In this document: one piece after another, positions 1-39,472 of the stretch | Numbering within the stretch: the first letter of the stretch is position 1 | Layout of the letters: each line of letters opens with the position of its first letter | Assembly (NCBI RefSeq): GCF_014897675.1 | Contig: NZ_JABUXU010000025.1 | Location: 1 to 39,472 of the forward strand | Length of the DNA: 39,472 nucleotides | DNA from: Advenella sp. FME57 | Lineage (GTDB): Bacteria; Pseudomonadota; Gammaproteobacteria; Burkholderiales; Burkholderiaceae_B | Direction of reading: 5' to 3' | The notes under the pieces: model-generated | What the model was told of the DNA's origin: nothing | The model's database searches: none | Seen by the model: only the letters and a program-made list of their open reading frames with translations | Translations under genes and position numbers: made by a program

Positions 1-58
1 TAAATTAACATTATAAATTCTATGTGTGTGGTGTATTAAAGATGGGGTATTTACAGTT

Positions 59-559
59 ATGACACCAGTTGCTTTTGCCTATGAAATATTGGCGGCTGAT
101 AAAGAAAAGGTAATTTCTTTATTTGGCATTTTTTCACGACTAGAATATTCGCTAAAAAAAGCTGGATATCGTCGAAAGAACTTAAAGTATTTAGCATGCG
201 ATTGGAGAAGCTTCTCAAAGTCGGCGGTTAATGAGCTTAAACAATGCGACGCACCTCTTTTTCTTGCTGCGGTAGACCTTCTTGTTGACAAATTTCCTCG
301 CCAGCAAAATATAGACATGACCTGGGATGATAAAACTCCTCCTTTTGGAAGTAGTCGTATTGAAATCGCTATAAATTCCTCCGTAAGAATTCGGAATAAT
401 CTTTTTCATGGTGGCAAGGATGATTTTCGAAATTTTGAACGCAATAATCAGCTAATCGATGCGGCAATCGTCGTTCTGTCCGAATGTTCAAATATTAACG
501 AAATTCAGCATTATTACTATGGTGCTACCAACGCGTATGTGCGCGCTGAGGCACTTTAA
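59..559 (+). CDS. HEPN-like domain protein, hypothetical
   Basis: About 166 residues from the ATG at 59. An in-frame GTG at 26 would add 11 residues, but neither start has a clear ribosome site. The C-terminal half carries RNNLFHGG, an R-x4-H motif preceded by hydrophobic and polar residues, followed by a helix with conserved aspartates (DAAIVVLSEC). That layout is typical of HEPN domains, many of which are metal-independent ribonucleases in toxin-antitoxin, Abi and CRISPR-linked systems. The N-terminal half is helical with no recognised motif. A candidate small RNA and a membrane protein follow on the same strand. HEPN membership is inferred from one motif; a non-catalytic HEPN scaffold is equally possible. 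Confidence 0.55.
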   Translation: MTPVAFAYEILAADKEKVISLFGIFSRLEYSLKKAGYRRKNLKYLACDWRSFSKSAVNELKQCDAPLFLAAVDLLVDKFPRQQNIDMTWDDKTPPFGSSRIEIAINSSVRIRNNLFHGGKDDFRNFERNNQLIDAAIVVLSECSNINEIQHYYYGATNAYVRAEAL

Positions 560-575
560 TCTTCTTCGATGATTT

Positions 576-604
576 GTGACATAATGTATCGTAATGTGTT
601 ATAG
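576..604 (+). promoter_or_regulatory. Predicted sigma-70 promoter for small RNA
   Basis: GTGACA (576-581), a 17-bp spacer and TTATAG (599-604; TATAGT one base on) make a plausible sigma-70 promoter right after the HEPN-like gene. Transcription would begin near 610 and run to the hairpin at 766-789. Read by eye only. Confidence 0.4.
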
Positions 605-610
605 TGGTTT

Positions 611-792
611 AGTCCATAAGAGGACAAAGGAGGGTACTTTTTTGCTCGAATTTTTGTCTTGCTCCCAGAAGCCTGAGTCGCATAGTTGACTAGTAGGTTA
701 GGCGCTGCCAGGGAGTTATCTGGATAGGCAGCCGACAGTACGTCGTTCTTACAGCAATCATGGACATTGGCACCCTTGCGGGTGCCAATTTA
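611..792 (+). ncRNA. Candidate orphan small RNA
   Basis: The 446 bases between the HEPN-like gene and the membrane protein hold no convincing ORF. They do contain a promoter-like sequence (576-604) and a strong terminator (766-792), enclosing about 180 nt. Visible secondary structure includes GTCC/GGAC around 612-625 and GCTGCC/GGCAGC around 703-733. It does not match 6S RNA, tmRNA or a tRNA as I know them. Function unknown; it could be an untranslated leader or a phage regulatory RNA. Confidence 0.35.
766..792 (+). terminator. Rho-independent terminator
   Basis: A perfect 10-bp stem ATTGGCACCC/GGGTGCCAAT with loop TTGC is followed by TTATTT. The tail is only moderately U-rich, but the stem is strong and sits at the end of the candidate small RNA. 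Confidence 0.6.
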
Positions 793-1005
793 TTTGTGCG
801 AAATTTATGCTTAAGACCAGTCTTGTTGTTATTTTTTGTCTCAAATTTCTGTAAGAAGAACTGATTTGTTAGTCATGTACCGCCAAGTTTTTCTGGTATG
901 GCCAAATCTATGCCAACTACGATATGTCCAGCAATGGTCTCAGTGAAAATTCGAAATAGATGCATTTTGATTGGTATGGTCGCGGTGGCGATATGAGGTT
1001 TTAGG

Positions 1006-1671
1006 ATGAGTACGAAACTTAAACGAATTGGCGAGTTTCTTAAAACAGTTGCGTCCGATAAATGGACATACATCTTTGAGAAACTGTGGCTATTACTTTC
1101 AGTAGTTGTTGCCAGCCTTTCGTTTTGCTTGATAGCTATTTATTCTACATGGCCGTGGGATGAATCACCCTGGGCAGCTGCGGCTGCAGTTGCAACATTC
1201 TCTGCAGCACTCATTGCGTTGCACATTAGTAGACGGGAAGAAAAACGTAGAATAAAGAGAGAGAAACAGCATGCTTCTATAGTAGCAGCACAAGCTATAG
1301 TCATACTGAATGAGTTTCACACGCGCATAGAATCTCAATTGCTTGTTAAAGCGTTGATGTCGTTCGGGAAGAAGGGTAAGGACATTTCAACAATATATCC
1401 GAGTGCAGATGGCTATCAAACTCATCTGATCCTGCTCCAGGATTTTATAAATGGCATGCACAATGACATATTGTCGAGCGCGCTTATAATTCCGGACGGC
1501 TTCTCAGGCAGGGTGGCTGCTCTTAAGGCGGGATCGCAACTGCTATCCGGAAAGATCGAGAGCATACGATTTTGGTCTGAACATCTGTCTAGCCATCAGG
1601 ATAAGCCCAACGAGGAGGTTGAAATGTACTGGAGCAAGCTAGGCCAGTTGGGAACGGAAGCATTGAGATGA
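1006..1671 (+). CDS. Two-helix membrane protein, hypothetical
   Basis: 221 residues. The start is supported by GAGG seven bases upstream. Two hydrophobic segments lie near residues 27-48 and 55-72, joined by a short loop containing WPWDESPW. A very basic stretch (RREEKRRIKREK) then leads into a cytoplasmic helical domain. I do not recognise the family. The N-terminal pair of helices with a soluble C-terminal domain resembles many phage exclusion or membrane-effector proteins, but that is only a shape argument. The IS481 element was inserted at the stop codon, so any downstream partner gene may have been cut off. Confidence 0.65.
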   Translation: MSTKLKRIGEFLKTVASDKWTYIFEKLWLLLSVVVASLSFCLIAIYSTWPWDESPWAAAAAVATFSAALIALHISRREEKRRIKREKQHASIVAAQAIVILNEFHTRIESQLLVKALMSFGKKGKDISTIYPSADGYQTHLILLQDFINGMHNDILSSALIIPDGFSGRVAALKAGSQLLSGKIESIRFWSEHLSSHQDKPNEEVEMYWSKLGQLGTEALR

Positions 1672-1677
1672 ACTAGT

Positions 1678-2861
1678 CTCGATCTGATCTGACAAAAGTC
1701 CTTGAAAAAAGGAGAGTTACCCGTTTGAATATAGGTGTCGAATCTGTATCCAAACAAAAAAGGTAACTCTCATGCTACATACTACCAATCCTATTATCAA
1801 ACATAAAGCAGGTTTATTAAACTTGGCCGAAGAATTGCACAACGTATCGCGCGCGTGCAAGGTGATGGGTGTCTCCAGGGACACATTCTACCGGTATCGA
1901 GAATTGGCTAATGAGGGCGGCGTAGACGCCCTGATCAGTAAGACTAAACGAGTCTCCAATCTAAAAAACCGTGTTGATGAGGCGACAGAACAAGCGGTGA
2001 CAGAGATGGCCATTGAGTTTCCTGCTTACGGGCAACAGCGAGTCAGCAATGAGCTCAGAAAGCGGGGAACATTCGTTTCGGGCAGTGGGGTACGTTCGAT
2101 TTGGGTGAGAAACAATCTGGAGAACTTCAGAAAGCGGCTCAAAGCCCTAGAAGAACGAGTGGCTCGGGATGGGATAATTCTGTCCGATGACCAGGTCGCC
2201 GCCCTGGAACGCAAGCAACAAGATGATGTGGCTTGCGGTGAAATTGAAACTGAGCACCCTGGTTATCTGGGCTCTCAAGACACATTTTATGTTGGGAATC
2301 TGAAAGGGGTTGGCCGAATTTATCAGCAAACTTATGTTGACACCTATTCCAAAATCGCTCACTGCAAGCTGTATACGACCAAGACGCCGATTACTTCAGC
2401 TGACCTGCTCAATGATAAGGTATTGCCATTCTACGAACAGAATGGCCTGCCTGTATTGCGTATACTGACAGACAGGGGCACTGAATTCTGCGGACGGGTC
2501 GATCATCACGACTATCAGCTGTACTTGGCAGTCAATGATATCGACCATACAAAAACCAAGGCAATGTCGCCGCAGACCAATGGCATTTGTGAGCGCTTCC
2601 ATAAAACGATTCTGCAGGAGTTCTATCAGATCACATTTAGAAAAACGCTCTACAGTGATCTGGATTCTCTGCAGAAAGATCTGGACGTATGGCTGGATTT
2701 TTATAACAATGAACGAACTCATCAAGGCAAGATGTGCTGCGGCAGAACGCCAATGCAGACCTTGCTTGAGGGTAAGGCGGTTTGGGAATCGAAGAATGTG
2801 AACCAAATCTAATCTGACAGACACTGCATTACAAACGGGTAACTGTCAGATCAGGTGTGAG
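1678..2861 (+). mobile_element. IS481-family insertion sequence
   Basis: About 1.18 kb carrying one transposase. The ends share inverted CTGATCTGACA (1684-1694; complement at 2844-2854), and GTTACCCGTTTG occurs inside both ends. CTAGT flanks the element at 1673-1677 and 2862-2866 and is a candidate 5-bp target duplication. Exact borders are uncertain by a few bases because the outermost inverted-repeat bases are imperfect. The left border falls two bases after the stop codon of the preceding gene. Confidence 0.75.
1772..2812 (+). CDS. IS481-family transposase
   Basis: 346 residues, full length for the family. An N-terminal helix-turn-helix region (about 15-60, SRACKVMGVSRDTFYRYREL) is followed by an rve-type DDE catalytic core with D170 (SQDTFYVG), D234 (LTDRGTEF) and E274 (NGICERFH). 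Cut-and-paste or copy transposition of the surrounding IS is the established role of the family. AAAGGTAA upstream supports the ATG. No frameshift or internal stop, so the element may still be active. It lies inside the inverted repeats at 1684 and 2854 and is independent of the phage genes. Confidence 0.95.
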   Translation: MLHTTNPIIKHKAGLLNLAEELHNVSRACKVMGVSRDTFYRYRELANEGGVDALISKTKRVSNLKNRVDEATEQAVTEMAIEFPAYGQQRVSNELRKRGTFVSGSGVRSIWVRNNLENFRKRLKALEERVARDGIILSDDQVAALERKQQDDVACGEIETEHPGYLGSQDTFYVGNLKGVGRIYQQTYVDTYSKIAHCKLYTTKTPITSADLLNDKVLPFYEQNGLPVLRILTDRGTEFCGRVDHHDYQLYLAVNDIDHTKTKAMSPQTNGICERFHKTILQEFYQITFRKTLYSDLDSLQKDLDVWLDFYNNERTHQGKMCCGRTPMQTLLEGKAVWESKNVNQI

Positions 2862-3027
2862 CTAGTACAATTGAGATTAAGCGAAGTTGCCCAGATATTT
2901 TTTAACTCAGTTACAGGAACCACTGTACCTCTCAGAATTTAAGTACTAAGTGCTCAGAAAATTCATTTCTAACAGGTAGATAGCACTTAATCATGCCCTT
3001 TCTGCCCTTCAGGTTGTTCTGTGCTCC

Positions 3028-3234
3028 TCAACTTTTGGCGTTTTCCACAGCCCGCACAATGTCGCGACCTGCATAAAACCTGCCATATATGGCTATTCCA
3101 GAACGCTCCTCAATGCGCTCCAACACTTCAGATAAACCTCGTAGATCGTCCAGAAAAGTGTCTAGCGTGTAGTGCGGCCACTTGCACCGGATCTCCTGTA
3201 GGACCATGTCATCGATTGTCATTACTTCGTCCAT
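3028..3234 (-). CDS. Small hypothetical phage protein
   Basis: 68 residues from the ATG at 3234, which has GGGAA seven bases upstream; a TTG two codons earlier is less likely. Acidic and helical, with no recognised motif. Its start region overlaps the stop codon of the upstream gene, so the two are translationally coupled at the distal end of the leftward operon. The 157 bases between it and the IS hold nothing I can identify. Confidence 0.6.
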   Translation of the reverse strand: MDEVMTIDDMVLQEIRCKWPHYTLDTFLDDLRGLSEVLERIEERSGIAIYGRFYAGRDIVRAVENAKS

Positions 3235-3236
3235 AA

Positions 3237-3563
3237 TCAATTCCCAAATGTGACTATCCGACCCCGGCCAGGCTTTGCTGACTCAGGAATAGGCCGGAAA
3301 AATGGATTTGATAAGTCTGTGGGCGAGGGTGGGGTCCAGGTATTTTCAGTGGCATCTGCTGCTGGCGAGATCCTGGGACGGTTCTTGCCCAAGCCGAGTT
3401 TCCACGCCTTTTGGATTACGGACTTAGTCGGCCGCCCTAAGTGCTTCGCTATGCTTTCCGGTGACTTGGCGCCGTAATGCCTCTCGATGTACCTAATTTC
3501 CTTTAGGCTGAATGGCGGTTGCCGCTTTTTGCCTTCAGGGCATTGTTTACGTGATTTAGCCAT
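3237..3563 (-). CDS. Putative HTH DNA-binding phage protein
   Basis: 108 residues. Residues about 18-58 (FSLKEIRYIERHYG, then IAKHLGRPTKSVIQKAWKLGL) form a three-helix SANT/Myb- or GcrA-like helix-turn-helix that tests adjacent positions for a specific site. The N-terminus is very basic and the C-terminus is proline-rich and probably disordered. It sits 13 bases after the upstream gene and overlaps the next one, consistent with one leftward mRNA. Target unknown. The family match rests on the spacing of hydrophobic residues. Confidence 0.6.
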   Translation of the reverse strand: MAKSRKQCPEGKKRQPPFSLKEIRYIERHYGAKSPESIAKHLGRPTKSVIQKAWKLGLGKNRPRISPAADATENTWTPPSPTDLSNPFFRPIPESAKPGRGRIVTFGN

Positions 3564-3576
3564 AATCTAATTCAAT

Positions 3577-3909
3577 TTATCCACCATAAGGCACCCAACC
3601 TATTACAGGCTGTTTGGTTTTCTTATTGATTCGAGGTGCGCCGTGCTTGTCGAGTTTCTGGCCGCGACACATTATTTTGAGACCGCGAGTTCTCATTTGT
3701 GATTTCGCAAGTTCGATCCACTCTCGGCAAAACTGCGGGGCATCGAAGGCGGGAGATACTTGTCGGTGAGCGCCGCTTTTATATATGCGCTCCTGATACT
3801 CTTCATAAAATGCTTCTCTGGACCACTTCCAATCGCGGGGTGGAGATTTCTTACTTGCCGATTGCTTGGCGATGGCATCTGTCATACCGAATACACAAAA
3901 TGCACTCAT
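3577..3909 (-). CDS. Hypothetical phage protein
   Basis: 110 residues from the ATG at 3909 (AGAAG eight bases upstream); a GTG at 3918 would add three. Basic C-terminus rich in lysine and arginine (about residues 75-105) and several tryptophans. No family recognised. Part of the distal leftward recombination operon. Confidence 0.55.
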   Translation of the reverse strand: MSAFCVFGMTDAIAKQSASKKSPPRDWKWSREAFYEEYQERIYKSGAHRQVSPAFDAPQFCREWIELAKSQMRTRGLKIMCRGQKLDKHGAPRINKKTKQPVIGWVPYGG

Positions 3910-3973
3910 GTCTATCACTTCTGGTTGAAATTGATGTAACGTTTAATCGAACCCTGTATTTCTGGAGCCCGAT

Positions 3974-4204
3974 ATGAAACAACTGCTTGTAATACTGATT
4001 CCTGGCCTATTTTTGACTGCATGCGCACAACAATCCCAGCAATCCGTCGGTATGGCCAATCCCGCCTCTGTGTACTGCACGGAAAAGGGCGGGACAGTCG
4101 TCATCAAAGATACTGATAAAGGCCAAATTGGGATATGCAAGCTACCCGATGGCAGTGAAATTGAGGAATGGGAACGCTACCGCCGAGATCACAAGCAGCA
4201 GTAA
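3974..4204 (+). CDS. DUF333-family small lipoprotein
   Basis: 76 residues with a signal peptide ending in the lipobox LTAC (Cys17). The mature part is a DUF333 domain: NPASVYC, GGTVVI, GxxGICKLPDGSEIEEWE, about 40 residues with paired cysteines. Family members are small periplasmic or outer-membrane lipoproteins of unknown function, often loosely called hemolysin-like. It is transcribed against the flanking leftward genes, as expected for a moron expressed in the lysogen from its own promoter. Family call is firm; function is not known. Confidence 0.85.
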   Translation: MKQLLVILIPGLFLTACAQQSQQSVGMANPASVYCTEKGGTVVIKDTDKGQIGICKLPDGSEIEEWERYRRDHKQQ

Positions 4205-4228
4205 TACAGCTGGCGGTTGGCCAGCGAA

Positions 4229-5326
4229 TTAATATGGAATGTCCTCGAGCTCAGCCTTGCGGTCGTTGTAAGCCTGCTCCAGCTTGATGCGTGTGTCTTC
4301 GGGCGCATTCCTCAAGCCTTCGGCCAGTAGATCGAGCTTTTCCTGTGTAGGTGCTCGCTGAATTTCGCGTAAAGCTGATTGATAGTCGAATGCTGGTGCG
4401 TTTTTCACTACACCATCGGCGTCCACCGTCGGCTTTGTGTCCTCGACATTCTTCTCTTTCGCCGCCTGCGCTGCCTCACGTTGAGCTTTGGCCTTGGCTT
4501 TAACGGATTCAGTGCGTGAGGCTGCCTCGGTCTGCTTGGTGCTGTCTGCTTGATCGTTTTCAAACCAATCCAGCGCTGTACTCATGCCATCGCGCAGACT
4601 CGCGTAGATTTTCTTGAGACTCACTACTTGAGCTGGTTGGATCGCGTCAAGGCGCCGCTGGATGCGTTTCTCGATCTGTTCTTTAGTTACTCCAAACTCT
4701 GCGAATGCTGCCACCATCTTCTGCATGGCTTCCGGGGAGGTGTCCGCCTTGCTCTTCATCGTGGCTTCGCACTGAGCCACGGCTGCCTCGGTTACGTCGC
4801 CAGGGATCACAGCGAGGATGCACGCACGAAGGCGCCGCGCACCCTGATTAGCTACCAATTCATAAACCTCTCGTGGATCCTTGAGATCGTAACTACCTTT
4901 ACGTGTGTATCGAACATGGGGTACCTGGAAGGTGATCTCGCGTCGAGTATTGGTTTCTACGTCCCAGGCATATGCCTGAACGGTTGATTCGCCGCCATCT
5001 TGATCCAGCTCGCGAATTCCAAATTGGATATTTCCCCAAGCCTGTGCCATTGCTTCTGCAAGCCGAATTGATGGACCCGACACGTCGCTACCACCTTTGG
5101 AATAGGTGTATACCGCTGCATCGGCCAAAGTAGGGCGTGCGCAAGCGTTCAGAATTCGGTCCATTGCAACAATCGGATCACGGGGATTCATGCGCGCGAT
5201 CATCATCGCGGCCTGAACTTCGGCTATCGCTCGTTGCTGATCTGTTTGCGCTACGGCATTGCCGCCTACGCGCGCCTGGGACGGAACAGAGGCTGTAAAT
5301 GGGTTGCTGGTTACTACATCACTCAT
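4229..5326 (-). CDS. Putative single-strand annealing recombinase (RecT-like role)
   Basis: 365 residues; GGGAG nine bases before the ATG. The N-terminal two thirds (about 30-200) look like one folded domain, with GPSIRLAEAMAQAWGNIQFGI and NQGARRLRACILAVIPGDV. The C-terminal third is charged, alanine/lysine-rich and probably disordered, as in many annealing proteins. It lies six bases downstream of a YqaJ exonuclease, the usual two-component phage recombination pair. Role inferred mainly from this context: it would coat resected ssDNA and promote annealing. It is not an obvious sequence match to classical Red-beta or RecT. Confidence 0.6.
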   Translation of the reverse strand: MSDVVTSNPFTASVPSQARVGGNAVAQTDQQRAIAEVQAAMMIARMNPRDPIVAMDRILNACARPTLADAAVYTYSKGGSDVSGPSIRLAEAMAQAWGNIQFGIRELDQDGGESTVQAYAWDVETNTRREITFQVPHVRYTRKGSYDLKDPREVYELVANQGARRLRACILAVIPGDVTEAAVAQCEATMKSKADTSPEAMQKMVAAFAEFGVTKEQIEKRIQRRLDAIQPAQVVSLKKIYASLRDGMSTALDWFENDQADSTKQTEAASRTESVKAKAKAQREAAQAAKEKNVEDTKPTVDADGVVKNAPAFDYQSALREIQRAPTQEKLDLLAEGLRNAPEDTRIKLEQAYNDRKAELEDIPY

Positions 5327-5332
5327 TATCGA

Positions 5333-6220
5333 TTACTCCCTAGATGTGCTGAAACGGGCATCTACATAGCTGGTCGCTTCGACGGTAAACGCCTTTTTGT
5401 TGATCACTTTCCGGCGGAAAACCTTGTTCCCTTCAAGCCGAAGGATGGCGGCTTCGCCCATGAAGGCCAACAGGTGATTTTTTGCACTTTCTGCCACCTT
5501 CTCGTATTCGGATGCTCGCTTGCTGGCATCTTCAGCGACTTCGGCCCAGTGCCGAATCATTTCGTCAGATTCGATGGTTTCTCCGTTGGTACCGGGATAT
5601 AAGCGTTTGAACATTGGTAACGTGGCCGGATGATCGAATTCAGGCTCCGGAGGCACGCCAGCCAATACGTTCTTGTGCCAGAAATCATGCGCTGACTCAA
5701 TGATGATCTCGTCCATTTCTGGATCTCGTTCCATTGGGTACAAACGCAGATCGTCACCCCCGAAGTAGGCAGCAACATCAAAGACCGGATAGTCCAGGAC
5801 CAACATGTAATGATGCGGTTGGGGTACGTAGTACTCAGCAATCGCGTCAGGTTGGCCATCCTTACCCCACAAATATCCCATGCGAGGGCTGACATTCTTG
5901 ATTTCCAAGCCTTTGCGCATGCCAACGAAATCCCGGTCAATGTGGGCAATTAAGAAATCGTGCTTCGGGTGGCGAAGTGTTCTATTGATACGACGCAGCT
6001 TGCTGCCGGTGCGTTCAGCGACCATGGTGGCAATGACCTGTTCCATCACACGGCCGGCTTTAGTGCGGCCTGTATCGGGTTTTGGCTCGATTTCACCTCG
6101 CTTTTGAAGATAAAGCTCGAGGCGTGTTGAGAAGGGATTGATTCCAAGCAGGGTTGCAATGTCGCTGCCACCCAGGCCAGATTGTCTTGCCTTTAGAAAG
6201 TCATCACGCACTACAGACAT
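5333..6220 (-). CDS. YqaJ/lambda-exo-type 5'-3' exonuclease
   Basis: 295 residues; GGAGGG seven bases before the ATG. The N-terminus (RQSGLGGSDIATLLGINPF) is the YqaJ signature. The catalytic core follows: E near 80 (GRVMEQVIATM), D near 116 (IAHIDRDF) and the E-x-K strand (GLEIKNVS, about 128-135), a PD-(D/E)XK two-metal nuclease. Such enzymes form a toroid that resects dsDNA ends to give 3' ssDNA for the annealing protein encoded just downstream. The last residues may contact that partner. Full length, no lesion. Confidence 0.9.
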   Translation of the reverse strand: MSVVRDDFLKARQSGLGGSDIATLLGINPFSTRLELYLQKRGEIEPKPDTGRTKAGRVMEQVIATMVAERTGSKLRRINRTLRHPKHDFLIAHIDRDFVGMRKGLEIKNVSPRMGYLWGKDGQPDAIAEYYVPQPHHYMLVLDYPVFDVAAYFGGDDLRLYPMERDPEMDEIIIESAHDFWHKNVLAGVPPEPEFDHPATLPMFKRLYPGTNGETIESDEMIRHWAEVAEDASKRASEYEKVAESAKNHLLAFMGEAAILRLEGNKVFRRKVINKKAFTVEATSYVDARFSTSRE

Positions 6221-6474
6221 GCTTGGGCCCTCCGCCGGATTGAGAACGCGGATCCTATAAGGGCTTCTCCCTTGAGTTTCTCCAATTCCTGCAACTGGCG
6301 AGGATCCAGGCGACCTACCTTTGGCGTAGCTGGAGGTGGTGCTACGCCCAGATGAAGCAACTTGCAGACGATGGGTTCAAATGGATCTCGGCGAAAGGTT
6401 TTGTCATAAGCGGCAATGGCGTCTTTTTGATTGGCGGCAATAAGAGCCCGACCGTTGACGGTATAAACGTTCAT
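6211..6474 (-). CDS. Hypothetical phage protein
   Basis: 87 residues; AAGGAG five bases upstream of the ATG, which overlaps the stop of the 39-residue membrane protein (TCATGA). Its 3' end overlaps the exonuclease start by 10 bases. Basic, with a proline/alanine linker in the middle; the N-terminus (VNGRALIAANQKDAIAAYDKTF) reads as a small beta-alpha unit. No family recognised. Tight coupling suggests a recombination accessory role, as for lambda Gam or host-nuclease inhibitors, but nothing in the sequence proves that. Confidence 0.65.
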   Translation of the reverse strand: MNVYTVNGRALIAANQKDAIAAYDKTFRRDPFEPIVCKLLHLGVAPPPATPKVGRLDPRQLQELEKLKGEALIGSAFSIRRRAQACL

Positions 6475-6590
6475 GATTTCTCCTTGCGAAGGAAGAGGGT
6501 ATAGACAGCTTCAATGACAGGTGTGAGAACGGCAGCGCCTATGAGCATTGCCAGTCCCCACAAGATAGGAACGTAGATCTGTGAACTCAT
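6471..6590 (-). CDS. 39-residue single-helix membrane peptide
   Basis: A short gene: ATG at 6590, TGA at 6471. One hydrophobic helix spans about residues 7-31, with a charged tail (LRKEK). The start lies two bases after the stop of the upstream Cys-rich gene, and its own stop overlaps the next start, so translation is coupled on both sides. No good ribosome site of its own. Unknown function. Confidence 0.5.
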   Translation of the reverse strand: MSSQIYVPILWGLAMLIGAAVLTPVIEAVYTLFLRKEKS

Positions 6591-6592
6591 AA

Positions 6593-6766
6593 TCAATTCA
6601 TAGAGTCTTTGCCATATGGGCAGAAATCAACGGTGCATTGGTGCTCCGCGTACCACCAGTCACCCGTGGCGTATGGATCGCGTACTAAGGCGTTGTATTG
6701 GCAGTGCTCACAATTAGGAATATTGTGTTCGGGGGCCTGGATGGGGATTTGAAGGTCTGTTTCCAT
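6593..6766 (-). CDS. Small Cys-rich (putative zinc) phage protein
   Basis: 57 residues from the ATG at 6766, chosen because TTGGAG lies seven bases upstream; the longer open frame to 6952 has no such signal and overlaps the preceding gene. CEHC, then C and DFC, with tryptophan pairs (GDWWYAEH), suggest a four-Cys or Cys/His zinc knuckle. Unknown role. Coupled to the membrane peptide that follows. A 7-bp hairpin (6801-6818) lies just upstream. Confidence 0.55.
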   Translation of the reverse strand: METDLQIPIQAPEHNIPNCEHCQYNALVRDPYATGDWWYAEHQCTVDFCPYGKDSMN

Positions 6767-6887
6767 GTACAAACTCCAAGAAAAGCACGCAGCCGGTCCC
6801 AATCGGGGAATCCCGATTGCCAGTTGCGAATAATGGATTGGAGAAGTGATGGCCAGGGTGGCCTTGATAAATGAAGCGAGAAGGGGA

Positions 6888-7337
6888 CTACAGTCTAGTT
6901 CCCATCTGGGGCGGTACATGCGTTCTCGCACGCTCTGCTGCATCTGCTTCAATGATGCGATTCTTGACCTGCAGGTCGTAGGGATGGACTTTTATGCCTT
7001 CGTTCGGCTCTACGTACCAGTAGAAATAGTTCCACTTGATATACATTGATTCAGGCTCACCCGTGACCGTTTGATGAGCCTCGGCGGTTAGCACTGGATC
7101 CTGTTTCAGGGCAGAAATTCGACGCATCAGTGATTCTGCTTTATCCGACCATGCCACCAAGGCGCCCTTGGCATATTTGTCCTGGACATAGTATCTGAGG
7201 AACTTTTCCAGAGCGGATCGCCCGTCCGCAGACAAATCGGCTGTGATGGTCACCGAATCAAGCCGACCCTGTTCGATGATGCCGATAATCCCTTCCCGGT
7301 CGGTGACCGTCCGTCGGGGGTTGTAGCCGTTTGACAT
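6888..7337 (-). CDS. Hypothetical phage protein, first gene after LexA box
   Basis: 149 residues. Helical, with a C-terminal part rich in tyrosine and tryptophan (IKWNYFYWYVEPNEG). No family recognised. The ATG at 7337 has no ribosome site: the bases before it are the LexA box at 7345-7364 and an AT-rich stretch, so translation may start on a near-leaderless mRNA or depend on readthrough from pL. It is the promoter-proximal gene of the recombination cluster. Confidence 0.6.
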   Translation of the reverse strand: MSNGYNPRRTVTDREGIIGIIEQGRLDSVTITADLSADGRSALEKFLRYYVQDKYAKGALVAWSDKAESLMRRISALKQDPVLTAEAHQTVTGEPESMYIKWNYFYWYVEPNEGIKVHPYDLQVKNRIIEADAAERARTHVPPQMGTRL

Positions 7338-7344
7338 AGCGATA

Positions 7345-7364
7345 TACTGTATAAATAAACAGTA
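7345..7364 (-). promoter_or_regulatory. LexA (SOS) box
   Basis: TACTGTATAAATAAACAGTA matches the E. coli LexA consensus TACTG(TA)5CAGTA at 18 of 20 positions, with both CTGT and ACAG halves intact. It lies eight bases before the first gene of the leftward recombination cluster, where bound LexA would block a promoter. Implied control: SOS-inducible expression of exonuclease and annealing protein independent of the phage repressor. Betaproteobacterial LexA is known to use the same CTGT-N8-ACAG site. Confidence 0.75.
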
Positions 7365-7388
7365 TTTTATATCATAATTTATGAGGGT

Positions 7389-7598
7389 GCCGGATTTGAT
7401 ACCGGCTACGAGCGGCCTATGTTTCCGCTAAGCTATGGGTTACAGAGGCATTCGCATGTTTTCCGGCTGCCAGCACACGTCGCTGCGTGTCTTTCCACGC
7501 CGACCCTCAGTCAAGCGCACTCCGCCGGTTCGGAATCGGCCCCTGCGACTATTCAGGGTGAGTGCGCTTGAATCAGGGTGCTGGCAACCGGCCAGCAC
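7389..7598 (+). other. Nested inverted-repeat structured element
   Basis: Simple hairpins at 7389-7406 (GCCGG/CCGGC) and 7411-7429 (AGCGG/CCGCT) are followed by a branched palindrome. Outer arms 7463-7476 and 7578-7591 pair at 13 of 14 positions. Inner arms 7504-7522 and 7560-7578 pair at 17 of 19, with 12 contiguous. The inner loop holds two more hairpins (7524-7540 and 7541-7558), and another sits in the left bulge (7475-7490). The right outer arm can instead form an 8-bp hairpin at 7578-7598. This could be a structured RNA, a cruciform-forming DNA site or a MITE-like element. No coding potential I trust. Confidence 0.6.
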
Positions 7599-7698
7599 GG
7601 CATTGCTGAAAGTAACAATCTTGTACACTAAACTAATGCAGCCGTTCGCTATCGGCCAAAAAGCAGATGCATTCAACTTTTCGTTTCTCTTTCTATTG

Positions 7699-8151
7699 AT
7701 GAATACAAGCGCAACAGCCTTTCAAATCCGCTCAGCGACCACTCAAGATGTGGATGCCATGTTCAAAATTAGGACATCAGTCCGAGAAAACTCGCTGACA
7801 TCAGAAGAGTTGTTCGAACTAGGTATTACTCCCGAGTTCATATCCGCTGCAATCAAGAATTCATCATGTGCATGGGTGGCAACCGTTGATAACGAGATCG
7901 TTGGTTTTTCGATGGTAGATCTGGATACAGCTTGTTTGTTTGCTGCGTTTGTGTTGCCGGAATATGAAGGACTTGGCATCGGTACAGACTTGATAAAAGC
8001 ATGTGAATCCGAACTTTTCATATACCATCCGGTAGCGTGGCTGGAGACAGCTCAGTTCAGTCGGGCTGCGAAGTTGTATCGCTATCTCGGCTGGGGCAAT
8101 GAGGCACAGATTGGCGAAGGGGATGTTAGGTTGGAGAAACATAGAAACTGA
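7699..8151 (+). CDS. GNAT-family N-acetyltransferase
   Basis: 150 residues. Beta-1 FQIRSATTQDVDAMFKIR, then motif A AAFVLPEYEGLGIGTDLI, whose loop GLGIG fits the R/Q-x-x-G-x-G/A acetyl-CoA pyrophosphate site, and a C-terminal strand region (AAKLYRYLGW). The fold transfers acetyl from acetyl-CoA to an amine; the substrate is unknown. The ATG at 7699 fits the usual GNAT N-terminus but has no clear ribosome site; an in-frame ATG at 7633 is possible. It runs against the leftward recombination transcript and follows the structured element, so it looks like inserted cargo. Confidence 0.8.
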   Translation: MNTSATAFQIRSATTQDVDAMFKIRTSVRENSLTSEELFELGITPEFISAAIKNSSCAWVATVDNEIVGFSMVDLDTACLFAAFVLPEYEGLGIGTDLIKACESELFIYHPVAWLETAQFSRAAKLYRYLGWGNEAQIGEGDVRLEKHRN

Positions 8152-8213
8152 CCGCTGTCGGACGATTACAGCCTTACGCAGCAGCCCACGCGAACTGATG
8201 TGGCGGCCACTGA

Positions 8214-8372
8214 TCATTTGACCGCCACGCCGCGTTTCGCCAGCCATTTCACAGCAGCGGAGCGTGACTTGAATTGCTTGGACTGACTGAAGGTTAGGGC
8301 AAGGTAGCCATTTTCATTCTGCACCAGGCCGCGTGATATCAGTTCGTTGTTGCCTTGATTGATCGTTTGCAT
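8214..8372 (-). CDS. 52-residue hypothetical phage protein
   Basis: A short gene. It begins MQTINQGNNELISRGLV and continues ALTFSQSKQFKSRSAAVKWLAKRG. The ISRG, LTxSQSxxFK and AAVKWLAKRG segments look like a conserved small early protein of betaproteobacterial prophages, which is recollection rather than a search result. Basic, probably a two-strand, one-helix fold. It is the first well-supported gene of the pL transcript, after boxA and a terminator. Ribosome site weak (AGTAGATAG). Confidence 0.6.
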   Translation of the reverse strand: MQTINQGNNELISRGLVQNENGYLALTFSQSKQFKSRSAAVKWLAKRGVAVK

Positions 8373-8389
8373 ATCTATCTACTGAAATA

Positions 8390-8426
8390 CATCTTTCAAC
8401 CGCCTCGTTAAAGCGGCTGAAAGATG
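8390..8426 (-). other. Strong hairpin in pL leader
   Basis: CATCTTTCA/TGAAAGATG (9 bp) with an inner CCGC/GCGG extension and a short loop, directly downstream of the terminator at 8429-8454 on the leftward transcript. The two hairpins together lie between pL and the 52-residue gene; they may form a processing or pausing structure. Confidence 0.5.
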
Positions 8427-8428
8427 TC

Positions 8429-8454
8429 AAAAGCCCCGAAGTAGTGGGGCTTTT
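8429..8454 (-). terminator. Rho-independent terminator (tL1-like, bidirectional)
   Basis: AAAAGCCCC/GGGGCTTTT with an 8-base loop makes a strong stem with A and U tracts on both strands. On the leftward mRNA it lies about 250 bases after pL and before the 52-residue gene, where lambda has tL1. It would cut the operon off unless antitermination occurs. Confidence 0.75.
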
Positions 8455-8485
8455 GCATTTCCCGGCGCTTCTCTCCGGGTCGTCA

Positions 8486-8572
8486 TCAAGCGGAATATTC
8501 GCGCGTTCCCTCGATTCTGCGCGCCTGGTTTCCCAGCTCCGGCCAATCGAAAGACGCAAGCCATTTGCGCAT
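8486..8572 (-). CDS. Possible 28-residue leader peptide
   Basis: ATG at 8572 with GAGGA three bases upstream; the product begins MRKWLASFDWPELGNQ and ends at TGA 8486. It lies between the pL boxA and the terminator. Nothing recognised. The ribosome site is the main reason to list it; it may be chance. Confidence 0.2.
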   Translation of the reverse strand: MRKWLASFDWPELGNQARRIEGTREYSA

Positions 8573-8680
8573 ACGTCCTCGCGTGGCAGGATTCCGCACC
8601 TTTTGCTTCAGCCGGCACGTAGTCGGGCTGGATACCCTCTTAACACCCAAAGCAGGGCGGGTATCTCTTTATCGGCCTGT

Positions 8681-8691
8681 TTGTTAAAGAA
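8681..8691 (-). promoter_or_regulatory. boxA-like antitermination site (nutL-like)
   Basis: On the leftward transcript TTCTTTAACAA begins about eight bases after the predicted pL start. It closely matches the rRNA-operon boxA (TGCTCTTTAACA), the NusB/NusE loading site, and the following ACAGGCCGATAAAG also resembles rRNA leaders. Hairpins GATACCC/GGGTATC and AGCC/GGCT follow. Position and sequence fit a phage nut site. Confidence 0.6.
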
Positions 8692-8704
8692 CTCTATGAT
8701 TGAA

Positions 8705-8750
8705 ATATTAACCGAAAGGTTAATTTCATGTCAATAACCGAAGGGTTAAT
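8705..8750 (-). promoter_or_regulatory. Leftward promoter pL with operators oL1 and oL2
   Basis: On the minus strand the -35 TTGACA (8734-8729), an 18-bp spacer and the -10 TAATAT (8710-8705) form a near-consensus promoter. A perfect operator ATTAACC-GAAA-GGTTAAT fills the spacer (8707-8724). A second, one base off, overlaps the -35 (8733-8750). Centres are 26 bp apart. The same operator type and layout recur at pR (19887-19929), so the phage repressor and Cro should control both. Confidence 0.85.
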
Positions 8751-8852
8751 TTTTGAGATAGAGAGTTGATGTGGATTAGTTTGAGGGACGGTAGCAGGTG
8801 CGTATTGCGAGAACTCCGTCGGCGTGGCCAGTAGGAATCACATCTCAGACGC

Positions 8853-8876
8853 AAAAAAGCCACATCAATGTGCGGC
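8853..8876 (-). terminator. Rho-independent terminator, leftward
   Basis: On the minus strand AGCCGCACA-TTGA-TGTGGCT with a small bulge is followed by six U. It shields pL from leftward transcripts of the accessory region. The rest of 8751-9067 contains no gene I can support. Confidence 0.5.
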
Positions 8877-9067
8877 TCAGGATTCGAAGTTTAGTAAATT
8901 GCAATGATTAGCAATAAAAAAGCATCCCTGGACATGAGGCTCTGTGAAGTGCTAAAAGTACCTGAGTATCACCAGCCAAGAGCTTTAAACACAACAAACG
9001 CTTCCTGAATGCGACAAAATGTGTAAAATAAGACAAAATAAATCATTAAAATATTCGGAACCCCATT

Positions 9068-9814
9068 ATGCGCATTACAAATGACATTCCGGCCACCATT
9101 GCTGGCTCAGCAATGGCTGGTTTCGGGTTTAGTCTTGGGCGAGATACTTATAAACGCACCAAGAAAGCCAGTAAAGACGGAGCATTCGCCTTATTTCTTA
9201 TTGGTATGGTGATTGTTGGGTTGATGCTGACTCAGTATTCTATGATGTGGTTCTTCCGGAATTATCAATCCTTTGTGGCCATGATACTTATGCGTGTTGT
9301 CGCTCTTATCAGTTACACCGCAGGAATTGCTATCAGCGGAATCTTCTTTTGGATGATCGGGTTTTGGATTGGAGAGTTGCTCTTTGACAAGCCGAACGGA
9401 TTTATTGAAATGCTATCTGGTCTTGCTGGACCAGCTTTTCAAGCTTCCGATCCACCGTCACAGTTCGCAACCATATTCGCATTCGGCATTCTGGTGTTTT
9501 TAACTGTTTCAGGTGTGATTACTGGAGTGAAACAGCGTGCAGCCCGTTTGAAAGCCTGGGCAGCAGAAGAGCATAATCGGCAGTTCATGAAAGAACACCA
9601 ATTATTTGAGACGAAGGAAGGCTACATTTCAGATCCAGAGGGAAACATATTCGAAGAAAAATTTCGGGATAGCGATTCTGTTATGTTTCTAGCCAAAGGC
9701 AGAAGAAACAAACGAGCCTTGCTTAAATTTGATGAGTCCGGCAAGTTTACTGTTTGGACAGGCATGTTGAGCATTGCTCCGCAAGGAAACAAACGCTTGT
9801 CCAACACTAGGTGA
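9068..9814 (+). CDS. Membrane protein, hypothetical
   Basis: 248 residues. Three hydrophobic segments near residues 38-57, 68-102 (possibly two helices with an IGFWIGELLF continuation) and 130-150, then a basic soluble C-terminal domain of about 95 residues (KEHQLFETKEGYISDPEGNIFEEKF). Family not recognised. First gene right of the left operator, reading away from pL, in a region that stays accessible in the lysogen; its own promoter is not obvious. A conversion or exclusion role is possible from position only. Confidence 0.6.
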   Translation: MRITNDIPATIAGSAMAGFGFSLGRDTYKRTKKASKDGAFALFLIGMVIVGLMLTQYSMMWFFRNYQSFVAMILMRVVALISYTAGIAISGIFFWMIGFWIGELLFDKPNGFIEMLSGLAGPAFQASDPPSQFATIFAFGILVFLTVSGVITGVKQRAARLKAWAAEEHNRQFMKEHQLFETKEGYISDPEGNIFEEKFRDSDSVMFLAKGRRNKRALLKFDESGKFTVWTGMLSIAPQGNKRLSNTR

Positions 9815-9946
9815 TAAAGGCTTCCTGGAGCGGGACACAGTGAGCAGTGGGATTTGCGTTCGTACTTGCCCCAATGATATTTATTTTTATGAAACTAAGA
9901 CATAATCAACGCGCTTACACAAGCATAGAATCAGGTCGAAACAACA

Positions 9947-10507
9947 ATGCAATTGAATTACAAAGGGATCATGATCTTATTCGTGATCATAGCGTGTGGG
10001 GTTGGTGGATACTTCGCGTATGACTATTGGGATAATCGAGTACCTAAACTCAATTCTTTTGATGGAATTAGCTTAGGGATGAGTGAGGTGGACGTCACGG
10101 TCTTGTACGGGAGGAGGCCAGATTGTCCGAGCAACGAAGGAAGTGCATCCAAAGAATTAAATTATTACGACTCTCCAGGATCCCGTCATTGGAGATCGTC
10201 AAGTTTGTTGAAGTCTCCGTGCAGGATATTTATTACTTTGACAAAAACTGCAGAGGGAGAAGCCCATGTGACCAGCATATGCTCGAATTCAGAACCGAGT
10301 GAGTTGTTCTCGAGCACATTCCGAAAGGGTGATCTTATTGAACGACTTGGAGCGCCATCATATCGCAGTATCAGCACGGACGGAACCCTAGTATATTCAA
10401 ATTATCCCGAGCATAATCTCGCCCTGATGACTGAAGGTCGGTACATTCGAGAATGGTGTGTTTCAGATTATTTGCCAATCAAATTTCAAGAAGAATACAA
10501 AGGCTGA
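9947..10507 (+). CDS. Membrane-anchored periplasmic protein with BamE-like motifs
   Basis: 186 residues. An N-terminal hydrophobic helix (about 8-26, ILFVIIACGVGGYFAYDYW) anchors a periplasmic domain with four cysteines. FDGISLGMSEVDVTVLYG and STFRKGDLIERLGAPSYRS each resemble the G-x-s-x-x-E/D-V-x-x-x-L/Y-G turn of SmpA/BamE-type folds, suggesting two such repeats. Function unknown. Same strand as the preceding membrane gene, 132 bases downstream. Confidence 0.5.
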   Translation: MQLNYKGIMILFVIIACGVGGYFAYDYWDNRVPKLNSFDGISLGMSEVDVTVLYGRRPDCPSNEGSASKELNYYDSPGSRHWRSSSLLKSPCRIFITLTKTAEGEAHVTSICSNSEPSELFSSTFRKGDLIERLGAPSYRSISTDGTLVYSNYPEHNLALMTEGRYIREWCVSDYLPIKFQEEYKG

Positions 10508-10566
10508 TGAGTATACAAACTCTATTAACAAACCCGCCAGAGCGTGCAGGGCATAGCCTACATTAT

Positions 10567-10755
10567 TCATTGTGCGATTAAGTGATAGATAAAAACGGCT
10601 ACTGCAGTCGCGGAAAATATGAGTAGCGCTGTCCAAAAGAAAGTCGCTCCAATAGTGGAAATCGCGCGAATAAAACGTGGTCGTGATTTGTCGGTCGCAA
10701 CATTGAACAGCGAGACGGCAGCGTCGACTACAGTAACTAAGGTATCGATATTCAT
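10567..10755 (-). CDS. Small membrane protein, hypothetical
   Basis: 62 residues from the ATG at 10755, chosen because AGGAG lies five bases upstream; the open frame runs to 10896 but has no start signal there. An N-terminal amphipathic segment (DTLVTVVDAAVSLFNVA), a basic middle and one C-terminal hydrophobic helix (about 40-60). Reminiscent in size of small phage membrane regulators; no family recognised. Confidence 0.55.
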   Translation of the reverse strand: MNIDTLVTVVDAAVSLFNVATDKSRPRFIRAISTIGATFFWTALLIFSATAVAVFIYHLIAQ

Positions 10756-10864
10756 AACATCTCCTAAAAAAATAATAAACGAGCTTTTAGGATATCCTGT
10801 GTTTTCTTGAACGTACCTACGTGGATGAACCCATTTTGGGGTAATACACTCAAATTTTTGGTCT

Positions 10865-10888
10865 AAAAGTTTCGCCGGCGAAACTTTT
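10865..10888. repeat. Perfect 24-bp palindrome
   Basis: Two 12-base arms, AAAAGTTTCGCC and its complement, meet without a spacer. As RNA it makes a 10-bp stem with loop CCGG and A/U ends on both strands, so it could be a bidirectional terminator. As DNA it could be a dimer-binding operator. It lies between two leftward small genes. Confidence 0.6.
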
Positions 10889-10922
10889 GCCAGCAAGTTG
10901 CACGGGGAGGTGGGTACGGAAC

Positions 10923-10944
10923 AAAAAAACCGCCCGAAGGCGGT
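10923..10944 (-). terminator. Rho-independent terminator, leftward
   Basis: On the minus strand ACCGCC-TTCG-GGCGGT is followed by seven U: a classic strong terminator with a UUCG tetraloop. It ends the 36-residue gene at 10967-11077. Confidence 0.8.
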
Positions 10945-10966
10945 CCGCTCTAGTGGAGATCAAGTC

Positions 10967-11077
10967 CTATTTGCTAGGATATGATCTGCAGTGTTCGCAT
11001 ACATACTCAAGTTTGCCGCGGCGAAACCGAGTGTATGGTGACATGGGTACTGCCTTCGGCAATTTACACTGAACCAT
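10967..11077 (-). CDS. 36-residue Cys-containing peptide
   Basis: A short gene with AGGAG six bases before the ATG at 11077 and a strong terminator just after its stop. It begins MVQCKLPKAVPMSPYTRF and ends YVCEHCRSYPSK. CxxC plus an upstream Cys could hold a metal. Another ATG in a second frame lies too close to the ribosome site to be used. Unknown function; the SD-ORF-terminator arrangement is the argument for a real gene. Confidence 0.45.
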   Translation of the reverse strand: MVQCKLPKAVPMSPYTRFRRGKLEYVCEHCRSYPSK

Positions 11078-11127
11078 TTCATTCTCCTAAAAGAAGAAAT
11101 TAGGAACAGTTCGCGTGTTACAACATA

Positions 11128-11706
11128 CTAATGACCCAAATTTTTGGTTACTTCTTCTCTTATTGTTTCTTCGAATGATTCCCAGTGGAAAAGAATCGCG
11201 GCAAGTACCCCAGCAAGAATCACTTGGTGTCCCTGTTCCATTTCGTCGAAGTGAGTTTGCCCATAGCGAATAGCCGCGGCCACACGACCAGCAGCTGCGT
11301 CCAATAAATCCTTGTCTCCCTCAATGCGAAAGCCCCCTTGCTCAAGAGTAGCGAGGTAATCACTTGATGCAAGACGGCTGCCTGATTCATTTATCCAAGT
11401 ATTTCCTTGTTTCTTGATTTTCCAGTTCAAGCTTTGTTGCACATGTTCTGCTAGTCGATCCTCGGAATCGTGGTATTTTTTTGGTGGAATGGTTTGAGAG
11501 AGCTTGTCAATCAAATGATTAAATAGCCAGGCGAAAGAGTCCTCCTCATCTTCATACCGCCCTGTTTCTGTGGAAACGTAGGGATCCCAGTTTCCTCGTA
11601 TGTGCGAGAGTGGCCTCAAAACTTCATGTTCGAGAAAATCACTTGCAGAGAAAAAAAGCTGAATTTCAGGATTCATATTTATCAATATTTGCGCAGTCGA
11701 ATGCAT
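11128..11706 (-). CDS. Hypothetical protein
   Basis: 192 residues, or 182 from the second ATG; neither start has a ribosome site. Acidic and mixed alpha/beta. A segment near residues 75-130 (DRLAEHVQQSLNWKIKKQGNTWINESG) looks like a compact domain, and the end is a long helix (LAAILFHWESFEETIREEV). No recognised family. A hairpin GCCCTGT/ACAGGGGC (11843-11860) sits in the 176-base gap before the nuclease-like gene. Confidence 0.5.
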   Translation of the reverse strand: MHSTAQILINMNPEIQLFFSASDFLEHEVLRPLSHIRGNWDPYVSTETGRYEDEEDSFAWLFNHLIDKLSQTIPPKKYHDSEDRLAEHVQQSLNWKIKKQGNTWINESGSRLASSDYLATLEQGGFRIEGDKDLLDAAAGRVAAAIRYGQTHFDEMEQGHQVILAGVLAAILFHWESFEETIREEVTKNLGH

Positions 11707-11882
11707 TGTATATCGGTAAGCAGCTGTGTCAATGTGGGTTTACCGGACGCATACTGTAAATGGGCAAATATGCGGATAGACCAAGGCTAGAGTCCCGACG
11801 TTCTAAGGAACAGCAACAACGACTAAATAACTAATACTCCCGGCCCTGTCTTACAGGGGCAAGTCCATCACATCTTTGACGG

Positions 11883-12404
11883 TTATTTCAATGCAAGTTG
11901 CTCTGAGAACAACTTCCAGTTGTTTTCGTATGGTTCCAAATTACTTGCGTAGTATCTATTGTCCAGCGATCTAAAGTTTCGCGGGCGACGCCAGTCATGT
12001 TTAGATATAAACTCTCGGTAATTATCTGCACAAATATTTTGCAAATCACTTTTCTTCAATATGAAGAACCTATCTCTTTGATCCGTATCAGGCATTGCAA
12101 GCAATACGCAAACGTATATTAAATCTGGATTTGGTATTGCATAGTTTCCGCCATCGATTTGACACTTATTCTCTTCATCAATTTCGATATTAATCCATAG
12201 GCTTGCGGATGTTGGCCAGCTAATGCCGCGGGACGTTTTGACTTGGACGGGAAGTGTTTTGAGTGAATTGTTAGCTACGATAAGGTCAAACTCAGGTACA
12301 TTGCCGGTGAATGAAGTGGCAATGAATCCTCGTCTTCCCAATTCGGCACAAACCAGAAATTCCCCAACTTGCCCAGCTAGTTTGTTGTAGAGACCTTTAC
12401 TCAC
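11883..12404 (-). CDS. PD-(D/E)XK nuclease-like protein
   Basis: 173 residues from a GTG start with AGGGAT about six bases upstream. The N-terminus has the restriction-enzyme-like fold: E15 in GQVGEFLVCAELGRRG, D40 in VPEFDLIV and Q54-x-K56 in LPVQVKTSRG, as in Holliday-junction-resolvase-like and PDDEXK_5-type proteins. It would be a Mg2+-dependent DNA (or RNA) nuclease. It lies downstream of an ATPase gene on the same strand, 163 bases apart with a terminator-like hairpin between. Possible defence effector; stand-alone archival nuclease also possible. Confidence 0.7.
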   Translation of the reverse strand: MSKGLYNKLAGQVGEFLVCAELGRRGFIATSFTGNVPEFDLIVANNSLKTLPVQVKTSRGISWPTSASLWINIEIDEENKCQIDGGNYAIPNPDLIYVCVLLAMPDTDQRDRFFILKKSDLQNICADNYREFISKHDWRRPRNFRSLDNRYYASNLEPYENNWKLFSEQLALK

Positions 12405-12515
12405 TCTGAATCCCTATTTTTGGTTGTCTGCAGACCGTTAGTTTAACTCTGAATAGGTAATTATTTTTATTCAAATGCTCAACTTCGCCAAAGGCTAGGT
12501 CGAAATGGTCAAAAT

Positions 12516-12533
12516 GAAACCCGCCGGAGCGGG
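12516..12533 (-). terminator. Hairpin, possible leftward terminator
   Basis: CCCGC-CGGA-GCGGG; on the minus strand it is followed by UUUCAUUUU, a weak U tract. It lies after the ATPase gene and before the nuclease gene. Confidence 0.45.
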
Positions 12534-12567
12534 GGATTTGGCATTATCGGATAAATCCTGTGATGCA

Positions 12568-13887
12568 TCAAGTTTCAAGTGGATTTGGAATATCGTCCAA
12601 TATTTCTTCTTTATCGCAGTTTTTTAGAAAAAAATAAAGTGTTGAATCTATTATTTTAAGCTTCTTCGCACCGCGATCATAATCTACAAAAGGAGGTTGT
12701 ATTTGTTTACTCAATTGGTGTTGAGTGATGCCATGAAGAAAAGCACCTAGATCTCCGGACCTAACGTCTTCAGCACGATGATGATTTTCTCTGATCTTAT
12801 CCAATAACTCGGCTCGTGACAGCCCTTGCTCAATATTTCTAAAATCGGCAGTCAATAGTACCTTGATTAAATAATATGGGAACGCTAAAGATAACTCTCC
12901 GCTTTGATTGCTTTTTTTTCGTGCAATTGTGGCAAACGATTCGAAACTTCGGATATGGCGCGTAGCGTAGTCATCTGTTTTCTTTTTAATCGCGCACTCT
13001 AAGTTATCATGTGTGATATATATTTTTTTCGGCGATGTCGAGAACACATCTGCTTCAAAGCAGCAATGCTTGCAAATCTCTTGAATCACTCCAATGCTAT
13101 CAAATGAATTGCTTATCAACTCATCTTGCACATGCGAAAAATCAACATTGAGCGCTTCGCTACCTTTATTAATTACCTTTTTAAAATCGTCAACTGTCCA
13201 AGGCTCAACCGGAATTTCAGTAATTCTATCCACTAAATCACCGTTATACTGAACTAAGCGATTCGCTTCTCTCCATATGCCCAATATGATAAAAATAATG
13301 CCTTGATCTTGAAATACTCGAAGATCGTACGCAAGAGCTTTCTGTGTTTCTTGTGATAGATAGTGGAAATTTTCCAGCACTAAATATTTTCTCTTCTCTT
13401 TCGAAGGCTCTTGAGCCTTCAGAATCTCGGTAATGTCTTGTGCAAGAGCTAAATTATATTCAACGTTTCGGATTGTTTCGGATGCCGATTTTTCGTCTGA
13501 ACTTTTGCCGCCTGCATCAAATCCTATTTCTGCAATAACCGGTATCTTGATTTTAACTCCTGCAGTTCCGTTAACTTCGCCTTGAGAGCGTGTCCCAGTT
13601 GTTTCAAATTCAACGAATTGCACTCCGAGTTGTCGTAATATTGATTTGTATATATCTATACAGGTTGAAGGAGGGGCGCACTCGACCTTGATATATTCAG
13701 ATTCGTCCAGATTTTTCAATAGTAGGGATGTTTTGCCTTGCTTGGACGAGCCATAAATAATAACTTGATTGCCATCCTCAATTGCACTTTGAAATGCCAA
13801 ATCCACTCGCTCCCTTTCAATATAGGATTGGATGATCTTGCTTTTAACTCCAAAAACGTCCGTGGTATCGTAGTTCTGTTGTGACAT
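12568..13887 (-). CDS. AAA/STAND-like P-loop ATPase
   Basis: 439 residues. Walker A GSSKQGKT at 46-53. Walker B KYLVLENFHYL at about 167-177, with Glu-Asn in place of the usual Asp-Asp/Glu. A sensor-like strand IIFIILGIWREANRL lies near 197-212. The C-terminal 130 residues look like a winged-helix unit (LSRAELLDKIRENHHRAEDVRSG). The arrangement fits ORC/STAND-type ATPases found as single-gene phage exclusion or ABC-three-like defence components. Neighbouring PD-(D/E)XK gene is a candidate effector. Notably AT-rich relative to the late genes, suggesting separate acquisition. Confidence 0.75.
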   Translation of the reverse strand: MSQQNYDTTDVFGVKSKIIQSYIERERVDLAFQSAIEDGNQVIIYGSSKQGKTSLLLKNLDESEYIKVECAPPSTCIDIYKSILRQLGVQFVEFETTGTRSQGEVNGTAGVKIKIPVIAEIGFDAGGKSSDEKSASETIRNVEYNLALAQDITEILKAQEPSKEKRKYLVLENFHYLSQETQKALAYDLRVFQDQGIIFIILGIWREANRLVQYNGDLVDRITEIPVEPWTVDDFKKVINKGSEALNVDFSHVQDELISNSFDSIGVIQEICKHCCFEADVFSTSPKKIYITHDNLECAIKKKTDDYATRHIRSFESFATIARKKSNQSGELSLAFPYYLIKVLLTADFRNIEQGLSRAELLDKIRENHHRAEDVRSGDLGAFLHGITQHQLSKQIQPPFVDYDRGAKKLKIIDSTLYFFLKNCDKEEILDDIPNPLET

Positions 13888-14037
13888 GTAAATTTCTATA
13901 AATAAATGATAAAATTAAAGAGTGCCAAGAGTACCGTTTTGTGTTGTCTAAATTAGGGACAATTGCAACTCAAACGTCATGCTTGGCATTTTTTTGTCTT
14001 GCATTTTAAATTTCCTTTTCCCCGCCTCTAAGAGGGA

Positions 14038-14370
14038 TTATTTCGGATTTGACAACCGCCTGCTATCTAAGGTTTTATATTCGACAGGTTCATTTAACGG
14101 CTTGACGGCCGTCGGTGAACCATTCGAACGCGCCCATCCACGCGATCCCATGCATGAATTCATAGCAGCATGAAATCGATCTTTAGCGTACGCAGAGTCA
14201 ACTTTACCGACGATTATGTGTGTTTGATTCAAACAATAGTTCATCGAATTTATATAGGCATCAGACACTTCCCCCTTTATGTACCAAGAGGGTTGCACCG
14301 TCGATGTCACAGCGCATCCCGTGAGAAGTGCAGCGATGACAATGAGTATAATTTTATTTGTGTTATTCAT
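14038..14370 (-). CDS. Lipoprotein, hypothetical
   Basis: 110 residues. Signal peptide with lipobox LLTGC (Cys19). The mature part has two cysteines (MNYCLNQTH, NSCMGSRGW) that could form a disulphide, resembling small Cys-containing outer-membrane lipoproteins. AGGATAGG precedes the ATG. Leftmost member of the leftward envelope-gene cluster at 14.0-18.3 kb. A 9-bp hairpin (14444-14466) lies upstream. Confidence 0.75.
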   Translation of the reverse strand: MNNTNKIILIVIAALLTGCAVTSTVQPSWYIKGEVSDAYINSMNYCLNQTHIIVGKVDSAYAKDRFHAAMNSCMGSRGWARSNGSPTAVKPLNEPVEYKTLDSRRLSNPK

Positions 14371-14501
14371 CCTATCCTCGAATTTTTGGGGACTTCAAAA
14401 TTCAGTAAATCTGGCTGACCAGGGAACGAACCCCTTTAGTCTTTTATGCAGCCTATAGCTGCATAACACCACCGGATCAGTCTTAATCCCATTCTTGATG
14501 C

Positions 14502-15629
14502 TCAGTAGGTTTTCGTATTTTCATAAAAATTGCTAATCGTACCGGGAGAACACTGCACTGTTGTAAGCAATTTGTTGTTTTGAATCACCCTAACTCCACC
14601 CTCACGATAAGTGTCATTTCTATCCTGCTCGTAATAGACCTGATAAGAGGTGTTAGTATTTGGTACTGAAATTGAACTCGTGATTGTTCGGCTGGACGCA
14701 TCCCACGGCACGTAAGTAACCTGCTGCCTGTCTCTCGTAAGCTTCATTTGTAGCTTTGATGGAGGCCCAAACCGATATGTCACCGTAGAAGGTGATGCAC
14801 AGATACTGATGATTTTTGCATTGACCGTTGAACACATGAATAACTCTTTCTCACCAACTGAACACACTGAGTTTGCAGATACCGTAAAATTCTCAGCTGA
14901 TGGACTGAGGCTAGCCTGAGACTTTGTACCGGAAAATGCTTTTTCCATTTCATTTAAAAAGATTATCCGATCCTTTTCCTCTTTCTGCATACATGCGTCA
15001 TAGAGGAACTCCGGAATAGATGTGCAAGTCTGTTCTCGCTTTTTCCACCACTGTTGCTGATCCGCTTTGAGCGTGGATGCTTTATCGCCCATTGCTATTA
15101 GGGCTTTGTTATAAGCACGGGAAAATTCGGCAGAAACTCGTGGTTGAGATTTAAATTTGAGTTCTTTCTCTGTAGGCGATGTTGCATTTCCTGTCACTCT
15201 AGGCACTAGCCCATCAACAGTTGCTCCTTTACATACGAAGCTTGCAATTGTTTCTCCTACAGTTCCCGGTACCGTGTCGGCCCAACCTGAATTTAATTTG
15301 GCCGAATCTAGAACAGAGCCCATTCCATTAATTGCCGAATATTGGACCGATGTCGTTATTTGGTTTCGGTCGAAGCGGCAATCTATATCGAATTTCACCT
15401 TTGCCGATTTGACCAGTTTTCTGGACTGTAGATCAAGGTCAGGAGACAAATGGTTCATCAAAATCCAGAGACTCATTACGTTAGGTATGACAGGATGGTT
15501 TTTCACGGAATCAAGGTCAATATACAGATCACTTTCTTCTGATAAACTTATCAAGTCCCAATTTACCGCATGGGCCGCGCCTGACATCGATATCGTTGTG
15601 AACATCAAAAATTGCAAAAACTTTTTCAT
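14502..15629 (-). CDS. Secreted protein, Adhesin_E-like plus LprI-like domains
   Basis: 375 residues from the ATG at 15629 (GAGGT eight bases upstream); a start five codons earlier lacks a signal. Signal peptide to about AAHA. Residues about 22-130 (WDLISLSEESDLYIDLDSV) resemble the surface-adhesin E domain. Residues about 170-235 (LKADQQQWWKKREQTC, then YDACMQKEEKDRI) fit the LprI lysozyme-inhibitor motif. The last 110 residues are a beta-rich unknown domain with Cys pairs. Periplasmic or surface exposed. The combination suggests lysogenic conversion of the host envelope. Confidence 0.65.
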   Translation of the reverse strand: MKKFLQFLMFTTISMSGAAHAVNWDLISLSEESDLYIDLDSVKNHPVIPNVMSLWILMNHLSPDLDLQSRKLVKSAKVKFDIDCRFDRNQITTSVQYSAINGMGSVLDSAKLNSGWADTVPGTVGETIASFVCKGATVDGLVPRVTGNATSPTEKELKFKSQPRVSAEFSRAYNKALIAMGDKASTLKADQQQWWKKREQTCTSIPEFLYDACMQKEEKDRIIFLNEMEKAFSGTKSQASLSPSAENFTVSANSVCSVGEKELFMCSTVNAKIISICASPSTVTYRFGPPSKLQMKLTRDRQQVTYVPWDASSRTITSSISVPNTNTSYQVYYEQDRNDTYREGGVRVIQNNKLLTTVQCSPGTISNFYENTKTY

Positions 15630-15690
15630 ATGTCTCGACCTCATCTCAAATGCTATCTAACCCTGAAGCTTCCGCGATAATTTGTCCATT

Positions 15691-16158
15691 TCATTTCGCT
15701 TGAAACCACAGCACCAAAACTAGCAAAACCAAAGACCCAACGATCATCCAAGGCGGTGGCCCATTCTTCAATTTAGGCGTAATGATGTTTCCTTTTTCAT
15801 CACGGACTACAAGTTCTGACGTGGCTACATCCTTTTTCGTCGGGCCGTCGCGCCAGGAATCATAAAAATCCTCAGATGATTTTGTAGCGCGATCACTGAT
15901 GCTTTTGAGCTTGGCCTCTTTTTGATGATTATCATATTTTTCCAATAAAAGCTTTTTCTCATGCCTAGATAACTGCGCCGGCATTCCGGCCACAGCAATT
16001 AGAGCAATAACTGGAAACAACAGTCCACCAAGAAACCACATTAGCGGGTTCAAATTCTTTGCATTGGCTACGGTAGAGCAGAATACGGCACCCGCGAACC
16101 AGGCCAGAAAAGTCCACAGCGCGAAAAAACTTCCAAATAAAGCAATCATTGTTGCCAT
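15691..16158 (-). CDS. Membrane protein, hypothetical
   Basis: 155 residues, AGAGGA six bases before the ATG. Two N-terminal hydrophobic segments (about 3-30 and 38-58), a charged cytoplasmic middle of about 75 residues (SRHEKKLLLEKYDNHQKEAK) and a C-terminal helix (about 137-153). No family recognised. Member of the leftward envelope cluster. Confidence 0.6.
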   Translation of the reverse strand: MATMIALFGSFFALWTFLAWFAGAVFCSTVANAKNLNPLMWFLGGLLFPVIALIAVAGMPAQLSRHEKKLLLEKYDNHQKEAKLKSISDRATKSSEDFYDSWRDGPTKKDVATSELVVRDEKGNIITPKLKNGPPPWMIVGSLVLLVLVLWFQAK

Positions 16159-16258
16159 TTTTTATCCTCTACATTGGCCCTAAACACTCGTTGATCGTAT
16201 CGACGGTTCCCCGGTCTCCAATACGGGGTTTTCTGAAACGAGTTTCGTTGTATAGAGC

Positions 16259-16702
16259 TCACTTAGCCATGGGACTGGGGTCAGAATTTGTGCGAAGGTT
16301 GTAACCTAAGTTCTCTCCCACCACATAGCGTCTGAAGCTGAGCACAAACCCTTCAAGTGGAGGGATGCAGCCAAACATATTGCCGCATGCACCTTGGAGC
16401 GTAATTAGCGCTCCTCCGTTGCCATTCGGCAGTTTTGTGATTGTAAAAGCGAAGTTGGGCTGTCCATTAATCGGCCCATACGTTGAAATAACGGTGTCGG
16501 TCGCTGACTGAACCCTATATGACGAATTATTCACCAACCAAATCTGAGCCTTTTGCCAATACAGGTCACATTCAGCCTTCGTTGAGCATGCAATTGGCGT
16601 TTGGGCCTCGGCCATTTCTTGCGGGGTCAATTTGGGAGGTGCGGCGCAAGCAGCCAGCGTCAGAAATATACCAGCGCTTAAAACCTTTAGTATCCGTGCC
16701 AT
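16259..16702 (-). CDS. Lipoprotein, hypothetical
   Basis: 147 residues from the ATG at 16702; the open frame runs to 16879 but only this start gives a signal peptide with a lipobox (TLAAC). The mature part has paired cysteines (PIACSTKAEC; GACGNMFGC) and beta-strand pattern, WLVNNSSYRVQSATDTVI. Similar in feel to small proteobacterial lipoproteins that test cell-envelope integrity; function unknown. Confidence 0.7.
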   Translation of the reverse strand: MARILKVLSAGIFLTLAACAAPPKLTPQEMAEAQTPIACSTKAECDLYWQKAQIWLVNNSSYRVQSATDTVISTYGPINGQPNFAFTITKLPNGNGGALITLQGACGNMFGCIPPLEGFVLSFRRYVVGENLGYNLRTNSDPSPMAK

Positions 16703-16731
16703 TTCTCTACCTTTGATTCTTGTTGATAAGA

Positions 16732-17226
16732 TTATTTGCAGGCCTGATTCCAGACTTTTCGAAACTCCGATCCTTTCAGGCTTTCGCCTTCTATCGCCAC
16801 CAGATCCTTTGATACTGCGACATACCGTCGGTAGCCGGTAAAGCCACCGAAACCATTTTTGGCGTTCACTTCGCCGCAAACCCCACGCTGATTACGATAC
16901 GTGGCGCTCTCTGGGTCCTTTAAAGCAGATTCTACGAATCCTTGAGCAAATACCCGCATCTTGATTTCAGTCAATTGAGGATCAGGCTTAGCGGGTATCT
17001 CTGGCGCAGCTGCAGCTGATGAATCCGACGTCTCGTCTTTCTTTCCACCAGAAAAGATTAGAAATGCAACAGCAATCGCGCCAATCAACACATAATTCTT
17101 TTTTGTGTTTTTGTCCGCTTGCTTTTTTGCCTCCAGGGCCATCGAAAGCGGCGCGCCACACGATGGACAAGCGGCGGCCTTATCGCTGAATTTTTTCTTG
17201 CATTCTGGGCATTTCAATAGTGCCAT
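16732..17226 (-). CDS. Zinc-ribbon, single-pass membrane protein
   Basis: 164 residues. N-terminal zinc ribbon CPEC-x10-CPSCG (6-24), one transmembrane helix (about 45-60, VLIGAIAVAFLIF), then a periplasmic domain (about 90-164) with FVESALKDPESATYRN, CGEVNAKNGFGGFTGYRRYVA and a final Cys. The latter domain recurs in many proteobacterial envelope proteins of unknown role. The ribbon would sit in the cytoplasm. Same cluster and strand as its neighbours. Confidence 0.7.
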   Translation of the reverse strand: MALLKCPECKKKFSDKAAACPSCGAPLSMALEAKKQADKNTKKNYVLIGAIAVAFLIFSGGKKDETSDSSAAAAPEIPAKPDPQLTEIKMRVFAQGFVESALKDPESATYRNQRGVCGEVNAKNGFGGFTGYRRYVAVSKDLVAIEGESLKGSEFRKVWNQACK

Positions 17227-17267
17227 GGCGGTATTCCGTAAATCAGATTGTGAGTTTGGCTGTTAAG

Positions 17268-17888
17268 TTATAGCGATCCGATACACGTATTGATCGTGTC
17301 GGCCGTTTTTTTCAGTCCATCAAGCACGCGCGTTGGAGATGCGCCGCTCCAACTACCGACTTTGTAGAAGCCCTGGTTTGCCATCTGACCGGTATCCTCT
17401 GATGCTCGCTCCAGATTGCTGAATGCCATAGTTGTGCCAGCAGTACTTCGCTTTGCAGTCAGCCGAAATGCCACTGCATCTTTGTTCGGGGCAAGAATGA
17501 CGCCCGTGTCGTGGGTATTCGTGCCTTGCGCTACAACGGTATTGCGATCGTCCGACACATAGCTGATAACGCTACCACCACCAACAGTTTCCGAATTTCC
17601 AGTATTCCAATAGGTGCCACCTAAAAATCCAGAGTTTTGATTCCCTCGCAAGGTCACGGCTTTATTCTGTACGTTCTGAGCAATGCAGACCGGAAGCACA
17701 TCTTTGCCGGCCTTACTGGCGCCTGGGTAGTCGTATGTCACGCCTTCAATATATTCATAGCCCCATTTCTCGTTGGTCGCATATTTGACGCTCTGATATT
17801 GCGCCAGCTCTGGCGTACGTGTCCGAGTAGCACAACCGGCCAGCAGAACAACAGTAGCCAAAACAATATATTTCGCTGTCCTATTCAT
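17268..17888 (-). CDS. Lipoprotein, hypothetical
   Basis: 206 residues with lipobox LLAGC (Cys19) and GGGGG upstream of the ATG. The mature part is glycine- and threonine-rich, beta-predicted, with one Cys pair (PVCIAQN; INTCIGSL). No family recognised. It lies 11 bases downstream of the BamE-like lipoprotein, so the two form one transcript. Confidence 0.7.
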   Translation of the reverse strand: MNRTAKYIVLATVVLLAGCATRTRTPELAQYQSVKYATNEKWGYEYIEGVTYDYPGASKAGKDVLPVCIAQNVQNKAVTLRGNQNSGFLGGTYWNTGNSETVGGGSVISYVSDDRNTVVAQGTNTHDTGVILAPNKDAVAFRLTAKRSTAGTTMAFSNLERASEDTGQMANQGFYKVGSWSGASPTRVLDGLKKTADTINTCIGSL

Positions 17889-17899
17889 GGGTAGCCCCC

Positions 17900-18313
17900 T
17901 TATTTACGTGGTTGATTCTGTACAGGCTCAATCGGCCCGGCCGCTCGACCCATGCCAGTACCCATGTCACTTTGCGATGTGCTGTATTCCACCAGTCTGT
18001 CATTCGCGTCAAAACGAAACATAGCGCTGCTGGTATGGATGTCAGATCCGCCAGCGAAGATGCCGACAATCGGAATAAAGGTAGCGGGCCTAGTGCGGTA
18101 TTCAGCGAAGTTATAAAAAACTGTGGCTGTTCCGTCAGAATTGCGCATCTGAGTCGTGGGTTTGCCAAATTTGGAAAGAACTTCAGTTCTGGATGTCTGA
18201 CCTTTTACTAACTGACCGAGTTGGTCTTCTGACACCTTCACGCCAGATGCAGCGCACCCAATTAAAAATACCGCCACTGTAGATAAAAAGACACATTTAA
18301 TTGCGTTAATCAT
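17900..18313 (-). CDS. BamE/SmpA-like lipoprotein
   Basis: 137 residues; lipobox FLIGC (Cys20). VSEDQLGQLVKGQTSRTEVLSKFGKPTT is the hallmark of the SmpA/OmlA fold: a G-x-T-x-x-E-V-x-x-x-F/L-G-x-P turn. TATVFYNFAEY and SAMFRFDANDRLVEY continue it. In E. coli BamE is a BAM-complex lipoprotein; phage and plasmid homologues are of unknown role. First gene of the leftward envelope run; its upstream region has the shared motif described at 18470. Confidence 0.75.
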   Translation of the reverse strand: MINAIKCVFLSTVAVFLIGCAASGVKVSEDQLGQLVKGQTSRTEVLSKFGKPTTQMRNSDGTATVFYNFAEYRTRPATFIPIVGIFAGGSDIHTSSAMFRFDANDRLVEYSTSQSDMGTGMGRAAGPIEPVQNQPRK

Positions 18314-18449
18314 TTATTGTTACTTTTCCCTTGAACTTTTCAAGCATTCGAAGACGACAATCCCGATTTTTTATTGCCAATATCGGATTTTCTGCTGTTT
18401 TGCCGAGTGAATAGCAGCACGCCGCTAGTTTTGTTGGAATACTAACATT

Positions 18450-18496
18450 TATTCAACCTAAATTATTTTTTGTTACGTTTGGGTTGAATTTATTCA
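18450..18496 (-). promoter_or_regulatory. Repeat-rich control region of envelope cluster
   Basis: TTTGTTACGTTT (18470-18481) recurs exactly at 19338-19349 upstream of the double-repressor gene. Around it are three ATTCAA-type half sites: TTATTCAACC (18450), GGTTGAAT (18483) and TTATTCAAAC (18491). The 229-base gap 18314-18542 otherwise holds no gene. Likely promoter and operator of the envelope genes. Confidence 0.4.
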
Positions 18497-18542
18497 AACA
18501 ATTCGTAGATCATGTTGTCTATTTGCCTAAGTATATGCAATT

Positions 18543-19277
18543 TTAGCCGCAGATTTTCTGCGGTACTTTACTCACGTTGCGACTCGCCACGTCTAAACCT
18601 AGATCCTTGGCAGCGAGTAAAACAGTGGTCTCTAACTGAATGCGCTGACGCTCCGAAAGCTTTAGAACCTTTTCATACGAAAGGTCTTGGAATGGCCAGA
18701 TGTTAAAGTCATCCGGAATCCGCTTATCGCCATCCATGTGATCGGTGTCCATCCACCCAGCTGGTTTGTTGCATTTTCGCTCGATGTACCGGCAACTGTT
18801 GGGCCGCATCCCGCGAGGTTTCCCGGTCCCAGAGTTTTTAGCACCGTGCAGCCATTGGCTCACTTGAGACTGCTTCCGTTCCAACAGTTCCGCGAGCTTA
18901 CCCACGCCGCCAAACTCGGAAGCGAGTATCTGCATATTATTTCTCCTGGATTCTTCAATAGTCGATAATTTGATAATCCCTTCAAAAGGCCGGCTATCAA
19001 ATGGGAATCTACCAGTTTGGTTCTTTGCCACTAAATGCTTTTCATGGTGATCGGTGTCCATCCAGCCGTGAGGTTTTTGCATACCTTTTTCCAGCTTTCT
19101 TGCTAGCCGGTTGCCAACATTGCGTATTTTTCCCGTAGATGGGTCTGGACGCATGTTCTTTAACTGATTCAAATAGATGTGTGAGACGCTACAAATCCTT
19201 CCAAGACGTTCCTGGGTGACTGCTTCTTCGAGTAGACGTAGCAGGTTCTCATGTCGTACGGTATATATGTCTTTCAT
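18543..19277 (-). CDS. Tandem-duplicated repressor-like HTH protein
   Basis: 244 residues built of two homologous repressor-type units. Unit 1 is about 7-79 (HENLLRLLEE to KPHGWMDTDHHE). Unit 2 is about 112-182 (NNMQILASEFGG, VSQWLHGAKNSG to KPAGWMDTDHMD). GWMDTDH is identical in both, at 71-77 and 174-180. The C-terminus (WPFQDLSYEKVLKLSERQRIQL) is the linker and helix usually seen once in short repressors lacking a peptidase domain, and the CI gene next door has the same tail. Probably binds DNA as a pseudo-dimer. It may be a fusion of two former genes. Role, immunity or control of accessory genes, is unknown. Confidence 0.8.
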   Translation of the reverse strand: MKDIYTVRHENLLRLLEEAVTQERLGRICSVSHIYLNQLKNMRPDPSTGKIRNVGNRLARKLEKGMQKPHGWMDTDHHEKHLVAKNQTGRFPFDSRPFEGIIKLSTIEESRRNNMQILASEFGGVGKLAELLERKQSQVSQWLHGAKNSGTGKPRGMRPNSCRYIERKCNKPAGWMDTDHMDGDKRIPDDFNIWPFQDLSYEKVLKLSERQRIQLETTVLLAAKDLGLDVASRNVSKVPQKICG

Positions 19278-19337
19278 GGCGAACTACAACTAGACTATCG
19301 CTTTACTCCGATGAAAATTAGAAAACATAAATCAATA

Positions 19338-19349
19338 TTTGTTACGTTT
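19338..19349 (-). promoter_or_regulatory. Shared 12-bp upstream motif
   Basis: TTTGTTACGTTT, identical to 18470-18481, lies about 60 bases upstream of the double-repressor start. Similarity continues on the minus strand: AAACGTAACAAA, then six bases, then ATTTA at both sites. Candidate binding site for autoregulation. Confidence 0.4.
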
Positions 19350-19384
19350 CGTCTAAATTTTCTTTAAATACTCCATAGCAGACC

Positions 19385-19852
19385 TTACCTACCCAATACG
19401 CGTCGTTTCGATACCCCTTTGCTACTGGCTGCGGGTTTCAGTTTGCGTGCCTTGAGTTCAAGAATGGCTTCGACTTCACTTTGGTCATCTGACGATAGCC
19501 GTTTGTACTGATCAAATGTTATTGATTTGAACGGCCAAGCGACGAGCGATTCATTGGCATCTTTTTTTTCGTTGGAGACGACAATTCGAGCTTTGCCATC
19601 AGCTCGATTCAAACTGAATAAAGCTGGTTCAGCGTCCAAGTCGTACTTTTCGAGCTTCTCCCATTCTTCTATCTTGCGTGCGCTTTCCTCATTTATACCA
19701 CGCTTGTCCTTTACATTTTCTCCGGACAGCCAACGGCTGATTGCTGGTGCTTTCATATTCCAGGCGGAGGCGCAAGCCGCTTTATTGCCACCATATCGCT
19801 TCTCGATAATGGTGAGTAGGTTAGCTCTGCGGTTGGTTTTAATGATATCCAT
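19385..19852 (-). CDS. Short CI-type phage repressor
   Basis: 155 residues. N-terminal HTH (about 8-48: ANLLTIIEKRYGGNKAACASAWNMKAP then ISRWLSGEN), a link, then WPFKSITFDQYKRLSSDDQSEVEAIL. There is no S24 autoprotease domain, so RecA-stimulated self-cleavage is not expected; induction must act otherwise, for example through an antirepressor. It is divergent from cro across the operator region. A promoter (-35 TTTACT, -10 TTTAAT) would start the mRNA at or beside the ATG, giving a leaderless message as for lambda cI from PRM. Confidence 0.85.
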   Translation of the reverse strand: MDIIKTNRRANLLTIIEKRYGGNKAACASAWNMKAPAISRWLSGENVKDKRGINEESARKIEEWEKLEKYDLDAEPALFSLNRADGKARIVVSNEKKDANESLVAWPFKSITFDQYKRLSSDDQSEVEAILELKARKLKPAASSKGVSKRRVLGR

Positions 19853-19858
19853 ACGGTT

Positions 19859-19931
19859 ATTAAATCGCCTGTCTAACGATAAGTAAATTCCCCGTTAGGT
19901 TATTGAAAGAAATTAACCGAGAGGTTAATAT
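19859..19931. promoter_or_regulatory. Right operator region: pRM, pR, oR1, oR2
   Basis: Rightward pR: TTGAAA (19903-19908), 17 bp, TAATAT (19926-19931). Its spacer and -10 hold the perfect operator ATTAACC-GAGA-GGTTAAT (19912-19929). Leftward pRM: TTTACT (complement of 19882-19887), 17 bp, TTTAAT (complement of 19859-19864). A degenerate operator (19887-19904; 11 of 14 arm positions) overlaps the pR -35 and is centred about 43 bp upstream of the pRM start, the spacing at which lambda CI on OR2 activates PRM. Layout matches pL at 8705-8750. Confidence 0.8.
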
Positions 19932-19938
19932 ATGTGTT

Positions 19939-20184
19939 ATGAATACTTTCAAACATTTCTGGCTTTCAATGCCCGTGCCTCAGAGACGAGTGTTTGCAAG
20001 TGCTTGTGGCACGTCATATGCATATTTAAACAACTTTGCACACGGTCAAAAGAAACGAATCGGCGAGAACCTTTGCATCAATATCGAGCGTGAGAGCGGC
20101 GGAAAAGTTGTATGCGAACAACTCCGCCCCGATGTGGACTGGGCCGTTTTGCGCCGGTCGGCGGAGGAGGGCGGTGATGCCTAA
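19939..20184 (+). CDS. Cro-like (YdaS-type) regulator
   Basis: 81 residues from the ATG at 19939. A HTH of the YdaS/Cro type: RRVFASACGTSYAYLNNFAHGQKKRIGENLCINIER, followed by the typical tail VVCEQLRPDVDWAVLRR. It would bind the ATTAACC operators and shut off repressor synthesis after induction. The pR start predicted near 19938 leaves no leader, so translation would be leaderless or begin at the second Met (19969). An overlapping ATG at 19932 is in another frame. Confidence 0.85.
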   Translation: MNTFKHFWLSMPVPQRRVFASACGTSYAYLNNFAHGQKKRIGENLCINIERESGGKVVCEQLRPDVDWAVLRRSAEEGGDA

Positions 20185-20313
20185 CTCTGGGCCAACAGTT
20201 TCAATCGATCTTTTTCTCATCATTTCAAATCAAGCGTTTAAGACGGAACCATTGTGGCACCGCTGCGGTCGTGTTGCATCCCTGATTTGGAGCGCAATTC
20301 AAGGAAGAACATC

Positions 20314-20535
20314 ATGACTTGTCGATATTCCGGCACAGTCTGGTACGACATCCTCTATACCAGTGTGCGTAAAACACCCGGTGGCGTAAATGACGCAGCC
20401 CGATTCTTGACAGAGCGCCGTGGCAAAACAATTCATCCTGAGACGCTTCGAGCGAAGCTGCGGCATATTGATGGGGAATCGATTTCCCTTGAGATGGTGG
20501 AACTGCTGACCGAATGGATGGAAGAAAAGGCCTAG
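20314..20535 (+). CDS. CII-family regulator, N-terminal half (ends at in-frame TAG)
   Basis: 73 residues; AGGAAG eight bases upstream of the ATG. TVWYDILYTSVRKTPGGVNDAARFLTERRG then HPETLRAKLRHIDGESISLEMVELLTEWM is the HTH half of the phage regulatory CII family, which governs the lysis-lysogeny choice. The frame continues without shift past TAG (20533-20535) into the family's usual C-terminal helical half (to 20811). Family members are usually about 160-170 residues, which the joined frame of 165 residues matches. Either the gene carries an amber mutation, the TAG is suppressed, or the short form suffices. Confidence 0.75.
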   Translation: MTCRYSGTVWYDILYTSVRKTPGGVNDAARFLTERRGKTIHPETLRAKLRHIDGESISLEMVELLTEWMEEKA

Positions 20536-20544
20536 AACCATCGG

Positions 20545-20811
20545 TTGGACTGGCTTCATACTTTAAACGCCCAGTTCGGACTGGCGGCATCTTCCATGTG
20601 CTCAGACGGCTTTGCTCAAGATCTGCAGTCGTCGTTTATCTCAAAGACAGCAGCTTTTGGTGAACTGGCGACAACCATTTCGGTTTCATTGTCAGACGGC
20701 AAAATTTGCCCGCGTGAGGCCGAAAACATTATTTCCGCTGCCCGCAAGAGTCAGCGGAGTAGCCAGAAGATCATTGCCGCCACCAAAAGGGCGTTGATGG
20801 AGAGTTCGTAG
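20545..20811 (+). pseudogene. CII-family regulator, C-terminal half after amber codon
   Basis: In the same frame as the preceding CII gene, three codons after its TAG. WLHTLNAQFGLAASSM and FGELATTISVSLSDGKICPREAENIISAARKS correspond to the oligomerising helical part of CII-family proteins (the S/A-DG-x-I-x-x-x-E pattern). There is no ribosome site for independent translation; a TTG at 20545 or ATG at 20596 would be needed. Most simply the remnant of one full-length gene, 20314-20811, split by TAG. Confidence 0.65.
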
Positions 20812-20821
20812 GATGAATAAG

Positions 20822-21295
20822 TCAAAAACGATTCTTACGAATAATTTGCGCTGGCAGCGGAGTAGGAATGCTTATCAAAATATCTGGATGAAGCTTTGGG
20901 CATTTAAGAACAAGTCCCTGGGGCTGCAATATCGCCTTCTTGCCTTCGGCCATGCATGCTGCGCAAAAATATACGTCCCTATCAGTAGGCTCCATGCGCG
21001 AGTCTTTAAACGCATGCGTACCGGTGGGAAATGTATGCAGCTGGTAATGCGATTGGTCAGCAATTTGCTCTCGAAGCTTACTGATTTCCTCCTGAAGCTC
21101 GCCATTTTCTTTTTGGGTCGCTATGAGCTTCTCGTTTATCGCCAATGCCGCCGTGCTGAGCTGCAAAAGATGATCGTTCATTGCAATCTTCAGCTCATTC
21201 AGTTTGACGGAATCTCGACCATCGATAACAGATCCGATGAGTTTTGTTGTGCCGCTTACCGCACTAATTGCTGCGGAGATAGAAGCGATATCCAT
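20822..21295 (-). CDS. Coiled-coil and zinc-ribbon phage protein
   Basis: 157 residues from the ATG at 21295, with GGGGGA upstream. N-terminal hydrophobic/amphipathic helix (MDIASISAAISAVSGTTKLI), a coiled coil (about 40-90, AINEKLIATQKENGELQEEISKLREQI), then a zinc-ribbon-like end with CAAC and a later Cys (LKCPKL). The rightward frame on the other strand is a shadow: low-complexity and without a start signal. It runs against the pR operon, between CII and O, where phages carry superinfection or lysogenic-conversion genes. Role unknown. Confidence 0.7.
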   Translation of the reverse strand: MDIASISAAISAVSGTTKLIGSVIDGRDSVKLNELKIAMNDHLLQLSTAALAINEKLIATQKENGELQEEISKLREQIADQSHYQLHTFPTGTHAFKDSRMEPTDRDVYFCAACMAEGKKAILQPQGLVLKCPKLHPDILISIPTPLPAQIIRKNRF

Positions 21296-21375
21296 GCGGT
21301 TTCCCCCAAAAGAAATGGACGTAATTCTGTAGCGGATCATACTACATCGCTTCGATTCGTAGAGGGTAAATAGAA

Positions 21376-22308
21376 GTGGCTCGCATACGAACAATCAAAC
21401 CCGACTTTTGGACTGATGAACGAATCACTGAGTGCTCAGTGAGTGCTCGCTTACTGTTCATTGGAATGTTGAACTTTGCCGACGACAACGGGAATCTACC
21501 AGCATCGCCAAAAAAAATCAAAATGCAGGTGTTCCCAGCTGATTCCTTTGACTGCAAACCTCTTATCGACGAATTGATCACTCAAGGAGTACTCATTGAG
21601 TATTCAGTGAATGGGGATAAGTACTGGAATATTAAAGGATTTAAGAAACATCAGAAGATCAATAGACCTTCACAAACGACTATCCCGGAACTGATTTTGG
21701 CTGACGACTCAGTGAATGCTCACGGAGCCCTCACTGACGGAAAGGAAAAGGAAAAGGAAGAGGAAGAGGAAAGGAATAAAGAAAAAACAAACAAAAAAGA
21801 AAGTTCGGACTCCAGTGATTCTGCGAGCACCGAACGTGTGTGTTCGCCTCCGGTGGTTGATCCCTCAGGTACGACAGAACGTATCGTGCTTCCACCGGAT
21901 CGGCCTGAACGACCTCCGGACCATACCTCGCCTGTCTCCCCGCATGGCGCCATAGCGGCGTACGTGAGATCGCAAGGGATGAACGCTGCCGCTTCGGACC
22001 AGGAACTGCGTGATCTGATCAGCCAAGGCGCAACGATGGGGCACTTTGTCGACGCTGTGCCGCTGGCCAAGGAGAAGGGCAAAGGGTGGAAATACCTGCT
22101 CGGGATTGTCCGCAACATGCTGCAGGACGAGCGGGCACCACCACCGGCAAGGAGACAATCGAGCAGATCAAGCACCCATGAAGCGTGGGAACGGATTAAC
22201 GAAACTTTGAGGAAACAGCAGGAGTTCGGTGATGTCATCGATGGTGAAATCACAGTGGTTGACGGTCAACAATCGCACGGGAAAGACCATGATGCAGGTC
22301 CTTTTTGA
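21376..22308 (+). CDS. Phage replication initiator (O-like)
   Basis: 310 residues from a GTG with GAGGG nine bases upstream. The N-terminal winged helix (ARIRTIKPDFWTDERITECSVSARLLFIGML, then GNLPASPKKI and FKKHQKINRPSQ) is the typical origin-binding domain of such proteins. A glutamate/lysine-rich linker (about 120-150), a proline/serine linker and a DnaD-like C-terminal domain (about 185-260, GWKYLLGIVRNML) follow. It overlaps the P-like gene. Role: binds the phage origin, perhaps within this gene (see 21427), and recruits P and the host helicase. Confidence 0.8.
   Translation: MARIRTIKPDFWTDERITECSVSARLLFIGMLNFADDNGNLPASPKKIKMQVFPADSFDCKPLIDELITQGVLIEYSVNGDKYWNIKGFKKHQKINRPSQTTIPELILADDSVNAHGALTDGKEKEKEEEEERNKEKTNKKESSDSSDSASTERVCSPPVVDPSGTTERIVLPPDRPERPPDHTSPVSPHGAIAAYVRSQGMNAAASDQELRDLISQGATMGHFVDAVPLAKEKGKGWKYLLGIVRNMLQDERAPPPARRQSSRSSTHEAWERINETLRKQQEFGDVIDGEITVVDGQQSHGKDHDAGPF
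21427..21448 (+). repeat. Tandem 11-bp repeats in the O-like gene (iteron candidates)
   Basis: ACTGAGTGCTC (21427-21437) and AGTGAGTGCTC (21438-21448) are direct repeats. Related CAGTGAATGCTC occurs at 21710-21721 and a looser version near 21586-21611. Lambda carries its origin iterons inside O, so these may mark the origin. Only two copies are close together, so this is weak. Confidence 0.3.
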
Positions 22309-22759
22309 TCGATTGGACGGGATCTATCCTCGGTCTTGGCGCTCCCAGTTCGAGGGCGCTAGCCCAGAAATTACGGCCCAAAATGTGCAGAACTGGACAG
22401 AAGTATGGGCCAACGCGTTCGAGACGCGCGGTGTTACACCCCACATGGTGGCTCGCGGTCTCGGAAATTGTCTGGATTCATACGACAGACCTCCAAGCCT
22501 GCCGCAGTTTTTGAAGGTTTGCAGCACGCCCGGTCGTGACGAATTGGTCGCACCGCTCGACAATCCCGCGCTTGCGTACGAAGCAAAGTTCAATCCGAAA
22601 CTGGCAGCCAAGGCCGCGGAGGCTGTAAAGCGCCCAGAGGATGAAACTGACCACCTGCGTTGGGTTCCCAAAATCCTGTGCAAATACCCGAACGGCCACA
22701 CATCGTACGCCTACAAGGCCGCGCTGGAGGTGGCAAAGGAACGAGGGATCCGAGTATGA
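22232..22759 (+). CDS. Replication protein P-like helicase loader
   Basis: 175 residues from the ATG at 22232, supported by GGAG seven bases upstream inside the O-like gene. FDRLDGIYPRSWRSQF, WTEVWANAFETRGVTPHMVARGL and PPSLPQFLKVC fit the lambda P family, which loads host DnaB at the O-bound origin. The C-terminal part (WVPKILCKYPNGHTSYAYKAALEVAKERGI) is a further helical domain. Its stop overlaps the next start (ATGA). Confidence 0.8.
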   Translation: MSSMVKSQWLTVNNRTGKTMMQVLFDRLDGIYPRSWRSQFEGASPEITAQNVQNWTEVWANAFETRGVTPHMVARGLGNCLDSYDRPPSLPQFLKVCSTPGRDELVAPLDNPALAYEAKFNPKLAAKAAEAVKRPEDETDHLRWVPKILCKYPNGHTSYAYKAALEVAKERGIRV

Positions 22760-23025
22760 CGGTGCAATGCATCGAATGCTGCCACTTCACGCTCCAGAAT
22801 CCAGATGGCCGAGCCGGCAAGGAGCTGGCCGCTCAGGGGTTCGGAACCTGCAAATACGACCCGACGGCTGGCAGCTATCAATCGGCTTTTTTCGAGCGCC
22901 AATGCCAGCGTTTTGCGGCAGCCGACCGCACGGTCATCGTCAAGCGCCGCGATTGGGTGGTTGCACGCAAGCGAGAGTTTTTAAACGCATTACGGGCCGT
23001 CCAGGCCAGAGAAATACGGAAATAA
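22756..23025 (+). CDS. Cys-rich small phage protein
   Basis: 89 residues from the ATG that overlaps the P-like stop (ATGA at 22756). CIECCHF near the start, GTCKYD and RQCQRF give a Cys cluster suggestive of a metal site. A basic C-terminus (VKRRDWVVARKREFLNALRA) could bind nucleic acid. Such genes often follow P in betaproteobacterial phages; no function known to me. Confidence 0.7.
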   Translation: MTVQCIECCHFTLQNPDGRAGKELAAQGFGTCKYDPTAGSYQSAFFERQCQRFAAADRTVIVKRRDWVVARKREFLNALRAVQAREIRK

Positions 23026-23027
23026 GC

Positions 23028-23471
23028 ATGTTTGAAGTCAGTTTTACTATCCCCGGCGAGGCCGTAGCGAAGGCCCGACCCCGGGTATTCAAGCGAAATG
23101 GTAAGGCGACCGCTATTACCCCAGAAAAGACGGTCAACTACGAAAACCTAGTCAAGTGGACGGCGCACCAGGCTATGCAAAAGGCCCGTGCTGTGATGTT
23201 TCACGGACCATTACAGGCATCGATTTACATCAGCTTGCCTATTCCTGCATCGTGGTCTCGAAAGCGGCAAGAAATGGCAATAGCCGGCCAAATTGCGCCG
23301 ACCAAGAAGCCCGATATCGACAACCTTATCAAGGCGTTGTTCGACGCAATGAATGGGATTGTGTTCCGAGACGATAGTCAGGTCGTATTTGCCGTTGTGA
23401 GAAAACTGTATTCAAGTACGCCCAATACACGAATACAGATTTCGTCCACCATGCAGGAAGCCGCAAAATGA
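23028..23471 (+). CDS. rusA: RusA-family Holliday junction resolvase
   Basis: 147 residues; GGAA upstream of the ATG at 23028. FTIPGEAVAKARPRVFKRNGK, then the catalytic strand KPDIDNLIKALFDAMNGIVFRDDSQVV with the conserved aspartates, is diagnostic of RusA. It cleaves four-way junctions symmetrically to finish phage recombination and prepare concatemers for packaging. Full length. It overlaps the next gene by four bases. Confidence 0.93.
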   Translation: MFEVSFTIPGEAVAKARPRVFKRNGKATAITPEKTVNYENLVKWTAHQAMQKARAVMFHGPLQASIYISLPIPASWSRKRQEMAIAGQIAPTKKPDIDNLIKALFDAMNGIVFRDDSQVVFAVVRKLYSSTPNTRIQISSTMQEAAK

Positions 23472-24076
23472 GCGAATCAATTTTTCAAAGTAGCCATCAT
23501 GCTCTGATGTTTGCGTTCAACTTCTCGCACCAAGCGTACGAGCCACCACTGATGAACCGCCTTGCTTGGGGGCCGATGGCCAGCGTTAGCAAGGGACTAT
23601 CGGGTACTGACGGCGCCGCTCAGGCTGCAATGATCTTGTCTCGGTTATCAAAGCTCACTATTGCGCAGCAGAACATCCTGATTGCTAAGTTCGCTCCTCG
23701 GACATGGCCGTGCTCCTGCCGGGCACCGTGCTGCTCTGGCCATAAGCGCAATGACATGTGGGAGAGGGCGATTTCCGACCTGGGCCAAATTGCAGCTGCG
23801 GAGGCACTTTCCGGGTGTGTGTCGAATAATCGGTTAAGGGTCGGGATAGTAAAGCGGATTTTTGGGGATAAGTCGCTGACGCTGGAACACCTGGCTGAAC
23901 GGACCGGTGTGCACTTTAACACCGCAAAGAATCATTCTGGCGCCATTAAACGGTGGCTAATGGGTGCTAGGAGTCCGAAATCAGCGAAGGACTATGGCCT
24001 GATTGAACTTACGCTTGCGCGTGCCGAAGATGTACTCAGCGAAGCCGGCATAATCAGTACCGAAGTAGATGCTTGA
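23468..24076 (+). CDS. Putative late-gene regulator (Q-like antiterminator)
   Basis: 202 residues. A central Cys cluster (WPCSCRAPCCSGHK, about 79-92) of zinc-finger type is followed by a helix-turn-helix (LTLEHLAERTGVHFNTAKNHSGAIKRWL, about 137-164) and a helical tail. Position, last early rightward gene after RusA and before the late genes, is where Q antiterminators lie. Zinc clusters are known in some Q families. Assignment to a specific Q family is not certain; a DNA-binding late activator is the alternative. 24077-24199 holds no gene. Confidence 0.6.
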   Translation: MSESIFQSSHHALMFAFNFSHQAYEPPLMNRLAWGPMASVSKGLSGTDGAAQAAMILSRLSKLTIAQQNILIAKFAPRTWPCSCRAPCCSGHKRNDMWERAISDLGQIAAAEALSGCVSNNRLRVGIVKRIFGDKSLTLEHLAERTGVHFNTAKNHSGAIKRWLMGARSPKSAKDYGLIELTLARAEDVLSEAGIISTEVDA

Positions 24077-24199
24077 CCGTTGTGTTTTTTTGGGACAAAA
24101 TACGCTGTAATTGAGTAGTCTCATAGCTGCGCCCAAATAAAATACACCGGAAAGGGTGCGCTTTCATTCGTGTTTGTATACTTTAAAAGTAAATGACTT

Positions 24200-24550
24200 A
24201 TGACCTTCACTAAGGCTACATCAATTTTAATAATTTCATGTTTAACTATTCCTTCAGTAGGCATATTCAATGATGCGGGTGCTGCCGACGCCCTATATAG
24301 TGATTCCGTATTTTTAATTGAAAAATTTGGGGCTCTTGGGGTCAATTCGAATGTTTCAGGTGACGTCAACGAATTCGCAAAGAAAGCAACTAACCAGTGC
24401 ATGTTGGCAGCGAATATTCCTTCGAAAGACGAGAGTTGTACAGATTATTTTAGAACTCTTTGCGAAAATACAGATATTAAAATAAAAGAAATTGCTATTT
24501 CCTGGGCGCATGAAGTAAAAGGAAAATCTTCAAAAATTATCTGTGATTAG
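24200..24550 (+). CDS. Secreted small protein, hypothetical (moron)
   Basis: 116 residues with a signal peptide (TSILIISCLTIPSVGIF) and probable cleavage near GAA. The mature part has four cysteines (NQCMLA, ESCTDYF, LCEN, IICD) likely forming two disulphides. Distinctly AT-rich compared with flanking phage genes and bounded by a terminator at 24651, which fits a moron with its own promoter (TATACT upstream near 24177). Family not recognised; T-like Rap/Tai4-type immunity proteins have similar size and Cys layout, but this is only a resemblance. Confidence 0.65.
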   Translation: MTFTKATSILIISCLTIPSVGIFNDAGAADALYSDSVFLIEKFGALGVNSNVSGDVNEFAKKATNQCMLAANIPSKDESCTDYFRTLCENTDIKIKEIAISWAHEVKGKSSKIICD

Positions 24551-24650
24551 TCAAACTTGCATAGATCTGACTAGATTCCTAGTAAATGAAAAGCTACTTG
24601 TTTGAATATTAAATCTGTATTCAAGGACTAGTCCAGACGTTGAAACGAGA

Positions 24651-24672
24651 GCCACCTTCGGGTGGTTTTTTT
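24651..24672 (+). terminator. Rho-independent terminator
   Basis: CCACC-TTCG-GGTGG followed by seven T. It ends transcription of the secreted moron and is a place where the Q-like antiterminator would have to act for late transcription to reach the terminase genes. Confidence 0.75.
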
Positions 24673-24738
24673 ACGAGCATTGGGAGTAAATGGCGACCAA
24701 AGGCAAGGCGGCCAAAATTTCTCTTGCGCAGGAGCGTC

Positions 24739-24963
24739 CTACTTTTTTCGAATTAACCGGCACCCACTCTCTGGAATTAGCAGTTCATCTGGTGAAATAA
24801 CATGCAGCTCAGTCCCATCCTCTAACTCGAAGGATAGTGGCATAGAGTGTGGTTGCAGCAATTCCCCAGGGCGCTGGACGAACAAAGTGTCTTCGATAAT
24901 TTTTACTTTTTGTTCATTGTTTAACTCATCAATGTAAACGGCGATTTCAATTACAGGTTGCAT
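24739..24963 (-). CDS. Small hypothetical protein
   Basis: 74 residues, acidic, beta-strand pattern (IEIAVYIDEL, FELEDGTELHVISPDELL). The leftward frame is preferred over the rightward one because of sensible composition and GGAT upstream of the ATG. It faces the late operon. No family recognised. The gap 24964-25144 holds a palindrome ATGACA/TGTCAT (25008-25025) and no gene. Confidence 0.5.
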   Translation of the reverse strand: MQPVIEIAVYIDELNNEQKVKIIEDTLFVQRPGELLQPHSMPLSFELEDGTELHVISPDELLIPESGCRLIRKK

Positions 24964-25144
24964 GCTAGATCCATTTCTAGTTGTTGATACTGGCTATTCG
25001 ACGTGGTATGACACCATTATGTCATGCTTTCATACAGCGAGATCCCTGTATATTTATTGAAATTTTAATTGCCACTTTTACGGAAAATTAGTTTTTATAC
25101 AACTCATTTTCGGATTCAACCCCATGCAAACGAGGTAATGGCAT

Positions 25145-25651
25145 ATGGCACATTGCGGAGCCAAGACCCGCAGTGGCCAGCGTTGTCGAAATAGGGCAAT
25201 GGAGAATGGCCGCTGTCGGATGCACGGCGGCAAATCGACCGGCGCGCCCATATCTAATAAGAACGCGGCGAAACCAGGCTCGATCTATAGCAAATTTTTA
25301 ACCCCAGAAGAGCAACGCACATTAACGAGAATTGAACTTGGCAAGGTAGATGACGAACTTCGTCTGACGCGGATCAGACTTATGCGCGCTTTGGCTCGGG
25401 AAAATGAGTTCGGGAATCGGTACGAAGAAGATACTGAGAGACGTGAGCTAATCGAGGTGGACGGTCGTATTGTCCCCGGAATTGAGAAAGTTACTACTAC
25501 CCGTAAGGTACGAGATTATTCAGCCTTGATCGATAAGCTGACAGCTCGGATCGAAAGTCTGGAGCGCACGCGAGCTGAATTGGCCAAGACAAATCCACCG
25601 GAGGATATGCCGGTAGGACGAATCGAGATTGAAATCGTAGGTGGAAAATAG
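25145..25651 (+). CDS. Terminase small subunit
   Basis: 168 residues; GAGGT upstream. It opens with a Cys/His-rich motif, CGAKTRSGQRCRN then NGRCRMHGGKSTG, characteristic of a family of phage small terminases and HGGKST proteins. A coiled coil follows (about 60-150). It recognises the packaging site and delivers DNA to the large subunit, whose gene overlaps the end. Confidence 0.8.
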   Translation: MAHCGAKTRSGQRCRNRAMENGRCRMHGGKSTGAPISNKNAAKPGSIYSKFLTPEEQRTLTRIELGKVDDELRLTRIRLMRALARENEFGNRYEEDTERRELIEVDGRIVPGIEKVTTTRKVRDYSALIDKLTARIESLERTRAELAKTNPPEDMPVGRIEIEIVGGK

Positions 25652-26921
25652 GACATTACGCCTGCAGATGACTGAGCCACAGGCAAGGTTCTTTCAGCTG
25701 GATGCCAAGTTCCCTGCATTTATAGGTGGCTTTGGGTCGGGAAAGACCGAGACGTTGGCCAATTGCGCTTTGCGTGATGCTTTGGCATCGTCCGACACAC
25801 TCATCGCGCTTTATGAGCCGACATATGACCTTGTACGTCTGATTCTGGCTCCCCGAATGGAGCAAAAGCTCTCCGACATGGGGATTCGGTACAAATACAA
25901 CAAACAGGAAAACATCATTTACACAAGTTCACCGAACTGTGGTGATTTCGTGCTCCGGACGCTGGAGAATCCAGCTCGGATAATTGGATACGAATCCTAC
26001 CGAGCCCATGTGGATGAGATCGATACCTTGAAAAAGGATCTGGCCGAGTCCGCATGGCAAAAGATAATTGCCAGGAATCGGCAAAGGCCAGCAGGGGTCG
26101 AGAATCCCTTTAATCGCGTGTCGGCGTACTCCACACCAGAAGGGTTCAGGTTCGTTTACGACCGCTGGGGCAGGAACCCTCGGCCAGGTTATGTGATGGT
26201 GCGTGCAGCTACGGCGTCAAACCCGTTTTTGCCGGACGACTATATTCAGTCCCTTCGCGAGAGCTACCCGGCGGCGCTTATTGATGCGTATTTGGAGGGC
26301 AACTTCACTAATCTGACTGCAGGTAGCGTCTATCCGGACTTTTCCCGAACAGAGAATCATATCGATGCCGTGCTTAGTGACGGCGAGCCGGTGCACATCG
26401 GAATGGACTTTAACCGCCTGAAGATGGCAGCTGTCGTATACGTGATAAGGGATGGGGACCCGATAGCGGTTGATGAGATAACAGATGGCCGCGACACTCC
26501 GGCAATGGCAGATCTCTTCAATGAGCGATACAAGAGAAAAGGCCACGCGGTCCAGGTCTATCCAGACGCATCAGGACAAAACTCAAGTAGTAAGAACGCA
26601 AGTGAGTCAGATTTGTCGATCATGCGACAGAAAGGCTTGTCCGTTCGAGTGAATAGTACTAACCCCAGCATTATTGACCGCGTAAATGCCGTAAACGCAT
26701 TGATATTAAATGGTGAAGGTGTGAGGCGATTGAAGGTGAATACAGACCGTTGCCCCCATTTGACCGATGCCTTAGAGCAGCAACCCTACGACAAGAATGG
26801 GATGCCGGACAAATCAAATGGACTTGATCACATAGTCGATGCTGCTGGATATTTTTTGGCATTTCGCTATCCAATAACAAAACGCACCGCTGGAATACGA
26901 AAGATTGGAGGCCTGGCCTGA
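25641..26921 (+). CDS. Terminase large subunit
   Basis: 426 residues from a GTG overlapping the small subunit by 11 bases; an ATG at 25668 is the alternative. Walker A GGFGSGKT (about 29-36), Walker B AHVDEID (about 120-126), then an RNase H-like nuclease with D in HIGMDFNRL, D in YPDASG and a late D in LDHIVDAAGY. ATP-driven motor packaging DNA into the prohead, with headful or site-specific cutting. Complete catalytic set. Confidence 0.93.
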   Translation: MENRTLRLQMTEPQARFFQLDAKFPAFIGGFGSGKTETLANCALRDALASSDTLIALYEPTYDLVRLILAPRMEQKLSDMGIRYKYNKQENIIYTSSPNCGDFVLRTLENPARIIGYESYRAHVDEIDTLKKDLAESAWQKIIARNRQRPAGVENPFNRVSAYSTPEGFRFVYDRWGRNPRPGYVMVRAATASNPFLPDDYIQSLRESYPAALIDAYLEGNFTNLTAGSVYPDFSRTENHIDAVLSDGEPVHIGMDFNRLKMAAVVYVIRDGDPIAVDEITDGRDTPAMADLFNERYKRKGHAVQVYPDASGQNSSSKNASESDLSIMRQKGLSVRVNSTNPSIIDRVNAVNALILNGEGVRRLKVNTDRCPHLTDALEQQPYDKNGMPDKSNGLDHIVDAAGYFLAFRYPITKRTAGIRKIGGLA

Positions 26922-26922
26922 C

Positions 26923-28290
26923 ATGCCAGTAACGACAAAGCATCCCGATTATTTAGCACACGAAGCCGAATGGAAATTGATGGACGATGCCCTGGACGGC
27001 GAGAGCGCGATTAAAAAGTGTGGCACGACATATCTACCCAAACCGGCCGGCATGGCCGAGGCCGAAAAACTCGATAGTGGCAATGTACGTCTGTATAACA
27101 ACTATCGGGATCGAGCGCAGTACGAACACTGGGTCAAGGATGGCGTTCGTGCCATGATGGGCCTTGTATCTCGCCTGACACCGGAGATCGTATTGCCGGC
27201 CGGTATGGAAGACATGAGGGACAACGCCACCGACGACGGATTTGGCCTTGTGGATCTGTTTCAACGGATAGTGAGACAGTCTATTGGCTATGGTAGGGTT
27301 CCGATTGTGGTGAACGTGGACGATCTTGGTAGACCCTTCGTGAGCATATATAAAGCACGTAGCGGTACCAATTGGAAGGAAGGAAACCAGGGCGGGCGCC
27401 GTGATCTTGAGCTAGCTGTTCTACTAGAGGCCAGACCAAAGGATCCAGGCGACAAGTACAGTCACGAAACGGTGACCGTCTATCGGGTGTTCGAAATGGT
27501 CGACGGCAAATGCGTGACAAGAGTACTCGATGAAAAGGACCAGGTCATCGAGGAAGAACGTACGCTGTCAGTCGCAGATAGCAATCGAAAATTCCTAAGT
27601 TATGTGCCTGTCATATTTCATGGCTCAACCAACAACAGCGCGGATGTCGATGAAGTGCCGCTGCTGAGCATGGCTCGGGCAACCCTGAAATCATACCAGT
27701 TGAGTGCGGACTACTATACGGCGCTGCACTACACCAGCCACCCGCAGCCCTGGGTATCCGGCCTAGATGAGAATACCGAGTTGAAAATGACCGGGCCGTC
27801 TGCTGCTTGGGATCTAGGCCGAGAAGGGCATTGTGGATACCTTGAGTTCCAGGGCGCCGGCATTGCAGCGGTGCGATCTGCGATGCAGGATCAGAAAAAC
27901 GTTGCGCTGGAGGCCGGTGCCCGGGTCATGGATGTGTCCGGCGTCGAATCAGGCGAGGCGCGTCAAACCCGGCAGAACGATCAGCACGCGACCCTTCACA
28001 GCATTGTGAAGTCAGCTGCGGCCGCCATCGAACAAGCGCTAAGGTTTGCGGCCGAGTGGACTGGCAGAGATCCGAAGAAGGTTCAGTTTGTCGTAAAACC
28101 AGACTTCAACATCCCAGATCTGGATCCGCAGGTACTTGGGCAGCTGCAGCAGGCGGTTCTGGCAGGCGGCATCAGCTGGGATACTTACTGGCAGTACCTG
28201 ACCACTGGCAAGTTGCCGGAACACAACTATGACGAAGAAGCCCTTAAGGTGGAAAATCCGGGCGGTGTGATCCATGACAAAGCGCAGTGA
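26923..28290 (+). CDS. Portal protein (DUF4055 family)
   Basis: 455 residues from the ATG at 26923. NYRDRAQYEHWVKDGVRAMMGLV and IGYGRVPIVVNVDD are typical of the DUF4055 portal group seen in betaproteobacterial siphophages. Twelve subunits form the head vertex ring through which terminase pumps DNA. The order terminase, portal, minor head protein confirms the call. Its end overlaps the next gene by 17 bases. Confidence 0.88.
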   Translation: MPVTTKHPDYLAHEAEWKLMDDALDGESAIKKCGTTYLPKPAGMAEAEKLDSGNVRLYNNYRDRAQYEHWVKDGVRAMMGLVSRLTPEIVLPAGMEDMRDNATDDGFGLVDLFQRIVRQSIGYGRVPIVVNVDDLGRPFVSIYKARSGTNWKEGNQGGRRDLELAVLLEARPKDPGDKYSHETVTVYRVFEMVDGKCVTRVLDEKDQVIEEERTLSVADSNRKFLSYVPVIFHGSTNNSADVDEVPLLSMARATLKSYQLSADYYTALHYTSHPQPWVSGLDENTELKMTGPSAAWDLGREGHCGYLEFQGAGIAAVRSAMQDQKNVALEAGARVMDVSGVESGEARQTRQNDQHATLHSIVKSAAAAIEQALRFAAEWTGRDPKKVQFVVKPDFNIPDLDPQVLGQLQQAVLAGGISWDTYWQYLTTGKLPEHNYDEEALKVENPGGVIHDKAQ

Positions 28291-29449
28291 GCTTTCTGCT
28301 GCCCAGCGGGCGATTATCGCCGCATTAGGCCAGCACGCCGCTTATGGGTACCGGGCATCAACCGCAGTGGTGAACCAGCTCAATGAGCAAATAGACCACT
28401 TTTCCCAGGAATTGGCGGCAAAGCTTTCCGAACGACTCGATGATCTGACCCAAGCCGAGATGCAGGCTTTTACGGCCGGAAAGTACACCACCAGTAGGCT
28501 CAAGGCGCTAAAGGCAGAGATTGATGGCTGGGCAGTGGCTCTGGATCAGGCAATCCAAGCCGAATGGGCTTCCTCTTCATTGGCGCTGGCCGGGTACGAG
28601 TTCACGTACATGAAAGACCTGCTTTCCCAGGTGTTCGATGATGTGCCCAAGGTGAAGAAGACGCCTATGCAGGTACTGCAGGCGGCAATGGAGAAGCCGG
28701 TGACGGGCAAACTGGTAAAGGACATGCTGGCCAAGATAGTTCCGGACCAGAAAGAGCGGCTTTTTGCCACGTTGCGCCAAGGTATTGCTGCTGGTCAGAC
28801 TACACCGGAAATCATTCGTGCGCTACGTGGCACCAAAGCGTTGAACTATAAGGACGGGATTGTCCAGGCTGCCAAATATGAGGTGGAGCGGTTCGTACGC
28901 ACCTGCCGCAATCACATCGCGAATGGGGCATATGATCAGACATACGAAGCTCTGGGTGTGTCACACGTTGTGCGTGTCGCCAGCCTGGAGGGCCGTACCT
29001 GCAAGGCGTGCGCCGCCCTTGATGGGAACGTGTATAAGACCGACGAGCCAAAGCCGCCTGCAACATTACACCCCAATTGCCGCTGCCAGTACGCCCCGAG
29101 CTTTGACGGCAAGATTATCGGAAACCGCCCGTATATGCGCGCGCTAAAGGTCAGTAAACGCGATGGCTCCATACGATTTCGCGCCTTGAAAGACATGACG
29201 GCCAAACAACGTCAGGACGCCGGGCTCAAAGTTGGGCAGGTTAACGCCAATACATCCTATAGCAAGTGGTTTGCCAACCAGGACGCTGCATTTCAGAAGG
29301 AATGGCTGGGCCCGAAAAGATACAAGCTCTATACCGAGGGTCAATACACGCTCGGTCGCTTTATTGATCCAAAAACCGGGTATCAATATAATCTGGATGA
29401 ACTGCGTCAGAGGGACGTTGAGACTTTCAGACAGATTTTTGGTGAGTAA
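28274..29449 (+). CDS. Minor head protein, SPP1 gp7/Mu F family
   Basis: 391 residues. N-terminal helical region, then the Mu F core: FVRTCRNHIANGAYDQTYEAL, EGRTCKACAALDGNVYK and PPATLHPNCRCQYAPSF, with the CxxC and HPNCRC zinc-like signature. In Mu and SPP1 such proteins bind the portal and affect DNA ejection. A third helical domain follows (about 300-391). A terminator lies 130 bases downstream. Confidence 0.85.
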   Translation: MTKRSELSAAQRAIIAALGQHAAYGYRASTAVVNQLNEQIDHFSQELAAKLSERLDDLTQAEMQAFTAGKYTTSRLKALKAEIDGWAVALDQAIQAEWASSSLALAGYEFTYMKDLLSQVFDDVPKVKKTPMQVLQAAMEKPVTGKLVKDMLAKIVPDQKERLFATLRQGIAAGQTTPEIIRALRGTKALNYKDGIVQAAKYEVERFVRTCRNHIANGAYDQTYEALGVSHVVRVASLEGRTCKACAALDGNVYKTDEPKPPATLHPNCRCQYAPSFDGKIIGNRPYMRALKVSKRDGSIRFRALKDMTAKQRQDAGLKVGQVNANTSYSKWFANQDAAFQKEWLGPKRYKLYTEGQYTLGRFIDPKTGYQYNLDELRQRDVETFRQIFGE

Positions 29450-29580
29450 GCACGAATCCTGCGACCACTGGTTTTTAAAGTGGTGGACACTTCGAATAGT
29501 TGAACAATACACGCTTGTGGAAGCCCCACAGGCGTGGCTTTTCATGCAAATTAGTATCAAACTACAGAAATACATTCCAT

Positions 29581-29605
29581 AACCCAGCCATTGCGCTGGG
29601 TTTTT
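29581..29605 (+). terminator. Rho-independent terminator
   Basis: AACCCAGC/GCTGGGTT with loop CATTGC followed by TTTTT, between minor head protein and scaffold. A second hairpin TGCCCGC/GCGGGCA (29666-29682) precedes the scaffold ribosome site. The 258-base gap has no other feature I can support. Confidence 0.75.
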
Positions 29606-29707
29606 CGTTTTCAGGCTCATCGTCAGGCGGTGGGCTTTTTTTGTGCCTCGAGGAGGCGATGCCATTGCCCGCAAGGCGGGCACCAACTTTCCCAAGGGGA
29701 TAAATAC

Positions 29708-30475
29708 ATGTTTGACGATCTTGATCTGGCCGAACTGGGCCTTGAAATTCCTGAAGATAAAGTCGCGGGCCTCAAAGAGGTACTGACGAGTAAAGCCCAG
29801 GAGGTCATTGACCAGGCAGTTGCGGGGTTAAAAGCAAAGAACACCCAGTTAATGGGTACCGTGAAGTCCACGAAAAGCGAGCTGGACCGACTCAAGTCCC
29901 AATTTGAAGGCCTTGATATTGATTCAGTTAAAGCGCTGCTCACTAAAGCTGCTACTGACGAAGAGACCCGGCTACTGGCCGAAGGCAAGATTGATGAGGT
30001 TCTGAATGCCCGCACGGAACGCATGCGCACGAGTTTTGAAAGAAATCTCAGTGCTGAAAAAGAGCGAGCCGATAGGGCTGAGGCTTTCGCCAACCGGTTC
30101 CGGGACAAGGTCCTGGCCGATTGCATTCGAACCGCTGCGCAAAAGGTCGGTGCGTTACCTGAGGCCTTTGAAGACATCGTCCTACGCGCGCGGGGCACGT
30201 TCACTCTAACCGAAGAGGGCGAGGCGGTTGCTGTAGACAAAGATGGCCAGTCCATTTTAGGCAGCGACGGGAAAACGCCCCTTTCACCGCTTGAATGGGC
30301 TGAAAGCTTGCGCGAGATCGCACCACACCTGTGGCCAAAGGCGACGGGCGCCGGCGAGACCGGTGATCGCGGCACTAAGGGTGCTGTGAAAAAACGCAGT
30401 GAAATGAATGCGAGCGAGAAAGCTGCATTCGTTAAGGAAAACGGGCAAGACGCCTATTTGAAATTACCTAAATAA
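29708..30475 (+). CDS. Scaffolding protein (GP20-like)
   Basis: 255 residues from the ATG at 29708 with AAGGGGA upstream. Long coiled coil (about 30-150, VIDQAVAGLKAKNTQLM, STKSELDRLKSQFE, AEKERADRAEAFANRF) and a basic C-terminus (KKRSEMNASEKAAFVKEN) of the sort that binds capsid. It directs prohead assembly and is then lost. It lies 11 bases before the capsid gene. Confidence 0.8.
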   Translation: MFDDLDLAELGLEIPEDKVAGLKEVLTSKAQEVIDQAVAGLKAKNTQLMGTVKSTKSELDRLKSQFEGLDIDSVKALLTKAATDEETRLLAEGKIDEVLNARTERMRTSFERNLSAEKERADRAEAFANRFRDKVLADCIRTAAQKVGALPEAFEDIVLRARGTFTLTEEGEAVAVDKDGQSILGSDGKTPLSPLEWAESLREIAPHLWPKATGAGETGDRGTKGAVKKRSEMNASEKAAFVKENGQDAYLKLPK

Positions 30476-30486
30476 GGAATGGTCAT

Positions 30487-31458
30487 ATGACTACCACTGT
30501 AAATAGCGACATGATTATCTACAATCAGCTCGCTCAAACTGCTTACCTGGAGCGCATCCAGGACAATCTGACCGTCTTCAATGGCGCATCCAATGGTGCC
30601 ATTATCTATGAAAGCAACGCCATCGAAGGCGACCTGAGCAAAAAGGCGTTTTACAAGGTTGGCGGCGAGATCGAGCATCGCGACGTCAATTCAACTTCCA
30701 AAGTACAGCCGAAAAAGATCGGCGCCGGTGAATCTGTGGGTGTGAAAGTGCCGTACAAGTACGGGCCTTATGCTTCTACTGAGGAAGCATTCAAGCGTCG
30801 CGCGCGCACGCCAGAAGAATTTGCCATGATCGTCGGTCAGGATCTGGCCGATGCGTTAATGGTTGGTCGTCTTAAATATGCTTTGGCTGCGCTTGGGGCG
30901 GCCATTGGTGGCAATAAAGACATGGTTGCTGCCGGCAGTATCAAAGATGACGGGCGTAAAGCCCTGACTCGAGGTATGCGTAAATTCGGTGACAAATTTG
31001 GCCGTATCGCCCTGTGGGTCATGAATTCGGACACCTATTTCGACATTGTTGATGAGGCGCTAACGCAGCAGATTTATGGCGAATCTGAAATCGTCGTGTA
31101 CGGCGGCATGCCCGGCACTCTGGGTAAACCCGTGCTGGTGTCAGACCAGGTGCCAACGGATAATGCCTTTGGCCTGCAGCCTGGTGCAGTTCGGGTGCTC
31201 GAATCACAAGCACCAGGATTTCGGGCGTACGACATCAACGACGAAGAGAACCTGGCAATTGGAATTCGCTCAGAAGGCACTTTTAACCTGGAAGTACTGG
31301 GTTATAGCTGGGTTGAGTCGTCAGGCGGAATCAACCCAAACCTCTCTGCAATTGCAGCCTCGGCCAATTGGAGCAAACACGTCAATAGCAACAAAATGAC
31401 CGCTGGCGTTCTACTGGATCTGGGTGGTGCCGCTCCTGGATCAAGCGCTGGAGGCTAA
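30487..31458 (+). CDS. Major capsid protein
   Basis: 323 residues; GGAATGGTCAT precedes the ATG. YLERIQDNLTVFNGASNGAIIYES, VPYKYGPYASTEEAFKRRART and ALWVMNSDTYFDIVDEALTQQIYGE, followed by a strand-rich C-terminal part, match the HK97-fold capsid type that follows a GP20-like scaffold. No cleavable delta domain is apparent, fitting the separate scaffold gene. Glycine/serine-rich tail. Confidence 0.85.
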   Translation: MTTTVNSDMIIYNQLAQTAYLERIQDNLTVFNGASNGAIIYESNAIEGDLSKKAFYKVGGEIEHRDVNSTSKVQPKKIGAGESVGVKVPYKYGPYASTEEAFKRRARTPEEFAMIVGQDLADALMVGRLKYALAALGAAIGGNKDMVAAGSIKDDGRKALTRGMRKFGDKFGRIALWVMNSDTYFDIVDEALTQQIYGESEIVVYGGMPGTLGKPVLVSDQVPTDNAFGLQPGAVRVLESQAPGFRAYDINDEENLAIGIRSEGTFNLEVLGYSWVESSGGINPNLSAIAASANWSKHVNSNKMTAGVLLDLGGAAPGSSAGG

Positions 31459-31515
31459 ACCTAAGTAACAAAGGTGCGGCGGTACGCTCACGAAGCCGTC
31501 GCACAGGAGAGCTAG

Positions 31516-31908
31516 ATGAAACGACTACTTTATACAACTCGTAGTTCGATTGCGTTATCTCAGTTTGTCGGGGCCGTGGGAGTGCGAAATCCTGAGTACT
31601 ACAGCAAACCCGAGTCAGACGTCCAAGAGGTGGGTATCGAGGGTGATTACCCTCAGATTGCCGATGACTATGAGCGTTTGGGTGTGAAGGTCATTATGGC
31701 GACGGAGCGTGTGGCCGAAGAGCTGCCCAGTCAAGATGAGAGGAAGGAAGTCGCTCCGGCGCAATCGAATGCCGATGAGCGCAAATTGTTGATTGCGACG
31801 TTAAAGACCAAAGGCATCAAATATGCCAGGAACGCCTCCACTGATCAGTTGCGGGCTTTGGCCCAGACTTCCTCAACTGGTTTACAGGAAGATCCTGCTA
31901 ATGCTTGA
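31516..31908 (+). CDS. Hypothetical head protein with HeH-like C-terminus
   Basis: 130 residues; AGGAG lies upstream. The N-terminal part is unknown. The C-terminal part (ERKLLIATLKTKGIKYARNASTDQLRALAQ, about 90-118) is a small helix-extended-loop-helix (HeH/SAP-like) motif common in capsid-adjacent phage proteins. Overlaps the next gene by eight bases. Confidence 0.65.
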   Translation: MKRLLYTTRSSIALSQFVGAVGVRNPEYYSKPESDVQEVGIEGDYPQIADDYERLGVKVIMATERVAEELPSQDERKEVAPAQSNADERKLLIATLKTKGIKYARNASTDQLRALAQTSSTGLQEDPANA

Positions 31909-32272
31909 GTACATTACTGTTGCGGACGTAGATACCGCTTTGGGCTCAAACTGGGCAGCAAGGGACAAAAAAGAGCGCGCAGTTCTGCTTGCCAATGTGT
32001 GGCTCACAAACAAGTCACTGCCTGAATGCGACCCTATCCCACAGGAGTGGAAACAGGCTGGAGCGGAAATTGCCAAGGAAGCGGCGTCCGGGAAAATCTA
32101 TGGAACGACCGAAACTGGGGTATTGAGTAAATCCGTGAGGGCGGACACTGTTTCTTCGAGCAAGACGTTTTCATCGAACCACAGGATTACGAGTGCTGGC
32201 GAATCTCTCGCCTTGGCATTGCTGAAACCTTGGCTTGGCACGGGTGGGATATTTATGCTGAAAAGGATCTGA
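31901..32272 (+). CDS. Head-tail connector, DnaT-like family
   Basis: 123 residues from the ATG at 31901. MLEYITVADVDTALGSNW, KKERAVLLANVWLTN and AGESLALALLKPWL fit the four-helix adaptor placed after the capsid and labelled DnaT-like ssDNA-binding in databases. Position indicates a gp6-type connector on the portal rather than replication. Confidence 0.75.
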   Translation: MLEYITVADVDTALGSNWAARDKKERAVLLANVWLTNKSLPECDPIPQEWKQAGAEIAKEAASGKIYGTTETGVLSKSVRADTVSSSKTFSSNHRITSAGESLALALLKPWLGTGGIFMLKRI

Positions 32273-32273
32273 T

Positions 32274-32630
32274 ATGGGGCTACGCGACGAAATTACTGCA
32301 GACATTGCCGAGGCGTTTGACGAAGATCTAGGGGATGCAGTGACGAATTTCACTGGGACTCGCATAGTGCAGACTGGGGAACTGGACCCGATAAGCCAGG
32401 AAGTGCCGACCGAGACCATTACCTATACAGGTCGTGGCATTTTCGGCAGCTATGATGAAACCGTCGTTGATGGTCTTCAAATACTGCGGACCGACACCAA
32501 GATCACGGCGCTGCAAATTGAAGTGACGGACACCCCAAAGATCGATGATCGGATCAACGGGCTGACGGTCATAAATGTTGGTAAGGATCCTGCCGGCGTG
32601 ACGTGGACGATTCAGGCGAGGGCTTCATAA
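32274..32630 (+). CDS. Head-tail joining/stopper protein
   Basis: 118 residues; AAGGAT before the ATG. Beta-rich (TETITYTGRGIFGSYDETVVDG, GVTWTIQARAS) and the second connector after the adaptor, as lambda FII or SPP1 gp16. It would close the portal after packaging. Start of the next gene overlaps the stop (TAATG). Confidence 0.7.
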   Translation: MGLRDEITADIAEAFDEDLGDAVTNFTGTRIVQTGELDPISQEVPTETITYTGRGIFGSYDETVVDGLQILRTDTKITALQIEVTDTPKIDDRINGLTVINVGKDPAGVTWTIQARAS

Positions 32631-33016
32631 TGGCTGGCTGGTCCCAAAAACCCACTGCTTTTATCAAAGTGGTAAAGGAAGATCTGATCGATAAACGAAA
32701 GGAGATTACCAGCGACGTACTGCAGGCCGTCATCTCCGGTTCACCAGTGGATACAGGCACCTATAAAGGCAACCACAGGGTATCGCTTGATGGAGAAGAC
32801 TTAGGGTATGACCTCGAGGAAAACGATAAAGGTGGCGAAGAAACCATGCGAAAAGGGCTGACGGTCATTGGGCGAATTGACACGCCATTCGGGGAGTCGA
32901 TTGTCCAAAACAACCTTCCGTATGCTAAACCGCTCGAAGATGGTCACTCTATGCAGGCCACCCAGGGTGTCTATGGTCCAGGCTTTGCTGCAGTTAAAGA
33001 GAAATACTGCAAATGA
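32630..33016 (+). CDS. HK97 gp10-like tail/neck protein
   Basis: 128 residues from the ATG at 32630, GAGGG nine bases upstream. SGSPVDTGTYKGNHRVS and LPYAKPLEDGHSMQATQGVYG carry the gp10-family pattern (VDTGxLrxs, YAxxxExG). Member of the neck, joining head to tail. Overlaps the next gene (ATGA). Confidence 0.8.
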   Translation: MAGWSQKPTAFIKVVKEDLIDKRKEITSDVLQAVISGSPVDTGTYKGNHRVSLDGEDLGYDLEENDKGGEETMRKGLTVIGRIDTPFGESIVQNNLPYAKPLEDGHSMQATQGVYGPGFAAVKEKYCK

Positions 33017-33411
33017 CGTTTGAACACATTCGGGCTGTGATTCTGGGCCGCATGAAGTCGTTTGACGGGATCGAGCAAGCCAGGATTGATTATCAGTTGC
33101 CTACTAGACGATTTGCTCCGCCGTCAGAGGGAATATGGTGCCGACTGAATATCCGATACGGGCCTTCCTTCATGGCTGGTATGGCCGATACCCCGTATAC
33201 GCGTAAGGTTGGGCTGATCGTTTTCCAGTGTTTTGATAAAGCATTTGTCGAAACCGTAGGTCTGGTCCGATTGACCGATAAGATCGAACGGCACTTCGGC
33301 TACTGGATGCAGGGGGATCTGGAAACGCTGGAAACGTCGGTAGCAGACGTTGGCGTGGATCCGGCCGGCTTCTATCAGAAAAACGTCAATGTCCGGTTTC
33401 GAGCTGGATAA
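33013..33411 (+). CDS. Tail terminator/completion protein
   Basis: 132 residues. LPTRRFAPPSEGIWCRLNIRYGPSFMAGMADTPYTRK and a helical middle resemble the DUF4128/gpU-type tail terminator that caps the tail tube. Position directly before the tube gene supports it. Confidence 0.75.
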   Translation: MTFEHIRAVILGRMKSFDGIEQARIDYQLPTRRFAPPSEGIWCRLNIRYGPSFMAGMADTPYTRKVGLIVFQCFDKAFVETVGLVRLTDKIERHFGYWMQGDLETLETSVADVGVDPAGFYQKNVNVRFRAG

Positions 33412-33430
33412 ATAGTTAGTTCTATCTTGG

Positions 33431-33478
33431 GCCGTCTTTAGGGACGGCTTTTTTATTGCCCCATCGATGGGGCTTTTT
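33431..33478 (+). terminator. Tandem rho-independent terminators
   Basis: GCCGTC/GACGGC (33431-33448) followed by TTTTTTATT, then GCCCC/GGGGC around ATCGAT (33457-33472) followed by TTTTTC. They separate the neck genes from the tube gene and may adjust expression level. Confidence 0.75.
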
Positions 33479-33496
33479 CATTTGCAAGGACGAATC

Positions 33497-34417
33497 ATGT
33501 CTTCAGGTGCACATATTGTCACGCATTTTATCAAGGAGTCCACACCAGGCGTTACGCCAGCTGCCCCCGAGGAGGGGGATTGGAAAACTGCCCGGCTGAC
33601 GGGCAATACACTGACACCAACCCCCAGCACTCAAGTTTCAGACGAAGTTACGACAAAACGACTGAGCCAAGGGGCAGCGGTTACAGGGCTGACCATTGCA
33701 GGTCAACTGAATGCTGAGTTTTCCTTTGGCACGTTCGATGATTGGCTCGCAGCATTGTTTTATGGTGATTGGACTGACAATGTACTGTCCATTGGCTCAA
33801 CTCGCCATACCTTCTCTGTACAGAAGGGGTATACGGACGTGAATACGTATCATCTGTTTAAAGGTGTGCACGCGGCAACCGGTGCCATCGAGATCCCGGA
33901 AGAAGGGAAAATAACGCTTACCATTGGATGCCAGGCACTGGATTACGAGGACGCCGAAATCAGCTATGTCAAAACCCCAGCAGAACCGACTGTAACTCCA
34001 TTCATGTCCAGTCTTTCAGTTGGCAATATCCTGGTCGATGATGTTTCTTTGGTGGGGCAGGCTTGCGTTTCGGCCTTAACCATTAACATCGACAATTCGG
34101 TGCAGCTGCAGAGGTGCTTGGGATCTGGCAAAAAAGGTCCCGGCGCCATTATTGCAACCGAAGCTGCAATTACCGGCAGTATAACGCTGGCGTGGTCTAA
34201 AAAAGCTTGGGAAATCTGGAAAAGTCAGTTCACACGAAAAGCCGCCGGTGTTGTTTTCCCGATATCCGATAGTCTGCAAAACAGATACACCTTTAACTTT
34301 CCGTCTTTGGAGTTTGACGGCGAATTGCCAAATGGAGGCAAACGGGATCTGGTCAAAGCGCAACTGAACTGGTCAGTAGCCAAGGTATCGCCAACTATCA
34401 CCCGGGAGGCAGCATAA
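33497..34417 (+). CDS. Major tail tube protein
   Basis: 306 residues from the ATG at 33497 (AGGA upstream). ESTPGVTPAAPEEGDWKTAR, TKRLSQGAAVTGLTIAGQLNAEFSFGTFDDWLAALFYG and NGGKRDLVKAQLNWSVAK fit the Phage_tube_2 group. Hexamers polymerise around the tape measure protein. Its stop overlaps the G start. Confidence 0.88.
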   Translation: MSSGAHIVTHFIKESTPGVTPAAPEEGDWKTARLTGNTLTPTPSTQVSDEVTTKRLSQGAAVTGLTIAGQLNAEFSFGTFDDWLAALFYGDWTDNVLSIGSTRHTFSVQKGYTDVNTYHLFKGVHAATGAIEIPEEGKITLTIGCQALDYEDAEISYVKTPAEPTVTPFMSSLSVGNILVDDVSLVGQACVSALTINIDNSVQLQRCLGSGKKGPGAIIATEAAITGSITLAWSKKAWEIWKSQFTRKAAGVVFPISDSLQNRYTFNFPSLEFDGELPNGGKRDLVKAQLNWSVAKVSPTITREAA

Positions 34418-34911
34418 TGGCATTGCGAGTTTCACAGGCCGATCCGATTGCAACTAGTGAACGCTGGGAGGACTATGACCACGAGACCTCATTCAAGCTG
34501 GCAGGACTGGATAACGAAGAGTATCAGCTGGGTTTGGAGCGTGCGCGCCGGCTGGTTGCCAAACAAGATGCAGGTCAGACGCTGAAGAATTTGACGATCT
34601 CTGAGAACGATCAGCGTGAGTATCAGACTCAGTGCAAGTTGGTGGGGGCTTACATTATCAGGGATTGGAAGGGCGAGATTTACGACGAAAATGATAAGTT
34701 GATGCCTTATACGCCAGAGAATGCGCAAAAACTTTTATTGGTGAATGTTGCCCTCTTTGCGTGGATTATCTTGAAGGCGAAGGAAGTTCAGATCGCGCAA
34801 CAGGCCGAGGAAGCTGAAACTGTGGGAAAGTCATCGCGCGCTTTGAGTGGGAACGTGAATGGCAGGGCCGCACGCAAAAGCAAGCGCTCATCTACAAAAG
34901 TCTCAACTTAG
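34417..34911 (+). CDS. Tail assembly chaperone G
   Basis: 164 residues. FKLAGLDNEEYQLGLERARRLV and a helical core (ENAQKLLLVNVALFAWIILKAKEV) fit a lambda G-like chaperone that binds the tape measure protein during tail assembly. The non-frameshifted end is short and basic (RAARKSKRSSTK). A slippery heptamer at 34824 yields GT. Confidence 0.85.
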   Translation: MALRVSQADPIATSERWEDYDHETSFKLAGLDNEEYQLGLERARRLVAKQDAGQTLKNLTISENDQREYQTQCKLVGAYIIRDWKGEIYDENDKLMPYTPENAQKLLLVNVALFAWIILKAKEVQIAQQAEEAETVGKSSRALSGNVNGRAARKSKRSSTKVST

Positions 34912-35144
34912 ACATCCCTGAAGAACCGGAAAATGACGCAATCACGCGGCACATCATTGAGATGTTTCAGCTTGCCAACCGTGCCCGCAAGTATGTCGTT
35001 GGGGTAAGTGGAGCAGTTGCAATGCCACTGTCAGTTGACGATATCAACACCGTGGTCGCCGCCTATCATTCGCCACTACCACGTCGTGAGCTTGACGCAT
35101 GCATTTTCGCTCTAGATAAGGAGTGGATAGCAAATTTGGAATGA
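34417..35144 (+). CDS. Tail assembly chaperone GT (-1 frameshift product)
   Basis: Shares the first 138 codons with G, then slips back one base at GGGAAAG (34824-34830) and continues to TGA 35142-35144, about 242 residues. The downstream frame reads ARFEWEREWQGRTQKQALIYK, then HIIEMFQLANRARKYVVG, a typical T domain that contacts the tail tube subunits. The separate ATG at 34962 is not a likely start. Confidence 0.85.
34824..34830 (+). promoter_or_regulatory. Programmed -1 frameshift site GGGAAAG
   Basis: The heptamer is in phase as G-GGA-AAG, identical to the lambda G/GT slip site. The -1 frame is open from there into the T domain, with no stop. Confidence 0.88.
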
Positions 35145-35197
35145 TTGGATCGCTCCCAATAACCTTTGTCCCATTCGATTGTTAATTTTGTTCAAAA

Positions 35198-35227
35198 GCC
35201 GCTCCGGTTCTGGGGCGGCTTTTTTAT
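35198..35227 (+). terminator. Rho-independent terminator
   Basis: GCCGC-T-CC/GG-G-GCGGC with loop GGTTCT followed by TTTTTT, between GT and the tape measure gene. Partial termination here would be relieved by late antitermination. Confidence 0.7.
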
Positions 35228-35236
35228 GGGTGACTG

Positions 35237-38200
35237 ATGTCCAACGAATCCCGTCTCTCGATCGTCATTGAAAGCCGGAACGCCAAGCAACAGGCTGCGG
35301 ATCTGGTCAAAGCGCTAGAAGTTCTCGATAGTGCAGGTGTCCGGGTAACTTCTACGACAAACAAAGCTGGAAAATCCGCTCAGGAAGCTGGAAATAGCTT
35401 CAGCAAGGCAGGCAAGGACGCAAAATCAGGATCCACTGGTGTTGATAGTCTCAATAAGAGTATTGAGCGGACGGACAAGGCAGCCGCCACCGCCGCTGCC
35501 TCAATGCGCCGTATGTTCCTCGGGGCATTGGTCGGCTTTTCGACAATGGGCCTCATCGACGCAGCCGATGAATGGGGCCAATACGCTTCCCGGGTAAAAA
35601 ACGCCACGAAATCCGCTGAAGAATACGAACACGTCCAAAAACGAATGATGGCTTCGGCCAAGGATACATTCAGGCATATCAATGAGACCAGGGAGTCCTT
35701 CATTCAGATGTCGCCTGTCTTGCGGGAAATGGGCATGTCGTTGGACCAGAGCATTGATGCTATCGACACATTCTCCGGTCTGCTGGTGGTGAACGCCGCT
35801 AGCGCCGAAGCTGGCAAAAACGCTATGAACGCTTTGGCCAAATCGTTCCAGAAGGGGAAAATCGATGCTGATGCCTGGATGTCGATCTATTCGACTGTCG
35901 ATTCCATTGTAGACATAATCGCAGAAAGCAGTGGCATGGCCAGCGACGAGATCCGCAGGCTCGGAGCAGAAGGAAAACTGTCTGTAGAGGTGCTGGCAAA
36001 AGCGCTTCTAGATGGCAACGCAAAGATTATGGCGCAATCACGCGCTATGCCGACGACAGTGCGCGATTCGTTGACATTCATTTCCAGCGCATTCGGCGAG
36101 TGGATTGGAAAGACGAACGAAGCCAGCGGTGCCACTGCCGTACTGGTCGATGGTTTGAACTTGGTTGGCGAGAACATAGACGTGGTTGCCAATGTCCTGA
36201 TGGGCGCTGCAGTTACTGCTATATCTATGTATACGCTGCGCCAGGGGCTTGCCATCAAATCCACGGTCCAGGCTATGTTGGCTACCCGACAAAAGGCCGC
36301 TGCCGACCTGCAGGCGGCCAAAGCTCAGGTTGCCTTGACTACGGCAACACTGAATCAGGCACGCGCAAACGCTACCCTCGGAGGTTCAACGCGCGCCGTT
36401 ACTCGGGCTCAAAAGGCACACACAGCCGCTTTAGCGGGGCTTTCGGCTGCTCGGACGGCAGCATCAACGGCAGGCCGCGCCATGTTGGGTGCGATGGGCG
36501 GTATCCCTGGAATCGCTATTTCGCTGGGCATGGCCGCAGCTTCATTCCTGTCATTTGGAGATGCTTCAGCGAAGGCCAAAGACGAGACGGTAGAAAGTAT
36601 CGCGTCGATGAATCTGTCCATTGACGAGTTGATCGAGCGGTTCAAGGATCTCAGCAAAGCGCAGCAGGACATGCTGGTGCTCAAATACAAAGACAAGGTC
36701 ATCGAAGATAACGAGAAGATTAAAAGCTCTTTGAACGATCTGCTGACTACATTCACGGCCGTTGCTGCTGGGGCGGGAGGTGCAGAACAATTCGTCGCGA
36801 TTAGCGAAGCAAGCAAGGCTCTGGATGAATTGGCCAAGAACGCCACGCTGTCGAATAATGAACGGTATGAGGCTGGTAAGCGGATAATCGAGTCCCTGCA
36901 GGAGGAAGCGGGCCTGACCCGGAAGCAGGCAGACAACATCGCAGATCAATGGGCGAAAACAAACGGCCTGGTTGATAGTCTGAAAGAACACCAGAAGATG
37001 GTGGATGCAATGGGGGCGTCGGCACGAGAGACGGCTAAAGCCATGTCCGGGCTCGATACGGCAATCCAGGCGGCGACTGGCGCTTCCGGTAAGGAATGGG
37101 ACAGGTTCATCGGTTCTCTTACCGAGGCCCGTGATACGGTCGGCATGACAGCCCGGCAACTGGCCGAATACAAAGCGGCAGCGATGGGGGCGACTTCAGA
37201 GCAGCAAAAGCTCGCTGGCTCCATAGCAGCCCAGGAGGATGCCGTAAACGATCTAAAAAAAGCCATCGAAGACGGTGACAAGAAAGCTCAGGAAGGGTCG
37301 CGGAAGCGAATCGATGCACTTGTGCAGGAACAGGGGCAACTGATATATAACATGACCTTTGCACGCTCATATTTGGAGCTGCTGTCATTGGGTATAGCGG
37401 CTACTTCCGCGATTCAAGGCGCCCAGACTGAAGCGAACATGGCCGCGCTCAAGGAAATGGACGCGATTCAGGCTCGGCTTAAGGCGGCTGTTGGAAATGT
37501 TAAGACCAATACAGAACCGAAGATTAAAAAAACAAAATCTGGAAGTGGGCCTAAATCGGATCCTGCCGGCGACTACATCAAACAGCTGAACGAGCAAATT
37601 GCACTGCTTGGCAAGGAGACTGAGTACGAGAAAGCACTGACACAGATCCAGCTGGGCAAGTACGGAAAGGTTACCGAGGCTCAGAAATCGGATATTTTGG
37701 CAAAGGCCAAAACCCTTGATCTGCTTAAAAAGACACAGGAAGAAAACGACAAATACAAGAAATTCATTGATGAAATCACGGGCGCCGACAAACTCAGTGA
37801 TCATCTTGAAAAGATCAAGTTTCTTACCCGGGCCTGGGACGAAGGCACGATCAATGTTGAGGAATATAACCGGCGCCTCAATGGAATCAATGAGGACTTT
37901 GGCTCGACGACCGGCGCGATGTCGGAATTTGCCAAGCAGGCAAGTGCAAATATTCAGGATTCGCTAGGCGATACGCTGAAAAAGCTTCTGAAGGGCGATT
38001 TTGACGATATTGCGTCTGCCTGGGGAGACATGATTCTCGATATGGTTGCTCAGGCGGCAGCGGCTAATTTGAACGAAGCGCTGTTCGGCTCAAACGGTAC
38101 ATCAGGTCTCATCGGTACTGCGATAGGTTCCTTATTTGGCGGTGGAGCCACTACTGTCGGAGGGGCTGCTGGCATGCCAATTTATGGGGGAGACTTCGGC

Positions 38201-38599
38201 TTCGGTGCTATTCACCTTTTTGAAGGTGGCCGCGTTAGAGGCCCCGGCAGCAGCACGAGCGATTCAATCCCTGCGCGTCTCTCCGATGGTGAATATGTCG
38301 TCAACGCTCAGGCAGTACGACAACCAGGTGTCCTGGACCTGCTAGAGGCGCTTAATGCGGGCAAGGCAGTCATTCGGCGAGCAGCGGGCGGTGTGGTTGG
38401 ACAGCCTACAGCGACGACAATGCCACAGTCATTTATGGCGGCGCCACAGATCAACATTATCAATAATTCCAGCCAGCCCTTACAGGGGCAGGCCAGCGCA
38501 AGGTTCGACGGAGAGCAGATGATTATCGACGTGGTGCTCAGTAACTTGCAGCGAAACGGCGAAATAGCACAGTCCATTAAGAATCTACAAACGGCATAA
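35237..38599 (+). CDS. Tail tape measure protein
   Basis: 1120 residues. N-terminal coiled coil, then the tape-measure domain (about 75-290: GALVGFSTMGLIDAADEWGQ, GLLVVNAASAEAGKNAMNAL, QSRAMPTTVRDSLTFISSAF). Hydrophobic stretches near 320-340 and 420-440 are candidates for membrane insertion during DNA entry. Long helices with SGSGPKSDPAGD linkers follow. The C-terminus carries the lambda-type end (LLKGDFDDIASAWGDMILDMVAQ) and RLSDGEYVVNAQAVRQPGVL. At about 0.15 nm per residue the tail would be about 165-170 nm. Confidence 0.93.
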   Translation: MSNESRLSIVIESRNAKQQAADLVKALEVLDSAGVRVTSTTNKAGKSAQEAGNSFSKAGKDAKSGSTGVDSLNKSIERTDKAAATAAASMRRMFLGALVGFSTMGLIDAADEWGQYASRVKNATKSAEEYEHVQKRMMASAKDTFRHINETRESFIQMSPVLREMGMSLDQSIDAIDTFSGLLVVNAASAEAGKNAMNALAKSFQKGKIDADAWMSIYSTVDSIVDIIAESSGMASDEIRRLGAEGKLSVEVLAKALLDGNAKIMAQSRAMPTTVRDSLTFISSAFGEWIGKTNEASGATAVLVDGLNLVGENIDVVANVLMGAAVTAISMYTLRQGLAIKSTVQAMLATRQKAAADLQAAKAQVALTTATLNQARANATLGGSTRAVTRAQKAHTAALAGLSAARTAASTAGRAMLGAMGGIPGIAISLGMAAASFLSFGDASAKAKDETVESIASMNLSIDELIERFKDLSKAQQDMLVLKYKDKVIEDNEKIKSSLNDLLTTFTAVAAGAGGAEQFVAISEASKALDELAKNATLSNNERYEAGKRIIESLQEEAGLTRKQADNIADQWAKTNGLVDSLKEHQKMVDAMGASARETAKAMSGLDTAIQAATGASGKEWDRFIGSLTEARDTVGMTARQLAEYKAAAMGATSEQQKLAGSIAAQEDAVNDLKKAIEDGDKKAQEGSRKRIDALVQEQGQLIYNMTFARSYLELLSLGIAATSAIQGAQTEANMAALKEMDAIQARLKAAVGNVKTNTEPKIKKTKSGSGPKSDPAGDYIKQLNEQIALLGKETEYEKALTQIQLGKYGKVTEAQKSDILAKAKTLDLLKKTQEENDKYKKFIDEITGADKLSDHLEKIKFLTRAWDEGTINVEEYNRRLNGINEDFGSTTGAMSEFAKQASANIQDSLGDTLKKLLKGDFDDIASAWGDMILDMVAQAAAANLNEALFGSNGTSGLIGTAIGSLFGGGATTVGGAAGMPIYGGDFGFGAIHLFEGGRVRGPGSSTSDSIPARLSDGEYVVNAQAVRQPGVLDLLEALNAGKAVIRRAAGGVVGQPTATTMPQSFMAAPQINIINNSSQPLQGQASARFDGEQMIIDVVLSNLQRNGEIAQSIKNLQTA

Positions 38600-38604
38600 G
38601 TAGT

Positions 38605-38952
38605 ATGGCCCAATTACCTGAATTCGTGAAATTCCTAGCTGATAACTACAGTGAGCCGCTAGATTACAAGGTCCAGCGTTCAGAAATGGACTCAGGCCTT
38701 GGAAAGCAACGCCCTGGACGCAGCAAGCCCGTCCGTACCCGAAAAGGTACCCTCACCATCGGCAGCCCGCAGAACAAGGAACTGTTCGAAGAGTGGTTAA
38801 AAGACAATGGCGGGGGAACACGCTATTTTGATTTTCATGACCCGCTGACTGGCGTCACAAAGAAATGCCGGTTCGTGAACAAAATTTGGGATTTTCAGTG
38901 GCGCTACAACACTTGGTGGGAAGTGGCATGTGAATTGGAGTCGATCGGATGA
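38605..38952 (+). CDS. Minor tail protein (gpM-like position)
   Basis: 115 residues. LPEFVKFLADNYSEPLDYKVQRSEMDSG, TLTIGSPQNKELFEEWL and YNTWWEVACELESIG suggest a compact beta domain like the lambda M class at the tail tip. Placed directly after the tape measure and overlapping the next gene (ATGA). Family name uncertain. Confidence 0.7.
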   Translation: MAQLPEFVKFLADNYSEPLDYKVQRSEMDSGLGKQRPGRSKPVRTRKGTLTIGSPQNKELFEEWLKDNGGGTRYFDFHDPLTGVTKKCRFVNKIWDFQWRYNTWWEVACELESIG

Positions 38953-39422
38953 CATTGCGATTTTCAGAGCACGGTACATGCAATGCAAATGCGGTCAATG
39001 CGGACGAGGATTTTATTACACTTCTTGAGTTTTACAAGGCAGGTCAGCCAGCTCGCGCGTACGTTTGCGACGATGTGGAGAACTTCACGGGCTTTGGGCA
39101 CGAATGGATAGCTTGTCCGTTTGAGATCACTTTGCCTGACGATGTGGACCAGCAAGTGCCAATCGGAAATCTGGCGGTCAATAACGTTCCAGGCGAAGAG
39201 GTGGATGACGGTTACGGCAACAAGCGGCGCTTTAGCCAATGGCTAGAGCAAATCGACGGGGGCCGGGACATGAAAGTTATCGTTCGGCAGACCTTGCGCA
39301 GTGAACCTTTCATTGAATTTGAAATGGAACTGGATCTTTCAAATGTTGCGGTTAATCAGAATCGAGTGACGGCGCAGATCTCCTACTCAAATAATGCTCG
39401 TAACAATCATGCGGTCGTGTAA
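38949..39422 (+). CDS. DUF1833-type tail tip protein (gpL-like position)
   Basis: 157 residues. ITLLEFYKAGQPARAYVCDDVENFTG, then CPFEITLPDDVDQQVPIGNLAVNNV, fit the DUF1833 family found between tape measure and K/I/J genes. It is expected in the tail-tip complex at the baseplate hub. The 50 bases after the stop hold no further start; K, I and J equivalents should lie beyond the window. Confidence 0.8.
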   Translation: MTLRFSEHGTCNANAVNADEDFITLLEFYKAGQPARAYVCDDVENFTGFGHEWIACPFEITLPDDVDQQVPIGNLAVNNVPGEEVDDGYGNKRRFSQWLEQIDGGRDMKVIVRQTLRSEPFIEFEMELDLSNVAVNQNRVTAQISYSNNARNNHAVV

Positions 39423-39472
39423 CTATCCCCTAAAATAATACAGCTGAAGCGTAGAATTTTTCTTACACTAAG

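Follow-up and report, generated by a model that had tools for sequence, protein, structure and literature searches.

The window (the whole stretch of 39,472 nucleotides that was analysed) very probably contains the control region of a lambdoid prophage, in which a cI-like repressor, R1, would act on ATTAACC-N4-GGTTAAT sites and the slot between the left and right operators (OL and OR) would serve as a cargo niche. What is observed are the sites themselves, the geometry of their promoters, the gene order, the exclusivity of the sites genome-wide, and a plan and a cargo that recur in relatives. A preliminary description had proposed a lambda-type immunity region 11 kb wide and filled with accessory genes. 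Both the width and the gene content hold, and the lambda-type assignment stands as regards the matching OL and OR, the gene order, the exclusivity and the two-sided plan of relatives, but not as regards the three operators that lambda has on each side or its self-cleaving repressor domain.

Operators, early promoters and flanking genes

At the left, OL1 (8707–8724) is an exact copy of ATTAACC-N4-GGTTAAT (0 mismatches) that fills the spacer and 4 bp of the −10 of the predicted promoter PL (8705–8734, minus strand; TTGACA at 8734–8729, spacer of 18, TAATAT at 8710–8705), and OL2 (8733–8750, 1 mismatch) lies 26 bp from it and overlaps the PL −35 by 2 bp. At the right, OR1 (19912–19929) is likewise exact (0 mismatches) and fills the spacer and 4 bp of the −10 of PR (19903–19931, plus strand; TTGAAA at 19903–19908, spacer of 17, TAATAT at 19926–19931), with OR2 (19887–19904, 3 mismatches) 25 bp from it and again overlapping the −35 by 2 bp. 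The leftward and rightward early promoters thus carry a matching operator sequence, as in lambda. The four positions first reported were all correct, including that of the degenerate copy at OR2, and PL and PR do share one plan, with one operator in the spacer and the other reaching the −35 by just 2 bp. There is no clear third operator near OR, because the next-best site (19844) has 4 mismatches and lies inside the cI-like gene; the window has two operators per side.

When the genome (4,738,585 bases) was scanned at up to one mismatch, the pattern was found only at OL1, OL2 and OR1, and a backward control pattern was not found at all. The further sites that the preliminary description had left to be sought are absent at this threshold from the rest of the 4.74-Mb genome, and the operators are private to the prophage. 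Shuffling the window 300 times with a first-order Markov model produced no exact site, and one site in total at up to one mismatch. Looser searches of the window are unconvincing alone: the four sites at up to three mismatches are matched in number by 9 of 100 shuffles, and the eight matches to the half site ATTAACC by 10 of 100. Generic promoter-like sites in 6900–20600 are in no excess (18, against a shuffle mean of 23.9), so it is the operators and the relatives, rather than the hexamers, that justify calling PL and PR.

About 6 nt past the predicted PL start, on the minus strand, is GTTCTTTAACAA (8681–8692), which we take to be a boxA-like site; no boxA was found near cro on the PR side, and no N gene was identified. 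The boxA-like site belongs to a structured, non-coding PL leader (8373–8698, minus strand); folding of 8372–8699 gave a z of −4.93 with none of 100 shuffles as low. An Rfam search of the window returned nothing at gathering scores. The first ORF after PL (8214–8372, minus strand, 52 aa), read from the sequence, has no assigned function. On the other side, the cro mRNA is probably leaderless, its ATG being 7 nt past the PR −10.

The left operon continues on the minus strand with a gene lacking any family match (6888–7337), a YqaJ/RecE-like exonuclease identified by family search (5333–6220) and a phrog_3657 protein with no assigned function (4229–5326), whose place makes it a possible annealing protein; through the exonuclease, recombination genes lie under PL, as in lambda. 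A GNAT acetyltransferase-like gene (7435–8151, plus strand; family search) opposes this operon. Around OR the gene order is that of lambda, with the cI-like gene leftward and, rightward on the plus strand, a cro-like gene (19939–20184; phrog_35, YdaS), a cII-like gene (20254–20811) and replication genes with phrog matches to a replication initiation protein (21376–22308) and a RusA-like resolvase (22641–23471). The cII-like gene is split into two adjacent ORFs (20254–20535 and 20545–20811) that match successive parts of phrog_101, and a family search found a transposase near the left end of the window (1772–2812), so the prophage may be decaying. That it is already defunct, with a region no longer working as a switch, is less probable, though the likeliest of the alternatives considered here: the degenerate OR2 and the lack of a recognised integrase among the window proteins searched add to the split gene and the transposase in its favour, but operators and promoters are present, the frames of cro, R1, the replication initiator, terminase, portal and tape measure are open (some late genes were searched), and an integrase may be hidden beyond the contig ends. 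A circular molecule was considered and rejected; there is no terminal overlap and no ORF of more than 60 codons across the joined ends, so the window was treated as a contig piece.

Two repressor-like proteins

R1 (19385–19852, minus strand, 155 aa) is a predicted cI-like repressor on account of its position, its length, a weak match to the CI-type DNA-binding domain (i-E 4.5e-05) and a match, at the level of the sequence profile only, to the SPC32H repressor 5d50 (E 3.6e-15, profile positions 1–79). It has no PHROG or Pfam match, no close relative in any of three collections (phages, viral contigs and genome contigs), and nothing beyond weak partial matches in 8 other genomes of the same family. 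Without a Pfam family, R1 gives no recognised S24 peptidase domain, and R2 gives just a weak YdaS match; in the alignment, R1 stops before the long C-terminal part of the L075 and L072 repressors, which is S24 by eye. In this respect, the lack of a recognised self-cleaving domain, the prophage departs from lambda.

A domain search identified two tandem CI-type DNA-binding domains in R2 (18543–19277, minus strand, 244 aa), with i-E values of 1.3e-30 and 1.2e-24. The R2 gene, like the cargo recurrence in relatives and the boxA-like site of the PL leader, is an addition to the preliminary description. With domain matches that surpass those of R1 and a gene in the same leftward string, R2 might itself bind the ATTAACC sites, in place of R1 or together with it, but this is improbable. 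R1 adjoins OR, and the R1-like repressors of L075, L235, L237 and L238 pair with TATTACC-N5-GGTAATA operators, whose half sites are closer to ATTAACC; the second-head motif of R2, (S/A)-Q-x-SQW, is accompanied by TTAGC-type operators at every one of the 13 loci located, or 11 once identical pairs are removed, and the window has no more such operators than chance would give. A single copy of TAAGCGATTCGCTTC at 13255, with 1 mismatch, lies inside the ATPase gene and was judged to be chance. TTAGC sites also accompany other motifs (L067, L068, L225 and L227), and no operator can be assigned clearly to the first head of R2. A search for R2-type operators elsewhere in the genome gave no match to TTAAGCGA-N-TCGCTTAA at up to 2 mismatches (reversed control, 1), and ATTAGC-N5-GCTAAT at up to 1 mismatch was found at 3 places against 6 in the reversed control. 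Its sole exact copy (C17:138490) was judged to be chance because it falls inside a 417-aa ORF resembling, by eye, a transporter substrate-binding protein. While R1 remains the favoured ligand of the ATTAACC sites, R2 could tentatively be regarded as a two-headed repressor carried as cargo, which would repress infecting phages that differ in immunity type and make the lysogen heteroimmune, a suggestion that we consider doubtful.

The two-sided plan in relatives

Among 104 non-redundant viral loci, 29 have matching operators on both sides of cI, compared with 242 of 10,712 cross-controls; the corresponding counts are 10 of 25 first-round loci (window included) against 25 of 600, and 2 of 8 later genome loci against 1 of 56 controls. 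No matching distal operator reached the threshold in 75 of the 104 viral loci and 15 of the 25 first-round loci, by a search that is crude and whose reach ends 10–14 kb from cI. The scan of relatives kept 80 of 148. Six phage records were obtained and four entered in the survey (L045–L048), the cI place of the unannotated L045 being guessed. Of 162 viral loci obtained, 160 were entered (L138 and L147, short of flanking sequence on one side, were left out); sufficient flank was available for 134, and 104 were non-redundant. Three of the 29 matches (L096, L230 and L231; GC-rich and away from the cI start) were omitted from the later geometry. L067, with a first-round score of 10, below threshold, was kept in later lists, and its distal site, missed by the later operator pattern, comes from the earlier search.

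A second OL site is present in 25 of 36 relatives, at 25–26 bp from the first in 12, 34–35 in 8, 20–23 in 3 and 43–48 in 2. At the threshold used, three operators occur at OR in four of the 36 (L069, L162, L167 and L225), and others have a pair 46–51 bp apart. The best PL −35 is TTGAC in 25 of 37 loci (window included), and a simple rule (promoter at least 8 of 12) is satisfied at 28 of 37 PL and 22 of 36 PR sites. Of the 36 relatives, 16 (13 once duplicates are dropped) yielded recombination-type genes (RecT, exonuclease VIII, phrog_3657-like, RdgC, SSB or ParB), in every case beyond OL. The duplicates L160/L057, L163/L058 and L075/L237 stay in the counts of operator spacing, recombination genes, interval lipoproteins and promoters, and were removed for cI-to-OL1 distances and cargo matches. 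Since some relatives share ancestry, the survey counts are not fully independent.

Cargo of the interval and its proposed role

The interval from OL to OR is 11.2 kb long; the distance from cI to OL1 is 11.1 kb, against 0.8–5.7 kb in 33 relatives (duplicates removed). Next to OL are two plus-strand genes, one for a membrane protein by eye with no family match (9068–9814) and one for a protein with one membrane segment by eye, to which family searches assign no function (9947–10507). The remaining cargo is on the minus strand. It begins with a gene left without assigned function by family searches (11128–11706), a gene with a weak phrog_5018 match in the phrog search (11883–12404) and an AAA ATPase (12568–13887) that matches the PADLOC candidate defence model PDC-S59 (E 4.4e-74), of which no mention was found in the literature. 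A predicted lipoprotein (14038–14370; lipoprotein prediction) and a protein with Adhesin_E and LprI-like parts (14502–15644; domain search) follow. The last five have homologues in the OL–cI intervals of relatives: a small membrane protein by eye (15691–16158; L088, also L067 by blastp), a predicted lipoprotein of phrog_16082 (16259–16702; L093), a zinc-ribbon protein (16732–17226; L094) and two further predicted lipoproteins (17268–17888; L090, and 17900–18313; L072).

All five tblastn matches to the window cargo fall inside other OL–cI intervals, which make up 11.8% of 613 kb (p 2.3e-5). Predicted lipoproteins account for 10 of 88 interval ORFs compared with 5 of 914 other ORFs. In the 3-kb stretch that follows cI they make up 36 of 566 ORFs, against 17 of 2,066 elsewhere, and their excess in this stretch persists at loci without a detected OL (25 of 413 ORFs). 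As far as these sequences go, the OL–cI interval is a recurring cargo niche in this phage group. Alternatively, the 11 kb could be a mere insertion that split a compact region, slot and distance having no role. The interval is AT-rich (GC of 0.38–0.50 per 1-kb bin from 9 to 19 kb) compared with the DNA right of 20 kb (0.475–0.571 in 18 of 19 bins, 0.403 in one), and its genes point in both directions, as an insertion would predict. However, cargo insertion between OL and OR is common to both explanations, this one denying only selection for the slot; the recurrent cargo of relatives argues against a slot without selection, and OL sits directly on the promoter of the recombination operon, as in relatives with intervals of 0.8–5.7 kb. 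We therefore regard it as unlikely and retain the cargo niche.

In phage lambda the immunity region is ordered OL-rexBA-cI-OR-cro, with an interval of about 2.4–2.5 kb. The prophage resembles lambda in its identical operators at two opposed early promoters, in cI and cro between and beside them, in accessory genes after cI (PMC12894663 places rexAB downstream of cI in lambda) and in recombination genes under PL. It differs in the 11.2-kb interval, two operators per side instead of three, an R1 with no recognised peptidase domain, no N found, a probably leaderless cro and the extra two-headed R2. The R1 profile matches the DNA-binding part of Rep of Salmonella phage SPC32H, which is described as controlled by an antirepressor (PMC9638917, PMC9986798), but not its C-terminal tetramerisation part, and no Ant gene was recognised among the window proteins searched. 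Gp41 of Burkholderia phage KS9 (133 aa) is also a short CI-type repressor, whose gene, when inactivated, gives an obligately lytic phage according to a review; its DNA-binding motif is different and the KS9 distal operator is a weak candidate (score 8, reached by 3 of 24 controls). The cro and cI mRNAs of immB in telomere phage PY54 were found leaderless by RACE (PMC4488713), as predicted here for cro; repressors and operators are unlike. Prophage-borne defence cargo is described for RexABpp, encoded just downstream of a CI-like gene (PMC12894663), and for Gifsy prophages (PMC12724215); the genes here are others and their function is putative. Ltp surface lipoproteins of Streptococcus thermophilus phages are reported to act in superinfection exclusion (PMC3952083). 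Likened by description, not by sequence, and to phages of Gram-positive hosts, the cargo lipoproteins may by inference have an exclusion role.

In the lysogen, a Bordetella-related bacterium, R1 would bind ATTAACC-N4-GGTTAAT at PL and PR and silence both early operons, the leftward one for recombination and the rightward one with cro, cII and the replication genes, and Cro would occupy the same sites during lytic growth. Since neither silenced operon includes the DNA between OL and OR, genes there could be expressed in the lysogen, and the slot would have become a niche that houses small lipoproteins, membrane proteins and perhaps defence genes, grown here to 11.2 kb. As R1 has no recognised self-cleaving domain, induction would probably proceed by an antirepressor or by dilution rather than by RecA cleavage; no antirepressor was recognised among the window proteins searched, which are part of the ORFs of a prophage that may extend past the contig.

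If R2 does confer heteroimmunity, its targets would be phages like the ones that Bordetella genomosp. 12 and Eoetvoesiella carry, from within a niche otherwise rich in lipoproteins. Relatives with the same two-sided plan, at OL–cI distances from 0.8 to 11 kb, form a natural series on the need for looping in stable lysogeny. The OL–cI slot is apparently a predictable place in which exclusion lipoproteins and new defence genes may be found, in Burkholderiales and similar prophages.

Matching operators and promoters at both ends of the interval

All four copies of the ATTAACC-N4-GGTTAAT operator named in the preliminary description were found at their positions: OL1 at 8707–8724 and OL2 at 8733–8750 (one mismatch), 26 bp apart, and OR1 at 19912–19929 and OR2 at 19887–19904 (three mismatches), 25 bp apart. 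The full 18-bp pattern is far above chance expectation; in 300 Markov shuffles of the window no exact site arose, and only a single one with at most one mismatch. A scan at three mismatches, which yields four sites in the window, would not be convincing taken alone, 9 of 100 shuffles reaching that number. The proposed search of the host genome for further sites returned only the three good ones in 4.74 Mb. The predicted leftward promoter PL (8705–8734, minus strand) and rightward promoter PR (19903–19931, plus strand) do have a common plan: the good operator lies in the spacer and extends 4 bp into the −10 element, and the second overlaps the −35 element by 2 bp. The claimed 11-kb width likewise holds, at 11.1 kb from the cI start to OL1.

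We infer the operators, repressors, transcripts and cargo of this region from sequence. No prior report of it was among the literature matches listed, in which subscription journals are largely uncovered, and absence from print is not claimed.

Leftward of PL, a 52-aa ORF and unknown genes are followed by a YqaJ/RecE-like exonuclease and by a phrog_3657 protein without known function, which, because of its place, we take to be the annealing partner. A GNAT acetyltransferase-like gene (7435–8151) is oriented against this left operon, and a transposase-like gene (phrog_157; 1772–2812) is close to the contig end. Rightward of PR are a cro-like gene (phrog_35, YdaS), a cII-like gene, a replication initiator and RusA, followed farther right by terminase, portal and tail genes. 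The cII-like gene (20254–20811) is broken into two neighbouring ORFs matching successive parts of phrog_101. No phage integrase was recognised among the window proteins searched.

Two-sided operators in related loci

Loci with a CI-type repressor were gathered from the host's family (including Bordetella genomosp. 12, Eoetvoesiella caeni and Pelistega suis), from phages, for which four of six records were used, and from viral contigs. Palindromes between ~420 bp upstream of cI and 30 bp inside it were compared with those on its far side, palindromes taken from other loci serving as controls. A first round detected a matching distal operator in 10 of 25 loci, the window included, against 25 of 600 controls; a second did so in 29/104 against 242/10,712, and later genome loci gave 2/8 against 1/56. 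The controls are conservative because they contain loci with shared operator types. The majority of loci had no distal match at the threshold used.

The relatives follow the plan of lambda, using several different operator sequences. A second OL site occurs in 25 of 36, located 25–26 bp (12), 34–35 bp (8), 20–23 bp (3) or 43–48 bp (2) from the first. OR has three sites in 4/36; in others there are two, 46–51 bp apart, a spacing suggestive of a decayed middle site. The best PL −35 is TTGAC in 25 of 37 loci, and a simple promoter rule gives at least 8 of 12 matches at 28/37 PL and 22/36 PR. RecT, exonuclease VIII, phrog_3657-like, RdgC, SSB or ParB genes are present in 16 of the 36 relatives, always beyond OL; the same panel gave no match in the remaining 20. 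The distance from the cI start to OL1 is 0.8–5.7 kb (median 1.7 kb) in 33 non-redundant relatives, as found with a search reaching ~10 kb in viral and 14 kb in family loci, so that wider intervals may be missed.

Repressors and predicted transcripts

R1, the 155-aa cI-like repressor (19385–19852, minus strand), aligns with the initial portion of the long repressors encoded by loci L075 and L072, ending ahead of their C-terminal part, an S24 domain as read by eye. Judged by length, S24-less repressors also occur in L057, L061, L062, L064, L070 and KS9, and the profile of R1 has a match in 5d50 (E 3.6e-15). Together, these features make prophage induction without RecA cleavage likely. R2 (244 aa; 18543–19277, minus strand) contains two CI-type domains, a feature found among 146 CI-domain proteins of 198 loci only in R2 and one protein of L196, whose architecture is shared by an L253 protein. 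The latter two (L196:6570 and L253:9830, both plus strand; a viral contig and Ottowia sp. oral taxon 894) represent another type of tandem CI-domain protein. In R2, SQVSQW lies in the second head; (S/A)-Q-x-SQW goes with TTAGC operators in 13/13 located loci (11 without identical pairs), and such operators are also found with other motifs (L067, L068, L225, L227).

An ATG or GTG lies 6–8 nt after the PR −10 element in 32 of 33 loci with a rule-found PR (36 loci examined, three identical pairs included; exception, L203), in the window at 19926–19941. This position predicts a leaderless cro mRNA as a trait of the phage group; for PY54, such an mRNA has been demonstrated by RACE (PMC4488713).

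Downstream of PL, within 300 nt, 11 of 35 loci, the window among them, have a boxA-like site, against ~0.5 expected from the same strand (two mismatches permitted, 0–1 observed; L075 and L237, both counted, are duplicates). It is of ribosomal type, at 8681–8692 in the window and also in L062, L068, L069, L072, L075, L124, L192, L235, L237 and L238; Nus-dependent antitermination without an N gene is possible. Several relatives have a stem ahead of boxA, whose arms by eye seem to covary. The PL leader of the window is strongly structured (z −4.9). Among seven relatives searched with Rfam, Burkholderiales-2 (RF02917) lies within the first 330 nt after OL1 in L072 (7179–7252) and L237 (11274–11348), and farther along, near the PL leader, in L124 (8602–8676), each time on the strand opposite PL. 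Other Rfam RNAs in related prophages are RT-15 and Proteo-phage-1, at L237:14754–14953 and L069:10324–10400.

Cargo between OL and cI

As first described, accessory genes fill the interval: twelve cargo genes lie between the operators besides R1 and R2. Five of the twelve proteins have one tblastn match each among the 33 relatives, and all five matches fall within OL–cI intervals, which make up 11.8% of the bases (binomial p 2.3e-5). The cargo AAA ATPase matches PADLOC candidate PDC-S59. A lipoprotein-signal rule identified 10 of 88 interval ORFs (seven of the 88 being duplicates from identical loci in the blast table, none lipoproteins) against 5 of 914 others. Across all 104 viral loci, predicted lipoproteins account for 36/566 ORFs within 3 kb downstream of cI against 17/2,066 elsewhere, and for 25/413 in the same 3 kb of loci without a detected OL; ORFs were called greedily, longest first, and loci that share ancestry are not independent. 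The window itself has four further predicted lipoproteins. Their placement, together with known phage lipoproteins, suggests that the cargo lipoproteins may act in exclusion.
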